From Microlunatus phosphovorus NM-1 (GTDB lineage: Bacteria > Actinomycetota > Actinomycetes > Propionibacteriales > Propionibacteriaceae), in contig NC_015635.1 of assembly GCF_000270245.1 (NCBI RefSeq), positions 2,046,001 through 2,110,000 on the forward strand: a stretch of 64,000 nucleotides of DNA. Reading direction: 5' to 3'. Below are positions 1 through 64,000 of the stretch, piece by piece. The stretch's first letter is position 1, and each line of letters starts with the position of its first letter. Both the position numbers and the translations under genes were made by a program. The notes beneath the pieces were generated by a model that saw only the letters and a program-made list of their open reading frames with translations, was not told the DNA's origin and searched no databases.

Positions 1-429
1 ATCGTGCGAGCGGTGCTACCCGGAGAGGCAGGCCGCTCGCTCGTCGAACTGGCTCCCGCCCCATCGGCGGCCGAGGCCGCCGGTCGGGGACTGCCCGAAC
101 CGGCGGAGGAACGGGAGCAGCTCTCGACGTATCTCGAGCTTCTCCATCGCGCCCACGCACGTGACTCCCGGGTGGTCGGTACGGCGACCGGTTCGGCGTA
201 CCGGCTGTGGCAGGCGAGCCGTTTCACCTCGTTGCGAGCGCTGATGTCCTGGCAGATCGGACAGCTCGGATTCGGTGCTCAGGCGGTGCTGGATCTGCAG
301 GCGATCGCGTGGCCCGACCGGCTGCAGGCACTGACCCTGGTGTTGCGGGGAGTCGCGGACGGGCGCCCGCTGGAGACGGTGACAGCCGAAGCCGCCGGTA
401 TCGCGGCAGCCGCATTGCAGCTCAGGTGA
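1..429 (+). CDS. C-terminal part of an unidentified protein
   Basis: The reading frame is open from the first base of the window to a TGA at 427-429, so the start lies upstream. The visible 142 codons are alanine- and leucine-rich with no transmembrane stretch and no motif I recognise. The second half (RLWQASRFTSLRAL, then SWQIGQLGFGAQAVLDL) looks like helical packing. It is on the strand opposite the flavoenzyme operon and ends about 40 bp from that operon's 3' end, so the two converge. I cannot assign a function. Confidence 0.5.
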   Translation: MVRAVLPGEAGRSLVELAPAPSAAEAAGRGLPEPAEEREQLSTYLELLHRAHARDSRVVGTATGSAYRLWQASRFTSLRALMSWQIGQLGFGAQAVLDLQAIAWPDRLQALTLVLRGVADGRPLETVTAEAAGIAAAALQLR

Positions 430-470
430 ACAGCAGCTGCCGACCCTGGACGTCAGTTCGCCAGCCGCTT

Positions 471-1408
471 CTATGAATGGATGTCGGAAGGTGACATCGA
501 GGCCTGCTTCGAAGCGTCACCTCGTTCCGACGACACGATCTGTCGGACACCTGGGGCGATCTCCATGGCGAAGCGGCTGATCATGCTGGGATCGTCGGTG
601 CCGAGGATGAAGGTGCTGATGCCGGCGGTCAGCGTCAGCTCGCAGAGTTCGCCGATCCACTGCTCGACGGGCCCGCTGAGAAATCCGGTACTGCGCGAAC
701 AGATCTCCCCGGAGATGTTGTAGAGCCGGCGTACCTGCCTGGGGCTGCGTCCCGCGACGTCAGCCGCCCGGTGATCTGGGCCTGGGCGGCGCCGAGTCCC
801 TCCGGCGGGAGATAGCTGCTGGAGGGAAGCCAGCCGTCCGCGGCCCGCCCGGTGAGTCGCAGCATCCGCGGCTGGTACGCGCCGAGCCAGATCTCCACGC
901 GATGCGCCGGCGCGGGTCCGCGCTGGCCGTTGACCTGATAGCGCGCTCCGGTATGGGTGACAGGAGTTCCGGTCGAGGTGTCCCACAACTCACGCAGGAT
1001 GGCGATCGCCTCGGCGAGAGCGTCGACAGACTCGGCCGGGGTCTGGTGAGGAGCGCCCATGCCCTCGATCTCGTCGCGGAAGACGGCCGCCCCTGCGCCG
1101 AGCCCGAGGTCAAGGCGGCCACCACTGAGCAGATCGAGGCTGGCGCCGGCGCGGGCCAGCACGGCGGGTGGCCGAAGTGGCAGGTTGAGCACACAAGGCG
1201 CCAATCGGATCCGCGTGGTGGCCGCGGCGACACAGGACAGCAGGGTCCAGGTGTCGAGGAACTGCGGCAGGTACGGGTGATCTTGGAAGGCGATCAGGTC
1301 CAGCCCCACCTGCTCGGCCTGCTTGGCCAACGTCACGGATCGTCGGGGATCGCTGCTGGTCGGTGCCGGGAACGCACCGAACGTCAGCTTGTGTCCGTAG
1401 TCGGGCAT
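471..1408 (-). pseudogene. LLM-class flavin-dependent monooxygenase, frameshifted
   Basis: Luciferase-like (bacterial luciferase/F420-type) oxidoreductase, last gene of the 4892-to-471 minus-strand operon. The ATG at 1408 follows a strong AAAGGAGG. The N-terminal frame carries the family's barrel strands (LTFGAFPAP, LIAFQDHPY, IRLAPCVLNLPLRPPAVLA, GGRLDLGLGAG). Near 755-770 the homology jumps to the next frame, where GRSPRQVRRLYNISGE and the final helices continue to a TAG at 471. Adding one base would restore a protein of about 312 residues. Either the gene is recently inactivated or the sequence has a one-base error. Family members oxidise small organics with FMNH2 or F420H2; the substrate is unknown. 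Confidence 0.75.
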
Positions 1409-1453
1409 GTTGCCTACCTCCTTTACGACGCGTCGGTCGAGGTGTCGGTTTCG

Positions 1454-1942
1454 TCAGTGGATCCCCGGCCCCGGTCGGGTCGGTGCGGCGCCGTCACTGC
1501 TCGGGCCGGTCTGCTCGAGGTGGTAATAGCGGTAATGACGGCTGACGTAGCGCCAGCCGTCCGTCGTTCGGGTCAGGACGTCGTCGTAGCGGGCGTAGTT
1601 GAAGTAGGCGCGGCCGCCGGTTTCGTCGATGGCGTGCTCGGAGACCGTCCAGGAGCTGGTGGCTCGATCTGAGTCGACAGCGACGACAGGGGCGTGCGGC
1701 ATCTGCACGAAGAAGCTCCACGTCGACCGCAGACTGGCCCGGGTGCCGGCGATGGCGTCGACGCCTTCGATGTGCAGGTTCATCTGTTCGTCGATGACCC
1801 AGACCCCGTCGTCCGTCCACAGCTCGCGGAAGGCTGCGCCGTCGTCCCGGTTGCAGGCGTCTGCGAACCGGTAGCCCAGATCACGGATGTCTTGCTCGTC
1901 GCGGAGTCTCGTCAGGCTTGGTGCACTGCGTACGTCTGTCAT
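1454..1942 (-). CDS. SnoaL-like (NTF2-fold) protein
   Basis: A 162-residue protein of the SnoaL_4/NTF2-like family: a helix with RLRDEQDIRDLGYRFADACN, then DGAAFRELWTDDGVWV, a cone-shaped beta barrel, and the terminal strand GWRYVSRHYRYYH. Such proteins are small hydrolases, isomerases or dehydratases, or non-catalytic partners of monooxygenases on ring substrates. The ATG at 1942 follows AAAGGAG at good spacing. It lies third in the flavoenzyme operon, 98 bp after the amine oxidase and 45 bp before the monooxygenase, so a role in the same substrate pathway is likely. The specific reaction cannot be read from the sequence. Confidence 0.8.
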   Translation of the reverse strand: MTDVRSAPSLTRLRDEQDIRDLGYRFADACNRDDGAAFRELWTDDGVWVIDEQMNLHIEGVDAIAGTRASLRSTWSFFVQMPHAPVVAVDSDRATSSWTVSEHAIDETGGRAYFNYARYDDVLTRTTDGWRYVSRHYRYYHLEQTGPSSDGAAPTRPGPGIH

Positions 1943-2040
1943 GGCTGTTCTTCTCCTTTGGTATGTGCTGGCCCTCTGGGGTGCGCTGGATTCTCTGGGG
2001 TACGCAGGCGCGGACGGTGAACGGGTAGGCAGCGGATGCC

Positions 2041-3537
2041 TCACGAATCGGCATGGTGAATCTCCTCCACGACGCGTTCGGCAGACTCCAGAGCGCCGTT
2101 CATCCAGGCGATCCACAAGGACGTGTGCTCGCCGGCGAAGTGGATGCGACCCTCCGGTTGCTGCATGGCGGGCAACATCCAGTGCAGGTCGCCGGATGGT
2201 GTCCAGCCCCAGCCGTCGCTGGCCCAACGGTCCTCCTGCCACGCCTTGTGGGCGACGGCGACCACCTGCTCGGTCAGCCCGGGCAGTACGCGATCGAGAA
2301 GACGACGCATGGCCTGCACCCGGCCCGGGCCGTGGGCGGCGAAGGTCAACGCCTCGGTGTCGAACATGTAGGCATGCAGCATCCCGAGACCCGGCTGCCG
2401 CTGCTGGGAGCTGGTGTTCCAGACCCGACCGGCCATGGTGTCGGTGCCGACCAGGTCGAGCCCGCCGAGTCGACCGAGCGGATCGTGTTCCCAGAACCGG
2501 CTGTGGGTCTGGAAATAGCAGCGGGCAGCCGGCATGTAGGCGAGGTTGCGGATGGCGCGGTGCTTCCGCTGCGAGAAACCGGCGTCGAGGCGTACGTTGC
2601 GCAGCGGTGCGAACGGCAGGGCGCACACGCAGCGGTCCACCTGCAGTTCGTGGCCGCCGGTCCGGTCCCGGTAGCCGATCGTGACGCCGTGGCGATCCTG
2701 GGCGATCCGGACGACCTCGCTGCCGTACTTGACGCGGCTCCCGAGGGCGGCGGCCATGGCGTACGGGAGCCGGTCGTTGCCGCCCTGGATGCTGGTGAGC
2801 CGCTCCCCGCTCTGCAGCGACTCCACGGCGAAGCCGGCGGCGGCGTTGACCCGGGCGATGCGTCCGTTCTGCGCATAGAACCAGTCCCGCCACGCCAGTG
2901 AGGCGCCGCGTCGTCGCAGATAGCCGTCCATGGTGTGCCGGTCGAGTCGGCGCGCCGAGGGCACGCTGCCCGGCCAGCCGGGAGTGTCCAGATCGCCGAG
3001 CTCGTCGAACCCGGGTTCCACGTAGTCGGGGAACCGGGCAGCCGGGTCCGGCTGCTCGGAGGGATGCAGGCCGGGGATCGGCCAGGGCTGCCCGTCCGCG
3101 GGTGGCAGGAAGCGCCGGCCGCGGAGGTGGACGGCGCTGGGCCCCTCGTCGTAGGGCGACAGCGTCAGACCGAATTCGCGGACGTACTTCTGGGTGTAGG
3201 TGTGGGTCTCGAAGATGCGCACCGCCCCCATCTCGGCGTGTCCGCCACGACGGAAGCCGTCGCGCACGGTCTCGACGCGTCCGCCCGGCCGGTCCTGGGC
3301 CTCGAGCACGATCACCTCGTATCCCCGCCTGGTCAGCTGATACGCCGCGGCCAGACCGGCGAGTCCGGCACCCAGGACGGCGATGCATTTCCGTCGGCGA
3401 TCGGTGGGCTCGGCCTGCGCCGGCGTGGGCAGCTGTCCGGCCAACGGCAGCGCTGCCCCGGCCGCGAGGGCACCGAGGAAGGTCCGTCGATCCAGTCCAC
3501 GGGTCATACGTCCGGGGGTCATGGGTCCGGGTGTCAT
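2041..3537 (-). CDS. Tat-exported flavin amine oxidase
   Basis: A flavin monoamine/L-amino-acid oxidase-like protein of 498 residues. The N-terminus has a twin-arginine signal (DRRTFLGALAAGAALPLAG, then a PAQA cleavage region), so the enzyme is probably folded with FAD and exported. The Rossmann FAD motif GAGLAGLAAAYQLTRRGYEV is near residues 50-70, followed by PGGRVETV, and the C-terminal FAD motif GRIHFAGEHTS is present. The first ATG at 3537 overlaps the stop of the preceding oxidase by 4 bp (ATGA), implying translational coupling; ATGs at 3522 and 3507 are alternatives. It should oxidise an amine or amino acid outside the membrane, releasing H2O2. The substrate is unknown. Confidence 0.85.
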   Translation of the reverse strand: MTPGPMTPGRMTRGLDRRTFLGALAAGAALPLAGQLPTPAQAEPTDRRRKCIAVLGAGLAGLAAAYQLTRRGYEVIVLEAQDRPGGRVETVRDGFRRGGHAEMGAVRIFETHTYTQKYVREFGLTLSPYDEGPSAVHLRGRRFLPPADGQPWPIPGLHPSEQPDPAARFPDYVEPGFDELGDLDTPGWPGSVPSARRLDRHTMDGYLRRRGASLAWRDWFYAQNGRIARVNAAAGFAVESLQSGERLTSIQGGNDRLPYAMAAALGSRVKYGSEVVRIAQDRHGVTIGYRDRTGGHELQVDRCVCALPFAPLRNVRLDAGFSQRKHRAIRNLAYMPAARCYFQTHSRFWEHDPLGRLGGLDLVGTDTMAGRVWNTSSQQRQPGLGMLHAYMFDTEALTFAAHGPGRVQAMRRLLDRVLPGLTEQVVAVAHKAWQEDRWASDGWGWTPSGDLHWMLPAMQQPEGRIHFAGEHTSLWIAWMNGALESAERVVEEIHHADS

Positions 3538-4892
3538 GCTGCGAGTCCTTCCGGGGTGATGTTGAGGTTGTGGCGGAACAGGTTCTGAGGGTCGTACGCG
3601 GTCTTGACGGCGCGGAGCCGGGCGAACGTCGGACCGGGATAGGCGGCCTGGATGCGGTCGTCGCCGGGGCCGAGGAAGTTGACGTAGGCGCCCGCGACGC
3701 CCTGGTCGAGGTCGGCCCGCACCTGCCGCGCCCATCGGTCCGCCCAGCCGAGGCCCGGCTCGTCGCCGTGCACGATCATGACCAGCACGGGCGCGTCCCG
3801 GTGCGCGTACGCGGTCTCGTCGGCCGGCCGGTCCCCGATCGCCCCGCCGAGGACGCGGAACTGCACCAGCCGCAGCGGCGACCGGGCCTCGGCGAGATGG
3901 CCGAGGATCGCCGCGCCGGCGGTCTCGTCGATCCGGTTCACGAACAGCGTCTGCAGAGCCGGCCGCGTCCCGCGGTCGGGTGTCTCCTCGAGCAGGGCCG
4001 GGTACGGCATCGGCTGCAGCTGGTCGAGCAGAGGCGTGGCGACCCGGCGGAGCGGACGGACGGCGGCTTCGGCGACAGCCGGATCGGTGTGGCACACGCG
4101 GGCCATCAGCACCGGGCGGCCAACCTGCTCCGGCGGGATGCCGGGCAACGGTGGCGCCGGGAGGATGTTCACGATGACGGTCAGCTCGCGATCGGCGCCG
4201 GCGCAGACACCGGCGACCTCGGCGATGATCCGGGGCGTCGCGGACAGCACCAGCAACCCGCCGTACACCTCGGCCACCCGGGCCAGGCGGTATCGGAACC
4301 GGGTGACGACGCCGAAGTTCCCGCCGCCGCCCCGGATCGCCCAGAACAGGTCCGCGTCGTGAGCCGGATCGACGAGGCGGGTCTGACCCTCGGCGGTGAC
4401 GATCTCGGCCGCGAGCAGGTTGTCGATGGTCAGGCCGTGCCGGCGGGCGAGGAAGCCGACCCCGCCGCCCAGGGTGAGTCCGGAGATGGCGGTGCTGGGG
4501 GTGTCGCCGAATCCGACCGCGGTGCCGTGCCGGCCGAGCGCGTCGGTCAGCGTCCCGGCGGTGTGACCGCTGCCGACCCAGGCGGTGTGGTCGCTGAGTT
4601 CGAGATCGATCCCGGTCAGGCTGCGTACGTCGAGCAGCAGCCCTTCGCCGGTGCTGTGCGCGGTGTGGCCGCCGCCCCGGACCTGCAGCGGTGTGCCGCT
4701 GTTGGCTGCCACACTCACCGTGGCCGCGACGGCGGCGGCATGACGGGGCCGGACGACGGCTGCGGGTCGCCCGATCCGATGACGGAAGAACGGGGTCCGG
4801 GACTCGTCGTACCCGGGATCGTCCGACGTCAGCACGGACCCGTCGACGACGGAGCGGAGCGTGCCGGTGAGATCGGGTCGGGTCAGACGCAT
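3534..4892 (-). CDS. FAD-linked oxidase, berberine-bridge (BBE) type
   Basis: A 452-residue FAD_binding_4/BBE oxidoreductase. The flavin-binding half contains VRGGGHTAHSTGEG (the His is the expected covalent FAD attachment near residue 74), GGGVGFLARRHGLTIDN and WAIRGGGGNFGVVTRF. The C-terminus has the BBE motif (YVNFLGPGDD, later FARLRAVKTAYDPQNLFRHNLNI). The ATG at 4892 is chosen because GGAGG lies 8 bases upstream; the GTG at 4901 falls inside that ribosome site. First gene of the four-gene minus-strand operon. A perfect palindrome 73 bp upstream probably controls it together with the divergent hydrolase. A related enzyme is encoded at 21395-22756. Confidence 0.88.
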   Translation of the reverse strand: MRLTRPDLTGTLRSVVDGSVLTSDDPGYDESRTPFFRHRIGRPAAVVRPRHAAAVAATVSVAANSGTPLQVRGGGHTAHSTGEGLLLDVRSLTGIDLELSDHTAWVGSGHTAGTLTDALGRHGTAVGFGDTPSTAISGLTLGGGVGFLARRHGLTIDNLLAAEIVTAEGQTRLVDPAHDADLFWAIRGGGGNFGVVTRFRYRLARVAEVYGGLLVLSATPRIIAEVAGVCAGADRELTVIVNILPAPPLPGIPPEQVGRPVLMARVCHTDPAVAEAAVRPLRRVATPLLDQLQPMPYPALLEETPDRGTRPALQTLFVNRIDETAGAAILGHLAEARSPLRLVQFRVLGGAIGDRPADETAYAHRDAPVLVMIVHGDEPGLGWADRWARQVRADLDQGVAGAYVNFLGPGDDRIQAAYPGPTFARLRAVKTAYDPQNLFRHNLNITPEGLAA

Positions 4893-4964
4893 GAGCTGCA
4901 CCTCCAGGGAGGGTCGGATGGCGAAGATGTCTTCACCGTCCCTCGGCGACCGCTGGCGCCCTAT

Positions 4965-4978
4965 CCCTCGATCGAGGG
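4965..4978. promoter_or_regulatory. Palindromic operator, site A
   Basis: CCCTCGATCGAGGG is a perfect 14-bp palindrome in the 172-bp gap between the divergent oxidase operon (starts 4892) and hydrolase (starts 5065). The same core recurs at 6498 and, diverged, at 9463 and 11109. Its place and symmetry suit a dimeric LuxR-type regulator such as the one encoded at 6565. Binding is inferred. Confidence 0.6.
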
Positions 4979-5064
4979 GATGTGAAACCGGAGCACCCCT
5001 GGTGACCCGAGCATCCTGGTGACATGGACTCTGCTGTCGAAGACCGACGACGAAGGGAGCCGTG

Positions 5065-5976
5065 ATGACGGCGAGCGAGCTCGAGATCGGAGTCGAGGGT
5101 GGCGTGCTGACCGGACTGGACTTCGGCGGTCACGGGCCAGGCGTGCTGTTGGTGCACGGCAGCGGGCACAATGCCGCAGCCTGGACCGACGTCGCCAGCC
5201 GACTCGTCGACCGATGTCACCCGATCGCGGTGGACCTGCGCGGCCATGGGCAGAACCGGCTCGACTCCAGCGATCCCGAGCAGTATTGGCGCGACCTCGG
5301 GGCGGTGCTGGAAGCCTGTGCCTGGGACCGTCCGGTGCTGGTGGGCCACTCCACCGGCGGGTACGCGGTGGCGGCGCTGACCGCCAGCGGGCTGGCGACG
5401 CCGGCGGCCTTGTGCGTCGTCGACGGGATGGTGCTGGACGACCGCGCGACCGCACTGGAGCAGCAGGCGGCGCTGCGCTCGGCCGAGTCGGTAGAGCAGT
5501 TGCAGCGGATCTTCCGCTACGGCTGGCGCGCCGACGACGCGGAGCTGGAGCACTACGTCGAGCAGTGCCTCCGTGAGGCCGACACCGACTGGCTCAACGC
5601 GGGTGCTCGGCACGGTCTCGTGGAGTCGGTGATCCGGCGATCCTTCGTTCCCGCCACCGGGGGCGGAATGGTGGGAGGAATCGACACTGCGCAGTGGGTC
5701 CGCAGACCCACCACCGAGGAGATCGCGGCCGTCACCGACGTGGAGCCCGAGGCAGCCGTCTTCCCGAGCCGGGACCTGTACGACCGCATCGACTGCCCGA
5801 TGAGGATCGTGCTCGCCACCGACGGCTTCTACGCCGCCCGGCGCCCGGAGGTGGAGGCGATCGTCGCGCTCCGTCCCGCGCGACGACTGACCGTCGTCGA
5901 CGCCAACCACAACGTGCCGATGACCCGTCCCGACCAGTTGGCCGACATCATCCTCGACGTCCTGGCCGACGTTTAG
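5065..5976 (+). CDS. Alpha/beta hydrolase
   Basis: A 303-residue alpha/beta-hydrolase-fold enzyme. It has the oxyanion-hole strand VLLVHGSGHNAAAW, the strand IAVDLRGHGQNR, the nucleophile elbow GHSTGG (Ser near residue 96) and the catalytic His in VVDANHNVPM (near residue 283). An Asp in VLATDGFY is a candidate third member. The ATG at 5065 follows AAGGGAG; the GTG at 5062 is too close to it. It diverges from the flavoenzyme operon across site A, so the two are likely co-induced. It probably cleaves an ester, lactone or C-C bond in the same pathway. The stop codon is the first base triplet of the downstream tandem repeat. Confidence 0.85.
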   Translation: MTASELEIGVEGGVLTGLDFGGHGPGVLLVHGSGHNAAAWTDVASRLVDRCHPIAVDLRGHGQNRLDSSDPEQYWRDLGAVLEACAWDRPVLVGHSTGGYAVAALTASGLATPAALCVVDGMVLDDRATALEQQAALRSAESVEQLQRIFRYGWRADDAELEHYVEQCLREADTDWLNAGARHGLVESVIRRSFVPATGGGMVGGIDTAQWVRRPTTEEIAAVTDVEPEAAVFPSRDLYDRIDCPMRIVLATDGFYAARRPEVEAIVALRPARRLTVVDANHNVPMTRPDQLADIILDVLADV

Positions 5977-6491
5977 TCGTCGACTCGCTGTTCGGCTGCG
6001 CTCCCAAGACTCTGTCTTCACTCCTCACTCGCGACGAAAGACATGTCGCTCGCTCGTCGCTCCAGACAGAGCCGTCGCTCCGCCTCACGGCCGCTCGCGA
6101 CGGGGTCGTCGACTCGCTGTTCGGCTGCGCTCCCAAGACTCTGTCTTCACTCCTCACTCGCGACGAAAGACATGTCGCTCGCTCGTCGCTCCAGACAGAG
6201 CCGTCGCTCCGCCTCACGGCCGCTCGCGACGGGGTCGTCGACTCGCTGTTCGGCTGCGCTCCCAAGACTCTGTCTTCACTCCTCACTCGCGACGAAAGAC
6301 ATGTCGCTCGCTCGTCGCTCCAGACAGAGCCGTCGCTCCGCCTCACGGCCGCTCGCGACGGGGTCGTCGACTCGCTGTTCGGCTGCGCTCCCAAGACTCT
6401 GTCTTCACTCCTCACTCGCGACGAAAGACATGTCGCTCGCTCGTCGCTCCAGACAGAGCCGTCGCTCCGCCTCACGGCCGCTCGCGACGGG
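5976..6491. repeat. Four tandem copies of a 129-bp unit
   Basis: Units begin at 5976, 6105, 6234 and 6363 with GTCGTCGACTCGCTGTTCGG and run head to tail with no spacer. The copies look identical. Each contains arms CTCTGTCT (6010-6017 in copy 1) and AGACAGAG (6064-6071) that could pair. Because 129 is a multiple of three, several frames stay open through all four copies on both strands, but they show no protein-like signal. The array fills the space between the hydrolase stop and operator B. Diverged members of the same family occur at 37957-38112 and 38784-39040. Confidence 0.9.
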
Positions 6492-6497
6492 GTCGCA

Positions 6498-6513
6498 CCC
6501 CTCGATCGAGGGG
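6498..6513. promoter_or_regulatory. Palindromic operator, site B
   Basis: CCCCTCGATCGAGGGG is a perfect 16-bp palindrome just after the last repeat unit and 51 bp before the LuxR regulator start. It shares its 14-bp core with site A. The position suggests autoregulation. Confidence 0.6.
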
Positions 6514-6564
6514 AATTCGCCGGAAAGCTGGGTAGGCACGGCGGCCGGGGGTAGGACTGTAGGT

Positions 6565-7734
6565 ATGAATGCCGTCTTGTCCGCGGCGGAGGCGCGGCGT
6601 CAGAGGGCCGAACTGCTGCACCAGATCTCGACTGCCAGCAGCGTGACCGAGGTGTTCGCTGTCGCATCCCGCCGGCTGCACGAGCTGGTGCCGCACGATG
6701 CCGCAGCCTGGGTCACGACCGACCCGGCGACCGGCTTCCCCAGCGCACCCAGCCTGCTCGACGACTTCTCCGGACCGATGGACGTGTGCACCGCGCACTG
6801 GCATCGGGAATGGATGGAACCTGACGTCAACCTGTTCCGCAGGTTGGCCCGAGCGGAGCGTCCAGCGGGCGCGCTGCTGGCCACCGCAGTCGATCCCGAG
6901 CGCAGCCCGCGCTTCCGTGGGTTCATGCAACCACTCGGGTTCGCCGACGACCTGCGTGCGGTGTTCCGGGTCGGCGAGACTCCGTGGGCGGTGACCACGC
7001 TCTGGCGGCGGGAGGGACAGCCCGCCTTCAGCGCCACCGAGGCCGGGCTGGTCGCGGACCTGTCCGCGCCGCTGGGTGACGCGGTACGCCGCCTCGTACG
7101 TGAGGACCTGGTGCGCAGGGACCTCGAGCGTGAGGGCCTCGGGGTGAACGTCACCGCGGGTGGGGAGCGGCCCGGTCTGTTCCTGTTCGACGCTCGCGGT
7201 CGGCTGGTGTCGGTCAACGAACACGCGGCCGCCTGGCTGGACGAGTTGCCTCGGCAGGAGCTGGTGCCGACTCAGTTCGGGCTGCAGTTGCCGCTCTGGC
7301 TGCTGGTCACCGCGGTCCGGGCCCGCGATTCGCTGGCGGCGGGCGGTGATGGGCTGGCGCAAACCCGGGTCCGATCCCGCGCAGGTCGCTGGCTGGTCGG
7401 CCACGCGGCGGCTACTCGCGACGCGGCGGGGGAGCCGGCTGGCGCGGCGGTCACCATCGAACCGGCCAGCCCGGCCCTCGTGGCGCCGATCGCGGTCGAG
7501 GCGTACGGTCTGACCGCCCGCGAACGGGAGATCACCCGGCAGATCGCTCGCGGCGCCGGGACGGACGAGATCGCGACCAGCCTGTTCCTGTCGCCCCACA
7601 CGGTGCGCGACCACGTGAAGTCGATCCTGAACAAGGTGGGCGTGTCGAGCCGCGGCGAGGTGGTCGCGGCCCTGTACACCGAGCAGTTCGAGCCGGCTCA
7701 CTTCGCCGGCTTCGACGGCACTCACACCGGCTGA
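6565..7734 (+). CDS. LuxR-family regulator with GAF-like N-terminus
   Basis: A 389-residue regulator. Residues about 1-180 resemble a GAF-type sensor as found in many actinobacterial LuxR proteins, and a middle segment (GLFLFDARGRLVSVNEHAAAW) resembles a PAS-like domain. The C-terminal LuxR helix-turn-helix spans about 315-378 (LTAREREITRQIARG, then SLFLSPHTVRDHVKSILNKV). The ATG at 6565 has only a weak ribosome site, but in-frame ATGs further upstream lie within the repeat array. It ends 13 bp inside the 3' end of the converging GMC gene. A paralogue with the same layout is at 22938. It is the likely reader of the CCCTC palindromes; the ligand is unknown. Confidence 0.85.
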   Translation: MNAVLSAAEARRQRAELLHQISTASSVTEVFAVASRRLHELVPHDAAAWVTTDPATGFPSAPSLLDDFSGPMDVCTAHWHREWMEPDVNLFRRLARAERPAGALLATAVDPERSPRFRGFMQPLGFADDLRAVFRVGETPWAVTTLWRREGQPAFSATEAGLVADLSAPLGDAVRRLVREDLVRRDLEREGLGVNVTAGGERPGLFLFDARGRLVSVNEHAAAWLDELPRQELVPTQFGLQLPLWLLVTAVRARDSLAAGGDGLAQTRVRSRAGRWLVGHAAATRDAAGEPAGAAVTIEPASPALVAPIAVEAYGLTAREREITRQIARGAGTDEIATSLFLSPHTVRDHVKSILNKVGVSSRGEVVAALYTEQFEPAHFAGFDGTHTG

Positions 7735-9404
7735 TCGGCAACTCGGTCCGCAGCGACGACGGACCGGATGGCACGACCGTCAGTCTGCGCGGCGACAGGG
7801 GCGACGGGATCGAGCGGCTCCCTGCCGCGAATGAGGTCTGCGGCCTTCTCCGCGATCATGACGACCGGTGCGTGGGTGTTGCCGCGGGTGATCGTCGGCA
7901 GCACCGACGCGTCGACGACCCGGAGCCGGTCGACGCCATGCACGCGGAGCGCGGGATCGACGACACCTGCGGCACCGGCGCCCATCGCGCAGGTGCCGAC
8001 CGGGTGATAGAGGGTCTGGATCCACCGCCGCGCCCAGGCGTCGTACTCGGCCGGGCCGAGGTCGTCGCGATCGCGGAGGTACGGCCGTTCGAGGAGCCGG
8101 GCCAGCTCGGGGCCGGAGCACAGCTCGACGAGCCGCTGATAGCCGGCACGCAACACGGCGCGGTCCGCCGGCTCGCTGTCCAGCGCCAGCTCGATCGCCG
8201 GTGGCATGGCCGGATCGGCGCCCCGCAGCCGCAGAGTGCCACGTCCTCTCGGGGTGAGCAGACTCAGCAGGACGGTGAACGCGGCGGGCGCAGCAGCGTC
8301 GACCCCGTCGTGGAACGGCAGCGGCGCGGCGTGCAGCTGGATGTCCGGCGCAGCGGCGCCGGTGGTGGAGAAGAACCCGCCCGCCTCGCCGATGTTGGAC
8401 GACGCCGGGCCGGTCCCGCGCTCGGCCCACTCGGCCTGGGCCGCCGGATCGCTGGCCTGATGGCGCAGATCTTCGGAGTCCTTGATGGTCCAGATCACCG
8501 GCAGCGTGGGGTGATCCTGCAGGTTCGCCCCGACTCCAGGTAGGTCGACCAGCACCGGGAGCCCGTGGGTGTGCAGATGCTCCGCCGGCCCGATCCCGGA
8601 GCGGAGCAACAGGTGCGGTGAGGAGATCGTGCCGGCGCTGACGATCACCTCGGCGTCGGCGAGGGCGACACGGGTATCGGCCGGCGCGCCGGCTGCCTCT
8701 CGGTAGCGCACGCCTCGCGCGCGTCCACTCGCGACCAGGACCTGCTCGGCCAAGGCGCCGGTGTGCACGGTCAGGTTCCGTCGGCCGATGGCCGGTTGCA
8801 GATAGGCGTCGGCCGCCGACCAGCGTCGCCGGCGGCGGGTGGTGGTCTGGTAGAAGCCGGCGCCGAGCTGGTCGGCACCGTTGAAGTCGTCGGAGTCGGG
8901 CAGCCCGGTCCGGACCGCCGAGTCGACCCAGGCCGCCGTCAGCTCGTGCCGAAACACGGGATCCTCGACGTGCAGCGGACCCTCGGTGCCGTGGAAGGGT
9001 CGACCGAGTCGGTGGTTGGTCTCGGTCCGGACGAAGTACGGCAGCACGTCCCGGTAGCTCCACCCTTCGGCGCCGTTGGCCTGCCAGTCGTCATAGTCGG
9101 CCGCGTTCCCGCGGATGTAGATCATGGCGTTCAGCGCGGACGAGCCGCCGAGCAGCTTGCCGCGGGGGACGTAGATCGGCGGCCGGTCGGAGCGGTGGTC
9201 GAGCAGCGCGGAGAAGGCCCAGTCCATCGATCCGCCGAACAGGGTCGGGAAGGCCGCCGGCACGGTGATCGCCGGGTCGCCGCCAGCACCGCCCGCCTCC
9301 AGCAGCAGCACGGTGGTTGCCGGATCCTCGGTGAGTCGGTTGGCGAGCACGCAGCCGGCGCTTCCCGCTCCGATGATGATGTAGTCGTATGTCGAAGTCG
9401 TCAT
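7722..9404 (-). CDS. GMC-family oxidoreductase (choline-dehydrogenase-like)
   Basis: A 560-residue glucose-methanol-choline flavoenzyme. It has the FAD motif IIIGAGSAGCVLANRLTEDP at the N-terminus, the E of LLLEAGG, the GMC signature GKLLGGSSALNAMIYIRGN near residue 90, and the C-terminal catalytic region LYHPVGTCAMG. The ATG at 9404 follows GAGGA. It oxidises an alcohol, probably a step of the same catabolic route as the neighbouring oxidases. It is transcribed divergently from the propeller-lyase gene across palindrome C and converges on the LuxR gene with a 13-bp overlap. No signal peptide is seen. Confidence 0.88.
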   Translation of the reverse strand: MTTSTYDYIIIGAGSAGCVLANRLTEDPATTVLLLEAGGAGGDPAITVPAAFPTLFGGSMDWAFSALLDHRSDRPPIYVPRGKLLGGSSALNAMIYIRGNAADYDDWQANGAEGWSYRDVLPYFVRTETNHRLGRPFHGTEGPLHVEDPVFRHELTAAWVDSAVRTGLPDSDDFNGADQLGAGFYQTTTRRRRRWSAADAYLQPAIGRRNLTVHTGALAEQVLVASGRARGVRYREAAGAPADTRVALADAEVIVSAGTISSPHLLLRSGIGPAEHLHTHGLPVLVDLPGVGANLQDHPTLPVIWTIKDSEDLRHQASDPAAQAEWAERGTGPASSNIGEAGGFFSTTGAAAPDIQLHAAPLPFHDGVDAAAPAAFTVLLSLLTPRGRGTLRLRGADPAMPPAIELALDSEPADRAVLRAGYQRLVELCSGPELARLLERPYLRDRDDLGPAEYDAWARRWIQTLYHPVGTCAMGAGAAGVVDPALRVHGVDRLRVVDASVLPTITRGNTHAPVVMIAEKAADLIRGREPLDPVAPVAAQTDGRAIRSVVAADRVADQPV

Positions 9405-9462
9405 GACTGTCCTCGGTGGTCGTTTGATCACCAGAGTCGCCCCCGCTCTCCGGCGGCCCCAT

Positions 9463-9476
9463 CCCTCAGATGAGGG
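9463..9476. promoter_or_regulatory. Palindromic operator, site C
   Basis: CCCTCAGATGAGGG has perfect 6-bp arms (CCCTCA/TGAGGG) with a 2-bp centre. It lies 59 bp upstream of the GMC gene and 37 bp upstream of the propeller gene. It matches the site A/B pattern CCCTC-N4-GAGGG. Confidence 0.55.
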
Positions 9477-9512
9477 GCTGTCAGCCGCAGCCTCGGTCAG
9501 CAGAATGGGGCT

Positions 9513-10469
9513 ATGTCCGCACGTACCGAGCTCCCCATCCGCGAGATCCGGGTGTCAGACCAGCAGGCAGGCCCGTACGCGATCACCGCCGGTCCCGACG
9601 ACGCACTGTGGCTCACTCTGGCCCACAGCGGGAGTATCGGTCGGCTCGCCCTCGACGAGTCGTGGACCGAGTTCCAGCTCGACCCGCCGACCTGCGCCCC
9701 GATGATCATCACCACCGGTCCCGACGGGGCGATGTGGTACACCCGGTCGGGCGATCACCGGATCGGGCGGATCGGCCTCGACGGGCAGTCCGAGACGTTC
9801 CCCATCCCGACCGCGGACGCCGCGCCGTTCGGCATCACGACCGGACCCGACGACGCACTGTGGTTGACCGAGCTGGGCAGCGACCGGATCGGCCGCATCA
9901 GCCCCGAGGGCCAGCTGAGCGAGTTCGTCCTCCCGGTCACCGGCGGTGTCCCGTCGGCGATCACTGCCGGACCGGACGGCGCCCTGTGGTTCACTCTCAA
10001 CCAGGCCAACGCCATCGGGCGGATCGCCCTCGACGGGACCATCGCGGTGTATCCGATCCCGACCGCCGCGTCGGGTCCGGTCGGCATCACCAGCGACGGC
10101 GAAGCCCTGTGGTTCGTCGAGATCGCGGCCGGCCAGCTCGGCCGCCTGACACCGGCGGGGGAGTTCACCGAGTACGCGCTCCCGGACCGGTCAGCCAAAC
10201 CGCACGCCATCGTGGCGACCGGGGTCGGCGACTGCTGGTTCACCGAGTGGGCCGGCAACGCGGTCGGGCATCTCAGCGTGCCCGAAACCATCACCGAGCG
10301 CGGTGCCGTCACCGAACCCGAACCCGAAACCGTCACCGAGCACAGGCTGCCCTCGGCGGCTTCCGAACCTCACGGGATCTGTCGAGGTCCTGACGGCGCC
10401 CTATGGGTGGCTCTCGAGACCGGGGGAGTGGCGAGACTGGACGGATCGAGACTCGATCGGCGCAGGTGA
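9513..10469 (+). CDS. Virginiamycin B lyase-like seven-bladed propeller
   Basis: A 318-residue Vgb/SMP-30-type beta-propeller. Blade repeats of the form ITxGPDGALWFT-x-GRI recur at least six times (TAGPDDALWLT, TTGPDGAMWYT, TTGPDDALWLT, TAGPDGALWFT). The later blades keep KPHAIV and EPHGICRGPDGALW, the positions where Vgb family members carry active-site His residues. An unusual Glu/Thr/Pro-rich insertion (about residues 252-272) separates the last blades. True Vgb linearises streptogramin B by elimination, but many homologues have unknown substrates. It is divergent from the GMC oxidoreductase and shares operator C. Its end overlaps the converging GNAT gene by 69 bp. Confidence 0.75.
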   Translation: MSARTELPIREIRVSDQQAGPYAITAGPDDALWLTLAHSGSIGRLALDESWTEFQLDPPTCAPMIITTGPDGAMWYTRSGDHRIGRIGLDGQSETFPIPTADAAPFGITTGPDDALWLTELGSDRIGRISPEGQLSEFVLPVTGGVPSAITAGPDGALWFTLNQANAIGRIALDGTIAVYPIPTAASGPVGITSDGEALWFVEIAAGQLGRLTPAGEFTEYALPDRSAKPHAIVATGVGDCWFTEWAGNAVGHLSVPETITERGAVTEPEPETVTEHRLPSAASEPHGICRGPDGALWVALETGGVARLDGSRLDRRR

Positions 10470-11018
10470 GGTCAGCGACAGCTGGAATGCCCAGAGATCC
10501 ACCAGGGGGATCGGGTGGTGATCGAGGTCGGGAGCGCGGAGGAAGCCCAGGTCTCGATACAGACCGTGCGCCGCAGTCATCTGAGGCAAGGACGACAGCA
10601 GCACCGTCCGCATCCCCTCGGCTCGGGCACGACTGATGCAGGCCAGCACCAACGCTCGAGCCGCCCCGCGTCGGCGGAGGGCAGGTGGCACCGCCAGCAT
10701 CCGGAACTCGGCCTCGTCGGGACTATGGGCGATCTCCCGGTACGGAGAGCCAGGTGGGCACCAGGTCACGGTGCCGAGCAGAGCATCGTGGTCATCGACC
10801 GCAACCCAGACCTCGGCCTGCGCGTCGCGGGTAGCCGTGTCGCGCAGCACCGGTGCGTAGTGGTCTGCCGACCCGTCCGCTCCTCGGAGGAGTCCGTCGG
10901 CACGGTAGGCCACCACGGTCAGCTCGCCGACCGCCTCGTATTCCTCAGGCTCGACCCTGCGGACCGATACCCGCCGGGCCCGACCGCCGTCGTTGCCGAC
11001 CTCGTCAACCGTCACCAT
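10401..11018 (-). CDS. GNAT N-acetyltransferase
   Basis: A GCN5-related acetyltransferase of about 205 residues. The acetyl-CoA-binding segment is AEFRMLAVPPALRRRGAARALV followed by GMRTVLLSSLPQMTAAHGLYRDLGF, the usual motif A/B layout. I place the start at ATG 11018; an in-frame start at 11132 would run into operator D. The C-terminal tail after LWAFQLSL extends about 23 residues beyond the normal domain and overlaps the 3' end of the propeller gene on the other strand. The substrate is unknown. The palindrome 91 bp upstream suggests it belongs to the LuxR-controlled set. Confidence 0.8.
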   Translation of the reverse strand: MVTVDEVGNDGGRARRVSVRRVEPEEYEAVGELTVVAYRADGLLRGADGSADHYAPVLRDTATRDAQAEVWVAVDDHDALLGTVTWCPPGSPYREIAHSPDEAEFRMLAVPPALRRRGAARALVLACISRARAEGMRTVLLSSLPQMTAAHGLYRDLGFLRAPDLDHHPIPLVDLWAFQLSLTSPAPIESRSVQSRHSPGLESHP

Positions 11019-11108
11019 CTCGTCCTCAGCTCCCTGGAAACCCAGTCGTGACACCGCACTGCTGCGGTGCCTGAGTCCATCGTCGCCTCTGGACCCGCGC
11101 GTCCCTAC

Positions 11109-11122
11109 CCCTCGTTTGGGGG
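11109..11122. promoter_or_regulatory. Imperfect palindromic operator, site D
   Basis: CCCTCGTTTGGGGG matches CCCTC-N4-GAGGG with one mismatch in the right arm. It lies 91 bp upstream of the GNAT start, and in front of the aldo-keto reductase fragment on the other strand. Confidence 0.4.
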
Positions 11123-11133
11123 ACCGTGACAAA

Positions 11134-11194
11134 CCCGCGGTTCAACCGATGACAACCAGGCGACACGCCGGGTTGAACAGTTTGAGCCGCGGGG
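11134..11194. repeat. Nested inverted repeat
   Basis: Arms GTTCAACC (11140-11147) and GGTTGAAC (11171-11178) are perfect inverted copies. An outer pair, CCCGCGG (11134-11140) and CCGCGGG (11187-11193), flanks them. It could be a regulator site or an imperfect hairpin. It stands between the GNAT promoter and the truncated aldo-keto reductase. Confidence 0.4.
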
Positions 11195-11419
11195 CTGTCA
11201 CCAGACGCGGGCAACGATCGTCGACGCTCCGCCTTGGCGGCCGTCGCGGAGGCGCGGGGGCTCCGGCGCGGCCAAGTCGTCCTTGCCTGGCTGACCGGCA
11301 ACCGGCCCTCGCTGACCCCGATCGTCGGAGTGAGCACCGTCGAGCAGGTCGACCAGGCCTGGGCCGGCGTCACCACACGGCTCACCGAACACGAGATGGC
11401 TGTTCTGAACGCGCCGTAG
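11186..11419 (+). pseudogene. Aldo/keto reductase, C-terminal remnant
   Basis: The frame encodes only the last ~77 residues of an aldo/keto reductase: DRRRSALAAVAEARGL, GQVVLAWLTG, then PIVGVSTVEQVDQAW and TRLTEHEMAVLNAP, the family's final helices with the NADP-binding (I)GVST segment. A TGA at 11183 closes the frame upstream, and the first ~240 residues of a normal AKR are missing. No plausible start with ribosome site exists. This is one of several abrupt truncations in the window. Confidence 0.75.
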
Positions 11420-11491
11420 TGGCTGTCGCGTCCGGCAGCGGTGACGCAGAACGCCGCGACCATGCAGCGCCCAACGGAAAGGTTCCGCCCC

Positions 11492-11887
11492 ATGAACGTC
11501 CAGTCCACCACGATCTCTCTCACCGTCGCCGACGTCGCCTCGTCTGCCGCCTTCTTCCAGGGCCACCTGGGCTATCGGCAGCAGATGGCGGCCGAAGGCT
11601 TCGTCTCGCTGGCCCGCGACGGCACCGGGGTCGACGTCGTCCTCCTCCAGCAAGGCAGCGAGGCGTTGCCCGAAGGCCAGCGCGATCAACTGGCCTCCGG
11701 GCTGATCATTGCCTACACCGTCACAGATCTCGACACCGAACTGAGTCGGCTGAACGACGAGGACGTGCCGATCACCCTGCCGCTCCAGGAAGAGGAGTGG
11801 GGTGAGCGGCTCTTCCAGGTCACCGATCCCAGCGGAGTCGTTATCCAGTTCGTCGAGTGGAGTCAAGGCAGCGGCCCGCCGGCCTGA
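11492..11887 (+). CDS. VOC (glyoxalase/bleomycin-resistance) family protein
   Basis: A 131-residue vicinal-oxygen-chelate protein with the beta-alpha-beta-beta-beta pairs STTISLTVADVASSAAFFQGHLGY and, in the second half, VTDLDTELSRLNDEDVPI and RLFQVTDPSGVVIQFVEW. The terminal Glu of the pattern VIQFVEW is a usual metal ligand. The ATG at 11492 follows GGAAAGG. Family members are metal-dependent dioxygenases, isomerases or antibiotic-binding proteins; nothing here fixes the substrate. It lies 101 bp before the NUDIX gene on the same strand. Confidence 0.8.
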   Translation: MNVQSTTISLTVADVASSAAFFQGHLGYRQQMAAEGFVSLARDGTGVDVVLLQQGSEALPEGQRDQLASGLIIAYTVTDLDTELSRLNDEDVPITLPLQEEEWGERLFQVTDPSGVVIQFVEWSQGSGPPA

Positions 11888-11988
11888 CGCGACTCCAACT
11901 GTGAGTGGCTGGTCTGGTTCAGCGGCGGCGCCGATCGGTCGACGCTGGCCGCCTTAAGCTGACATCCGTCGTACGAAAGGCACGCCGG

Positions 11989-12399
11989 GTGAAGCGGATC
12001 CATGTGGTAGGCGCAGTGATCACGAAAGACGGGCAGGTTCTGTGCGCTCAGCGTGGACCTGCCGGGAGTCTTGCCGGTCTGTGGGAGTTTCCCGGTGGGA
12101 AGATCGAACACGGTGAGACGCCGAGGGCCGCGCTGGAGCGGGAGATCGCCGAAGAACTGCGCTGTGATGTCGAAGTGGGTGAGTCGGTCACCACGACCAC
12201 TTACGAGTACGACTTCGGCATCGTCACTCTGACCACCTTCTCCTGCCGCCTGATTGGTGGCACGCCCGAGCTGACCGAGCACGCCGCCATCAGGTGGCTG
12301 CCGCCGGGCGAACTGGACACGATCGACTGGGCGCCGGCCGACGTACCCGCCGTGGTACGGATCCAGGAGTTGTCCAGAGCCAAGGAACTCGGCTCGTGA
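11989..12399 (+). CDS. NUDIX hydrolase, MutT-like
   Basis: A 136-residue NUDIX pyrophosphohydrolase with the box GKIEHGETPRAALEREIAEE, matching GX5EX7REUXEEXGU except at the final glycine region (EELRCD). It begins with the MutT strand IHVVGAVITKDGQVLCAQR, and LAGLWEFPGGK precedes the box. The GTG start at 11989 follows GAAAGG. Its stop overlaps the start of the helicase gene (GTGA at 12396), so the two are translationally coupled. MutT homologues hydrolyse oxidised or free (d)NTPs. Coupling to a nuclease-helicase suggests nucleotide sanitation or depletion in a joint defence role, which is an inference. Confidence 0.85.
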   Translation: MKRIHVVGAVITKDGQVLCAQRGPAGSLAGLWEFPGGKIEHGETPRAALEREIAEELRCDVEVGESVTTTTYEYDFGIVTLTTFSCRLIGGTPELTEHAAIRWLPPGELDTIDWAPADVPAVVRIQELSRAKELGS

Positions 12400-15284
12400 C
12401 CGACGCCATGGACGTGAGCTACCAACTGGCCTTGGATGTCCGGTTCGGCTACCTGGAAGAGACCGAAGTCGCCGGCCCTCGCCATTTCAACCCGAAGCTC
12501 GTCCTCAACCGGGACGACCGCACCGTGCAGCATGCCTTGATCGAGGAGTTGGATCGCTGCGACTCGTTCACCTTCTCGGTTGCGTTCGTCTCGGCTGCGG
12601 CCATTGCACAGCTCAAGCAGCATCTGGTCGACTTCCAGGGCACCGGCTGTCTCATCACGTCGGACTTCCTCGGGTTCAACCGGCCGGAGGCGTTCGCGGA
12701 ACTCCTCAACCTGCAACGACACCTGGGCTTCGATGTCCGCCGTCATACCGCCAAGGGATTTCATCCCAAGGGTTACGTGTTCGAGGGCGAGCACGGCGTG
12801 ACGGCCGTGGTCGGCAGTTCAAACCTCACGAGCGCTGCCCTGGCCGACAACCACGAATGGAATCTCAAGGTGTCGGCTGCGACCGGCAGCGACCTGGCCG
12901 GCCAGTTCGAAGATCTTCTGACCGAGCAGATCGCCGATTCGGAGCCGCTCACTCAGGAATGGATCGATGCATACGCGGCGATCTACGTCGCACCGGCGCC
13001 GGCCCTCAGATCCAAGCCGGAGCTCGACGATCGCGGCGCGGTGGTCATCAAGCCCAACTCGATGCAGCAGGACGCCCTGCTCAGCCTCGACTTCGTGCGG
13101 GCGGAAGGCGCGCGGCGAGCCATCATCATCTCGGCCACCGGCACGGGCAAGACGATCCTGTCGGCGCTGGACGTTCGCGCGGTCAACCCGCGGCGACTGC
13201 TCTTCGTCGTTCACCGCGAGCAGATCCTGGATCGCACGATCGAGGAATATCACCGCGTCCTCGGCGGGTCGCGTCGCGACTACGGCAAGCTCACCGGTGC
13301 GCTGAAGCAGCCCGACCGACGGTATGTGTTCGCGACCATCCAGACCTTGTCGCAGTCCGGTGTCTTGACCGGGTTCGCGCCCGACACGTTCGACTACGTG
13401 ATCATCGACGAAGCGCACCGTGCCGGCGCCGCCGGCTACCAGCGAGTCATCGCTCACCTCCAGCCGGACTTTCTGCTTGGCATGACCGCGACGCCCGAAC
13501 GGATGGACGGCTTCAACGTCTTCGAGCTGTTCGACCACAACGTCCCGTACGAGATCCGGCTCAGCCATGCTCTCGAGGCGGAGATACTCTGCCCCTTCCA
13601 CTACTACGGGATTGCCGATGTCACCTATGCCGACGGCCGCACCGTGGCCGACGGCACCGACCTGCGGCTGCTCGTGTCACCGGAGCGGGTGGCTCATCTG
13701 GTGCGGGCACTCGGCCTGTACGGCCAAGCCGGTGTGGCGCCGCGTGGGCTGATCTTCTGCAGCCGCAAGGAGGAGGCGAAAGCGCTCTCGGACGCGCTCA
13801 ACCAGCACACGCTTCGAGGGCAGCAGCTCCGTACTGTGGCGTTGACCGGTGACGACCCGGTCGCGGTGCGGGAGCAGCGGGTCGCGGAGCTCGAGTCAGG
13901 AGCGCTCGACTACATCCTCACGGTCGACATCTTCAACGAGGGCGTCGACATCCCCACCGTCAATCAAGTGATCATGCTGCGGCAGACCCAGTCGGCGATC
14001 ATCTTCGTGCAGCAGCTCGGCCGCGGGCTACGTCAAGCGGCCGGCAAGGAGTATCTCGTCGTCATCGATTTCATCGGCAACTACAGCAACAACTACCTGA
14101 TCCCGATCGCACTGTTCGGCGACGACTCGCTCAACCGGGAGAGCCTGCGCGAGAAGCTGAACGAGACGGTCGAGGGCGGCTCGCTGCCTGGTCTGTCGAG
14201 TGTCAGCTTCGACGAAATCGCACGTGGTCGCATTCTGAACTCGATCACCGCGACCAAACTGGACAGCCTGCCGAACTTGAAAACCGCGCTCTTGGCAATG
14301 CAGCGCAGGGTCGGCCGAGTGCCCGCCCTGTGGGACTTCCATCGGTTCGAGTCCGTAGATCCGGTCGTGCTGGCGACGAAGACACAGCACTATCCCGCAC
14401 TCGTGCAGCAGTTGCTCAAGGTCGACGCCGGGCTGTCGGTGGACGAGTCCAAGATGCTCGCGCTGCTGTCTCACGAGGTGCTTCCAAGCAAGCGGCTTCA
14501 TGAGTTCGTCCTGCTGGAACTGCTGTTGGACTCGTCGGTGGTCTCGGCGGACCAGCTCAGGGAGGCATTCGCGGCGGCCGGACTGCCTGCCGGAGAGGCT
14601 CAGGTGAGGAGTGCGATCGACTCGGTCGGCCTGCGCGGCTATCCGCAGGCGAATCTGACGAAGTACCTTCCGGTTGCCAGCGAGCATGACGGGGAGGTCC
14701 AGTTCACCGAGTCGTTCTTGGCGTCGTACGCCTCCTCGGAGACATTTCGATCCGCGGTCGATGACGTTCTCCAGACCGGCAGCCGGCTGACCCGTCAGCG
14801 TTTTCGGGCCGATATGCCCTTCACGCCTGGCATGCAGTATTCACGGCGCGACGCAGCCCACTTGCTCGGTTGGCCGAGGTCCAACGAGGCGACAATCTTC
14901 GGCTACAAGATCGATGTGGCGGCAGGGGTTGCCGCCATCTTCGTGACATTGACGAAGTCGACCGGCGTGGCGGCGAGCACGGCGTACGAAGATCAGCTTC
15001 TCGACCTGTCGTCCATGCGCTGGTTCTCCAAGAGCAATCGCACGCTGCAGAGCAAGGACGTACGTGCTCTCCTGAGCCATCCACTGGACCTGCACGTATT
15101 CGTCAAGCAGAGCGACGCCGACGGCAGCGACCACTACTACTTGGGCCGTGCGACTCCGCACGACCCCGTCGAGACCACCATGCCGGTCGGAGGCGGCAAG
15201 GTGCTGCCTGTTGTCACGATGACGCTCCGATTCCGCGAACCAATCAAGCAGGGTCTCTTCGACTACTTCCATCCCATGGGCTGA
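12396..15284 (+). CDS. PLD-nuclease / SF2 helicase / DUF3427 protein
   Basis: A 962-residue three-part protein. Residues about 30-190 are a phospholipase-D-like nuclease domain: HPKGYVF near residue 123 and GSSNLTSAAL after it give one HKD half-site. Residues about 225-590 are a superfamily 2 helicase: Walker A ATGTGKT (~246), DEAH box VIIDEAHRAG (~335), GMTATPERMDG, and motif VI QQLGRGLRQA. The C-terminus is a DUF3427 module (SMRWFSKSNRTLQSKDV, HYYLGRA, then LPVVTMTLRFREP). The GTG start at 12396 overlaps the NUDIX stop by 4 bp. Proteins of this architecture sit in defence islands and resemble restriction-type translocating nucleases. A DUF6361 stub abuts its 3' end on the other strand. Confidence 0.88.
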   Translation: MTDAMDVSYQLALDVRFGYLEETEVAGPRHFNPKLVLNRDDRTVQHALIEELDRCDSFTFSVAFVSAAAIAQLKQHLVDFQGTGCLITSDFLGFNRPEAFAELLNLQRHLGFDVRRHTAKGFHPKGYVFEGEHGVTAVVGSSNLTSAALADNHEWNLKVSAATGSDLAGQFEDLLTEQIADSEPLTQEWIDAYAAIYVAPAPALRSKPELDDRGAVVIKPNSMQQDALLSLDFVRAEGARRAIIISATGTGKTILSALDVRAVNPRRLLFVVHREQILDRTIEEYHRVLGGSRRDYGKLTGALKQPDRRYVFATIQTLSQSGVLTGFAPDTFDYVIIDEAHRAGAAGYQRVIAHLQPDFLLGMTATPERMDGFNVFELFDHNVPYEIRLSHALEAEILCPFHYYGIADVTYADGRTVADGTDLRLLVSPERVAHLVRALGLYGQAGVAPRGLIFCSRKEEAKALSDALNQHTLRGQQLRTVALTGDDPVAVREQRVAELESGALDYILTVDIFNEGVDIPTVNQVIMLRQTQSAIIFVQQLGRGLRQAAGKEYLVVIDFIGNYSNNYLIPIALFGDDSLNRESLREKLNETVEGGSLPGLSSVSFDEIARGRILNSITATKLDSLPNLKTALLAMQRRVGRVPALWDFHRFESVDPVVLATKTQHYPALVQQLLKVDAGLSVDESKMLALLSHEVLPSKRLHEFVLLELLLDSSVVSADQLREAFAAAGLPAGEAQVRSAIDSVGLRGYPQANLTKYLPVASEHDGEVQFTESFLASYASSETFRSAVDDVLQTGSRLTRQRFRADMPFTPGMQYSRRDAAHLLGWPRSNEATIFGYKIDVAAGVAAIFVTLTKSTGVAASTAYEDQLLDLSSMRWFSKSNRTLQSKDVRALLSHPLDLHVFVKQSDADGSDHYYLGRATPHDPVETTMPVGGGKVLPVVTMTLRFREPIKQGLFDYFHPMG

Positions 15285-15289
15285 AGTAT

Positions 15290-15465
15290 TTGGTGCGGGT
15301 CTGCAGCACCGAGGTCCCTGGAAAGAGCAGTTCACTGATCGTGTCCCGGATCTGACCGATGCCGAGCTCGTCCCGGCTCTCCTGCTGAGCGAACAGCGCG
15401 ATCATCTCGCGTACTCGTCGCTGCTCGTCGGCTGACGTGTCCAGCCACGCGATCGTCGACGCCAC
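15290..15465 (-). pseudogene. DUF6361-family protein, N-terminal remnant
   Basis: From ATG 15465 the frame reads like the start of DUF6361 proteins: TIAWLDTSADEQRRVREMI, DELGIGQIRDTISELLFPGT, VLQTRTKYF. Family members continue for several hundred residues, but here homology stops at 15290. The frame then runs antisense into the end of the helicase gene and closes at 15244. The gene is therefore cut at its 3' side exactly where the helicase ends. It is divergent from the ATPase gene, 183 bp away. I read it as a broken member of the same island. Confidence 0.65.
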
Positions 15466-15648
15466 GGCACCTCCTTGGCCAGCATCCGAATGTCCCCCCG
15501 TGGCCTGCTTCTGGACGAAGGGTATCGATTAACTGCCGGTGACAGAGAAAAGGTTCCGGGCTGGAAGGATGGGTTCCCGAGCTCGAGCCGGCGTGGTTGC
15601 TGCGGGGGTCGGTCTCGATCTCCGTGCATCTTTGGGAAGCGGTCGACG

Positions 15649-18078
15649 ATGATCAAGAAGCTGGACGAGAGTGTCTTCGACGCGCTGCTGGAGGCGGACG
15701 TCGAGGACGATGCCGTCGACATGGTGCTGGCGGCGCTGGCGGGTGAGGCCGCGCTGGACGCGGTGCTGGCAGGAGAAGCAGCCCCGCCGCGACCTGATGC
15801 GAAGACCGCGCGAGTCGCTCCGCACGGTGCCTTCTTGAGCCGGCTGACGGTACGCGGGTTCCGCGGGATCGGGAGGCCTACCGTCGTGAACCTGCCGCCC
15901 GGTCCGGGGCTGACCGTGATCGCTGGACGGAACGGTTCGGGCAAGTCGAGTCTGAGCGAGGCGTTGGAGTGCGCGCTGACCGGCACCACCAACCGCTGGG
16001 ACCGAGAGCTCGGCCACGCCGAGTTCCGGACCGGTTGGCGGAATCTGCACCAGGGCGACCCGTGTGAGATCACCGTGACGTTGCACCACGAGGGAGAGGG
16101 TTCCGCAACGGTTCGAGTCGCATGGCCGTCCCACGCGCTGAACCCGAAGGACGCGAGCCGGACCTATCAAGTCGCAGGACAGCCGCGGGAGGCCACCGAT
16201 CTCGGCTGGACAGCAGCAGTGCAGAGCTTCCGGCCGATGCTCTCCTACGAAGACCTCGGCCTGCTGTTGACGGCCAAACCGAGCGAGTTGCACGACTCGA
16301 TCGCCCGGGCGCTGGACCTTGATGCGCTCACCAGCGCGGTCGGGCTGCTCCGTGACCGGGCCGCGCCACTCAAGCTGCCGTTGAAGCAAGCGGGCCAGGA
16401 CCGCAGAGCACTGCGGTCGGAGCTTGCGGACGTTGATGACGATCGGGCCCGGGCAGCCCAGCGACTGCTCGGCCGTGCCAGCCCTGATCTTGCCGCACTC
16501 GAGCAACTGGCTACCGGGCCGACCGTGGCGAGCGGGCCGTTGCAGACCTGCCAGCGGATACTCGCGGTTGAGATCGCCACGCTCGAAACAGTCGAGAGCG
16601 TCGCTCGAGAGCTCGATGTCGCGCGCGAAGAGCTGGCGGGAGTCGGGGAGCAGCGGTCCAGGGCAGCCGCGCTGCGCGACCAGCTGCTCCTCGAGGCGAT
16701 CGACTATCACCAGGCAGCCGGTGACACGGAGTGCCCGGTCTGTGGCACTGGGTCGCTGGACGGTGACTGGCGCCGGCGTACGGAGGCGGCACTGGCCGAG
16801 AACGATCTGCTTCTCGATGCTCGGGGGGAGGCGGAGCGGCGTCATCGAAAGGCGGCAGAGGCCGTGCGGCAGCTGATCGGTGCGGCGCCCACGATCCTCG
16901 GGCAGACCGACGTTTCGTTGTCGAGCCAGCACAGGGTGATTGAAGCCTGGGGTGCCTGGGACGCCATGTCTGCCAACTCCTCCTCCGACACACCCGCCGA
17001 GGCCCAAGACCAGATCCTGGCGCGGTACCAAGCGCTGGCTGAGGGGTTGGCGGCCTGGCAGAAGGAGGCGCAATCACTGGCAGCCGCTCTGACAGAACGA
17101 TGGTCGCCGTACGCGCTACGCATCGCTCAGCTGGTGGCTGACTTCACGTCGGCGCTGGCGCAGAACGAGCAGGCAGCCACCCTCGATGCGGCGCGGGTCG
17201 CGGCCGATGAGGTCGCGCAACGGTTGCGTACCGATCGGGTCAACCCGATCGTGGACCGGACGAAACAGATCTGGCAGCAGTTGCGACAAGAGAGCAACGT
17301 CAGACTCGAGGAGATCGAGCTGACGGGCCGCGGCAACCGCCGTACGGTCGACATCAAAGCCGTGGTCGACGACGCCGCCGGGAGCAGCGCGCTGTCTGTG
17401 ATGAGCCAAGGTGAGCTCAACTCGCTGGCGTTGGCCTTGTACCTGCCGCGCGCTACTTCCGAGGACAGCCCGTTCCGGTTCCTGGTGCTGGACGACCCCG
17501 TCCAGGCCATGGACCCGACCAAAGTGGACGGACTTGCCGCCGTGCTCGCCGACCTGGCGGAGACACGTCAGGTCGTCGTGTTCTCCCACGACGACCGATT
17601 TGCGCAAGCAGCCCGTCGCTTGCCCAGCCCGCCGACCATCTTGAGCGTACGGCGGGGTCGCCAGTCGGAGGTGATCGTTCAGGCCGAGCTTCGACCCGTG
17701 GAACGGCACCTGAAGGACGCCCACGCGGTGCTCCAGGAACCGAACCTGGAGGAGACCATCCAGCGCAGGGTGATTCCGGGCATCCTGCGTCAGGCGATCG
17801 AGGCGGCCGCCTGGCGGCGGTATGTCGACGAACGGCTGGCCGCTGGCGATCGACTCGATGACCTCGAGCGAGCTTGGGAGGATGCCCAGCGGACCCGAGC
17901 GAGACTGGAGTTGCTGCTCGGGCCCCGCCTGGATGGCTGGCTGAGACGAGACGAGCGTCGACCCAGGGCGTTGGTCGTCTGCAACAAGGGCACTCATCAG
18001 CCGATGACCGGCGACTTGGGTGAGGCGTACGAAGACGCCAAAGCGGTCAGTCTTGCGCTCGAGAACAAGCACCGATGA
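15649..18078 (+). CDS. Rad50/RloC-like SMC ATPase
   Basis: An 809-residue ABC-type ATPase of the RecF/Rad50/RloC kind. The N-terminal strand is LSRLTVRGFRGIG, then Walker A GRNGSGKSS (~93). Long charged helices of probable coiled coil flank CPVCGTG (~361), a zinc-hook-like CPxC. The signature SQGELNSLALAL (~585), Walker B FLVLDDPVQAMDP (~612) and H-loop VVFSHDDRF (~645) follow. About 160 C-terminal residues, rich in Arg and Glu, are not recognised. I chose ATG 15649; an upstream in-frame ATG at 15475 would add low-complexity residues. Its stop overlaps the next gene by 4 bp. Likely a DNA-sensing motor in phage defence or repair. Confidence 0.82.
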   Translation: MIKKLDESVFDALLEADVEDDAVDMVLAALAGEAALDAVLAGEAAPPRPDAKTARVAPHGAFLSRLTVRGFRGIGRPTVVNLPPGPGLTVIAGRNGSGKSSLSEALECALTGTTNRWDRELGHAEFRTGWRNLHQGDPCEITVTLHHEGEGSATVRVAWPSHALNPKDASRTYQVAGQPREATDLGWTAAVQSFRPMLSYEDLGLLLTAKPSELHDSIARALDLDALTSAVGLLRDRAAPLKLPLKQAGQDRRALRSELADVDDDRARAAQRLLGRASPDLAALEQLATGPTVASGPLQTCQRILAVEIATLETVESVARELDVAREELAGVGEQRSRAAALRDQLLLEAIDYHQAAGDTECPVCGTGSLDGDWRRRTEAALAENDLLLDARGEAERRHRKAAEAVRQLIGAAPTILGQTDVSLSSQHRVIEAWGAWDAMSANSSSDTPAEAQDQILARYQALAEGLAAWQKEAQSLAAALTERWSPYALRIAQLVADFTSALAQNEQAATLDAARVAADEVAQRLRTDRVNPIVDRTKQIWQQLRQESNVRLEEIELTGRGNRRTVDIKAVVDDAAGSSALSVMSQGELNSLALALYLPRATSEDSPFRFLVLDDPVQAMDPTKVDGLAAVLADLAETRQVVVFSHDDRFAQAARRLPSPPTILSVRRGRQSEVIVQAELRPVERHLKDAHAVLQEPNLEETIQRRVIPGILRQAIEAAAWRRYVDERLAAGDRLDDLERAWEDAQRTRARLELLLGPRLDGWLRRDERRPRALVVCNKGTHQPMTGDLGEAYEDAKAVSLALENKHR

Positions 18079-18533
18079 CCGCAGCTGCCACAGCCTCGGA
18101 GCTGCTCGCCTCGGCCGAGGAGATCTGTGCGGGACGTCTGCAGGTGCCTGGCCTCAGTCAGGCGCGGGCTGCATGTCTGCTCACCCGGCAGGCCCTGGAG
18201 CAGACCGTCGACGAACTGCTGGCCGACCGAGGGATGGGCTGTCCTCGCGTGAATATGCGAGTACGACTGATCTGCTTGGCGGAGGCGTACCCGGACGTCG
18301 ATGGACTCGCTCGGCGTGCTGACACTGCCTGGCACCGGCTTTCTGCGGCTTGCCATCACCACGCCTACGAGCTCAGCCCGACGGTCGCTGAGGCGACCTC
18401 GCTGATCTGCGAGGTGCGGTGGCTTGGCACCAGGTCGACGGTCAGTGCTGGTGGCCGCTGCAGCCGTGATCGGTGGCGGGATCCTGGCGGTGGTCGAAGC
18501 ATCTCTTCGTCCGGTGATGGAAACAGGGGGTAG
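18075..18533 (+). CDS. Small helical partner of the ATPase (HEPN/DUF4145-like?)
   Basis: A 152-residue product whose ATG at 18075 lies in the ATGA overlap with the ATPase stop, so the two are coupled. Residues 1-115 are helical: ARAACLLTRQALEQTVDELL, then RVRLICLAEAYPDV and WHRLSAACHHHAYELSPT. That order (RxALExxv, then LxxLRxxxxHxxY) is reminiscent of DUF4145/HEPN-type folds, but a diagnostic Rx4-6H is not clear. The tail after about residue 118 (many Arg, Gly and Ser) looks like non-native sequence and includes a 23-bp stretch shared with 39079-39101, so the 3' end may be altered. Function unknown; a toxin or adaptor role is a guess. Confidence 0.55.
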   Translation: MTAAATASELLASAEEICAGRLQVPGLSQARAACLLTRQALEQTVDELLADRGMGCPRVNMRVRLICLAEAYPDVDGLARRADTAWHRLSAACHHHAYELSPTVAEATSLICEVRWLGTRSTVSAGGRCSRDRWRDPGGGRSISSSGDGNRG

Positions 18534-18608
18534 CCAGCATCAGTGACTGAGCTCTAGATTGCGAAAGCCCGTGCCCGTCCCGAGGCGCGTCAGCGAGGGA
18601 GGCTTCCC

Positions 18609-21224
18609 ATGCCACGCCGAACGAGGTTTGTTGCCGCAGTGGTGGTGACCGCAGCACTGACCGTGGCCGGCTTGACGCTGGCGCCGCCGACAGCAGACGC
18701 GCAGCCGAATGACCACATCTTCACCCCGTTCCGAGAGTTCAAGCCCTCCGGTTCGAAGGTCAGGATCGATCCCAAACGCTTCTCCGCGGTGAAGGTCGAT
18801 CCCGCGGACGTGCGGGCCAAGCTTGCGCGTGCGCCGATGGCCGCTTCTGCCAAGCCGACCGTGTTCGAGTTGCCTACGCCGAACGGGAAGACCGAGCGTT
18901 TCGAAGTCCGACGCTCCCTCGTCATGGAGACCAAGCTTGCTGCCGCGCACCCCGAGCTGCAGACGTGGTCAGGCGTGTCGCTCGATCATCGCGGCACGTC
19001 CGTCGCGCTCGATGTCACCCCGATGGGCTTCCACGCGTCCGTGCGCGGCCCGAACGGTCAGGATGCTTGGTACATCGATCCGGCGTACAACAAGCGCGGG
19101 ACACGTGAGCACCTCGTCTACTACGGGCACAGCCTGCCGAAGCCGATGGATTCTCCGGTGGAGCGGGAGCTGCCTGCCATCAACCGGCAGATCGAAGGGC
19201 AGCGATCGATGCCTCAGGCGGCGCCCAGTCCCACGGTGACGCAGCGGGTGTATCGACTGGCCCTGCTGAGCGACCCGACCTACGCCGACTACTTCGGCAG
19301 CGAGAATGTGCTGGCCGAAAAGGTCACGCTGATGGTCCGGGTCAACCAGATCTACAACGACGATCTGGCGATCCGGATGGTGCTGGTCGACGGCACCGAG
19401 AAGCTCAACCTCGACACGGTCGACAAGGCGACCGGGGCCGACGGACCCTGTGGCTTGCACTCCTGCTACACGCTGGATCCCGACGCCCAGGACTACGTCG
19501 AAGGCCAGCTGTCCTACTGTGACGTGGGCACGTTGCAGCGCAACCAGACCGTTCTCGGCCAGCTGATCGGGGCGTCCAACTACGACATCGGCCACGTCGC
19601 GCTGGGCACCAACGGTGGTGGCATCGCCGGCCTCGGCGTCGTCGGCAGCATCGAGAAGGCCATGGGTTGCACCGGCATTCCCGACCCGGTCGGCGACTAC
19701 TACGCGATCGACTATGTCGCCCACGAGGTGGGGCACCAGTTCGCCGGCAACCACACCTTCAACGGCACCCAATGGAATTGCTCAGGCGGCAACCGCAACG
19801 CGGGGACGTCGGTCGAACCCGGATCGGGCTCCTCGATCATGGCGTACGCAGGCATCTGCCGGCAGGACAACCTCCAGCCGCACAGTGACCCCTACTTCTC
19901 CCAGCGCTCGATCAGCGAGATGACCGCGTACACCGGCGGTGTGGCGCCCAGTCCGGTCGAGGTGCAGGACGTGTCTTTGAGTGGTTTCGAAGCTCCGGGT
20001 GACACGCTCACCATCGGCTACCCCGGCGCGACGGCCGAGCCGGTCACCGTGACGTTCGGTTCGACCTACACCGCTGAGAACCTCAAGGCAGCCATCGAGG
20101 GATTGACCGGCAAGAAGGTCACGATCGCGAAGTGGGGCTACGACCCGTACGCCGGGATCTACTCCGATCCCGTGGTCTACCCCGCGCCGGTCGGCCAGCC
20201 GGACGAGGCAGGCTTCCAGGTGATCTTCGCCGGGGACCCCGACCCGTATACCGACGACAGCGACCGCATGGACATGCGCGCTCTCATCGTGAAGACGTCG
20301 GACGGCGTCGGGGCTCGGGTCGGCGAGACCGCGAAGGGCGGTCCGGCGAACAACAACGGTGAGACGCACCGCACCGGCAACCGTGCCCCGTCGGTCACCG
20401 GGCCCGCTGGTCGGACCCTGCCTCTCCGCACACCGTTCACGCTGCGCGGCTCAGGCACGGATCCTGACGGAGACAAGCTGACCTACCTCTGGGAGCAGAA
20501 CGACGTGGGCGGCGTGAACGGCACCGCACTGGTCGACAACAAGAAGGTCGACGGGCCGCTGTTCCGGGTGTTCGGTCACTATGCCGACGTCTCGGATGAG
20601 AACGCGAGGCTCAGCCCGTCACCCGGCCAGAACCAAGCCGGCTACAGCCCGTCGCGGACCTTCCCGGACATGGAACAGATCCTGGCCGGCAACACCAACG
20701 CCAAGACCGGAACCTGCCCGCCGGCACCGCCCAACAATGCCGACACGTACGTGGTGGTGCCGCTCCCGATCGTGAACTGCTATTCGGAGTTCCTGCCGGT
20801 CAAGGGCTACGTCGGCAACGCCGGGTCGAAGACACCCGCGATGCACTTCCGGTTGACTGCCCGCGACACCGTCGCCGGTGGCGGCGGAGTCAGCTACGCG
20901 GACCTGACTCTGCGGCTCGATCCGAACGCCGGACCATTCCTGGTCTCGTCGTTCGCCAAGGGCGGTTCGGTCAAGGCCGGCAGCAAGCAGACCATCACCT
21001 GGAAGGTCAATCGCACCCGCAAGCTGGCCAAGAATGTCAAGATCCTGCTCTCCACCGACAACGGCAAGACCTGGAGCAAGGTCCTGGTCAACAAGACTGC
21101 GAATGACGGCCGTGTTCGGGTCAAGCTGCCGAAGAAGGTCAAGACCACCCAGGCCAGGATCATGATTCGAGCGATCGACAACTACTTCTTCGATGTGAAC
21201 GACAGCGTGTTCCGGATCAGGTAG
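18609..21224 (+). CDS. Secreted reprolysin-like zinc metalloprotease
   Basis: An 871-residue exported protein. A Sec signal peptide (RRTR, a hydrophobic run VAAVVVTAALTVAGLTLA, then TADAQP) is followed by a propeptide-like segment and an M12B/reprolysin-type catalytic domain. Its zinc motif is HEVGHQFAGNH at about residues 372-382, with the Glu as catalytic base. The C-terminal half contains PKD/cadherin-like beta domains (SVTGPAGRTLPLRTPFTLRGSG) and a terminal sandwich domain ending VNDSVFRIR, which may mediate surface retention. ATG 18609 follows GGGAGG. It stands alone after the defence-like genes, so extracellular protein degradation is its probable role. Confidence 0.85.
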   Translation: MPRRTRFVAAVVVTAALTVAGLTLAPPTADAQPNDHIFTPFREFKPSGSKVRIDPKRFSAVKVDPADVRAKLARAPMAASAKPTVFELPTPNGKTERFEVRRSLVMETKLAAAHPELQTWSGVSLDHRGTSVALDVTPMGFHASVRGPNGQDAWYIDPAYNKRGTREHLVYYGHSLPKPMDSPVERELPAINRQIEGQRSMPQAAPSPTVTQRVYRLALLSDPTYADYFGSENVLAEKVTLMVRVNQIYNDDLAIRMVLVDGTEKLNLDTVDKATGADGPCGLHSCYTLDPDAQDYVEGQLSYCDVGTLQRNQTVLGQLIGASNYDIGHVALGTNGGGIAGLGVVGSIEKAMGCTGIPDPVGDYYAIDYVAHEVGHQFAGNHTFNGTQWNCSGGNRNAGTSVEPGSGSSIMAYAGICRQDNLQPHSDPYFSQRSISEMTAYTGGVAPSPVEVQDVSLSGFEAPGDTLTIGYPGATAEPVTVTFGSTYTAENLKAAIEGLTGKKVTIAKWGYDPYAGIYSDPVVYPAPVGQPDEAGFQVIFAGDPDPYTDDSDRMDMRALIVKTSDGVGARVGETAKGGPANNNGETHRTGNRAPSVTGPAGRTLPLRTPFTLRGSGTDPDGDKLTYLWEQNDVGGVNGTALVDNKKVDGPLFRVFGHYADVSDENARLSPSPGQNQAGYSPSRTFPDMEQILAGNTNAKTGTCPPAPPNNADTYVVVPLPIVNCYSEFLPVKGYVGNAGSKTPAMHFRLTARDTVAGGGGVSYADLTLRLDPNAGPFLVSSFAKGGSVKAGSKQTITWKVNRTRKLAKNVKILLSTDNGKTWSKVLVNKTANDGRVRVKLPKKVKTTQARIMIRAIDNYFFDVNDSVFRIR

Positions 21225-21333
21225 CTCACCAGTCCAGCACCCACCCGCATGCGAGAGGCTCCCGGTGTCAACGGTCTTCGACGGGTCACCCGAGCCGTTC
21301 TGACTGACATGTCGATGAGGCATGCTGGGGTGG

Positions 21334-21387
21334 GTGAGCGACGCTGAGAATCTGGGCCGGGAGGCACGGGATCGAGTCGGGGCGTGA
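21334..21387 (+). pseudogene. Methyltransferase gene stub (start region only)
   Basis: From GTG 21334 the frame encodes 17 residues, ending LGREARDRVGA, and then stops. It matches the first codons of the intact methyltransferase at 27881, and the ~30 bp upstream (from 21304) also match 27851 onwards almost base for base. The rest of the gene is absent: the sequence passes straight into the 3' end of the converging FAD oxidase. This is a duplicated gene start left after a deletion. Confidence 0.65.
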
Positions 21388-21394
21388 CCGACCT

Positions 21395-22756
21395 CTAGCC
21401 GGACGGCACCGGGTGGTTGCTCCGGATCAGGTCGTCGGGGTCGACGGCGGCCTTGATCGCCCGGAGGCGTGCCCAAGTAGCCGGGTCGAAGAACGAGCTC
21501 CCGTCGCTCGGCTGTTCGGCGAAGTTGAGGTAGCTGCGCTCCTCGCGCCACGGCGCGAGCGAGTCCATCAACCGCGTGACTGCCGCGCGCATCGGGGGCG
21601 CGGGTTCGGGCGTGACGCCGACGGCGAAACCGAGGAACGCGCCGGGCAGTCCGTCAACTGCTCCGCCACCGCGGCCCGGGGCGACGGCGGCGCCCAGGTG
21701 GCGCAGATCCACGGTGAGCAGGGGAGTGTCCACCCCGGGCCCGGCTGCTTGCACGATCGCCTCGACGGCCTCGACGCTCAGTTCGGTCTGCAGCCAACCG
21801 TCCCCATAGATGGGCGTGGGCGCCGGCGGGTCCATGTTCAGTTGGTCGAGCCGCTCCACCGGAGTGATCGTGAAGGTGTCGTCCGACGGTCCGAGCGCTC
21901 GCAGCGGCGCGAGCAGTGCATCCGCGTCAGCGGGGTCGAGCGTGGTCACCGCCTCGACCACGGCGTACGACTTTCCGGACAGTTGTGGCGGCAGCTCCGG
22001 GATGGCCGGGAACCGGATGAGCCGGCCGATCGAGGTGACCTCGGCAGGTGCGTTATCGGTCCAGCGGGCCCATGCGTTCAAGACCTGGCGGGCGCGCTCC
22101 AGCGGGAAGAACAGTGCGCCGGCGTACACCTCGCCGATCGGGAACAGCGCGAACTCGATCGCCGTGACCACCGCGAAACTGCCGCCGCCACCACGCAGCG
22201 CCCAGAACAGGTCGGGCTCGGACTGTGCGTCCACCCGGCGCACCGAGCCGTCGGCCGTCACGACCTCGAACGCCCGCACATGGTTGAGGGCCAGTCCATG
22301 GGATCGGGCGAGCCAGCTCACGCCGCCACCGAGGGTGTAGCCGGCGACGCCGACGTCACCGGAGGAGCCGGCCAGTGCGGCCAGCCCATACTGCGCGGCC
22401 GCCGAGGTGACATCGCTCCACTGGGCGCCGCCCTCGACTCGCGCGATCCGGGTGGACGGATCGACCAAGACATCCCGCATCTCGGACAGGCTCAGCAGGA
22501 TCGTATCGGCGAGGTCACCCATCGGCGAGGCGTTGTGGCCGGTCGACTGCGCGGCTACGCGAAGGCCGACTCGCCTGGACACGGTCAGCACTGTTTGCAC
22601 GTCGCGCACCGATGCGACGGTGGCGACCGCGGCCGGCTGCTGGTCGACCGCGAGGTTCCAGGCCTGCCGCGCTCGATCCCAACCCGGGTCGCCGGGCACC
22701 GTCAGTGTGCCGTCGAGTTCGAGGGCGAGAAGGCCGGGATCGGTGTGGATCGACAT
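21395..22756 (-). CDS. FAD-linked oxidase, berberine-bridge type (second copy)
   Basis: A 453-residue FAD_binding_4/BBE enzyme. STGHNASPMGDLADTI carries the expected flavin His (near residue 75); GGGVSWLARSHGLALNHV, WALRGGGGSFAVVTAIEF and the BBE tail RSYLNFAEQPSDGSS...RLRAIKAAVDPDDLIRSNH follow. The ATG at 22756 is preferred because AGGGAG sits 5-6 bases upstream; in-frame starts at 22807 and 22855 exist. It is diverged from the 3534-4892 enzyme but keeps the same genetic arrangement: divergent from a GAF-LuxR regulator with CCC/GGG-type sites between. Its 3' end abuts a methyltransferase stub. Confidence 0.87.
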   Translation of the reverse strand: MSIHTDPGLLALELDGTLTVPGDPGWDRARQAWNLAVDQQPAAVATVASVRDVQTVLTVSRRVGLRVAAQSTGHNASPMGDLADTILLSLSEMRDVLVDPSTRIARVEGGAQWSDVTSAAAQYGLAALAGSSGDVGVAGYTLGGGVSWLARSHGLALNHVRAFEVVTADGSVRRVDAQSEPDLFWALRGGGGSFAVVTAIEFALFPIGEVYAGALFFPLERARQVLNAWARWTDNAPAEVTSIGRLIRFPAIPELPPQLSGKSYAVVEAVTTLDPADADALLAPLRALGPSDDTFTITPVERLDQLNMDPPAPTPIYGDGWLQTELSVEAVEAIVQAAGPGVDTPLLTVDLRHLGAAVAPGRGGGAVDGLPGAFLGFAVGVTPEPAPPMRAAVTRLMDSLAPWREERSYLNFAEQPSDGSSFFDPATWARLRAIKAAVDPDDLIRSNHPVPSG

Positions 22757-22850
22757 GGTGACTCCCTGACTGGCGAGGTTTCCGGACGACGCTGTGATGC
22801 TGGTCATCTCGGCATGGACGCGTTCAGCCTCCGCGGCCGCGCGTCCAGAT

Positions 22851-22902
22851 CCCATCCCCCGAGGGCAGGCGCTTTCGGGGCAGACCCCCTACATCTGAAG
22901 GG
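22851..22902. promoter_or_regulatory. Degenerate CCC/GGG operator region, site E
   Basis: Between the divergent oxidase and LuxR genes lie CCCCCGAGGG (22856-22865) and CCCT-N8-AGGG (22887-22902). Both resemble the CCCTC-N4-GAGGG palindromes of the first cluster, but with changed spacing. The second paralogous regulator may read this variant. Weak by itself. Confidence 0.3.
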
Positions 22903-22937
22903 TTGGGAACAGGGGCCCGAGTGGCACACTGGACGGA

Positions 22938-24071
22938 ATGATCTCGAGAACCGTCGAGTTCGGGCTCAATGCCGTCCGGGAGGCCGCGCTGCGCGCGGCC
23001 AACGGAGGGGAGCTCTTCGAGCAGGTTTCGAGCCGGCTGCGCCGGGTTGTCCCGTTCGACGGTGCCACCTGGTTCGCGACGGATCCTTCGACCGTTCTGG
23101 CCACCCTTCCCGTGGGAGTGGAGAACATCGAAGAAGGTCACTGCGACACGTTCTGGGAGCGCGAGCACCAGGTGGAGGACGTGCTGCTCTTCCGGGACCT
23201 CGCGCGCAGCCAGTCGGGCGTCGGCACCCTCTATCAGGAGACAGCCGGGACACCTGAACGGAGCGCCCGAGCCCGCGAGTTCCTCCGTCCACAGGGATAT
23301 GGCGACGAGCTGCGCGCCGTCTTCCGTACCGGATCGAGCACCTGGGGTGTGGTCGGGCTGCTCCGCCGGCAGAAGAGGCCGGAGTTCACCGACCAAGACA
23401 CCCGAGTCCTGAGCGAGTTGGGCTCCGGGATCGCCGACGGACTCCGGCGGCTCGCCGCCCGCCAGGCCGACGACGCGGCCGAGGACAGCGCGGTAGGGAC
23501 GCTGCTCTACGACTCCGAGGGCCGGATGCTCTCCCTGGATGCGGCGGCGTACCGCTGGCTCGGCGAACTGGTCGGACGGGAGTGGGGTGGCACCACCACA
23601 GAGTTGCGCAGGGCCACTCCGGAGCTGAGCATGATCTTCGCGGCGGTGACCCGTGCACCCATGGTTGCCGCCAGCCGGGAAGGCTCTCCGGCGGTCTCCC
23701 GCATCCGAGCCCGGTCCGGGCGATGGGTCGTCGTGCACGCCTCCTCACTCCACGGTCTGGACGGATCGGCAGGCCCGATCGCGGTGACGATCGGCCCCGC
23801 ACGGTCGTCCGAGATCGCCCCGATTATCATCGAGGCGTACGGCCTCACTCCCCGAGAACAAGACATCACCAAGGCGGTCGCGCGCGGCCTGTCCAACGCA
23901 GAGATCGCCGCGGTCCGCCACCTCTCACCCTTGACCGTCCGGGACCACCTCAAAGCGGTCTTCGCAAAGGTCGGGGTCAGCACCCGCGGTGAGCTCGTCG
24001 CCAAACTGTTCGCCGACCACTACGGGCCGACCATCCACGCCCCGGGCGTGGCCAGCCACGCCTTCTTCTGA
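22938..24071 (+). CDS. LuxR-family regulator with GAF-like N-terminus (second copy)
   Basis: A 377-residue paralogue of the 6565-7734 regulator, aligned along its whole length. The N-terminal sensor includes RRVVPFDGATWFATDP; the first copy has HELVPHDAAAWVTTDP. A PAS-like middle part (GTLLYDSEGRMLSLDAAAYRW) and a LuxR HTH at about 302-365 (LTPREQDITKAVARG, LSPLTVRDHLKAVFAKV) follow. It is divergent from a BBE oxidase, as a specific regulator would be. Differences in the sensor half suggest a different but related inducer. Confidence 0.85.
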   Translation: MISRTVEFGLNAVREAALRAANGGELFEQVSSRLRRVVPFDGATWFATDPSTVLATLPVGVENIEEGHCDTFWEREHQVEDVLLFRDLARSQSGVGTLYQETAGTPERSARAREFLRPQGYGDELRAVFRTGSSTWGVVGLLRRQKRPEFTDQDTRVLSELGSGIADGLRRLAARQADDAAEDSAVGTLLYDSEGRMLSLDAAAYRWLGELVGREWGGTTTELRRATPELSMIFAAVTRAPMVAASREGSPAVSRIRARSGRWVVVHASSLHGLDGSAGPIAVTIGPARSSEIAPIIIEAYGLTPREQDITKAVARGLSNAEIAAVRHLSPLTVRDHLKAVFAKVGVSTRGELVAKLFADHYGPTIHAPGVASHAFF

Positions 24072-24261
24072 ACGCGTCTACTCCCCAATGCGAGTACGGC
24101 CCCTGATCCTACCGCCGAGGCGAACGCCTCCAAGAACTCCACAAGACGACCGCGCGGCAGCCGAAGGCTCGATGTCATCCGACGGGCGGGGACGCCGGGA
24201 CCCAGCAGCCGAACTGAACAACCTATTGAATTTCGATAGATTTCGCGCGATCATCGATGTC

Positions 24262-24759
24262 ATGAATCTACGTCCTCGCTGGCTCGTCCCCGTCATCCGG
24301 GTCGCCCTGGTGCTCGCCTTCGCCGGCTTCACCCTGATCCAGATGGTCGGTGTGCCCGGCATCGCCTGGAACGATCTGCAGCACCACCCGGGCTGGCGGG
24401 AGGCCGTTTTCATCACGCCTCTCGTCATCATCTTCATAGGCGGTATGGCCTGCCTGCAGGTGATCACCGTCTGCACCTGGAAGCTGCTCACCCTGGTCGA
24501 GGTCGACGAGATCTTCTCCGGCGCCAGCGCTCGCTGGGTCAACGGCATCGTCCGGGCGATGTACGTCGGCTGGGCGCTCCTGGCCTGCCTGGGACCGTAC
24601 TTCTATCTGGTGGCGGAGGGCGACGATGCTCCCGGCGCGCTCGTCATCGGTCTGGTCCTCGGACTGGTCGCGACCGCCGTCCTGGGTCTGATGCTCGTCC
24701 TACGGGAGTTGCTGCGCCGCGCGACCACGCTGCGCGCCGAGATGGACGAGGTCATCTGA
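24262..24759 (+). CDS. DUF2975 membrane protein
   Basis: A 165-residue integral membrane protein of the DUF2975 family with four predicted membrane segments (VIRVALVLAFAGFTLIQMV, AVFITPLVIIFIGGMACL, AMYVGWALLACLGPYFYLV, LVIGLVLGLVATAVLGLML). Family members pair with a small XRE regulator, as here: the next gene overlaps by one base (TGATG). No ribosome site precedes ATG 24262. An AT-rich stretch (TTGAATTTCGATAGATTTCG, 24226-24245) close to the start could be a promoter for a leaderless message or the partner's operator. The molecular role is unknown. Confidence 0.8.
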   Translation: MNLRPRWLVPVIRVALVLAFAGFTLIQMVGVPGIAWNDLQHHPGWREAVFITPLVIIFIGGMACLQVITVCTWKLLTLVEVDEIFSGASARWVNGIVRAMYVGWALLACLGPYFYLVAEGDDAPGALVIGLVLGLVATAVLGLMLVLRELLRRATTLRAEMDEVI

Positions 24760-24968
24760 TGTCCATCGTCGTCAGGATCGACGTCGAGCTCGCGAAGCGG
24801 AAGCTCAGCGTCGGCGATTTCGCGGAGCAGATCGGCCTCACCCCCGCCAACGTCGCGGTGCTGAAGAACGGGCGCGCCAAGGCGGTGCGGTTCTCGACCC
24901 TGGAGGCGATGTGTCGGGTGCTGGAGTGCCAGCCCGGCGACCTGCTGGAGTATGTCGAGGAGGACTGA
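24759..24968 (+). CDS. Small XRE/Cro-type regulator
   Basis: A 69-residue helix-turn-helix protein of the YozG kind: AKRKLSVGDFAEQIGLTPANV, then LKNGRAKAVRFSTLEAMCRVL and CQPGDLLEYV. It starts at ATG 24759, sharing the A of the DUF2975 stop, so it is co-translated. Such pairs are common, and the regulator likely represses the pair through the AT-rich segment upstream of 24262. Confidence 0.85.
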   Translation: MSIVVRIDVELAKRKLSVGDFAEQIGLTPANVAVLKNGRAKAVRFSTLEAMCRVLECQPGDLLEYVEED

Positions 24969-25006
24969 TGCGCGGGGGACAGCGTCCAGGTGTGGGTGAG
25001 CAGCGG

Positions 25007-26296
25007 CTACCGGCCACCTGCTTGATCCGATGCGATGGCACTTTGCAGTAGCACGGCCTGTTCACCAGCGTTCCTGGTCAGCGCGGCGGCCGACCGGAAC
25101 TCGACCGCCGCCTCGAGATGCCGACCGGCACGGGCGAGCAGGTCACCTCGAACACTTGGCAACAGATGTGAACCGGCCAACGCGCCGGCCGGCAACTCGG
25201 CCAAGACAGCCAGCCCGGCTTCCGGGCCGAACGCTCGGCCGTAGGCAACGGCCCGGTTTACCTCCACCACTGGACCGGGCGCCGCCTCGGCCAGCACGTC
25301 ATAGAGCTTGGCGATCGACCGCCAATCGGTCTCGGCCGCCGTACGTGCCTGGGCATGTCGAGAAGCAATTGCCGCCTGCAGGTAGTAGCGACCAACTGGC
25401 CGTCCCTGGGCGGCGAGCGTTTCCGCGCGCCCCAAGCTGTCCAGGCCGCGCCGGATCAGCAGTTCATCCCATCGGGAACGGTCTTGATCCTCCAACAAGA
25501 TCGGCCGGCCGGCTTGATCGAGCCGCGCCTGATTGCGTGAGGCTTGAAACGTGACCAGCGACAACAGCCCTTGTGCCTCGGGCTCGTCGGGCATCAGCTG
25601 GGCCAGCATGCTGGCCAACCGCAGCGCCTCGGTCGTCAGCTCCGGCCGCAGCCAGTCAGCTCCGGCGGTAGCGGTGTAGCCCTCGTTGAAGATCAGGTAG
25701 ATGACCGCCATCACGTCATCCAGTCGAGCGGTCCGTTCCTTGCCGGTCGGCAACTCGAAGTCGGCGCCGGACTCCGCCAGAGTCTTCTTGGCTCGCGAGA
25801 TTCGCTGACCCATCGCCGACTCCGAAGCCAAGAACGCGCGGGCGATTTCGGCCGTGGTCAGGCCGCCGACCAGTCGCAGCGTGAGCGCGGCCCGGGATTC
25901 CGGTGTCAGTGCCGGGTGACAGGACAAGAAGATCAGCCGCAACACGTCATCTTCGATGTAGTCGACCTGGGATTCCAGATCAGGCATGGATCTCTCCTCC
26001 CAGCCGTGACCCAACTCAGCGGTCTTGCGGCGGCGGGTTTCGGCCCGCCGGAACTCGTCGATCCCGCGCCGCTTGGCGGTCGTCATCAGCCAGGCGGCCG
26101 GCTTGTCGGGAATGCCCGATTCAGGCCACTGCTCCAGGGCAGCAACGAGCGCGTCCTGGGCCAGATCCTCGGCCAACTCCAGATCCCGGGTCATCCGGGC
26201 CAACGCGCCGACCAGGCGGGCCGATTCGGCCCGCCACGCCTCGATGATCGCGTCGGCTGTTGCGCTGTCGGTCGCCGGCCTGGCGCTGCTTGGCAC
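25007..26296 (-). CDS. ECF42-type RNA polymerase sigma factor
   Basis: A 429-residue sigma factor. Region 2 (ARLVGALARMTRDLELAEDLAQDALVAALEQW) and region 4 (LTLRLVGGLTTAEIARAFLASESAMGQRISRAKKTL) are followed by the long DUF6596/TPR-like extension typical of group ECF42. A DGPF (YCII-related) gene lies immediately upstream on the same strand, 46 bp away, the conserved partner of this group. There is no anti-sigma gene, in line with control by the C-terminal extension. The start is GTG 26296. Confidence 0.9.
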   Translation of the reverse strand: MPSSARPATDSATADAIIEAWRAESARLVGALARMTRDLELAEDLAQDALVAALEQWPESGIPDKPAAWLMTTAKRRGIDEFRRAETRRRKTAELGHGWEERSMPDLESQVDYIEDDVLRLIFLSCHPALTPESRAALTLRLVGGLTTAEIARAFLASESAMGQRISRAKKTLAESGADFELPTGKERTARLDDVMAVIYLIFNEGYTATAGADWLRPELTTEALRLASMLAQLMPDEPEAQGLLSLVTFQASRNQARLDQAGRPILLEDQDRSRWDELLIRRGLDSLGRAETLAAQGRPVGRYYLQAAIASRHAQARTAAETDWRSIAKLYDVLAEAAPGPVVEVNRAVAYGRAFGPEAGLAVLAELPAGALAGSHLLPSVRGDLLARAGRHLEAAVEFRSAAALTRNAGEQAVLLQSAIASDQAGGR

Positions 26297-26342
26297 CCGG
26301 TCAGCCTACGAGACCACCGGGTGGGCCGGGACGGACAGTGGC

Positions 26343-26720
26343 TCAGCCCTCGGCAGCAGCAGGTGGCTCCTCCGAGATCTGCCGAAGGGTCGCGACCATG
26401 GAGACCTCGGGCCAATACTTTGCGTGCAGATCGGCAAACTCCTGCTGGTTGGCGATGGCTTCTTCGAGCGTGTCGTACTGCATGAGCGCCCAGCCGCCGA
26501 CAACTTCCTTGGCCTCCGCGTACGGGCCGTCGACGCGGGTGGTCTCCCCCTTGCGGACCACGAAGTTGACCGCGTCCTCAGTGCCGAAGAGTCCACCGCC
26601 ATCCAGGAAGTGGCCCTTCGCGGCCTGCTCTCCGATGTAGCTGTCCATGGCGTCGAACAGTGCCTGCGGCGGCATGCCGATGCCCTCTTCCATCCGTACG
26701 AATCCCATGAAACGCGGCAT
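26343..26720 (-). CDS. YCII-related (DGPF) protein
   Basis: A 125-residue YCII-like protein with RFMGFVRMEEG at the N-terminus and the family's DGPYAEAKEVVGGW (DGPF-type motif) in the middle. ATG 26720 follows AGGAGTGAGGA. It is first in a two-gene operon with the ECF42 sigma factor; these families co-occur widely. The biochemical function is unsettled. Confidence 0.88.
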   Translation of the reverse strand: MPRFMGFVRMEEGIGMPPQALFDAMDSYIGEQAAKGHFLDGGGLFGTEDAVNFVVRKGETTRVDGPYAEAKEVVGGWALMQYDTLEEAIANQQEFADLHAKYWPEVSMVATLRQISEEPPAAAEG

Positions 26721-27060
26721 GTCCTCACTCCTTGTCTGGCTCGGCCCCGCTTGCCGGTGGCCGTTCTTGGCCCTACGTCGAACAGCGAACCACCGTTTCG
26801 ACATGGCACTGGTAGAAACTTTGGGCTGCAGGTGCTCGACGACGGAGGGGTCGTTGAGAAGTACCTTGTGGTTCCAAATCTTGACGCGAGCGGGCCCGGT
26901 AGCTACTTCTCGTGAGGGGATTGCGGCTGCGCGGGCGGAACCAGAGGTGAATCCCGCCGCTCGCAGTACGCTGCCGATCTGCGGGGCCCAGCCCGAGGTT
27001 GCACGTGTTGATCGCGAGGTCGGCATCAGCGGTCAGCAGAAGTCCGGACGAGGTCGATGA
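26721..27060. other. No gene recognised
   Basis: About 340 bp between the DGPF gene and the fragment at 27061. Frames here are short or show no family pattern on either strand, and I see no tRNA-like fold or repeat. Confidence 0.4.
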
Positions 27061-27306
27061 AGCAAGCAGTGCCGCGGCGGCGACCGGTACGCGAGCCACC
27101 TGACCAGGCTGCCGGAGTTGTTGCGTGTCTACATTCTGTACGCCCATCAGCGCGGCGGCATCTCGCGCACTCTGACAGCCGAGGCGCTGGAGGCGCTCGA
27201 GGAGTTCGCACCCGAGTATCAACGGCTGATCCGGATCGAGCGACTCCAAGGGCCAGCAGCCCTGATGGCCAGGATGTTCGAGCTGGCGCCTGAGCAGGAT
27301 GGGTGA
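27061..27306 (+). pseudogene. C-terminal fragment, possibly DUF6398/pRiA4b ORF-3-like
   Basis: The frame is open from 27061 (a TGA precedes it) to TGA 27304 and encodes about 81 residues: LTRLPELLRVYILYAHQRGG, LTAEALEALEEFAPEYQRLI. This resembles the end of DUF6398/plasmid pRiA4b ORF-3-type proteins, which have LPxVLRAFVRFAH and EPEYQRLI. No start codon with a ribosome site is present. It looks like another gene that lost its 5' part. The family assignment is from memory and uncertain. Confidence 0.4.
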
Positions 27307-27318
27307 GCGACCGATCGC

Positions 27319-27396
27319 GACAGATTCGCTCCCCGACCGGGTGCGACACGCCGACAATACGGCGGATTCGCGTCGGTCGGGGTTGATATATCACCT
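27319..27396. repeat. Dispersed hairpin repeat, copy 1
   Basis: An ~80-bp element sharing GACAGATTCG, then CGACCGGGTGCG, ACGCCGAC and GATATATCAC with the copy at 34109. CCCCGACCG (27331-27339) and CGGTCGGGG (27374-27382) are perfect inverted arms separated by 34 bp. It lies before the VOC gene. Confidence 0.6.
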
Positions 27397-27466
27397 GAAG
27401 CAGCGACCGCCGTCAGCCGCGTGCCCCATCAGGTTCTTGTGATCTGGTGACGCATAGGATCGGGAG

Positions 27467-27829
27467 ATGCCCGTAACTCGGATCGTTCCGGATCTGGTGG
27501 TGTCGGATGTCGCGCGCGCGAATGCCCTCTATGCCCGATTGTTCGGCTTGGAGATCGCGATGGATCTCGGCTGGGTCGGCAATCTCGGACTGGCAGGAGA
27601 CGAGGGCCGCGTGCAGCTTCAGACCATGACTGTCGACGCCACGGCACCGTGCAATCCGGTCATCAGCATCGGGGTTGCGGCACCGGCCGAGGTTGACGAG
27701 CTGTACGTACGGGTCCGAGCAGAGGACCTGGAGATCGTGCATCCGCTGACCGATGAGGCGTGGGGCGTGCGCCGGTTCTTCTTTCGTGACCCCGATGGCA
27801 ACGTGGTGAACGTCGTCGCGAACGCGTGA
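27467..27829 (+). CDS. VOC (glyoxalase) family protein
   Basis: A 120-residue single-module vicinal-oxygen-chelate protein: TRIVPDLVVSDVARANALYA, LFGLEIAMDLGWV, then FFFRDPDGNVVNVVANA at the C-terminus. It starts with ATG 27467 after GGGAG. It lacks the usual terminal metal-binding Glu (VVNVVAN), so it may be a binding protein rather than a metalloenzyme. It lies 51 bp before the methyltransferase on the same strand. Confidence 0.8.
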   Translation: MPVTRIVPDLVVSDVARANALYARLFGLEIAMDLGWVGNLGLAGDEGRVQLQTMTVDATAPCNPVISIGVAAPAEVDELYVRVRAEDLEIVHPLTDEAWGVRRFFFRDPDGNVVNVVANA

Positions 27830-27880
27830 CGGGCGGCATCTGCTCCTCGGCTGACATGTCGATGAGGCATCCTGGGGTAG

Positions 27881-28534
27881 GTGAGCGATGCTGAGAGTCC
27901 GGGCCGGGAGGCACGGCAGCAGGTACAGGCAGGCGCCTTCGATCAGATCGGTGATCGCTACGACGAGGCGTTTCCTCACAAGGACGGTCAGGTGGCGGCC
28001 ACCGGCTGGTTGATCGATCAGTTGGCGCCTGGCGACAGGGTGCTCGATGTCGGCTGCGGGACCGGACTGCCGACAGACAGGCAGTTGGCGGCGGCTGGTC
28101 TGGCGGTGACGGGAATCGATATCTCGGAAAGCATGCTCGGCCGGGCCCGACGAAACGTGGCGACGGCTGACTTCCACCGGCTCGACGTGATGGACCTGGA
28201 TGACCGGTTCGGCAGGTTCGATGCGGCGGTCGCGTTCTTCTCCTTGCTGATGTTGCCGCGGTCGGAGATCGGACCGGCCCTCGACCGGATCCGCGGGTTG
28301 TTGCCGGCCGATGCGCCGGTAGCGGTGGCCATGGTCGAAGCCGATCTCGACGATGTGTCGATTCCGTTCCTGGGCAGCACCCTGCGGGTCTCCGGCTATC
28401 TTCGTGAGCACCTTGCGACGGTCCTGGAGGGTCACGGGCTGCGAGTCGGCGAGATCCGGGACTATGCGTACGAGCCCGCCAGTGAGGGAGCGCCGCCCGA
28501 GGTGCAGCTGTTCGCCTACTGTCGATCGGTGTGA
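27881..28534 (+). CDS. Class I SAM-dependent methyltransferase
   Basis: A 217-residue methyltransferase. Motif I DRVLDVGCGTGLPTDRQLAA is near residues 45-64, then VTGIDISESMLGRAR, and the post-III segment VAVAMVEADLDDVSIPF. The GTG start at 27881 has no good ribosome site but is confirmed by the duplicate at 21334, where the start and ~30 bp upstream are conserved. GACATGTC (27853-27860) is a perfect palindrome in that conserved leader. The substrate is unknown. Confidence 0.82.
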   Translation: MSDAESPGREARQQVQAGAFDQIGDRYDEAFPHKDGQVAATGWLIDQLAPGDRVLDVGCGTGLPTDRQLAAAGLAVTGIDISESMLGRARRNVATADFHRLDVMDLDDRFGRFDAAVAFFSLLMLPRSEIGPALDRIRGLLPADAPVAVAMVEADLDDVSIPFLGSTLRVSGYLREHLATVLEGHGLRVGEIRDYAYEPASEGAPPEVQLFAYCRSV

Positions 28535-28618
28535 CCCAGGCCGGGTATCGACGCGGCGATCTACGCTGATCTGCTCGCAGAAAGACGTTCGCCGTGGCGC
28601 TCGGGAACGACCATCGAT

Positions 28619-30349
28619 TCAGCTCTGATCGAGCCGGAGGATCCGGGACTCCCAGGGCGCAAGTGAGTCCGGCCGTCCATTCAGATGCGTACCGAGCAGC
28701 AGCTCCGCATCGACGTGGTCCGGCAGATCTTCGAGCGGCAGGTCCGCGGGTCGCGAGGAGCAGTTGGCCAGGACGAGGAGGCGCTCGTCGTCCAGGGTGC
28801 GGGTGAATGCCCAGAGCCGGTCGTGCTCAGGTAGGAGCAGCTCGAACCGGCCTTCGCGGACCACGGCGTTGTCGTGGCGGAGGGCGATCAGCTTCTGGAA
28901 GTGCGCGAACACGGAGTCGGCATCCTCCGACGCTGCCGCAGCGTTGATCGTCGGGTAGTTCGGGTTCACCTCGATCCACGGCGTAGCGGTGGTGAAGCCC
29001 GCCGCATCGGTGGCGTCCCATTGCATGGGCGTACGGGCGTGGTCCCTGCTGCGGGTCTCGAGGAAGTGCATCACGCGCTCGGTCGGGACTCCGCCGGCGG
29101 TTGCCGCTGCGTACACGTTGAGGGCACTGATGTCGCGGTATTGCTCGATCGTGGTGAAGGGGGCGTTGGTCATCCCCAGTTCCTCGCCTTGGTAGACGTA
29201 CGGCGTTCCCTTGTGCAGGTGCAGGACCGTCGCGAGCGTCTTTGCCGACGCGACCCGGTGTTCCGGGCTGTCGTCTCCGAAGCGCGACACGGCACGGGCC
29301 TGGTCGTGGTTGTCGAAGTAGAGCGAGTTCCAGCCCACGTCGGCGAGTCCCAGCTGCCAGTGGGCGAGGTTGTTCTTCAGCACGGGCAGCGGGAGGTCGA
29401 CAAGGTCCCACCGCTGGCCGCCGGGGACCCGGTCCAGCATGACGTGCTCGAAGGTGAAGACCATGTTCAGCTCGTGCCGTCCCGGATCCGTCGCCCGGAT
29501 CGCGGTCTCCACGGTGGAACCGGGCATCTCGCCCACGGTGAGGAGGTTCAGGTCGTCGAGTCTGACCTCGCGGTTCATCTCGGCGAGGAACTCATCGAGT
29601 CGAGGACCGCTGCCACCCTCGTAGGTGGGCTCCACCCCGGACGGGTCGAGGGCGTCGGTCGTGAACCCGATGGGCTTGGAGATCAGGTTGATGACGTCCA
29701 TCCGGAATCCGTCGACGCCGCGGTCCACCCACCAGCGCATCATCGCGTACACGGCCTGCCGCACCTCGGGGTTCTCCCAGTTGAGGTCGGGCTGTCCCGG
29801 GCTGAAGATGCCGAGGTAGTACTCGCCGCTGACCGGGTCGTACGTCCACGCCGAGGGGGCGAACGCGGCCGGTCGGTCGTTGGGCTCGGATCCGGCGGCA
29901 CCGGGTTCGGCGCCGGGCCGAGCCGGGCGCCAGAAGTACCAGTCTCGCTTCGGGGAGGCGGGGTCGCGCGACTCGATGAACCACGGGTGCTCGTCGGAGG
30001 TGTGGTTGACCACCAGATCCATCACGAGTCGGATGCCGCGCTCGTGGGCCGCCGCGATGAGCGTCTCGAGGTCTGCCAGCGTTCCGAACAGGGGATCGAC
30101 GTCGCGGTAGTCGCTGATGTCGTACCCGTTGTCGCACTGTGGTGACCGATACACGGGAGAGAGCCAGATGACATCCACGCCCAACTCCGCCAGGTAGTCG
30201 AGACGACTCGTGATGCCCGGGATGTCGCCGATCCCGTCGCCGTCGGAGTCCTGGAAGGAACGGGGATAGATCTGGTAGACGACGGCGGACCGCCACCAGC
30301 CGTCCGGGCGCAGGACGCGTGCTTCCTCACCGAGGAGGTGATCTGTCAT
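28619..30349 (-). CDS. GH13 alpha-glucosidase
   Basis: A 576-residue GH13 enzyme of the oligo-1,6-glucosidase/alpha-glucosidase type. Region I LVMDLVVNHTSDEHPWF, region II GVDGFRMDVIN (nucleophile Asp near 215), region III LLTVGEMPG (acid/base Glu near 272) and region IV YFDNHDQAR (Asp near 345) are all present. The calcium-loop QDSDGDGIGDI near the start is typical of this subfamily. There is no signal peptide, so it hydrolyses imported alpha-glucosides in the cytoplasm. ATG 30349 is preferred because GGAG precedes it by 6 bases; a TTG at 30361 is also in frame. Confidence 0.92.
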   Translation of the reverse strand: MTDHLLGEEARVLRPDGWWRSAVVYQIYPRSFQDSDGDGIGDIPGITSRLDYLAELGVDVIWLSPVYRSPQCDNGYDISDYRDVDPLFGTLADLETLIAAAHERGIRLVMDLVVNHTSDEHPWFIESRDPASPKRDWYFWRPARPGAEPGAAGSEPNDRPAAFAPSAWTYDPVSGEYYLGIFSPGQPDLNWENPEVRQAVYAMMRWWVDRGVDGFRMDVINLISKPIGFTTDALDPSGVEPTYEGGSGPRLDEFLAEMNREVRLDDLNLLTVGEMPGSTVETAIRATDPGRHELNMVFTFEHVMLDRVPGGQRWDLVDLPLPVLKNNLAHWQLGLADVGWNSLYFDNHDQARAVSRFGDDSPEHRVASAKTLATVLHLHKGTPYVYQGEELGMTNAPFTTIEQYRDISALNVYAAATAGGVPTERVMHFLETRSRDHARTPMQWDATDAAGFTTATPWIEVNPNYPTINAAAASEDADSVFAHFQKLIALRHDNAVVREGRFELLLPEHDRLWAFTRTLDDERLLVLANCSSRPADLPLEDLPDHVDAELLLGTHLNGRPDSLAPWESRILRLDQS

Positions 30350-30425
30350 CAATGGCTCCAATCAGGAATCTGCTGGGCGTGCACGATCGACGGTGGCCAG
30401 CAGGGTAACGGCGACGAGCCACGTT

Positions 30426-30459
30426 TGGAGAACGAAGCGGGCTGGAGAACGAAGCGGGC
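30426..30459. repeat. 17-bp tandem duplication
   Basis: TGGAGAACGAAGCGGGC occurs twice back to back (30426-30442, 30443-30459), upstream of the GH13 gene and downstream of the small gene at 30474. Confidence 0.7.
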
Positions 30460-30473
30460 CGGGCACGGACCGA

Positions 30474-30686
30474 TTACGATCGCTCCCAGCGCCGCGGCCG
30501 GATGCCTGCCTCGTCCAGCCGGGCCTCGACGATCGCTTCTACCTCGGCGAAGGAACCGACGTAGCTGATCTCGTCGCCGGACAGGTCACGAACCCGTGCT
30601 CGGACCACGGCGGGAAGGTCGCCGACGGCGCGTTGCTCGGCCCACACGTCGAGCAGGAACCGGTATCGCCATTCCGTCACCACCAC
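30474..30686 (-). CDS. Small conserved-looking hypothetical protein
   Basis: About 70 residues starting at one of three adjacent GTG codons (30686, 30683, 30680) after GAGAGG: TEWRYRFLLDVWAEQRAVG, then RARVRDLSGDEISYVGSFAE and AIVEARLDEAGIRPRRWE. It looks like a small alpha/beta protein, and its codon use resembles real genes. No family recognised. It lies between the SARP gene and the glucosidase on the same strand. Confidence 0.45.
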   Translation of the reverse strand: MVVTEWRYRFLLDVWAEQRAVGDLPAVVRARVRDLSGDEISYVGSFAEVEAIVEARLDEAGIRPRRWERS

Positions 30687-30828
30687 TCGCGCCTCTCGTC
30701 GGATAGCGCCACTGTGCGCGGCGGGTGTCACGAGACGGTCCCAGTAGGCGGCGCCGGTCTCACCGCCTTGTCACCGTGGGATCGAGGAAGCTCGGTCGAT
30801 CTGGAGGGATTCAGCTCCAGACGGTGGA

Positions 30829-31704
30829 TCACGCCAGGTGACGCAGGTGGTCCAGCGCTCGCTCGACGATCGCCGCGAGACGTCCGACGTCGCGGCGGGC
30901 TCGTTCGAGGTCGGCGACCAGGGCTGCCAGCGGGGGAGCGGCAGCCGTCCGGTCCGGGCAACGAAGCCGACTGTAGAGCGCGATGGTCTCCGGCATCGGA
31001 TCGGCGCCGAGCTCTTCGAGGAGGGTCCGGCGGCAGCGCTCGAACTGTCGCTCGACGAGGTCGTCCCGGCCGTTGATCGCGTACGCCGTCATCAGGTGCC
31101 GGTGGATGTCCTCGCGCAACGGTTCGAGGGCCAGTGCGAGCTCGCCGAAGCGGCTGACCGCGGACGGGCTTCCCTGGGCGCCGTGGAAGACGATGAGATG
31201 GTCCAGCGCTGAGAGGTAGAGATTCTCCAGCCTGTTCCGGTCGGCGAGCACCCACTCGTCGTCGCAGGCTTCGATCAGACAGCCGCGGTGCAGATCCACG
31301 GCGGACGCCAACTGGTTGGCGTCGGCGCGGGTGAGGTCGGCTGGTGGTCGCTGCAAGGCGGAGCTGACCAACTGTTCGAAGGTGGTCGCGTCGACACTCA
31401 CCTGGACGGCAGAGCTGAGTCCGACCCGGTTGCGGGCCGCGGTGGTGACCAGATCGACGCCGGCGATATCGCGGACCTCGGTCCGCAGCCGCCAGATCGC
31501 CGTGCTGAGGCGACGGCGGGCGGCGGGCACCGGGCTGTCCGCATACAAGTGCGCGGCGGCGACCTCGCGCGAGCGCTCATAGCCCGGGGCCAAGGCGAGG
31601 TAGGCGCACAGCGTCAGTGCGCTGGGCGAGACAGGGAGCTGACCGGCCGAGGACGACAGGGTCGGTGCACCGAGCAGACAGAGGTCAAGTTGCAGCTTCG
31701 ACAC
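30829..31704 (-). CDS. SARP-type regulator (DNA-binding + BTAD domain)
   Basis: An AfsR/SARP-like activator of about 291 residues. The N-terminus is an OmpR-like winged helix (LQLDLCLLGAPTLSS, LALAPGYERSREVAAAHLY, ARRRLSTAIWRLRTEV). Residues about 120-265 form the bacterial transcriptional activation domain (LIEACDDEWVLADRNRLENLY, LREDIHRHLMTAYAINGRDD, FERCRRTLLEELGADPMPET). I start at GTG 31704 after GAGGA; GTG 31728 is possible. SARPs often activate secondary-metabolite or catabolic clusters. The adjacent glucosidase could be a target, but nothing proves it. Confidence 0.85.
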   Translation of the reverse strand: MSKLQLDLCLLGAPTLSSSAGQLPVSPSALTLCAYLALAPGYERSREVAAAHLYADSPVPAARRRLSTAIWRLRTEVRDIAGVDLVTTAARNRVGLSSAVQVSVDATTFEQLVSSALQRPPADLTRADANQLASAVDLHRGCLIEACDDEWVLADRNRLENLYLSALDHLIVFHGAQGSPSAVSRFGELALALEPLREDIHRHLMTAYAINGRDDLVERQFERCRRTLLEELGADPMPETIALYSRLRCPDRTAAAPPLAALVADLERARRDVGRLAAIVERALDHLRHLA

Positions 31705-31908
31705 AGCGACGTCCTCACGAGCCGACACAAATCCCAGGCGCCGAACGCGGATCCTCGAACGCCCGGCAGTGACCAGACCTCGTCCCCGACACCGGGTCGT
31801 GGCGCCAGGAACCGAAACCCAATCACCCCGATGAGCAGTGGCCCCGGCTTGTGATACAGCCCTGGGCCTCGGCGGCTTCGTCCATCTGGTCGGCGAGGTG
31901 GTCGGCCG

Positions 31909-32397
31909 TCACCAGGAGGGGTGAACATCGGGCACTGGGCCCAGCAGCTCGATGCCGTTGCGTTCGGCGATGTCGAGGACCTCCTCGATCGTCGGCGGGT
32001 GGTCGGCGGCCAGCTCTGCGGCGCTGCGGATGAATCCCTCCATCGGTCCGCCGGGTGCGTGAACCTGGAAGGCCACCGCATCCTCGGTCGATTCGTTGCG
32101 GACGGTGTGTGGGGTGTCTCCGGCCAGGGTGACCGTCTCGCCCGCGCCTGCGACGCGGCGGGTGGTGGTGCCGTCAGGGCCGGTGATGTAGAAGGCGAAC
32201 TCTCCGGACAGGACCCGGTAGATCTCGCTCGGTGCGTGGCGGTGCATGACGGGCGGCCCACCGCCTGGCGGCATCTGCAGTTCGACGGCGAAGAGATCTC
32301 CGTTCGTCTCTTCGGTGGTGGCGAGCACGGTGGCCAGTTCGGAGCCCACTCGGAGTGTCTCGGTCGCGGTGGTTATTTCGACAGGTAGCATGTCCAT
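31909..32397 (-). CDS. Cupin-domain protein
   Basis: A 162-residue single-cupin protein. Motif 1 PPVMHRHAPSEIYRVLSGEFAFYI keeps the His-x-His...Glu metal ligands, and motif 2 is GDTPHTVRNES. ATG 32397 is the outermost start. It is divergent from a MarR regulator only 28 bp away, a spacing in which one operator can control both. The direct repeat ATAGA-N6-ATAGA straddles the cupin start. It is probably a small metal-dependent oxygenase or isomerase; substrate unknown. Confidence 0.82.
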   Translation of the reverse strand: MDMLPVEITTATETLRVGSELATVLATTEETNGDLFAVELQMPPGGGPPVMHRHAPSEIYRVLSGEFAFYITGPDGTTTRRVAGAGETVTLAGDTPHTVRNESTEDAVAFQVHAPGGPMEGFIRSAAELAADHPPTIEEVLDIAERNGIELLGPVPDVHPSW

Positions 32398-32425
32398 AGA
32401 TTCAAGATAGACAGGATGCCTGCCC

Positions 32426-33932
<1,507 letters not shown>

Positions 33933-34108
33933 CCCGGGCATGGATCAGGTCCGCAGCAGGAGATACCGCCCGCTCGGGGCGCTCGGACGCGCCGCCGCCA
34001 CGTACCAATCCTGATTTGGTCACCTTTGGCCCGGTGGCGCGAAACGTGCGCGGCCTGCGCCTGGCTGGCGGTCATGTTTGGCCCGGTGGCGATCCCGCCG
34101 GAGGTCCT

Positions 34109-34190
34109 GACAGATTCGGCACCCGACCGGGTGCGCCACGCCGACGACGCGTCGTGAATCACCTCGGTCGGGACTGAGATATCACTCGAA
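34109..34190. repeat. Dispersed hairpin repeat, copy 2
   Basis: The second copy of the element at 27319, in the 311-bp gap between the PPOX and desaturase 3' ends. The arms are CCCGACCG and CGGTCGGG (34165-34172). GACAGATTCG and GATATCAC are conserved at its edges. Upstream in the same gap, TTTGGCCCGGTGGCG occurs twice about 50 bp apart (near 34024 and 34077). Confidence 0.6.
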
Positions 34191-34243
34191 CCCGACCGAT
34201 CCTAGGGCGCCGGGCGAATCAGCTGCTGACTTGGCGCCGATCC

Positions 34244-35404
34244 TCAGGCGGCGGCTGCAGTCGGTGTCGGGTGAGAAGCCGGCATCGGGCGCACCTCAGC
34301 ACGCCGCTTGCGGCCGAAGTCGTTGGGCAGCGAGAGCCGGATGACCTTCTTCCAGGCGGAGGCGACCTGGCGGGGGAGCGAGCCCGTGGTGTAGGTCAAC
34401 CCATAGCGGTCGAACAGCGCCCGCACCTGAGGTGCGATCTCGGCGTACCGGTTGCTCGGCAGGTCGGGGAACAGGTGGTGCTCGATCTGGTGGGACAGAT
34501 TGCCGGTCATGAAGTGCATGGCCTTGCTGCCGGAGATGTTGGCCGAGCCGAGCATCTGGCGCAGGTACCACTCACCGCGGGTCTCGCCCTCGATCGAGCG
34601 GCGTTCGAAGGTCTCTACACCTTCCGGGAAATGGCCGCACATGATCACCGAGTGGGACCACAGATTGCGGATCAGATTGGCGGTCGCGTTGGCACCCAGG
34701 GTGCTCAGGAAGGAAGGTCCGGACAGTGCCGGGTGGATCAGGTAGTCCTTGGTCATCTGCTTGCGGATCTTGTGCAGCACCTGCTTCGCCCGGGCCTTGA
34801 ACTCGGGGCTCTGCCGCCGCTTCTTCGACCTCAGGTTGCGACCCAACTCCAGGTCGTACGCGGCGATGCCATACTCGAAGACGCAGGCGTTCAGGAAGTT
34901 CCACAGCGGTTGGGCCAGGTAGAGCGGGACCCATCGCTGGTCCTCGTCGACGCGCATGATGCCGTAGCCGAGGTCGTTGTCCTTGCCGACCACATTCGTG
35001 TACGTGTGGTGCAGTTCGTTGTGCGCGTGCTTCCATTGCTCGGCGGGCGAGGCGTGGTCCCACTCCCAGGTGGTGGAGTGGATCTTCGGGTCCCGCATCC
35101 AGTCCCACTGGCCGTGCAGGACGTTGTGGCCGATCTCCATGTTCTCGATGATCTTGGCGACGGCGAGGCCGGCGGTGCCCAGGATCCAGGCCGGCGGGAA
35201 GAACGACGCGAGCAGCACCGCCCGACTGCCCAGCTCGAGCTTGCGCTGGGCGTTGATCACCGTACGGATGTAGTTCGCATCGGACTCGCCGCGGGTGTCG
35301 ATCACCGACTGCCGGATGGCGTCGAGCTCGATACCGATCTGCTCGATGTCGGTGGCCGTCAGGTGGGCGATGGGATTGTCGGGCTTCTTCTGCAGAACGG
35401 TCAC
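34244..35404 (-). CDS. Membrane fatty-acid desaturase (DesA3-like)
   Basis: A 386-residue acyl-CoA/fatty-acid desaturase. The three histidine boxes are intact: HNVLHGQWDW, HAHNELHHTYTN and HQIEHHLFPDLP. Hydrophobic segments around ILGTAGLAVAKII and the mid-protein region anchor it. The partner reductase gene is directly upstream on the same strand (51 bp), as in the mycobacterial Rv3229c-Rv3230c oleate-forming pair. The GTG start at 35404 follows GAGGAA. It likely introduces a cis double bond into membrane acyl chains. Confidence 0.92.
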   Translation of the reverse strand: MTVLQKKPDNPIAHLTATDIEQIGIELDAIRQSVIDTRGESDANYIRTVINAQRKLELGSRAVLLASFFPPAWILGTAGLAVAKIIENMEIGHNVLHGQWDWMRDPKIHSTTWEWDHASPAEQWKHAHNELHHTYTNVVGKDNDLGYGIMRVDEDQRWVPLYLAQPLWNFLNACVFEYGIAAYDLELGRNLRSKKRRQSPEFKARAKQVLHKIRKQMTKDYLIHPALSGPSFLSTLGANATANLIRNLWSHSVIMCGHFPEGVETFERRSIEGETRGEWYLRQMLGSANISGSKAMHFMTGNLSHQIEHHLFPDLPSNRYAEIAPQVRALFDRYGLTYTTGSLPRQVASAWKKVIRLSLPNDFGRKRRAEVRPMPASHPTPTAAAA

Positions 35405-35455
35405 GTGCGGTTTTCCTCAGTCGTGTCGATGATGATCGGGCAGTAGATGGCGCGC

Positions 35456-36619
35456 TCAGTGATCGAGCTCGCAAGGCCCGGCGGCCGCCGAGATGCAGGT
35501 CTGCACCAGGACGCCGCGGCCGGCGGTCTCGCCTGGCGTCGCGGTGGTGATCGCGCCATTGCGTAGGTCGCGGACTGAACCCGAGCGCAGCGGCAGTACG
35601 CAGCCGAAGCAGATGCCCATCCGGCAGCCGGACGGCATCAGCACCCCGGCCTCCTCAGCCGCGTCGAGGATGGGCGTGCCTCCGTCGGCGCTTACCTTGG
35701 CTCCGGAACCCGCGAACGTGATCGCGCCACCGTCGCCGATCGCCACCCGGGCGGCGCGGAACTGCTCGGTCTGCAGGTCCAGCCCTCGCTGACCGTGATG
35801 CGTCTGCAGGTCGTCGAGCAACCCGGCCGGGCCGCAGGCGAGCGTCTGTCGCTCGGTCAGATCGGGGACCAGTTGCCCCAGCGCGTCGACGTCGAACGAG
35901 CCGTGTTCGTCGGTGAAGTGGGCGACCAGCCGGATCGCTCCGACGGCATCGAGCTCGCGCAGGTGAGCAGCGAAGATGGAATCCGGCTCGCGAGGAGCGA
36001 CGTGCACCACCACGATGTCGTACCGGGTCGAGCGAGCCAGCCGGACGACGCCGCTGTCGGTGACCGGGAACAGGTTGCGAAGCATGCCGATCACCGGGGT
36101 GATGCCGGAACCCGCGGTGACGAACAGGAAGCGACCGCCCTCGGTCGGCAGCACGAAATCCCCGGCCGCCTGCTCCAGGTGGATCAGGGTGCCGACGCGT
36201 GCGCGACGGACCAGGTGGGTGCTGACCAAGCCGTCGGGCACAGCCTTCACGGTCACGCTGATCCGGCCGTCGCGGCGCGGTCCATGGGTCAGTGAGTACG
36301 CCCGCCACTGCCGCACGCCGTTGACGTCGACGCCGATCCGGACGTACTGACCGGGTACGTGACCGGCCCAGTCGGCGCCTGGTCGGATGACGATGGTGGC
36401 CGCGTCGGCGGTCTCGGGCTGGACCGACACGATCCGGCCGCGCAGATCCGCGCCGGGTCGCAGCGGATCGAAGAGATCCAGATAGTCCGCCGGGAGCAGC
36501 GGCGTCGTCGCCCGCTCGGCCAGCCGTACCAGCCGGTGACGCAGGGTGGTGCGGGTGCGCGTCGTACCTGCCAGGCTAGTCACCGCCCTAGTCTGACTGA
36601 CTTTCGTGGCTAGACTCAT
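35456..36619 (-). CDS. Ferredoxin reductase for the desaturase (FAD, NADPH, 2Fe-2S)
   Basis: A 387-residue oxidoreductase of three parts: an FAD barrel (GQYVRIGVDVNGVRQWRAYSLTH), an NAD(P) domain (GGRFLFVTAGSGITPVIGML) and a C-terminal plant-type 2Fe-2S ferredoxin (CRMGICFGCVLPL, then a last Cys in VLVQTC). It passes electrons to the adjacent desaturase, like Rv3230c. ATG 36619 is used; TTG 36628 or an internal GTG are alternatives. Its start lies only 60 bp from the divergent PucR gene, which may regulate it. Confidence 0.9.
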   Translation of the reverse strand: MSLATKVSQTRAVTSLAGTTRTRTTLRHRLVRLAERATTPLLPADYLDLFDPLRPGADLRGRIVSVQPETADAATIVIRPGADWAGHVPGQYVRIGVDVNGVRQWRAYSLTHGPRRDGRISVTVKAVPDGLVSTHLVRRARVGTLIHLEQAAGDFVLPTEGGRFLFVTAGSGITPVIGMLRNLFPVTDSGVVRLARSTRYDIVVVHVAPREPDSIFAAHLRELDAVGAIRLVAHFTDEHGSFDVDALGQLVPDLTERQTLACGPAGLLDDLQTHHGQRGLDLQTEQFRAARVAIGDGGAITFAGSGAKVSADGGTPILDAAEEAGVLMPSGCRMGICFGCVLPLRSGSVRDLRNGAITTATPGETAGRGVLVQTCISAAAGPCELDH

Positions 36620-36679
36620 GGCCGCCAAGCGTGAAACCTGGCGAACCTATTGTTCGGAAGAGATAGTGCGGGGGAAACC

Positions 36680-37909
36680 GTGGTTGCAGATTCTGGTCCG
36701 CACCTGTCCGATCTTGGTCGTGCCTTCCGCTTGGATCCGGAGGTGCTGCAGATCCTTCGCGACGGGCTGCCTCAGGTCGCGACGCACACGGTGAACGCCG
36801 TCGTCGCCGAGGTGCCCGACTACCGAGGCGCTCGCGACGGACTGATGCGGGACACCATCACCGGTGCTGTGCGGATGGCCTTGGCCGGCTTTCTCAAGTT
36901 GGCCGGACGCGGTCACGATGTCGACCCCAGTACGCCGATGGGCCCGACGATCGAGGGCGCCTACGCCCTGGGTCGGGGAGAGGCCCGCGGCGGTCGATCG
37001 ATGGACGGTCTGCTGGCGGCGTATCGGGTCGGGTCGCGTGTGAGCTGGCGGGAACTGGGCCGCGTCGCCGCCGGGGCTGGGCTGTCGGCCACCATGATGG
37101 CCGAGTTCGCCGAGTTGCTGTTCGCCTATATCGACGGTCTCTCCGCCGCCAGCGTGGCCGGTCACAACGACGAGTTGACCACCAGCGGGCTGGTTCGCCA
37201 GCGCTATCGCGATCGGCTGGTGCAGCGCCTGTTGGCAGGGGCGTCGCCGGAGGTGCTGACCGCAGCCGCAGAGCGGGCCGGCTGGTCGCCGTCGGTGGGA
37301 CTGACCGCTGTCCTGTTGCCGAGCGCCCAGGCCCATGGCGTCGTGGCTCTGCTCGGGACGGAGACGCTGCAGTTCGCCGAGGACCTTCCTGGCAGTGAGG
37401 GTTGGGATCCCGATCGGTCCCTGACTCTGCTCCTGGTCCCCGATGCCACAGCCGCGGACCGGCGTCACCTGCTGCGGCTGCTGGTGGGACGTAAGGCCGT
37501 CGTCGGTCCATCGCGACCCTGGATGCAGGCCCGATCGTCATATCGCCGAGCGACTCGTACGCTCGAGCTGGCCACACCGCCGCGCGGTGAGCAGCCAACG
37601 GACAGCGAGGATCACTTGGCTGACCTGGTGGTCGGCGCTGACCCTGAAGCTCTGATCGATCTACGCGTCCAGGTGCTGCGCCCGCTGTCGGCTCTGCCCG
37701 AGTCGACCAGGGAACGTCTGGCCGAAACCCTGCTGAGCTGGCTGCTGCACCAGGGCCGGCGGGAGCAGGTCGCCGCCGAGTTGCACATCCATCCGCAGAC
37801 CGTGCGCTATCGGATGGGCCAACTGCGTGACGCCTACGGGGAGCGACTGCACGATCCCCGGTTCGTCCGGGAGCTGATTCTCGCGCTTCCGCTGTGTTGT
37901 CGTCACTAG
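36680..37909 (+). CDS. PucR-family transcriptional regulator
   Basis: About 409 residues from GTG 36680 (preceded by GGGGAA). A long helical sensor region and a GGDEF-like fold remnant precede the PucR C-terminal helix-turn-helix (LLSWLLHQGRREQVAAELHI, TVRYRMGQLRDAYGE). Divergent from the desaturase reductase gene, so it is the likely local regulator of membrane-lipid desaturation. The last codons (LCCRH then stop) are formed by sequence (GCTGTGTTGTCGTCACT, 37892-37908) that also occurs at the edge of the repeat array near 38777, as if a repeat had inserted at this 3' end. Confidence 0.85.
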   Translation: MVADSGPHLSDLGRAFRLDPEVLQILRDGLPQVATHTVNAVVAEVPDYRGARDGLMRDTITGAVRMALAGFLKLAGRGHDVDPSTPMGPTIEGAYALGRGEARGGRSMDGLLAAYRVGSRVSWRELGRVAAGAGLSATMMAEFAELLFAYIDGLSAASVAGHNDELTTSGLVRQRYRDRLVQRLLAGASPEVLTAAAERAGWSPSVGLTAVLLPSAQAHGVVALLGTETLQFAEDLPGSEGWDPDRSLTLLLVPDATAADRRHLLRLLVGRKAVVGPSRPWMQARSSYRRATRTLELATPPRGEQPTDSEDHLADLVVGADPEALIDLRVQVLRPLSALPESTRERLAETLLSWLLHQGRREQVAAELHIHPQTVRYRMGQLRDAYGERLHDPRFVRELILALPLCCRH

Positions 37910-37956
37910 TCCGAAAATGGCCCCAGCCCGGAACGGGCGCACCGCCAGGTGCACAA

Positions 37957-38112
37957 TGACTCGCTGCTCCGCTGCGCGCCGATTGGTTCCGTCTTCCCTC
38001 GTCGCTCGCAAGACGAAGAACGTGTCTTTGCTCCCTCGTCGGTCCAGACGGAGCCCTCGCTCCGCCTCACGGCCGCTCACGACGGGGTCGTCGCTCGCTG
38101 TGAGGCTGCGCT
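37957..38112. repeat. Diverged single copy of the 129-bp repeat family
   Basis: One unit of ~130 bp (37957-38086) plus the first ~25 bp of a second. It shares GACTCGCTG, CTCGTCGCTCGCAAGACGAA, CCTCACGGCCGCTC and ACGGGGTCGTCG with the 5976-6491 array, with many substitutions. It lies between the converging 3' ends of PucR and the TIGR03085 gene. Confidence 0.8.
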
Positions 38113-38753
38113 CAGGCGGTTGCTATCCAGGTGGCGAACTGTTCCAGCGGCGCGTCAGGACCGGTGAGTCGTACGCGGGCATGGTCCCGGCGGCCACTCA
38201 GGTACAAGGCCAGCTCGACCGGGTCGCCGGTCAGTGTCACCCCCGTGCTGCCCTTCTTGGCGACCTGGGCAGCACCGGTCGGCGTTATCAGCGTGACGCC
38301 TACGGGGCACTTCCGGAGGCCGAGCCGGGCGAGGAGTCCGAGTGACTTCCACGCGGCGTCTTGGACGTCGGCAGACAGTGCTCGCGGCTCGATGGAGCCT
38401 GGCCCGGCGCGGCGGATGTCTTCGTGATGAATGATGTATTCGACCAGGTTGAACTGCTGATCCACCAGGTTCCTGGGCGACCAGCGGGCGGGCCCGGCGG
38501 CCAAGCGGTCGACCAGTGCCTGGTATCCCGCCGGCGTCGATGCCGCGTCGACGAGTCGGCTGAGCCCGGGCTCGGCGCCGGGTGGCTGGCGCGCCAGGAC
38601 GTCCTTGAGGACCGTGATGGGCTCCGACTCACGTACGACAAGATGCGCGAGCAGGCGTTGGACATCCCAGCCGGCGCACAGGGTCGGGGCGTGCGGATCG
38701 GTGACTCGCAGCGTCTCGGCCAGTGCCTGCCGCTCGTCGGAGATCAGGGTCAT
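38112..38753 (-). CDS. TIGR03085-family (DinB/MDMPI-like) protein
   Basis: A 213-residue protein of the actinobacterial TIGR03085 family: TLCAGWDVQRLLAHLVVRE (first metal His), VEYIIHHEDIRRAGPG (HHED, metal ligands), VTLTGDPVELALYLSGRRDHARV. The fold is the mycothiol-dependent maleylpyruvate isomerase/DinB four-helix bundle. Function not established; thiol-dependent chemistry is plausible. The repeat family flanks both ends of this gene. Confidence 0.85.
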   Translation of the reverse strand: MTLISDERQALAETLRVTDPHAPTLCAGWDVQRLLAHLVVRESEPITVLKDVLARQPPGAEPGLSRLVDAASTPAGYQALVDRLAAGPARWSPRNLVDQQFNLVEYIIHHEDIRRAGPGSIEPRALSADVQDAAWKSLGLLARLGLRKCPVGVTLITPTGAAQVAKKGSTGVTLTGDPVELALYLSGRRDHARVRLTGPDAPLEQFATWIATA

Positions 38754-38783
38754 CGGTCCGCCTCTGGTTGCCGGGGCTGTGTT

Positions 38784-39040
38784 GTCGTCACTCGCTGTTC
38801 ACTCCGCGCTCAGGTCTCTGTCTTCCCTCGTCGCTCGCAGACGAAGAACGTGTCTGCTCGGCTCCTCAGTCCAGACAGAGCCGCGCTACGCTCACGGCCG
38901 CTCGCGACGGGGTCGTCAACTCGCTGTTCGCTCCGCGCTCAGGTCTCTGTCTTCCCTCGTCGCTCGCAGACGAAGAACGTGTCTGCTCGGCTCCTCAGTC
39001 CAGACAGAGCCGCGCTACGCTCACGGCCGCTCGCGACGGG
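38784..39040. repeat. Two tandem copies of a 128-bp repeat unit
   Basis: Units begin at 38784 and 38912 (GTCGTCA[C/A]CTCGCTGTTC) and are nearly identical to each other, but diverged from the 5976 array. The paired arms CTCTGTCT/AGACAGAG are conserved. The array occupies the gap between the TIGR03085 start and the amidohydrolase stop. Confidence 0.88.
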
Positions 39041-39079
39041 ACGGCGACAATGAGGAACCTGAGGGAGTCTAGCGGGCCG

Positions 39080-40765
39080 TCAGTGCTGGTGGCCGCTGCA
39101 GTCTCCGGCGGGCGCCCGATCCGGCTCCGTCGCGCCGGCGGCATCGGCGTCGAAGATGACCTCGCCGCCCACGAACGTCAGATCGGCTCGCTGCTCGAGC
39201 AGGCCCGCGGGCTCGTTCGCATGGGCGTACAGGTCGTCGGACCAGACCACCAGGTCGGCATCCGCGCCGACCTGCAGTGAGCCCAGTCGGTCCTCGGCGT
39301 GCCAGGCCCAAGCGCCCTCACGGGTGTAGCCGGTAATGGCCTGATCGAGGGAGAGCCGCTCGCCCGGCGTCCAGGCGTCGGCACCGGACAGCCGAGCCCG
39401 GGTGAGAGCCACATACATGCCGACCAGTGGATCCATCTCGCCCACCTGCCAGTCGCTCGACAGCGCGACGTGCGCACCGGACTCCATCAGGGAGCGCAAC
39501 CGCCAGGCCCGGTCCCACCTGGACTCACCGATGTTGTCCATCCAGGTGCCGGCGACCAGGTCCGGTGACGCATGCCGCGGCTGCATGGCCGCGACCACTC
39601 CCAGCGCGGCGAACCGCGGCAGGTCGTCCGGATGCAGGCACTCCACGTGCACGATGCCGTGCCGGCGATCCCGAGTCCCGTTGACGACGGCGGCGTGCTC
39701 GATCGCGTCCAGGGCCAGCCGGATGCCACCGTCGCCAGTCGCATGCGTATGGGTCTGCAACCCGAGTCGATCGAGCTCGGCGATGGCCGTGGCCAACGCG
39801 CCGACCCGAGCGCTCGGCTGACCCCGATGACCTGGCCGGTTGGCGTAGTCGTCCAGCATCCAGGCGGTGTGCGGCTCGATCACGTCGTCGGCGTACAGCT
39901 TCACCGGACCCAGTCGCAGCCGCGCATCCTGGCGGGTGTCTCGGATGGCCGCCTTCAGGTCGCGCCGGAACGCGTCGTCGGAGTCGATCGGGTGGAACAG
40001 CGCGGCAATGACCCGGGAGCGCGGTCCCTCCTCGTCGCGCAATGCCTCCAGGAGGTGCAACTCCGCGAGTGGGACCTGGGGCTCGACCGCGGTGGTGATG
40101 CCCACCGACGCAGCCATGTCCAGGCTCTGCCGCAACCGGCGAGCCCGGCGCTCCGGGCTGTAGAGCGGGATGTCGCGCTGCAGCTCGGCCAGACCGCGGG
40201 TGGTCATCGCGCTGGTGTAGAAGTCGGTGACCCAACCGGTGGGCTCCCCGTTGGCGTCCCGCTCGGGATTGCCCCAGGCGATGTCGCCGCCGCCGCTGAT
40301 GCCGAGCGCCCGCAGCGCGACCTCGTTGAGCCAGACCGAGTGCTGGTCGTAGGTGGTGATGAAGATCGGCCGATCGGTCAGCCCGGCCAGATCATCGGCG
40401 TTCGGCCGGCGACCGGTGACCACGGAATAGACCGCGTTCTCGGCGCAGATCCAGCTCAGGTCTGGTCGGCGCGCGGCCAGATCGGCGATTCGCGTACGTA
40501 CCGTGCCGAGATCCTCAGCCCCCTCGAGGCTGACGGCGTCCGGGTCGAATCCCAGTAACAGGTGGTTGTGGCTGTCGATCACGCCCGGGGTGACCAGCCG
40601 GCCCTCCAGCTCCACGACCCGAGCGGCTCGGGGTGCGTCGGCGGCGGTGCCGAGATAGGCGATCCGCCCGTCCTTGACCCCAAGGGCCTCGGCAAACGCA
40701 CCGGGCGCATCGAGCGGATCACGGGTACGCACCGGGCCACCGGTGAGAAGCAGGTCGAGCTGCAC
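39080..40765 (-). CDS. Amidohydrolase (YtcJ-like metal-dependent hydrolase)
   Basis: A 561-residue amidohydrolase_3/YtcJ-type enzyme. Metal motif GVIDSHNHLLLG near residue 65, a carboxylated-Lys region GPVKLYADDVIEPH, THATGDGGIRLALDA, HVECLHPDDL, and SSDWQVGEMDPLVGM with the catalytic Asp are all present. The GTG start is 40765. It hydrolyses an amide or ring C-N bond in an unknown substrate. It is divergent from a TetR regulator whose predicted operator (40783-40800) begins 18 bp upstream of this start. The final codons (DCSGHQH) derive from a 23-bp stretch also found at 18441. Confidence 0.88.
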   Translation of the reverse strand: MQLDLLLTGGPVRTRDPLDAPGAFAEALGVKDGRIAYLGTAADAPRAARVVELEGRLVTPGVIDSHNHLLLGFDPDAVSLEGAEDLGTVRTRIADLAARRPDLSWICAENAVYSVVTGRRPNADDLAGLTDRPIFITTYDQHSVWLNEVALRALGISGGGDIAWGNPERDANGEPTGWVTDFYTSAMTTRGLAELQRDIPLYSPERRARRLRQSLDMAASVGITTAVEPQVPLAELHLLEALRDEEGPRSRVIAALFHPIDSDDAFRRDLKAAIRDTRQDARLRLGPVKLYADDVIEPHTAWMLDDYANRPGHRGQPSARVGALATAIAELDRLGLQTHTHATGDGGIRLALDAIEHAAVVNGTRDRRHGIVHVECLHPDDLPRFAALGVVAAMQPRHASPDLVAGTWMDNIGESRWDRAWRLRSLMESGAHVALSSDWQVGEMDPLVGMYVALTRARLSGADAWTPGERLSLDQAITGYTREGAWAWHAEDRLGSLQVGADADLVVWSDDLYAHANEPAGLLEQRADLTFVGGEVIFDADAAGATEPDRAPAGDCSGHQH

Positions 40766-40782
40766 GACGGTCTCCTGAGTTT

Positions 40783-40800
40783 TTTAACGTTTACGTCAAA
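40783..40800. promoter_or_regulatory. TetR operator 1
   Basis: TTTAACGTTTACGTCAAA has inverted arms TTTRAC/GTCAAA around GTTTAC. It lies between the amidohydrolase and tetR starts and matches operator 2 at 41540 in 14 of 18 positions. Confidence 0.65.
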
Positions 40801-40844
40801 CAACTCTTCAAGAGTGACGGACGCGGATCGGTAGAGTCAAGTCT

Positions 40845-41447
40845 GTGGCTCGACCGAATCGTCAACTGGAACGCAAGCAAGCTCTCATCGAGGCGGCGCA
40901 GACAGCCGTGGTCGATCGCGGGCTGGTTCAGCTGAGCCTGACGGACGTGGCGAAGGAAGCTGGCCTGACGCGCGGGGCGATCCTCTACTACTTCGACGAT
41001 CTCGATGACCTGCTGGTCGAGACGCATCGAGCTGGCATTCAGCGGTTCTGTGACGACCGGGACCGGCTGCTGCAGGTCGGGATCTCGCCCGGTGAACAAC
41101 TGGCGATAGCCATCGACACCGGGCTGCCGACCGGTCCGGACGACGCGCTGCTCCGACTGCTGTACGAGTTCGACGTGCTGGCCGGGCACTCGACGCTGCA
41201 CGACGAATTGGTGCAACGCATGTACGTCCGGCAGCTCGCCACCTATCGCGGAGTGATCGACAGGGGAGTGGTGGATGGCGCCTTTGCGCCTGTGATCGAT
41301 CCGGGTGATCTGGCGATGACCCTGGTCGCGCTCGAGGACGCGTACGGGCTGCACATCGTGGCCGGCAACGCGCACATCGACGTGGCTACTGCTCGGCGGG
41401 CCATGCGGGCGGCGGCTGCGGGCCTCGGCTGTCCGGCTCGAGGCTGA
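40845..41447 (+). CDS. TetR-family repressor
   Basis: A 200-residue TetR protein. N-terminal HTH: RKQALIEAAQTAVVDRGLVQ, LSLTDVAKEAGLTRGAILYYF, DDLDDLLVETHRA. The C-terminal ligand domain is of the TetR_C_6/BetI-like kind. GTG start 40845. It sits between its two predicted operators, one facing the amidohydrolase and its own gene, the other facing the permease, so it probably represses a small uptake-and-hydrolysis unit and is released by the substrate. Confidence 0.88.
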   Translation: MARPNRQLERKQALIEAAQTAVVDRGLVQLSLTDVAKEAGLTRGAILYYFDDLDDLLVETHRAGIQRFCDDRDRLLQVGISPGEQLAIAIDTGLPTGPDDALLRLLYEFDVLAGHSTLHDELVQRMYVRQLATYRGVIDRGVVDGAFAPVIDPGDLAMTLVALEDAYGLHIVAGNAHIDVATARRAMRAAAAGLGCPARG

Positions 41448-41539
41448 GCCGGTCGAGTCGAGTTCCGGCTGACCGGTTCGACCGGCCGGAACCGATCCGA
41501 GCAGTCGGTTGAGGTTCGCTCGGCGAAACACTTGACTTC

Positions 41540-41557
41540 TTTGACGTTGATGTCAAA
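41540..41557. promoter_or_regulatory. TetR operator 2
   Basis: TTTGACGTTGATGTCAAA has perfect 6-bp inverted arms TTTGAC/GTCAAA. It lies 131 bp upstream of the permease start in the tetR-permease gap. Confidence 0.65.
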
Positions 41558-41687
41558 GAATTGCCCCGTGGTCGCCGATGGTGACCATCCCCGCTCCCAG
41601 TAGGTCGATCGGCACACGCGACTTCATCGGTAAACGCAACGGCGCCGACCCGCTCGGGATCCCCACCACGGTGACGAAGGATCCGTC

Positions 41688-43055
41688 ATGACTGCACCCA
41701 CCCCTGCCCGGACGGCAGATCTCGAGAGCCACCACCTGCGGCGTGCCCTGAGCCTTCGCCACCTGGTCTTCATGGGTTTGGCGTTCATGGCGCCGCTCGC
41801 CGTGTTCGACACGTTCGGGATCGTCTCCGAGGCGACCGGTGGGCACGTCCCGCTCGCGTACCTGACGATCCTGGTCGCCGTCGTGTTGACCGCGCTCGCG
41901 TACTCACAGATGGTGCGGGTGCTGCCCTTCGCCGGCTCGGCCTACACCTACTCCCGGGAGACGATCCACCCGGCGGTGGGCTTCCTCGTCGGCTGGGCGG
42001 CGACCCTGGACTACCTGTTCCTGCCGATGATCAACGCGCTGCTGTCCAGCATCTACATGTCGGTGCCCCTCCCCGACGTGCCGGCCTGGGTGTGGATCGC
42101 CACGACGGTTGTGCTCACCACGGTGACGAACCTGGTCGGCGTACGGCTCGCCGCCAACGCGAACCTGGTCCTGGTCGGCGCCCAGGTGGTGGCCTCCCTT
42201 GCCTTCCTGTTCTTCTTGATCCGCGGGATTGTCACCAGCCAGAACGGCGCATCGGTCACGCTGACGCCGTTCGTGCTCGAGGACGGGGGAGCGGGCCCGC
42301 TGCTCGCCGGCGCCTCGATCCTCGCTCTGTCGTTCCTCGGCTTCGACGCCGTCACCACCTTGGCCGAGGAGGCCCGGCATCCCAAGCGGGACATCCCACG
42401 GGCCATCCTGATCATCGTGATCAGTGCCGGCGCCTTCTTCCTGGCGATCACCACCGCGATGCAACTGCTGTTCCCCGACGTGAGTGCCCTCGGCAGCATC
42501 GTGGCTGCGTCCCCGGAGATCGCGCTGTACGTCGGTGGTGCTGGGTTCCAGACCTTCTTCCTGGTCTGCTACATGTGCGCCGTGCTCGGCTGCGGACTGA
42601 CCCAGCAGCTGAGTGCGGCCCGGCTGCTCTACGCCATGGGTCGTGACGGCGTGCTGCCCAAGCGGGTCTTCGGCTTCGTCAATGGCAAGGGCACGCCGGC
42701 CCTGGCCGTGCTGGTGGTCGGTGCGGTTGCACTGGTCGCGGTGTTTCTCGACCTCAGCGAGGCGGCCTCCCTGATCAACTTCGGAGCGTTCGTGGCGTTC
42801 ACCTCGGTCTGCGTCTCGGTCGTCGTCCACCACGTTCGCACCGGCGAGGTCCGCGGCGCCAAGGCGCTACTGCTCGGCATCATCCTCCCCAGTCTCGGAG
42901 CGCTGGTGAACCTCGCCCTGCTGCTGAGCCTGGACGGTCAGTCGAAGCTGGTCGGCGTGAGCTGGGTGGTGATCGGTCTGATTGCCCTGCTCGTGATGAC
43001 TCGTGGTTTCCGCAAGCCGCTGCCGCAGATCGACCTGCGTGCTGCTGACGAGTGA
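41688..43055 (+). CDS. APC-superfamily amino acid/amine permease
   Basis: A 455-residue permease with about 12 membrane segments. Segment 1 region FMGLAFMAPLAVFDTFGIV carries the APC unwound helix; FAGSAYTYSRETIHPAVGF, SFLGFDAVTTLAEEARHPKRDIPRA and LSAARLLYAMGRDGVLPKRV are family signatures. It resembles putrescine/amino-acid importers (PuuP-like). Control by the upstream TetR operator links it to the amidohydrolase: the pair would import and hydrolyse an amide or amine compound. Confidence 0.9.
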   Translation: MTAPTPARTADLESHHLRRALSLRHLVFMGLAFMAPLAVFDTFGIVSEATGGHVPLAYLTILVAVVLTALAYSQMVRVLPFAGSAYTYSRETIHPAVGFLVGWAATLDYLFLPMINALLSSIYMSVPLPDVPAWVWIATTVVLTTVTNLVGVRLAANANLVLVGAQVVASLAFLFFLIRGIVTSQNGASVTLTPFVLEDGGAGPLLAGASILALSFLGFDAVTTLAEEARHPKRDIPRAILIIVISAGAFFLAITTAMQLLFPDVSALGSIVAASPEIALYVGGAGFQTFFLVCYMCAVLGCGLTQQLSAARLLYAMGRDGVLPKRVFGFVNGKGTPALAVLVVGAVALVAVFLDLSEAASLINFGAFVAFTSVCVSVVVHHVRTGEVRGAKALLLGIILPSLGALVNLALLLSLDGQSKLVGVSWVVIGLIALLVMTRGFRKPLPQIDLRAADE

Positions 43056-43083
43056 GCCGGACGGCTGGGCGGTCTGGCTCACA
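43053..43083. terminator. Stem-loop between converging genes
   Basis: GTGAGCCGGAC (43053-43063) pairs with GTCTGGCTCAC (43073-43083), an 11-bp stem with one G-U pair and a 9-base loop. It begins at the permease stop and ends 8 bp before the stop of the opposing peptidase gene. There is no U-run, as is common in actinomycetes. Confidence 0.55.
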
Positions 43084-43091
43084 CCTGTCCG

Positions 43092-44132
43092 CTAGGCCTG
43101 AGGCTCCAACTCGGCTCGAGCTGTGCTCAGCAACGAGGTGCCCCAGCCATGACGACTGCAGCAGAAGATGCGATGCCGCTCGGCCCAGAGGAGGCGGTTG
43201 GTCCGCAAAGCCGTTTCCGAGTTCGTCTTCAGGCGCAGCACCTCGCAGCCGAGCTGACTGAGCCATGGGACCAGCCCGGCGTGGTACTGGAAATGCCACC
43301 ACGCAGCGTCCTGGTAGCGGGTGGGAAAGCCCGGACCGGGGGCCACCGGGCTCATCCCGTGCCGGGCTGCGATCGTCGTCAGATCCAGGAACCGGCCCTC
43401 GACCTGCCGTACGCAGCTGGCACCGCTGGCCCAGCTGATCGCCGACAGTTGGACATCGGTCCCGGCCCACGACCGTGCCCACACCCGCCAACCGGTGCCC
43501 TCCTTGGTGATCGTGTACGGCTGATCCTCAGGATCGATCGGTCCCTGCTCCGTCATGCCGGTGATCGGATCCAGGTCCACAGCCAGCCCAGCGAGGTGGA
43601 CCGCCGCGCCGGGCTGCTCGAACGCATCCTCGTCGGTCGCCCTGCGTCGACCATGCGCATCGGACACCAACGGCACGCCCGCGGCCAGCAGCTCCGACTG
43701 CCAGGCGCCCAACGCCCGTGCCATGTCGGCGCGAACCTGGACCGCGACGCGGCCGTGGCCGGGCTCAGCGCGCGGCCCCTGGGCGCCGTCGGCACCGTCG
43801 AGCTCGACGCTGACCAGTCCGAGCCGATTCGCCATCGCCCAGCTGTAGTTGAGCTCCCACAATGTCTTCTCCCCCGGGATGCCGTCGGGCTCCAGTCCGA
43901 CTGATCGCTGGAACTCCCGGACGGCGGCGCGGAAGGTGGCAGCATCCACGGTCTCGGCGGGCACGGTGATCTCGTGGAAGCGCAGCAGCGCCGACAATGC
44001 GGCGAAGTAGCGGTCCTGGTCGCGTTCGAACTGGCGGCGCTCGATCCGCAGATAGCTGCACAGATCGGCCACATCGCGCTCGGCGAGTGATGCCTGCCGC
44101 GGCATGCCACCGCGCCCCATCACGGCGCTCAT
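43092..44132 (-). CDS. Peptidoglycan-binding, M15-like peptidase
   Basis: About 346 residues. The N-terminal third holds a PG_binding_1-like domain (FRAAVREFQRSVGLEPDGIPGEKTLWEL). The C-terminal part has M15/VanY-type zinc motifs: HLAGLAVDL (HxxGxAxDL) near residue 180 and AWWHFQYHAGL (WWHF) near residue 275, giving the His/Asp/His ligand set. No signal peptide is evident, so cytoplasmic action or a non-classical start is possible. It likely cleaves or trims peptide stems. The ribosome site at 44132 is weak. Confidence 0.65.
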   Translation of the reverse strand: MSAVMGRGGMPRQASLAERDVADLCSYLRIERRQFERDQDRYFAALSALLRFHEITVPAETVDAATFRAAVREFQRSVGLEPDGIPGEKTLWELNYSWAMANRLGLVSVELDGADGAQGPRAEPGHGRVAVQVRADMARALGAWQSELLAAGVPLVSDAHGRRRATDEDAFEQPGAAVHLAGLAVDLDPITGMTEQGPIDPEDQPYTITKEGTGWRVWARSWAGTDVQLSAISWASGASCVRQVEGRFLDLTTIAARHGMSPVAPGPGFPTRYQDAAWWHFQYHAGLVPWLSQLGCEVLRLKTNSETALRTNRLLWAERHRIFCCSRHGWGTSLLSTARAELEPQA

Positions 44133-44223
44133 CCGGTCACGCGGCAGTCCGCAGGCGGTGGGAGACAGGCAGCAGTCGATGCGCTCATGCCAGACGGACG
44201 GTCGCGCTCGACGGCTGATACAG

Positions 44224-44249
44224 CCTCTCTATCGGGCCTCTCTATCGGG
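44224..44249. repeat. 13-bp tandem duplication at a gene end
   Basis: CCTCTCTATCGGG occurs twice in tandem (44224-44236, 44237-44249). The second copy contains the TAG stop (44242-44244) of the LuxR gene on the minus strand. Confidence 0.7.
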
Positions 44250-46161
44250 CGGCATCGCCCCGAGCAACGTCCGGCTGACCCTGTGCCGCGGCGAGCATGA
44301 TCAGCTGGGAGCGGCGGTGGATGCCGAGCTTGTCGTAGACATGGCTCAGATGGAACTCGACAGTCTTGATGCTCAGGAACATCTGATCTGCCACTTGGCG
44401 GTTGGACAGCCCTCGCGCGACGGTGAGCGCGACCTGGAGCTCCTGATTGGTCAGCGCGCTGAAGCCGGCGACGGGTTGCTCGCTCGCGCGTTGTCGGACG
44501 CCCGACGCCTGGAGCTCGGCACGCGCTCGCGCTGCCCAGTCGGGGGCGCCGAGGCGTTCGAAGGTGGCCAGCGATGCCTGCAGATGGGGTCGGGACTCCG
44601 CTCGCTGGCGGCGTCGGCGCAGGACGGAACCGAGGAACAACCGAGTCCGCGCCTCCTCGAACGGCATCGGTGCCCGGGCATGCCAGTCGAGCGCTTGGCT
44701 GAGGTGCTCGAGCGCGTTCTCCGGCTCGAGGAGCGCACGGGAACGCGCCGCCACGGCGGCGGCGGTCGGGATCGGGTGGTCCGCCACCGAACGTTCGAGC
44801 CGGACCAGTACGCGATGAGCCTCGTCCGGCAGGCCGTAGTGGCTGTACGCCTCGATCAGGTCACTGGACCACCACAGCACCGGTGTGTCGTGCAGTCCGC
44901 TGTCCTGGGCGAGGTCGTCCAGCACCAAGAGGTTCTCGATCGCGCTGAGGTAGCGGCCCTGGGTCAGTTCCAGCAGGCCGAGCGCGGCATGGGCGTACGC
45001 GATGTAAGGCCGCCCGCCCATGCGTTCCGCTCCTTCGACCGACTCGGCGACGTGCTGTCGGCACTCCTCGGCCAACCCCATCACCGCCTCGATCCGGGCA
45101 AGCGTGGCCAGGCTGCTGGGTCGCTCGTTGGCCCATCCGGTGCTCTCGACCAACTGCAGGGCCTCATGCGCCGAAGCCCGGGCGGCGCTCCAGCGGCCGC
45201 GCCAGAGGTACACCCATCGGGCCGTTGCCGTTCCGACTCGGCCGGCTCGCCTGGCACTGCGTTCCCGCGCTCCGGCTACCGCCCGCTCCAGCAGTTCGGC
45301 GGCTCGATCGGTGTCCTCACTGCACAGCCGAGCCAGGCTGATGACCAGGCTGAGCTGGTCGGCCATCTCGGAGCCGAGCGGATCGATGGCCGCAATCTCC
45401 GCTGTCCGCGGATCGAGCAGCGCGCGGACATTCACCGCCTCTCCACACAGGCCCAGCACCATGGCTCGGATGCCGACCACACCCAATGGTGGTTGCCGCC
45501 GGTCGGCGGAGGTCAGCTGGATGGCCCGCTCGGAGACCTGCCGCGCCCTCGCCAGATCGCCGATCTCCACGCTGGCGAGCGCCGCATCGGCGAGCATCGC
45601 TATTGCCTGGCCGGGGTCGACCGAGGCAGCCTCCTCGGCCAGCCGGAGCAGCGCATCACGGCCGGCGACGGTGGGTGCTCGCCACATGCTGATGCGATAC
45701 ATCGAATGGCGGACAGCCCGGGTGAGCTCGGGATCGTCGGTCAGGGTGAGCACTCGACAGAGCAGCTCGTAGGACTCCCCGACACCGCCGCTCAGCCTGA
45801 TGCTCTTGGCTGCATTGACGAGCCGCCGGGCTGCCGGCCCTCCGGCTGGGGTGAGCTCGGCGCTACGCAGAAAGAGGTTCCCGGCAACGGCGAAGCTGTC
45901 GGCCGTGAACTCCGCCCAAGCGGCGGCCTCCAGCTGAGCGGCCAGGGCCTCCTCCGCCATCCCGCCGGCGGCCACCAGGTGCCAGGCCTGATGCTCGAGC
46001 GCGTTGGGCAGGCCCGAGTCCTGCAGTGCCGCGGCGGCCCTCAGGTGGGCCTGCCGACGGTGCTGGGGCAGCGAGATCTGGAAGACGGCAGCCCGGATCA
46101 GCGGGTGCCGGAAGCGCGGACCGTCGGGACCCAGCGCGACCAGACCCGCAGTCGATGGCGA
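44242..46161 (-). pseudogene. LAL-type LuxR regulator lacking its ATPase part
   Basis: The C-terminal ~640 residues of a large ATP-binding LuxR regulator. At the upstream edge, FRHPLIRAAVFQISLPQHRR is the typical LAL segment that follows the AAA ATPase. TPR-like helices follow and the protein ends with LTNQELQVALTVARGLSNRQ, a LuxR HTH (FLSIKTVEFHLSHVYDKLGI). The frame opens at 46161 after a TGA, with no Walker motifs and no good start before a GTG at 45975. The missing ATPase half and the truncated sigma gene on the other strand meet at about 46150. Confidence 0.8.
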
Positions 46162-46732
46162 TCAGCAGGCGTGGGCGGAGCTGGTGGACCGGTTCCAGTC
46201 CCTGATCAACGCCGTCGCCCACCGGCATCGGCTGAACGCGACCGATGCGGCCGACGTGAGCCAGGCGGTGTGGACGAAGCTGGTGGTGCACCTGCCACGG
46301 CTCCGGTGCGCCCTGGCCCTACCAGGTTGGATCTCGGTCACCACGGCCCGTGAGTGCCTGGGAGTGCTGGCCGATGCCGGTCGCGTCACCACGACCGACC
46401 CGGTCATTCTGGCTGAACGGGACAACCGGCGTCATCACTTGCTGGGTGCGAATGACACGCCCGATCTCGACGACGCTCTGATCCGGCTGGAGACGGCCCG
46501 GGCGCTCCGCGACGGTCTCGCAGAGCTTCCCGGCAACCAGCGCGATCTGCTCACTCTGCTGGTCGCCGACCCGCCTCTGTCGTACGCGCAGATCAGCGCG
46601 ACGCTCCAGATGCCGGTCGGCAGCATCGGGCCCACTCGCGCCCGCTATCTGACCCAGCTGCGCAAGACCGCAGCTGTCAGGCAGCTGCTCTGCGATCGTG
46701 GGCCGGTCGCGAAGAGCGCTGTGGCTGCCTGA
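46142..46732 (+). pseudogene. ECF-type sigma factor lacking its first codons
   Basis: Sigma-70 family protein: AVDGDQQAWAELVDRFQ (start of region 2), ADVSQAVWTKLVVHLPRL, then region 4 LPGNQRDLLTLLVADPPLSY and TLQMPVGSIGPTRARYLTQL. Recognisable homology begins at 46148 with no start codon; family members have about 10-20 more residues. Upstream is the antisense LAL gene, also cut. The rest is intact to TGA 46730, so an upstream fusion start could still give a product, but I read the gene as 5'-truncated. Confidence 0.7.
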
Positions 46733-46934
46733 AGCACTCCCTGGTCAGATAGAGGGCGGGGAATGGGCGGTGTCGGCCGTCGTGGCTCCGAGGACCCCCG
46801 GAGCCTCTGCAGCACGGAATCGGTGATCCCACCCCCGGTCTCACCCGTCGGGTGGATGCCGGAGGGACGGCCCGGATGGTCTCCTCGATGAAGGGCCGCA
46901 GGGGCTCGATTCATTGGCCGGCAAGGAGAACCCG

Positions 46935-48011
<1,077 letters not shown>

Positions 48012-48021
48012 GGAGGATCCC

Positions 48022-48897
48022 ATGTCTGCCAAGCACCCTGTCGTGGCCATCACCGGTTCCTCCGGCGCCGGCACCACCTCGGTCATGCGTACGTTCGAGC
48101 AGATCTTCCGTCGCGAGAAGGTGAACGCAGCCTTCGTCGAAGGAGACAGCTTCCACAAATTCGACCGGATGGCGATGAAGGGCGAGATGGCTCGGGCGAT
48201 CGCCGAGAGCGACCACTCGTTCAGCCACTTCGGGCCGGAGGCCAACCTGTTCGTCGAGCTCGAGGACCTGTTCCGTGAGTACGGCGAGACCGGCGGCGGT
48301 CGCGTCCGCAGGTATCTGCACGACAATCGGGAAGCAGCCCCGTACAGGCAGGAGCCGGGCACCTTCACACCGTGGCAGGACCTGCCCGAAGACACGGATC
48401 TGTTGTTCTACGAGGGACTGCACGGCGCGGTGGCGACCGAGAGCGTCGACGTGGCCAAGTACGCCGATCTGTTGATCGGCGTCGTGCCCGTGATCAACCT
48501 CGAATGGATCCAGAAGCTCCATCGGGACAAGGCGCAGCGCGGTTACTCCACCGAGGCGGTCACCGAGACGATCCTGCGGCGGATGCACGACTACGTGAAC
48601 TACATGTGCCCGCAGTTCTCGCGGACGCATGTCAACTTCCAGCGAGTGCCGGTCGTGGACACGTCGAACCCGTTCATCGCCCGGACGATCCCGAGCGCCG
48701 ACGAGTCGATGCTGGTGATCAGGTTCGCCAACCCACGGGGGATCGATTTCCCTTACCTGCTGTCGATGCTGCACGACTCGTTCATGTCGCGGCCGAACAC
48801 CATCGTGTGTCCCGGCGGGAAGATGGACCTGGCCATGCAGTTGATCTTCACGCCGATGCTGTGGCGGCTGCTGGAGCGACGCAACAAGGCGCGCTAG
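48022..48897 (+). CDS. cbbP: Phosphoribulokinase
   Basis: A 291-residue proteobacterial-type phosphoribulokinase. P-loop VVAITGSSGAGTTSVMRTF at the N-terminus; VEGDSFHKFDRMAM; HFGPEANLFVEL; LFYEGLHGAV (Walker B/catalytic Glu); PVINLEWIQKLHRDKAQRGYS; MHDYVNYMCPQFSRTHVNFQRVP. It phosphorylates ribulose-5-phosphate, the RuBisCO substrate-forming step and a hallmark of the Calvin cycle. ATG 48022 follows AGGAGG. It is cotranscribed with cbbF and overlaps the converging HAD phosphatase gene by 4 bp. Confidence 0.94.
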   Translation: MSAKHPVVAITGSSGAGTTSVMRTFEQIFRREKVNAAFVEGDSFHKFDRMAMKGEMARAIAESDHSFSHFGPEANLFVELEDLFREYGETGGGRVRRYLHDNREAAPYRQEPGTFTPWQDLPEDTDLLFYEGLHGAVATESVDVAKYADLLIGVVPVINLEWIQKLHRDKAQRGYSTEAVTETILRRMHDYVNYMCPQFSRTHVNFQRVPVVDTSNPFIARTIPSADESMLVIRFANPRGIDFPYLLSMLHDSFMSRPNTIVCPGGKMDLAMQLIFTPMLWRLLERRNKAR

Positions 48898-49658
48898 CGG
48901 CCGAGGCGGTTGCCCAGCCGGTGGTCGAACCACTCGACCAATCGAGGATCGTCGAACCCGTCGGTGACCAGGGTGGCGCCGGTGAAATCGTCGTCGCGGG
49001 TGTAGGGGTTGGCGGTGACCAGCACCGGCAGTCCGGCGCCCACCGCGGCACGTACGCCGTTGCCGGAGTCTTCGACCACCACCACGCCGTCGCTGTCGCC
49101 GATCCGTCGGATCACCTCGCGGTAGACCGTCGGGTCCGGCTTGAGATCGGTGACCTCGGATCCGGTGATCACGATGTCGAACCGATCGCCGAAGACCCGA
49201 TCCAGCAGCGGAGCGACCCACGCCCGAGTGCCCGTGGTCGCGACGTGCATCGGCACGCCGGCCGCGGTCAGGCGGTCCAGCAGGGCGATCACGCCCGGTC
49301 GCGGGCCGATCTGTCCGTGCTCGCTGCGGAGTTCTGTCGAGCAAGCCTCACCAGGTGCGGGTAGCTCGACAGAAATCGGGGTCTGGACCAGCTCGCGCAT
49401 GATCTCGGTCTTGCGCCGGTGCACACGGCGGGCCAGCGCGACGGACTCCTCGTGAGTACGACCGTTGGCCTCGAACCAGGCCGTCAGCCGCTGCGCTCCG
49501 CCGGCGATGCGAATCAGCCGACCGTACGTCTCCACGTCCCAGTGGTCCGGCAGGCCGAACTCCTCGAAGGCGGCGTTGAACGCCACCCGGTGTCCGTCTC
49601 GCTCACTGTCGACCAGGGTGCCGTCGACATCGAAGACGACCGCCCGCAGCCGGTTCAC
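48894..49658 (-). CDS. HAD phosphatase, CbbY/Gph-like
   Basis: A 254-residue HAD-superfamily phosphatase: DxDGT motif VVFDVDGTLVDSERDGHRVAFNAAF (with the CbbY-like ERDGHR-AFN cap), motif II HVATTGTRAW, motif III LKPDPTVYREV and motif IV VVVEDSGNGVRAA. CbbY removes phosphate from xylulose-1,5-bisphosphate, a misfire inhibitor of RuBisCO; Gph acts on 2-phosphoglycolate. The ERDGHRxxFN residues and the location favour CbbY. The GTG start is 49658, 12 bp downstream of the rpe stop, so it is in one operon with rpe. Confidence 0.85.
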   Translation of the reverse strand: MNRLRAVVFDVDGTLVDSERDGHRVAFNAAFEEFGLPDHWDVETYGRLIRIAGGAQRLTAWFEANGRTHEESVALARRVHRRKTEIMRELVQTPISVELPAPGEACSTELRSEHGQIGPRPGVIALLDRLTAAGVPMHVATTGTRAWVAPLLDRVFGDRFDIVITGSEVTDLKPDPTVYREVIRRIGDSDGVVVVEDSGNGVRAAVGAGLPVLVTANPYTRDDDFTGATLVTDGFDDPRLVEWFDHRLGNRLGR

Positions 49659-49670
49659 CGAACGCCCATC

Positions 49671-50390
49671 TCAGCGGATGCTCTCGGCGGCCGCTGCCCG
49701 GAGCCTCGCGACGGCGGCCGCCTTGCCCTCGGGGTAGGCGTACATCCACGAGCCGGAGATGAACACGTCCGCGCCGGCAGCTGCGGCTCCATGGATGGTG
49801 TGCTCGGTGATCCCGCCGTCGACCTCGAGCTCGATGTCGAGCCCGGCCTCCTCGATCATCCGGCGCAGCCGGGCGATCTTCGGCTCGACGGCCGCGATGT
49901 AGGCCTGGCCCCCGAAGCCTGGGTTGACCGTCATGGCGAGGATCAGATCGGTCTCCTCGAGGACGTGCTGCACGACTTCGGGACCGGTGTGCGGATTCAC
50001 CGCGACGCCGCTGCGGGCGCCCAGTTCGCGGATCCGATGCAGGGTCCGGTGCAGATGAGTGCACGCCTCAGCGTGCACGATGATCAGATCGCAGCCGGCG
50101 TCTGCATAGCGGGGGAGCAACTCGTCCGGATTGACCACCATCAGATGGGCCTCGAACCCGACGGAGCTGTGTGGCCGGGCCGCGGCGATGACATCGGGGC
50201 CGAAGGTCAGGTTCGGGACGAACACCCCGTCCATGACGTCCCACTGGATACGGTCCACCCCGGCCTCGCACAGCTCCCGCACCTCCTTGCCGATGCGGGC
50301 GAAGTCAGCCGGCAGCACGGACGGAACGATCAGTGGCTGCCGGACGCGGACTGGCCCGGCGGGTTGACTGCGACTGTCCAGCACGATCAT
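49671..50390 (-). CDS. rpe: Ribulose-phosphate 3-epimerase
   Basis: A 239-residue TIM-barrel epimerase: VPSVLPADFARIGKEV, DRIQWDVMDGVFVPNLTFGP (catalytic Asp, metal His replaced by the usual WDVMDGxFVPN block), FEAHLMVVNP, NPGFGGQAYI, IELEVDGGI (second catalytic Asp) and GADVFISGSWMY. It interconverts ribulose-5-P and xylulose-5-P for RuBP regeneration. ATG 50390 follows GAGGCTCC. Its 26-bp leader is shared with the aldolase gene. It is divergent from the response-regulator gene. Confidence 0.93.
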   Translation of the reverse strand: MIVLDSRSQPAGPVRVRQPLIVPSVLPADFARIGKEVRELCEAGVDRIQWDVMDGVFVPNLTFGPDVIAAARPHSSVGFEAHLMVVNPDELLPRYADAGCDLIIVHAEACTHLHRTLHRIRELGARSGVAVNPHTGPEVVQHVLEETDLILAMTVNPGFGGQAYIAAVEPKIARLRRMIEEAGLDIELEVDGGITEHTIHGAAAAGADVFISGSWMYAYPEGKAAAVARLRAAAAESIR

Positions 50391-50393
50391 GAG

Positions 50394-50419
50394 CGGAGCC
50401 TCTCGGGAGTGCAGGAGCG
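50394..50419 (-). promoter_or_regulatory. Leader element shared with the aldolase gene
   Basis: These 26 bp directly upstream of the rpe ATG match 53401-53426 upstream of the aldolase ATG with one mismatch. The core CGGAGCCTCTCGGGAGTGC (plus-strand sense) includes the GAGG ribosome site on the minus strand. It may be a common 5' untranslated control segment. Confidence 0.5.
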
Positions 50420-50443
50420 ATCCGACATCTGCCATCCGATCGC

Positions 50444-50483
50444 GTGGAGTCGATCGAGCACTCACCCAGGTGGGTGGAGTCGA
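50444..50483. promoter_or_regulatory. Repeats in the response-regulator promoter
   Basis: GTGGAGTCGA occurs directly at 50444-50453 and 50474-50483, 30 bp apart (about three helix turns). The palindrome CACCCAGGTGGGTG (50463-50476) lies between and overlaps the second. Position between rpe and the response regulator suggests an operator for either direction. Confidence 0.4.
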
Positions 50484-50539
50484 GGGTGAAGTTTGGTCGG
50501 AGCCTCCCGTCCCCGCGGTGCACAGATACGCTGACGGTT

Positions 50540-51208
50540 ATGGCGGATCCGGCCCCGAGTCCTTTGCGTCTGGTGCTGGTCGATGATCACGAGATGGTGC
50601 TGCAAGGCCTGACCGCGATGCTCGGGCACTTCCCCGACGAGGTCCAGATCGTCGGTCGGGCGACCACCGCGGGCGCGGCGCTCGCGCTGGTGGCCGAGCT
50701 CGCCCCCGATGCGGTGCTCTGCGATGTACGGATCGGCAAGGAGAGCGGTCTCGACCTGTGCCGTCAGATCACCTCCCAGCACCCCGCGACCAAGGTCGTG
50801 CTGCTCACTGTCTACGACGACGAGCACTACCTGTTCCAGGCTTTGCGGGTCGGCGCCTCCGGATACATCCTCAAACGCATCGACGGACAGGAGTTGGTCA
50901 ATCACCTGCGCCTGGTACGTGAGGGAGAGACGGTCGTCGATCATGCGCTGGCTGGCCGGGTGGCGCTCTCGGCGGCCCGGCTCAGCGCCGGCGAGTTCTG
51001 GTCCGGTGCCCATCTCGGCCTTACTCAACGCGAGTCGGAGGTCCTCGAGCTCCTCGTGGCCGGACACTCGAACAAGGGTGTGGCGAGCAAGCTGGTGGCC
51101 AGCGAGGACACCGTCAAGACCCACATCCGCGGGCTCTACCGCAAGCTCGGGGTCTCCGACCGCAGCGGGGCGATCGCGGTCGCTCTACGCGAAGGATTGT
51201 TCCGATGA
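50540..51208 (+). CDS. NarL/LuxR-type response regulator
   Basis: A 222-residue regulator. Receiver domain 1-120: LRLVLVDDHEMVLQGL, phospho-acceptor Asp in VLCDVRIGKESGLDL (near 62), and KVVLLTVYDD with the conserved Thr. C-terminal LuxR HTH at about 161-220 (LTQRESEVLELLVAGHSNKG, VASEDTVKTHIRGLYRKLGV). It overlaps the sensor kinase gene by 4 bp (ATGA). Embedded in the Calvin-cycle genes, it may set cbb expression alongside cbbR, an inference from position. Confidence 0.87.
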   Translation: MADPAPSPLRLVLVDDHEMVLQGLTAMLGHFPDEVQIVGRATTAGAALALVAELAPDAVLCDVRIGKESGLDLCRQITSQHPATKVVLLTVYDDEHYLFQALRVGASGYILKRIDGQELVNHLRLVREGETVVDHALAGRVALSAARLSAGEFWSGAHLGLTQRESEVLELLVAGHSNKGVASKLVASEDTVKTHIRGLYRKLGVSDRSGAIAVALREGLFR

Positions 51209-52404
51209 CGGAGACCTCCGAGGAGCCGACTCCTGACGGATCGATGCCCAGCGCTGTCCCGGACGCGGAGCAGCTGGCCAGCCGTTTCGAGGCCGACGGT
51301 GTCCTGCTGTATCTCATCGATGGCCAGGAACTGAGCATCGTCGACATCTGGCCGCCGCACGCTTCGGCGGGCACCCTGAAACTGCAGGTCGGCTTCGGGG
51401 TGACCGGATTGGTGGCGCGTACTCGCAAGCCAGTGCTGATCAACGCGGATTCACCGCGCAACGCGCTGCACCGCCGGCTGCTGAGGCTCGAACCACGACA
51501 GACCGTCGCGCGGATGTGCGTACCGCTGCCCGGTCTGGAGGGGGAGATGGTCGGGGTGCTGGCGGTCCACCGGAGTCCTGACCGCCCGTTCGACCAGGCT
51601 GATCTCGATGATGCGGAGTCACTGGCCGCGCTGCTCGGTCTGCAGCTGCACGCGAACCGGCTGTGGCGCGCCGTCAGCCGGCACCGCACCGAGCGAGACC
51701 GCCTGATCGAGCAGGCCATCTCAGCACAGGAGGCGGAGCGCCGGCGGATCGCCTTCGATCTGCACGACGGGGTCACGACGGCGCTCGCGTCCATGTCGTT
51801 CCATCTGTCGTCGGCTGATCTGACCGTCTCCCGTCTCGAGGCGGGAGAACCAGAGGGAGCCGGTCGCCGGGACGCGTTCGACAGCGTTCGCCAGGAGCTG
51901 GCCACGACCCGAGGACTCGTCGACCTTGCCTACAACCAGACCCGCGCGGCCATCTCCGGGCTGCACAGCCTGGTCCTGGACGACCTGGGTCTGGTCGCCG
52001 CGATCGAATCGTTGGTGCAGAGCGCCGGACGCCCCGGCGGCCCGAGGATCGACTTCTTCGTCGATCCGGAGGCCGACGTCGACGAGGTCCCCGATCACGC
52101 CGCTGCCGCGCTGTATCGGATCGCCCAGGAGGTATTGAGCAACGCGGTCAAGCACTCCGCGGCGAAGCGGATCGTGATCTCGTTGCGCCGAGTCGGCGAC
52201 TCCATGGTGCTCGGCTGCGCCGACGACGGTACGGGCTTCGATCCGGAGGAGCGGCTCACCGCCCGCGCCCAGGACAACGACGGTGCCCAGCACTTCGGGC
52301 TGAGCTCGGTCGCCGAGCGGTGCGCCATGATGGAGGCCTCACTACGGATCGAGTCCGCTCCGGGACGAGGCACCACAGTGCTGGTCGAGCTCCCGCTGAG
52401 GTGA
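51205..52404 (+). CDS. GAF-domain sensor histidine kinase (HisKA_3)
   Basis: A 399-residue cytoplasmic kinase with no transmembrane segments. GAF domain about 20-155 (LQVGFGVTGLVARTRKPVLI, MCVPLPGLEGEMVGVLAVHR). DHp: ISAQEAERRRIAFDLHDGVT (phospho-His near 187, HisKA_3 type). HATPase: YRIAQEVLSNAVKHS (~308), GCADDGTGFD, GLSSVAERCAMM. The soluble GAF sensor would read a diffusible or redox signal. The partner is the overlapping response regulator. No Cys cluster for an iron-sulphur sensor is visible. Confidence 0.87.
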   Translation: MTETSEEPTPDGSMPSAVPDAEQLASRFEADGVLLYLIDGQELSIVDIWPPHASAGTLKLQVGFGVTGLVARTRKPVLINADSPRNALHRRLLRLEPRQTVARMCVPLPGLEGEMVGVLAVHRSPDRPFDQADLDDAESLAALLGLQLHANRLWRAVSRHRTERDRLIEQAISAQEAERRRIAFDLHDGVTTALASMSFHLSSADLTVSRLEAGEPEGAGRRDAFDSVRQELATTRGLVDLAYNQTRAAISGLHSLVLDDLGLVAAIESLVQSAGRPGGPRIDFFVDPEADVDEVPDHAAAALYRIAQEVLSNAVKHSAAKRIVISLRRVGDSMVLGCADDGTGFDPEERLTARAQDNDGAQHFGLSSVAERCAMMEASLRIESAPGRGTTVLVELPLR

Positions 52405-52406
52405 TA

Positions 52407-53396
52407 TCAGGTTGCGGCGGCGGCCTGGCGGCAGTTGGCCAGCAGTCGGCTCTGGGCCGCGGCGACGTTCTCCGGATTGCCGGCCCACGTTCGCAGGGCC
52501 GCACTGACCAGGGCACGCCCGAAGGAGAAGGTGACCCCCCAGGGCCGGTTGGGCAACGCGGCCAGCGCGGTCAGGAACGCACACACGTCGTCGGTCGGAT
52601 GACCACCGGACAGGAAGGCGATCCCCGGCACGCTCGCCGGCACCGTCTCGCGCAGCACCTCGTACGTCGCCGTGGCGACCTCCGCCGGCGACAGCTTGGG
52701 CGCATCCAGCCCCGGAGTGACGAAGTTCGGCTTGAGCACGATCCCCGCCAAGTCCACCTCGGCGGCCTCGAGCTCGTCGAACACCGCGGTCAGCGCCAAT
52801 TGGGTCGTCGCGGCCGACGCGGCGAGCTCGTGATCGCCCGTGCAGAGCACCTCCGGCTCGACGATCGGCACGATGCCGTGCTCCTGGCACCGGGCCGCAT
52901 AGCGGGCCAGCGCGTGCCCGTTGGCGCGGGCGACGTACGGATCGGCCGTGTGCACATCGAAGACGGCGCGCCACTTGGCGAAGGCCGCCCCACGCTCGGC
53001 GTACGAGGCGAGTCGGGCACCCAAGCCGTCCAGGCCCTCGGTGATCAACGCCCCGTCTCGACCCGGCAACGGCGTGGTGCCGGTGTCCACCTTGATCCCC
53101 GGAAGGATGCCCAACTCGCGGCAGGAAGCCGGGAACGCGCGTCCGTCGCTCAGCCGCTGCCCGAACGTCTCGTCGGCCAGGATGATGCCGCTCACCGACT
53201 CCGACAGTCCGGGCGCGGTGAGCAGCAGCTCGCGGTAGTCGCGGCGGGCGGTCTCGCTCGCCGGGATGCCGTCCGCTTCGAGACGGGCGGACATCGTCTT
53301 GATCGACTCGTCGGCGGCGAGGATGCCGCGACCGCCGTGGGTCAGCTCTCGCGCGGTCTCAAAGAGGGCAGCGGTGTTCGTCAGGAGTGCGGTCAT
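52407..53396 (-). CDS. Class I fructose-bisphosphate aldolase
   Basis: A 329-residue class I (Schiff-base) aldolase: GRGILAADESIKTMSARLE, ESVSGIILADETFGQRLSDG, GIKVDTGTTPLPG, FAKWRAVFDVH, VPIVEPEVLC, GIVLKPNFVTPG (Lys of the Schiff base) and FLSGGHPTDD. Calvin operons more often carry class II CbbA, so a class I enzyme here is less usual. It joins triose phosphates for RuBP regeneration. ATG 53396; its leader is near-identical to that of rpe. It ends 3 bp after the kinase stop on the opposite strand. Confidence 0.92.
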   Translation of the reverse strand: MTALLTNTAALFETARELTHGGRGILAADESIKTMSARLEADGIPASETARRDYRELLLTAPGLSESVSGIILADETFGQRLSDGRAFPASCRELGILPGIKVDTGTTPLPGRDGALITEGLDGLGARLASYAERGAAFAKWRAVFDVHTADPYVARANGHALARYAARCQEHGIVPIVEPEVLCTGDHELAASAATTQLALTAVFDELEAAEVDLAGIVLKPNFVTPGLDAPKLSPAEVATATYEVLRETVPASVPGIAFLSGGHPTDDVCAFLTALAALPNRPWGVTFSFGRALVSAALRTWAGNPENVAAAQSRLLANCRQAAAAT

Positions 53397-53400
53397 GGGG

Positions 53401-53426
53401 CGGAGCCTCTCGGGAGTGCGGGAGCG
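53401..53426 (-). promoter_or_regulatory. Leader element shared with rpe
   Basis: Matches 50394-50419 with one mismatch in 26 bp and sits 4 bp from the aldolase ATG. Identity ends just beyond it, so the similarity is local to the 5' leader. Confidence 0.5.
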
Positions 53427-53464
53427 GTCATGCCCGAGCCTGGCCGATCGGTGGCGTTCCGGCC

Positions 53465-54187
53465 TCACCCCTGCGGGCGAAGTCGTGTGTGAAACGCAGC
53501 TGCCCCCACCAGGTCGGGGTCGCAGACATGGCGAAGGAGCAGCCGGGTCGCGGCCGTCGGCTCGGGCGTGGTGCACAGGTGCCATGGTCGGTCCAGCGGA
53601 GTGCCCGACACCGGGTACGCCATGAGGTCGCCGGACTCCAGCTGAGCACGCGCGGCCTCCTCGTGAACCAGCGTCACCCCCAGCCCCTGGCCCGCGGCTG
53701 CGACCGCGGCGCCCGAGGTGCCGAGGGTGAGCAGCGGCGGGGCGGCTTGGAGCCGAGTGAGCAGCGCCAGCGTCGTGTCCCGCGTCCCCGAGCCGATGGC
53801 GGTGAGCAGCCAGGTCGAGGTCAGCGGGTCGCCAACCGCTCCGGGCCGGCCGACCACCACCAGCCGGTTGGCACGCCGCGCACGGGTGAGCAACCCCGAC
53901 CCCCGAGGTGGCCGTCCGGCGAGCACCACGTCGAGCTGGTGATCGACCGCGAGTGCGAACAGCTCGGCGCGGGGAAGCACGGACAAGGAGAGCTCGACCT
54001 GGGGATGCAGCCGCGCGAAGGAGGCGATCAGCCGGGGCAGGACATACTCGCTCGCGGTGGACACGGCGCCGATCCGCACCCGTCCACGGTCCGCGTCGTG
54101 CACCGCTCCGGCGGCCTCCGCCAGCAGGCCCACCAGCTTGCGGGCGTAGCCGGCGAAGGCCGCGCTGGCGACTTGGGGTGAGGTCAC
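53465..54187 (-). pseudogene. cbbR: LysR-type regulator CbbR without its HTH domain
   Basis: The remaining frame covers the linker helix (FAGYARKLVGLLAEAAGAV) and the LysR substrate-binding domain (GRVRIGAVSTASEYVLPRLIA, LSLSVLPRAELFALAVDHQLDVVLAG, GVTLVHEEAARAQLESGDL). LysR proteins normally carry ~60-65 N-terminal residues of winged helix before the linker; these are absent. At 54158-54175 the frame passes directly into the antisense of the RuBisCO large-subunit 3' end. cbbR is usually divergent from cbbL, so both lost their 5' ends together. As it stands it could not bind DNA. Confidence 0.8.
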
Positions 54188-54248
54188 CTTCGACTACACC
54201 AGCACCGATGCCCCCGACTTCGTCCCGACCGTCACTGCGTCGGTCTGA
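54150..54248 (+). pseudogene. cbbL: RuBisCO large subunit, last ~24 codons only (form IC)
   Basis: The plus-strand frame ending TGA 54246-54248 encodes [20 protein letters not shown] then TVTASV, the C-terminus of form IC/ID CbbL (compare LDTWKDITFNYTSTDTADFV in proteobacterial forms). An in-frame TAG at 54147 closes it; the preceding ~455 residues with the active site are missing. cbbS follows 41 bp later with a normal ribosome site, so the cbbL-S-X order is preserved. The junction with cbbR lies at about 54158-54175. Confidence 0.82.
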
Positions 54249-54289
54249 CCAGACGCATTGACCAGACGTCACTGACAAGGAGCACTGCC

Positions 54290-54715
54290 ATGACATTCCG
54301 CTACGGCGCGTTCTCGTACCTGCCCGATCTCACCGACGACGAGATCGCCGCTCAGGTGAAGTACGCCCTCGACCACGGCTGGCCGGTCTCGATCGAGTAC
54401 ACCGACGATCCGCATCCACGCAACATCTACTGGGAGATGTGGGGACTGCCGCTGTTCGACCTGGCCGAGCCTGACGGCGTCCTCGATCAGATCAACGAGT
54501 GCCGGACGGCGTTCCCCGAGCACTATGTCCGGATGCTGGCGTACGACGCCTCGCTGGGTAAGCAAACGACGGCCATGTCCTTCCTGGTCCAACGGCCGAC
54601 CAGCGAGCCCGGCTTCCTGCTCGAGCGGCAGGAGGGGCCGGACCGGACGCAGCGCTACTCGGTGCGGTCCTACGCCACGGACGGGCCCGCCGGAACCCGG
54701 TATCCGGTCGGGTGA
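54290..54715 (+). CDS. cbbS: RuBisCO small subunit (form IC)
   Basis: A 141-residue Cbb[78 protein letters not shown], and the C-terminal extension [20 protein letters not shown] characteristic of red-type (form IC/ID) enzymes. ATG 54290 follows AAGGAG. Intact and in its usual place between cbbL and cbbX, but its large-subunit partner is missing here. Confidence 0.93.
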
Positions 54716-54719
54716 GGTC

Positions 54720-55712
54720 ATGGCATCCCAGGGATTCGGGTTCCCACGCCAAGCCGCCGCCCGGCCGCACCGGTTGGCCCCGCAGCGTGCGGAGGAGCCC
54801 GTCGAGGAACCGGAGACCCCGGTGACCCTCGCCGACGATGCCGAGCTCGATCTCTCGGCGGACGAGGCCGCGACCAGGGTCGAGGAGACCCTGGCCGCCC
54901 TCGACGCCGAACTGGTCGGCCTGGCCTCGGTCAAGCGGCGGGTGCGCGAGATCGCCTCTCTGCTGCAGGTCGATCGGGCCCGCAGCCAGTTCGGGCTGAC
55001 CTCGTCGAAGCCGACGCTGCACATGAGCTTCACCGGCGGACCGGGCACCGGCAAGACCACCGTCGCGATGCGGATGGCGGCCATCCTGCACGCGCTCGGC
55101 TACATCCGAGCGCCGCGGGTGCACGTGGTGACCCGTGACGATCTCGTCGGCCAGTTCATCGGCCACACCGCCCCGAAGACGAAGGAGGCGATCGCCCGGG
55201 CAGCCGGGGGCGTGCTGTTCATCGACGAGGCCTACTACCTGTTCCGGCCGGAGAACGAGCGCGACTACGGCCAGGAGGTGATCGAGATCCTGCTGACCGA
55301 GATGGAGAACGAGCGGGGCAACCTGGTGGTGATCTTCGCCGGCTATCCCGATCGGATGGCGACGTTCTTCTCGGCCAACCCGGGTCTCAGCTCGCGGGTG
55401 CCGCACCACATCGAGTTCGAGGACTACGACCACGCCGAGCTGATGCAGATCGCGGAGCTGATGGTGGCCGAGGAGAACTTCCGGTTCGACGAGGAGGCCC
55501 GCGAGGCCTTCGCCGACTACCTCACCCGGCGGATGCAACGGCCCAACTTCTCCAACGCCCGCAGTGTCCGCAACGCGATCGAGCGCTGCCGGCTGCGGCA
55601 GGCCCGGCGCCTGGTCGGCCTGGACCGTCCGCTCGGCAAACAGGACCTGATCGTGATCACTGCCGAGGACGTGCGTGGCAGCAGCCTGTTTGCTCCCGCC
55701 GCGGACGGGTGA
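54720..55712 (+). CDS. cbbX: RuBisCO activase CbbX
   Basis: A 330-residue AAA+ protein: a ~75-residue acidic N-terminus, VGLASVKRRVREIASLLQVD, Walker A FTGGPGTGKTT (~105), the pore-loop region LVGQFIGHTAPKTKEA, Walker B GGVLFIDEAYYLF, sensor VVIFAGYPDRM and arginine finger region NPGLSSRVPH. It remodels inhibited red-type RuBisCO by pulling the large-subunit C-terminus. It starts 4 bp after the cbbS stop. Its presence confirms that the lost large subunit was of the red type. Confidence 0.94.
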   Translation: MASQGFGFPRQAAARPHRLAPQRAEEPVEEPETPVTLADDAELDLSADEAATRVEETLAALDAELVGLASVKRRVREIASLLQVDRARSQFGLTSSKPTLHMSFTGGPGTGKTTVAMRMAAILHALGYIRAPRVHVVTRDDLVGQFIGHTAPKTKEAIARAAGGVLFIDEAYYLFRPENERDYGQEVIEILLTEMENERGNLVVIFAGYPDRMATFFSANPGLSSRVPHHIEFEDYDHAELMQIAELMVAEENFRFDEEAREAFADYLTRRMQRPNFSNARSVRNAIERCRLRQARRLVGLDRPLGKQDLIVITAEDVRGSSLFAPAADG

Positions 55713-55736
55713 TCTCGGGACAGCCGATCGGCCGAC

Positions 55737-55786
55737 GATAAGCACCGTTGGTTATCACTCCATAGAAATGATCACTTGGAGTTATC
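55737..55786. promoter_or_regulatory. AT-rich inverted repeats upstream of fdhF-like gene
   Basis: GATAA (55737-55741) faces TTATC (55752-55756) across 10 bp, and another TTATC is at 55782-55786. Between them ATAG-N7-CACT approaches the ATAG-N7-CTAT pattern of OxyR-like LysR sites. This AT-rich island 70-120 bp before the start is a likely promoter/operator for the LysR regulator encoded at 60910. Confidence 0.4.
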
Positions 55787-55855
55787 GGCGTCGATCCTCG
55801 AAGCTGGTCACCACCGGGCATGCGCCGACACCCCGAGAGCATCGACAGGAGTGGC

Positions 55856-58144
55856 ATGGACACCATCGAGGACCCCGTCGACGAGCTGAAGGTCACGCCA
55901 CCGAAGACGTGGGCCGCCGGCGTTCCGGCGGTGGCCCACGCGATGGGGTACTCACTGTCCCAGACGTCGCCTCGTCGGACGCTGCTCACCTTGCTGAACA
56001 TCAACCAGACCAAGGGATTCGACTGCCCGGGATGTGCTTGGCCGGAGCCCGACCACAGACACGCGACCGAGTATTGCGAGAACGGCGCCAAGCACATCAA
56101 CGACGAGGCGACGTCGCGCCGAGTCACCCGGGAGTTCTTCGCCGAGCACTCGGTCGCTGAGCTTGACACCCGGTCGGACTACTGGCTGAACCAGCAGGGT
56201 CGACTGACCGAACCGATGATCAAGAGGCCCGGCGCCACCCACTACGAGCCGATCGACTGGGACGTGGCACTCGATCTGATCGCCGACGAGCTGTCTGTGC
56301 TCGACACCCCCGATCGGGCGATGTTCTACACCTCCGGCCGGCTGAACAACGAGGCCGCCTTCCTGCTGCAGTTGTTCGCTCGCGCACTGGGGACCAACAA
56401 CCTGCCCGACTGCTCGAACATGTGTCACGAGTCGAGCGGGTCGGCGCTGCAGGAGACCATCGGGGTGGGCAAGGGCAGCGTGTCCCTCGAGGACATCTAC
56501 CAAGCCGATCTGATCTTCGTCATCGGGCAGAACCCGGGCACCAACCACCCGCGGATGCTGTCGGCACTGGAACGGACCAAGCGCAACGGCGGCCGGGTGA
56601 TCGCGGTGAACCCGCTGCCCGAGGCCGGGTTGATCCGATTCAAGAACCCGCAGCAGCCCAGCGGCGTGATCGGCCGCGGCACCGCGATCGCCGACGAGTT
56701 CCTGCAGATCCGCCCGGGCGGCGACCTGGCGCTGTTCCAACTGCTCAACCAGCTGCTGCTGGAGGCCGAGGACCGGGCACCCGGCACCGTGCTCGACCAC
56801 GAGTTCATCGCCGCCCACACCTCGGGGTTCGAGGCGTTCGCCACGCACGCCCGGACGATCGACGGCGCCGAGGCGCTGGCCGCCACCGGCCTGGATCGAG
56901 CGCTGATTGATCGAGTGCTCGAGCGGGTGCTCGCCAGCCGGCGGATCATCGTCTGCTGGGCGATGGGTCTGACCCAGCACAAGCATGGCGTCCCGACCAT
57001 CCGGGAGCTGGTCAACTTCCTTCTGCTGCGAGGCAATCTCGGTCGACCAGGTGCGGGGGTCTGCTCGGTGCGCGGGCACAGCAACGTGCAGGGCGACCGG
57101 ACGATGGGCATCTGGGAGCAGATGCCGCAGGAGTTCCTGGACGCGTTGGGCCGGGAGTTCGACTTCACTCCGCCGACCACCCATGGCCTGGACTCGGTGA
57201 ACGCGATCCGGGCGATGCGGGACGGCCAGGCGAGCGTGTTCGTGGGCGTCGCGGGCAACTTCGTCCGGGCGACTCCGGACAGCGCGGTGACCGAGGCGGC
57301 ACTGCGGCGATGCCGGCTCACCGTTCAGATCTCCACCAAGCTGAACCGCTCGCACACCGTGTGCGGTGAGACCGCGCTGATCCTGCCGACCCTCGGGCGC
57401 AGCGACAAGGACATCCAGGCCACCGGCCTGCAGTTCGTGACGGTCGAGGACTCGATGAGCCAGATCCACGCCTCCCGCGGGCGACTGACGCCCGCCTCAC
57501 CGCATCTTCTCAGCGAGGTGGCGATCATCTGCCGTCTTGCAGCTCGCACTCTCGGTGACCGGTTCTCCATTCCCTGGAAGGAGTTCGAGGCGGACTACGC
57601 CGCCATCCGGGACAGCATCTCCCGGGTCGTCCGCGGGTTCGATGACTTCAACGAGCGGATCGCCGTCCCTGGCGGATTTCGGCTGCCGAACCCGGTGAAC
57701 GCTCACCTGTACCAGACCCCCAGCGGCACGGCGGTGTTCACCTGCAACCAGTTCACCTCGCTCGAGCCGCCACCGGGTCACCTCGTCCTGCAATCCCTGC
57801 GTTCCCACGACCAGTGGAACACCATCCCGTACGCGATGGACGATCGCTACCGCGGCATCCACGGCGCTCGCCGGGTGGTGCTGGTCAACCCGGACGACCT
57901 GGCGCAGCTGGGCCTGCTCGATCGGCAGCTGGTCGACATCGTCAGCGTCTGGCACGACGGGATCGAGCGGCGCGCGCCAGAATTTCGGGTGGTCGGCTAT
58001 CCGACTCCACCGGGCTCCGCGGCCGCCTACTATCCCGAGACGAATGTGCTGGTGCCGCTCGACAGCGTGGCCGACATCAGCAATACGCCGACCTCCAAGG
58101 GCGTGATCGTTCGGCTGGAACCTCTCGCTCCGCCGGATCGATGA
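55856..58144 (+). CDS. FdhF/YdeP-type molybdopterin oxidoreductase
   Basis: A 762-residue bis-MGD enzyme of the FdhF/YdeP family. N-terminal GFDCPGCAWPEP (near 55-66) has only two of the Cys used by 4Fe-4S enzymes, as usual in this subfamily. SNMCHESSG near 188-196 holds the Mo-ligand Cys. LIFVIGQNPGTNHPRMLSAL, RPGGDLALFQLL and CSVRGHSNVQGDRTMGI are cofactor segments. The C-terminal MGD-binding barrel starts near VFTCNQFTSL. The annotated reaction in relatives is uncertain (formate oxidation is assumed). fdhD is 70 bp downstream on the same strand. ATG 55856 follows AGGAG. Confidence 0.87.
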   Translation: MDTIEDPVDELKVTPPKTWAAGVPAVAHAMGYSLSQTSPRRTLLTLLNINQTKGFDCPGCAWPEPDHRHATEYCENGAKHINDEATSRRVTREFFAEHSVAELDTRSDYWLNQQGRLTEPMIKRPGATHYEPIDWDVALDLIADELSVLDTPDRAMFYTSGRLNNEAAFLLQLFARALGTNNLPDCSNMCHESSGSALQETIGVGKGSVSLEDIYQADLIFVIGQNPGTNHPRMLSALERTKRNGGRVIAVNPLPEAGLIRFKNPQQPSGVIGRGTAIADEFLQIRPGGDLALFQLLNQLLLEAEDRAPGTVLDHEFIAAHTSGFEAFATHARTIDGAEALAATGLDRALIDRVLERVLASRRIIVCWAMGLTQHKHGVPTIRELVNFLLLRGNLGRPGAGVCSVRGHSNVQGDRTMGIWEQMPQEFLDALGREFDFTPPTTHGLDSVNAIRAMRDGQASVFVGVAGNFVRATPDSAVTEAALRRCRLTVQISTKLNRSHTVCGETALILPTLGRSDKDIQATGLQFVTVEDSMSQIHASRGRLTPASPHLLSEVAIICRLAARTLGDRFSIPWKEFEADYAAIRDSISRVVRGFDDFNERIAVPGGFRLPNPVNAHLYQTPSGTAVFTCNQFTSLEPPPGHLVLQSLRSHDQWNTIPYAMDDRYRGIHGARRVVLVNPDDLAQLGLLDRQLVDIVSVWHDGIERRAPEFRVVGYPTPPGSAAAYYPETNVLVPLDSVADISNTPTSKGVIVRLEPLAPPDR

Positions 58145-58214
58145 TCCGGCGAGTCGGGCACACCCACCCGCACGATCGTCGGCTGAGTGCCGGCACCGAC
58201 GAAAGGAGTCGGCC

Positions 58215-59129
58215 ATGGGTCGAGTGACCGTACGTCGGCCCGTGCTGCGACTGCGGGCCGGGCTGGGATCGCGACGGCCGGACACGCTGGCTGCCGAGGA
58301 GCCGCTGGAGATCCGCGTCGCCGGTCGGCCGCTGACCGTGACGATGCGGACACCGGGCGACGATTTCGACCTCGCCATGGGTTTCTGCGTCAGCGAGGGC
58401 GTGGTCCGGCGAGCGGCCGACATCGTTGCCGTGCGCTACTGCCTCGGCGCGACCGTCGACGGCAGCAACACCTACAACGTGGTGGACGTCCAGCTGGCTG
58501 ACGGCGTACCGCTGCCGGATCCCTCGCTGGAGCGCAACTTCGACACCACGTCGTCCTGTGGATTGTGTGGCAAGGCGAGTCTGGATGCGGTGCGGACCAA
58601 GGCGGTCTGGCCGGTCGCCGATGATCCGCTCCGGATCGACCCGGCGACTTTGGCGGTGCTGCCCGATCGGTTGCGTGCGGCCCAGCGGGTGTTCGACCGC
58701 ACCGGCGGGCTGCATGCTGCCGGCCTGTTCACCGCGGCCGGAGAACTGGTGGTGCTGCGGGAGGACATCGGCCGGCACAACGCCGTGGACAAGGTCGTCG
58801 GACACGCGTCGCGGGCGGGAATGCTGCCGCTGCGCTCGACGGTCTTGATGGTGAGCGGCCGGGCTTCCTTCGAGTTGGTCCAGAAGGCTGTGATGGCGGG
58901 TATCCCGATGCTGGCTGCGGTGTCCGCTCCGTCGTCGCTCGCAGTGGACCTGGCCGAGGAGAGCGGGCTGACCTTGGTCGGCTTCCTGCGCGGCGACTCG
59001 ATGAACGTGTACGCGGGAGCAGATCGGTTGGTGACTAGCGGATCCTTAGCCCTGGACATGGTTGCGGGGCGCCCACGCGGCGATGAGGACGCGGCACATG
59101 GGCACCCCGCGGTCGGGGTCAGCCCGTGA
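58215..59129 (+). CDS. fdhD: Formate dehydrogenase accessory sulfurtransferase FdhD
   Basis: A 304-residue FdhD: EEPLEIRVAGRPLTVTMRTP, DFDLAMGFCVSEGVV, the active loop SSCGLCGKAS (Cys near 115 and 118), GLHAAGLF, REDIGRHNAVDKVVGHA, VSGRASFELVQKAVMAGIP. It transfers sulfur to the Mo cofactor of formate dehydrogenases. ATG 58215 follows AAAGGAG. It is in an operon with the preceding FdhF-type enzyme, which supports that enzyme being a sulfurated Mo formate dehydrogenase. Its end overlaps the small gene on the minus strand by 11 bp. Confidence 0.93.
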   Translation: MGRVTVRRPVLRLRAGLGSRRPDTLAAEEPLEIRVAGRPLTVTMRTPGDDFDLAMGFCVSEGVVRRAADIVAVRYCLGATVDGSNTYNVVDVQLADGVPLPDPSLERNFDTTSSCGLCGKASLDAVRTKAVWPVADDPLRIDPATLAVLPDRLRAAQRVFDRTGGLHAAGLFTAAGELVVLREDIGRHNAVDKVVGHASRAGMLPLRSTVLMVSGRASFELVQKAVMAGIPMLAAVSAPSSLAVDLAEESGLTLVGFLRGDSMNVYAGADRLVTSGSLALDMVAGRPRGDEDAAHGHPAVGVSP

Positions 59130-59253
59130 AGAGCTGCAAGGCTGCACTGACTGCGTTGTAGAGCCCGTAGGCCAGGGGAATCCCGACCAAGGTCCACGAG
59201 GCGGCGATCCGGGGCCGGTAGTCGTGTGTTGCCGTGGTGCTCGCTGCGTTCAT
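59119..59253 (-). CDS. 44-residue MFS-transporter small partner protein
   Basis: From ATG 59253 the minus strand encodes 44 residues: a polar start with THDYRPRIAASWTLVG, then one membrane helix (VGIPLAYGLYNAVSAALQLF). It matches the 'MFS transporter small subunit' pattern found beside oxalate/formate antiporter-family (OFA) transporters (RIAASWxxVGIPLAxGxY). It lies 46 bp downstream of the MFS gene in the same direction. It probably binds the transporter. Too short for most gene finders. Confidence 0.7.
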   Translation of the reverse strand: MNAASTTATHDYRPRIAASWTLVGIPLAYGLYNAVSAALQLFTG

Positions 59254-59299
59254 CGAAATCGCCCTTCCTGCTGTGGCTGGGTTCTGGAGGTCGGAGAAG

Positions 59300-60712
59300 T
59301 CACTTGCTCACCCGGGTGGGGGAGGAATCCGGACGGTGGGCGGCATCGACCGCGTCGACGACCGGGGAGGTCTCGTGCCAGCGAGTGGCGACCGGACGGA
59401 TCAGCAGGTTGGCGATGAAGCCGACCCCGAGGACACCGACCATGATGAACAGCGCCAGCCGATAGTCGCCGGCGACCAGGTCGCCGGGCTAACCCTGGGT
59501 GTCGAGCACCCGGTTGACGATCAGTGGCCCGAGCACGCCGGCCGTCGACCAGGCGGTCAGCAGCCGGCCATGGATCGCGCCGACCTGATAGGTGCCGAAC
59601 AGATCCCGGAGATACGCCGGGAGCGTGGCGAAGCCGCCGCCGTAGAAGGAGATGATCACGGCGCAGATGATCACGAACAGCGCGGTCGAGTTGGACCCGA
59701 CCAGCGCCAGCAGGATGTAGAGCACGATGCCACCACCGAGATACATCACGTACGTCGGCTTGCGGCCGAGGTAGTCCGACGCGGAGGACCAACCGAACCG
59801 GCCCGCCATGTTGGCCAAGGACAGCAGTCCGACGAAGCCGGCGGCCACGGTGGCGGTGACCGTCGAGGTCGCCGTAGCGCCGTCGCGGAAGAAGTCCTGC
59901 GCCATGTTCGCGGCCTGCTCGAGGATCCCGATGCCGGCGGTGACATTGCACACGATCACCGTCCACACCAGCCAGAACTGCGGGGTCTTGATGGCGTTGG
60001 CCGCGGAGACGTTGCCGTCGGTCACCATCGCCTTCGCCTTGACCTTGCTCGGGTCGAAGTGGGCGGGCTTCCACCCGGGTGCCGGCACCCGGACGTTGAA
60101 GACACCGAACATCATGAACGCGAAGTAGACGACCGCGAGGGTGACGAACAGTTTCACCACCGCCATGCCGTCCGGCGAGGCGCCGCCGTACCAGCCGAGC
60201 AGAGCCCGGGAGAGGGGCGCCGCAATCATCGCGCCGCCACCGAATCCCATGATCGCCATCCCGGTGGCCAGACCCGGCCGGTCCGGGAACCATTTGATCA
60301 GCGTGGACACGGGGGAGATGTAGCCCAGGCCGAGACCGATGCCGCCGATGAAGCCGTATCCCAGGTAGACCAGCCACAGCTGACCGGTGGCGATGCCGAG
60401 GGCGGCGATCAAGAACCCGGACGACCAGCAGCAGGCTGCGGTGAACATGGTCCGCCGGGGTCCGACCCGATCCACCCAGGTGCCGAAGACGGCGGCCGAG
60501 ACGCCGAGCATCACGATCGCGATCGAGAAGATCACGCCGATCGCGGTGAGGCTGGTGTTGAAGTGATCCACCAACGCCTGCTTGTAGACACTGGTCGCGT
60601 AGACCTGTCCGATGCAGAAGTGGATCGCGAGGCCGGCCGGCGGAATCAGCCATCGGCTGTATCCGGGCGGCGCCACGGTGTGTTTGCGGTCCAGAAACGA
60701 AAGCGCAGTCAC
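59300..60712 (-). pseudogene. OFA-family (oxalate/formate) MFS transporter with an in-frame stop
   Basis: A 12-helix MFS protein. ATG 60712; LIPPAGLAIHFCIGQVYATS is the OFA start, then DRVGPRRTMF (helix 2-3 motif), GIGLGLGYISPVSTLIKWFP, AANMAQDFFRDG. A TAG at 59489-59491 interrupts the gene after NRVLDTQG, but the same frame goes on as PGDLVAGDYRLALFIMVGVL, GFIANLLIRPVATRWHETSP to a TGA at 59300-59302. That is the family's last helix and tail. A single GAG-to-TAG change would explain it. The 407-residue product would lack helix 12. It likely imports formate for the neighbouring dehydrogenases. Confidence 0.8.
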
Positions 60713-60909
60713 TGCGCACCTCCTCGTACGTGGTCCAGTTTTGTCGGCAGGTTCTGCCGGCCACTACGAGCCCGCTGGGGGATCGGGTCGGGCCCCAGCA
60801 CATCAGTCGTACGCCGGCTGCGGCTTCCCCCGGACGGGTGAATCACTGGGTGAGGAGGGCTGATCTGGTGTGGATGAATCGGTTATGGAGCGGCGCGGCG
60901 GGCGTCGGG

Positions 60910-61842
60910 TCAAAGAGCAGTGGTCCGGTGGCGCCGAAGCACGTCCTCGAACTGTCGGTGAAGGTCGAGATCGGTGACCAGATCGACGAGGGCTCGAATG
61001 AGCATGGACTGCGGATCCCGCGCGGCGAGGACCAGCCCGACGTGGAACGCGCGGCGCGGCCGCGGCAGCGGCAGCACCCGGAGGTCGGGCGGGACGCCGA
61101 AGCTGTGCAGCCAGGTGTGCGGGATCACACTGGACAGATTCATCGCCGACAAGTGCGCGTAGACCGCCGAGATGGTGTCGCACTCGACGATCGGGCTCGC
61201 CTTCGCTCCGGCTTCGGCGAAGTAGCCGTCGAGGATCCGCCGGTTCTGCATGATGGGCGTCAGCAGGCAGAGCCGGCTCGTCGCCGCTTCGCTCCAAGTC
61301 AGCGAGTTGCGGCCGCTGAGTTCGCCGTCGACCGGAGTGAGAAAGAGGTAGCGCTCGCGGTAGAGCGGCACCACCCGCACATGACCCAGTGGCTCGCCGT
61401 CCACGTAGGTCATGCCGACATCGAGGTCGAAGTCGTTGAGCCGGTCGACGATCTCACGCGACGCCATCGACTGCAATGAGTATTTGACGTGCGGGTGCCG
61501 CTCCCGCAGTGGGGCGGTGAGCAGGGACGAGACGCTCAACGCGGTCGGAATGGCGCCGAGCCGGAGAGTTCCGGACAACTGCCCGCGCATCTCGGCCAGG
61601 GTCTGGTCGAGGGCCTCGCGTTCGGCGACGATGCCTTGAGCCCAGCGCAGCACCTCCAGGCCTTCTGGAGTGAATCCCTCGAATCGTTGACCACGTTGCA
61701 CGATCTGGACTCGCAGCTCGCTCTCGAGCCGGCGGATCCCGGCGGAGAGGGCCGGCTGGGTGGCATGGCACGCCGCGGCGGCACGACCGAAATGGCGTTC
61801 GCGCGCAAGGGCCGTGAGGTACTCCAGTTGGCGCAGCAACAT
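60910..61842 (-). CDS. LysR-type regulator (OxyR-like group)
   Basis: A 310-residue LysR protein: HTH LRQLEYLTALARERHFGRAA, CHATQPALSAGIRRLESEL, then LRLGAIPTALSVSSLLTAPL, DVGMTYVDGEPLGHVRVVPL and the C-terminal subdomain. It diverges from NAD-formate dehydrogenase across a 205-bp gap containing an ATAG-N7-CTAT site at 61921. It likely activates formate dehydrogenase, and perhaps the transporter and FdhF-like operons. Confidence 0.88.
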   Translation of the reverse strand: MLLRQLEYLTALARERHFGRAAAACHATQPALSAGIRRLESELRVQIVQRGQRFEGFTPEGLEVLRWAQGIVAEREALDQTLAEMRGQLSGTLRLGAIPTALSVSSLLTAPLRERHPHVKYSLQSMASREIVDRLNDFDLDVGMTYVDGEPLGHVRVVPLYRERYLFLTPVDGELSGRNSLTWSEAATSRLCLLTPIMQNRRILDGYFAEAGAKASPIVECDTISAVYAHLSAMNLSSVIPHTWLHSFGVPPDLRVLPLPRPRRAFHVGLVLAARDPQSMLIRALVDLVTDLDLHRQFEDVLRRHRTTAL

Positions 61843-61920
61843 GGCGTCACCGTACCGGCAGGACGGTACGCCTCAGCGGTGACCGCTCGCTGGCCGTGAC
61901 CAGGACCGCCGCCGCCTGTC

Positions 61921-61937
61921 GATAGATGCCGTCTATC
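61921..61937. promoter_or_regulatory. LysR (OxyR-like) box, ATAG-N7-CTAT
   Basis: GATAGATGCCGTCTATC has perfect inverted arms GATAG/CTATC around 7 bp. It fits the half-element of OxyR-type LysR sites and lies between the divergent LysR and formate dehydrogenase genes, 110 bp upstream of the latter. Confidence 0.55.
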
Positions 61938-62047
61938 AACCCAAGCGGAATCAATCGTTGATCTGAATGGCCGATCGGCCTAGCGTCACCATCAACGGCT
62001 TCGTCGACGAGCTGAAAATGTCGAGACTGAGAAAGAAGGAACCGAAC

Positions 62048-63250
62048 ATGGCCAAAGTAGTCTGCGTTCTCTACGACGACCCGGTCGACGGACAGCCGAC
62101 CTCGTACGCTCGAGATGACCTGCCCACGATCGAGAGGTATCCAGACGGTCAGACCCTGCCGACTCCCGAGGCGATCGACTTCGTCCCGGGCACCTTGCTC
62201 GGCGACGTGAGCGGGGAGCTCGGGCTCCGCAACTATCTCGAGTCCCAGGGCCACACCCTCGTGGTGACCTCCGACAAGGACGGCCCGGACTCGGAGTTCG
62301 AACGCGAGCTCGTCGACGCCGACGTCGTCATCTCGCAGCCGTTCTGGCCCGCGTACCTCACCGCAGAGCGGATCGCCAAGGCGCCGAACCTCAAGCTGGC
62401 GCTGACCGCCGGCATCGGCTCGGACCACGTCGACCTGCAGGCGGCGATCGATCGGGGCATCACGGTCGCGGAGATCACCTACTGCAACTCGATCAGTGTC
62501 GCGGAGCACGTGATGATGTCGATCCTGGTGCTGGTGCGCAACTTCGTCCCATCGCACCAATGGGCGGTGGACGGAGGCTGGAACATCGCCGACTGCGTCA
62601 CTCGCTCCTACGACCTGGAGGGCATGCACGTCGGCACGGTGGCGGCCGGCCGGATCGGGTTGGGGGTGCTCCGCCGGCTGAAGCCGTTCGGCACTCATCT
62701 GCACTACACCGACCGCCACCGGCTGCCGGCGGAGGTGGAGACCGAGCTGGATCTCACCTGGCATGAGACGCCGGAGGACATGTTCGGTGAGTGTGACGTC
62801 GTCACGCTCAACTGTCCGCTGCATCCCGAGACCGAGAACATGATCAACGACGAGACGCTGAAGCTGTTCAAGCGGGGGGCGTACCTGGTCAACACGGCGC
62901 GGGGCAAGCTGTGCGATCGTGATGCCGTGGTCCGGGCACTGGAGTCCGGCCAACTCGCCGGCTACGCCGGTGACGTCTGGTTCCCGCAGCCGGCGCCGAA
63001 GGATCACCCCTGGCGTGAGATGCCGCACAACGGCATGACGCCGCACATCTCGGGCACGTCGTTGTCGGCTCAGACCCGGTATGCCGCAGGCACCCGCGAG
63101 GTGCTGGAGTGCTTCTTCGAGGGTCGCCCGATCCGCGATGAGTACCTGGTCGTCGACGGCGGCCGGTTGGCCGGGGTCGGCGCGCACTCCTACAGCGCCG
63201 GCAACGCCACCACAGGCTCGGAAGAGGCGGCCAAGTTCAAGGTCGGCTGA
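62048..63250 (+). CDS. fdh: NAD-dependent formate dehydrogenase
   Basis: A 400-residue enzyme closely resembling methylotroph FDH (Pseudomonas sp. 101 type): KVVCVLYDDPVDGQPTSYAR, GQTLPTPEAIDFVPGTLLG, dinucleotide loop GTVAAGRIGLGVLRRL, HYTDRHRLP with the NAD-selecting Asp at residue 222 (Asp221 in mature Pseudomonas numbering), NTARGKLCDRDAV (catalytic Arg) and TPHISGTS with the catalytic His at 333. It oxidises formate to CO2 with NAD+, needing no metal. ATG 62048 follows AAGGAA; an upstream in-frame ATG at 61967 is less likely. It supplies NADH and CO2 for the Calvin enzymes encoded nearby. Confidence 0.95.
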   Translation: MAKVVCVLYDDPVDGQPTSYARDDLPTIERYPDGQTLPTPEAIDFVPGTLLGDVSGELGLRNYLESQGHTLVVTSDKDGPDSEFERELVDADVVISQPFWPAYLTAERIAKAPNLKLALTAGIGSDHVDLQAAIDRGITVAEITYCNSISVAEHVMMSILVLVRNFVPSHQWAVDGGWNIADCVTRSYDLEGMHVGTVAAGRIGLGVLRRLKPFGTHLHYTDRHRLPAEVETELDLTWHETPEDMFGECDVVTLNCPLHPETENMINDETLKLFKRGAYLVNTARGKLCDRDAVVRALESGQLAGYAGDVWFPQPAPKDHPWREMPHNGMTPHISGTSLSAQTRYAAGTREVLECFFEGRPIRDEYLVVDGGRLAGVGAHSYSAGNATTGSEEAAKFKVG

Positions 63251-63275
63251 GATCGGGAGCCGCGCGCCGCTTCTG

Positions 63276-63308
63276 CTGCACCGGGGAGGGTTGATCTCCT
63301 CGGTGCAG
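63276..63308. terminator. Stem-loop between converging genes
   Basis: CTGCACCGGGGAG (63276-63288) pairs with CTCCTCGGTGCAG (63296-63308): a 13-bp stem with one G-U pair and a 7-base loop. It lies 25 bp after the formate dehydrogenase stop and 47 bp before the end of the opposing regulator gene, so it could end transcripts from both sides. Confidence 0.7.
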
Positions 63309-63355
63309 CGAGCGGGGCCGGTCGCCATGACCGCAGCCCGGGACGCACTCGGGCG

Positions 63356-63913
63356 TCACTGGTGCACGTGTGCGCGCTGACCCTCGCGGTCGAAGATCAT
63401 GATCAGCTCGGCAGGCTGGTCCAGGGCGCTGAGCGAGTGTGGCGTCATCGTGGTGAACTCGGCGGCCTCGCCGGTGCCGACATCGATCTGTCGCTCTCCG
63501 AGCCACAGTCGCACCCGGCCCTTGATCACGACGAACCAGTCGTGTCCTGGATGTACGCGCTGGTCGGGCCGAGTCGTGGAGGGTTCGAGGCGCATCTTCA
63601 TGGCTATCGTGCGGCCGTCCGGGCGGCTCAGGAGCCACGACGTGCGCTTGCCCGAGTCGTGCGGTACGGGTCGGATGACGACGTCTTCGTCCCCGGGCAG
63701 CTCGAAGAGTACGTCGAGGCTCACCTGCAGTGCGTTGGCCAGCGGCACCAAGACGTCGAGGCTCAGCGCTCGCTTGCCGGTCTCGACCCGGCTGATGGTC
63801 GACGGGCTGAGTTTGGTGCGCTCGGCCAACTCGTCGAGCGAGTAGCCCAGGGTGGTGCGCAGACTGCGCAGCCGGGAACGGGCCAGACTCTCGAGCTCGG
63901 TGACTGTACTCAC
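63356..63913 (-). CDS. XRE-cupin regulator
   Basis: About 185 residues: an N-terminal XRE HTH (LRSLRTTLGYSLDELAERTK, LSPSTISRVETGKRALSLDV) and a C-terminal cupin (VHPGHDWFVVIKGRVRLWLG, GEAAEFTTMTPHSLSAL). Proteins of this layout sense small metabolites through the cupin. I start at GTG 63913 after AGGA; TTG 63949 is in frame. Its targets are probably upstream of it, beyond the window. Confidence 0.88.
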   Translation of the reverse strand: MSTVTELESLARSRLRSLRTTLGYSLDELAERTKLSPSTISRVETGKRALSLDVLVPLANALQVSLDVLFELPGDEDVVIRPVPHDSGKRTSWLLSRPDGRTIAMKMRLEPSTTRPDQRVHPGHDWFVVIKGRVRLWLGERQIDVGTGEAAEFTTMTPHSLSALDQPAELIMIFDREGQRAHVHQ

Positions 63914-64000
63914 CGGGCCATCCTGACTCCGGTCTTGCGATTTCCGCAAGATGTCTTTCAGAATCGCCTAGGTCTGCGTAGCCTCGCCGTCATGACGGAT

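Follow-up and report, generated by a model that had tools for sequence, protein, structure and literature searches.

Genes and features at the locus

The stretch of DNA analyzed here (hereafter, the window) consists of 64,000 nucleotides of the Microlunatus phosphovorus genome, namely, bases 2,046,001-2,110,000 of a single contig of 5,683,123 bases, with completeness given as 100. The window contains a cluster of Calvin cycle genes, followed by formate genes (Table 1). Within this cluster, two genes on opposite strands are fused at 54150-54170, where a minus-strand fragment of cbbR meets the plus-strand tail of cbbL. Of the components required for a functional form I Calvin cluster, the small subunit and phosphoribulokinase are encoded, whereas the large subunit, which has to be full length, is represented by a 29-codon tail only.

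Table 1. Features of the Calvin and formate gene cluster (positions within the window)
Feature	Position	Strand	Evidence or remark
fbp, class 1 fructose-bisphosphatase	46935..48011	+	NF006779
prk (cbbP), phosphoribulokinase, full length	48022..48897	+	NF011997, 502 bits, cut-off 362
HAD phosphatase, probable phosphoglycolate phosphatase (pgp, cbbZ)	48894..49658	-	TIGR01449 best, below cut-off; order conserved
Site of transketolase (cbbT) in relatives; in the window, some bases plus the stop codon of rpe	49659..49673	-	
rpe (cbbE), ribulose-phosphate 3-epimerase	49671..50465	-	TIGR01163
LuxR-type response regulator	50540..51208	+	PF00072, PF00196; start codon chosen in this analysis
GAF-domain sensor histidine kinase	51205..52404	+	PF01590, PF07730, PF02518
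fba (cbbA), class I fructose-bisphosphate aldolase	52407..53396	-	NF033379
cbbR remnant: LysR effector domain, C-terminal 230 residues	53465..54157	-	PF03466 only; breakpoint comparison
Deletion junction	54157..54159		Ambiguous over a few bp (AGG); window sequence against both breakpoints of 12 relatives
cbbL remnant: final 29 codons and stop	54159..54248	+	Match to C-terminus of relatives' CbbL
cbbS, RuBisCO small subunit, intact	54290..54715	+	PF00101, 130.6 bits, cut-off 27; 1 copy
cbbX, RuBisCO activase (AAA+), intact	54720..55712	+	TIGR02880 whole profile, below cut-off
FdhF/YdeP-family oxidoreductase	55856..58144	+	TIGR01701
fdhD	58215..59129	+	NF001943
NAD-dependent formate dehydrogenase	62048..63250	+	NF005750, 700.8 bits, cut-off 329

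For the prk product, the alignment to the solved enzyme 1a7j spans 284 of 290 residues (E 1.2e-124). CbbX covers positions 2-284 of the 284 in the TIGR02880 profile, with a score of 438.6 bits, under the curated cut-off of 459.25, and is 76-88% identical to the CbbX of the 12 relatives that were used for breakpoint comparison (L009-L018, L020 and L027), in L014 over the first half of the protein only. The fdhF gene adjoins cbbX also in L009, L015 and L027, among the 25 loci listed out of 80. Within 55856-63250, there is also an MFS transporter that is close to the lactate and oxalate/formate families, scoring below their cut-offs.

The palindrome CACCCGTCGGGTG lies upstream of fbp (46842-46854) and recurs near fbp in L020 with one base changed; it is not enriched in the 64,000-nucleotide window and is a possible regulator site. 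Elsewhere in the window, there are two tandem arrays of a 129-bp unit, 32 kb apart, at 5976-6495 (4.0 copies, 100%) and 38784-39040 (2.0 copies, 98%). The units of both arrays align over their full length, with scattered differences, and look like one repeat family.

Two truncated genes at the junction

The plus-strand reading frame that starts at 54150 and terminates with the stop codon at 54246-54248 encodes the C-terminus of an actinobacterial form I CbbL, as seen in comparison with relatives such as L010; the form of RuBisCO is presumed from that of the relatives, the remnant itself being a 29-codon tail alone. Passages of PMC12999727 name the actinobacterial RuBisCO clade form IE, and the label form IC, under which a preliminary description of this DNA had placed the gene, may be older usage.

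The minus-strand open reading frame, 53465-54187, contains the LysR substrate domain (PF03466) and has no match to the HTH domain (PF00126) in a Pfam search at E values up to 0.001. In all three relatives whose CbbR was tested in the same way, the protein has an HTH, at residues 14-72, in addition to the substrate domain. Homology with CbbR begins at FAGY, the F codon of which is 54155-54157, and the first 10 residues encoded by the open reading frame correspond to antisense cbbL DNA. Compared with its relatives, CbbR has lost about 70 N-terminal residues, including the HTH, so that, of the N-terminal HTH and C-terminal effector domain that define this regulator, the window protein retains the latter. 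A scan of 53400-54400 for promoters, with a consensus of the sigma-70 type only, and for terminators detected neither.

The preliminary description had reported a cbbL tail on the plus strand, abutting a minus-strand LysR gene without its HTH and followed by intact cbbS and cbbX. This arrangement holds: the tail matches the C-terminus of the relatives' CbbL, the LysR gene has the effector domain only, and both downstream genes are full length. The length of the tail, put at about 24 codons, does not, the correct figure being 29.

Extent of the missing DNA

In the 12 relatives, 1,652-1,713 bp separate the points homologous to the two sides of the join, that is, the cbbR phenylalanine and the cbbL alanines. 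By this comparison, the missing DNA comprises about 70 codons of cbbR, the divergent promoter region, and cbbL except for its last 29 codons. The cbbR and cbbL genes are divergent in all 12, as the preliminary description had stated to be usual, and the measured distance agrees with its proposal that a single deletion of at least about 1.6 kb took both 5' ends together with the promoter between them. That one deletion accounts for both truncated genes is thus supported by these alignments.

The homology available at the two breakpoints is scant. In the 12 relatives, they have 1-4 bp in common in register. The longest word that occurs on both sides reaches 5-7 bp when 40 bp around the breakpoints are compared, and 9-12 bp when 200 bp are; the length of the deletion and the microhomology are both estimates from relatives, not from the strain's own ancestral sequence. 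Given that there is so little homology at the join and that a Ku gene is present in the genome, an illegitimate event, possibly end-joining, likely produced it.

The missing transketolase gene

The junction is not the only difference in gene content. In all seven loci that have both pgp and rpe (among the best 80 of the 542 loci matching the window CbbS), a transketolase gene lies between them, in a gap of 1,949-2,048 bp between match ends; in the window, pgp and rpe are 12 bp apart, and there is no transketolase between them. The content of the stretch from prk to the response regulator varies among the relatives, given that pgp, tkt and rpe are all absent from it in L020. As a guess, the leftover bases at 49659-49673 might consist of the initiation codon of transketolase, a handful of further codons and the termination codon. 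The genome has only one full-length match to the cluster transketolase of the relatives, located elsewhere and 50% identical. The loss of the cluster transketolase could probably be covered by a housekeeping enzyme, unlike that of cbbL.

The large subunit elsewhere in the genome and in other genomes

The preliminary description had allowed for a cbbL elsewhere in the genome, and none was found. Across the whole single-contig genome, there is no match to the RuBisCO large subunit models PF00016 or PF02788 (E 0.001), and a search with the L010 CbbL at E values up to 10 gave a single match (E 3.8e-11, 64% identity over 42 residues), to 54117-54242 of the window, that is, to the remnant and a little of the DNA that precedes the join. 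A second RuBisCO elsewhere in the genome was therefore rejected, the two Pfam models having matched nothing and the CbbL search only the remnant. A plasmid-borne cbbL that is absent from the assembly is a formal possibility.

Counting Microlunatus phosphovorus itself, the small subunit domain (PF00101) is present in one genome among 20 from the genus, 14 among 293 from the order, and 22 among 394 from the class. Among the cbbS carriers of the order, all but Microlunatus phosphovorus also encode the large subunit (13 of 14); in the class (394 genomes sampled), so do 20 of the 21 others. The one remaining genome, G320, was considered as a second case with the small subunit only and rejected because its contig ends inside the cbbL tail; no other small-subunit-only genome was found in the samples of the order and class. 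The large and small subunit genes adjoin, judging by coordinates, in every one of the 33 genomes that match PF00016; together with the one whose cbbL is cut by the contig end, this makes 34 other genomes sampled from the order and class in which cbbS has cbbL as its neighbor. Within this sample, a genome that lacks cbbL alone is exceptional. Likewise, all of the best 80 of the 542 loci matching the window CbbS have a CbbL match, which covers more than 90% of the protein in 77 of them when only the best stretch per locus is counted; the three partial ones are L022 and L036, both of which begin at a contig end, and L053.

State of preservation of the cluster

Decay beside the join was looked for as private changes, that is, substitutions at alignment columns that are invariant in all other sequences, using 10 of the 12 breakpoint relatives; for CbbS, CbbX and the cluster genes, rows covering 80% or less of the window protein were dropped. 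The window sequence has 0 such changes at 68 columns in CbbS (0-6 in 10 others), 0 at 204 in CbbX (0-6 in 9 others), and 1 at 124 in the CbbR fragment (0-6 in 10 others). Decay beside the join was accordingly rejected, there being no excess of substitutions in these three sequences. Because no prolonged drift is visible there, the lesion is either young or an artefact, and the absence of decay fits both equally well.

Among the other genes of the cluster, the pgp product exceeds all other sequences of its set in private changes (9/108 vs 1-5). With 8/219, prk equals L020 and falls below L027 (10/221) and above three Nocardia rows (1 each). The histidine kinase, the response regulator, rpe, fba and fdhF are within the range of the other sequences; the comparison for fbp involves just two sequences and is uninformative.

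Origin of the cluster

Neither cbbS nor prk was found in any of the 19 other genomes of the genus that were searched. In a tree of CbbS and CbbX with 87 rows, the sister of the window is Nocardioides allogilvus L011 (support 100/98), with end branches of 0.069 for the window and 0.12 for L011. A wider group (100/95) adds Actinophytocola, Saccharopolyspora and Streptomyces, and the window stands apart from six rows of Propionibacteriaceae or of its own family. The nearest relatives of the cluster are spread over several families, and the simplest reading is that the cluster would have been laterally acquired.

Among the relatives, Nocardia salmonicida L009, Nocardioides allogilvus L011 and Streptomyces nanshensis L027, which have a form I cbb cluster with divergent cbbR, contain the same genes in the same arrangement as the window, as far as the loci reach, namely, prk-pgp-(tkt)-rpe-RR-HK-fba-cbbR-(cbbL)-cbbS-cbbX plus fdhF, and their CbbS is 74-86% identical to that of the window. 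In contrast to these three, the window has a 29-codon cbbL, a cbbR without the HTH, no promoter between the two, and no tkt.

Four of the 19 other genomes of the genus (G004, G006, G009 and G012; loci L005, L006, L007 and L008) encode a RuBisCO-family protein scoring 220-226 bits. These genomes have no match to the small subunit or to the PRK family of the window, and the proteins are possibly RuBisCO-like proteins.

Interpretation

We consider it likely that a laterally acquired Calvin and formate cluster was recently inactivated by one illegitimate deletion of about 1.7 kb. A cluster of the type present in Nocardia, Kribbella, Actinophytocola and Nocardioides, with the organization fbp-prk-pgp-tkt-rpe-RR/HK-fba-cbbR / cbbL-cbbS-cbbX and, in some, fdhF, would have entered the lineage laterally. 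The deletion, joined at a few bp of homology, would then have removed the start and the HTH of cbbR, the divergent promoter, and cbbL except for 29 codons. With no catalytic subunit, no DNA-binding CbbR and no cbbL promoter, the capacity to fix CO2 through this cluster would have been lost; cbbS and cbbX would stay behind, intact but idle, and any phosphoribulokinase that is made would yield RuBP with no onward route. The genes beside the join suggest that the event is young.

When bacteria cease to depend on a pathway, its operon can undergo loss-of-function deletions. Such deletions likewise involve little homology at the join, remaining genes that are still open and no other copy found; here, however, a single lesion strikes both the catalytic subunit and the part of the regulator that binds DNA, and the genes next to the join show no decay as yet. 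Laterally acquired pathways are commonly lost in this manner, and this case is notable for its sharpness and apparent youth.

The undecayed appearance of the genes beside the join and the presence of most of the cluster would also be expected if the junction had arisen artificially, in the reference assembly or in the stock that was sequenced, through a chimeric read, a chimeric clone or a deletion confined to one culture, in a species that keeps a full cbbL. The preliminary description had raised an assembly collapse as its alternative. In its repeat-driven form, this is improbable because the breakpoints have so few bases in common in register, and no common word longer than 12 bp within 200 bp, and so offer no repeat to drive a collapse. 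An artefact of some other kind retains a small chance, although the genome is one contig and the missing transketolase hints at real erosion of the same cluster, even if that loss could have had another cause.

A selective reading makes the event a natural one-step shut-off of autotrophy: the divergent order of cbbR and cbbL would have let one deletion take the catalytic subunit together with the activator's HTH, which would silence the regulon, so that the intact phosphoribulokinase piles up no RuBP and poisoning is avoided. Phosphoribulokinase is indeed full length, and passages of PMC9999600 and PMC4958253 report that RuBP build-up is harmful, the compound being toxic to cells in which PRK is out of balance with RuBisCO or from which RuBisCO has been deleted. 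However, the stretch around the fbp start (46700-46960, inspected by eye) contains nothing that resembles the cbbR-cbbL intergenic region; fbp-prk may be under the control of the response regulator and histidine kinase pair rather than CbbR. Moreover, a deletion reaching from cbbL into cbbR follows from the divergent order without selection. We regard an adaptive origin as rather unlikely. It is more doubtful by far that the cluster keeps a job without RuBisCO, with fbp, prk, rpe, fba, the formate dehydrogenases and the orphan CbbS and CbbX serving some other function. The conservation of CbbS, CbbX and the CbbR fragment is compatible with such a role, but a recent deletion explains it equally well, CbbS and CbbX are left with no partner once CbbL is gone, and the pgp product has changed more than any other sequence in its set. 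To our knowledge, there is no use of RuBP in the absence of RuBisCO.

Among the literature matches listed for Microlunatus phosphovorus with RuBisCO, carbon fixation or ribulose, or for cbbS without the large subunit, no title or beginning of an abstract refers to this deletion; an earlier report, the 2012 genome paper included, is possible. Microlunatus is not named in the main text of PMC7895386 or of PMC12999727.

The deletion that we favor has a practical consequence for annotation. This genome would score positive for the small subunit, the activase and phosphoribulokinase and yet, judging by its sequence, would be unable to fix CO2 by the Calvin cycle, so that surveys relying on the presence of cbbS, cbbX or prk would classify it wrongly. 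If the interpretation is correct, Microlunatus phosphovorus would represent an early stage in the loss of a laterally acquired autotrophy cluster, and the question would arise how the cell lives with phosphoribulokinase but without RuBisCO.
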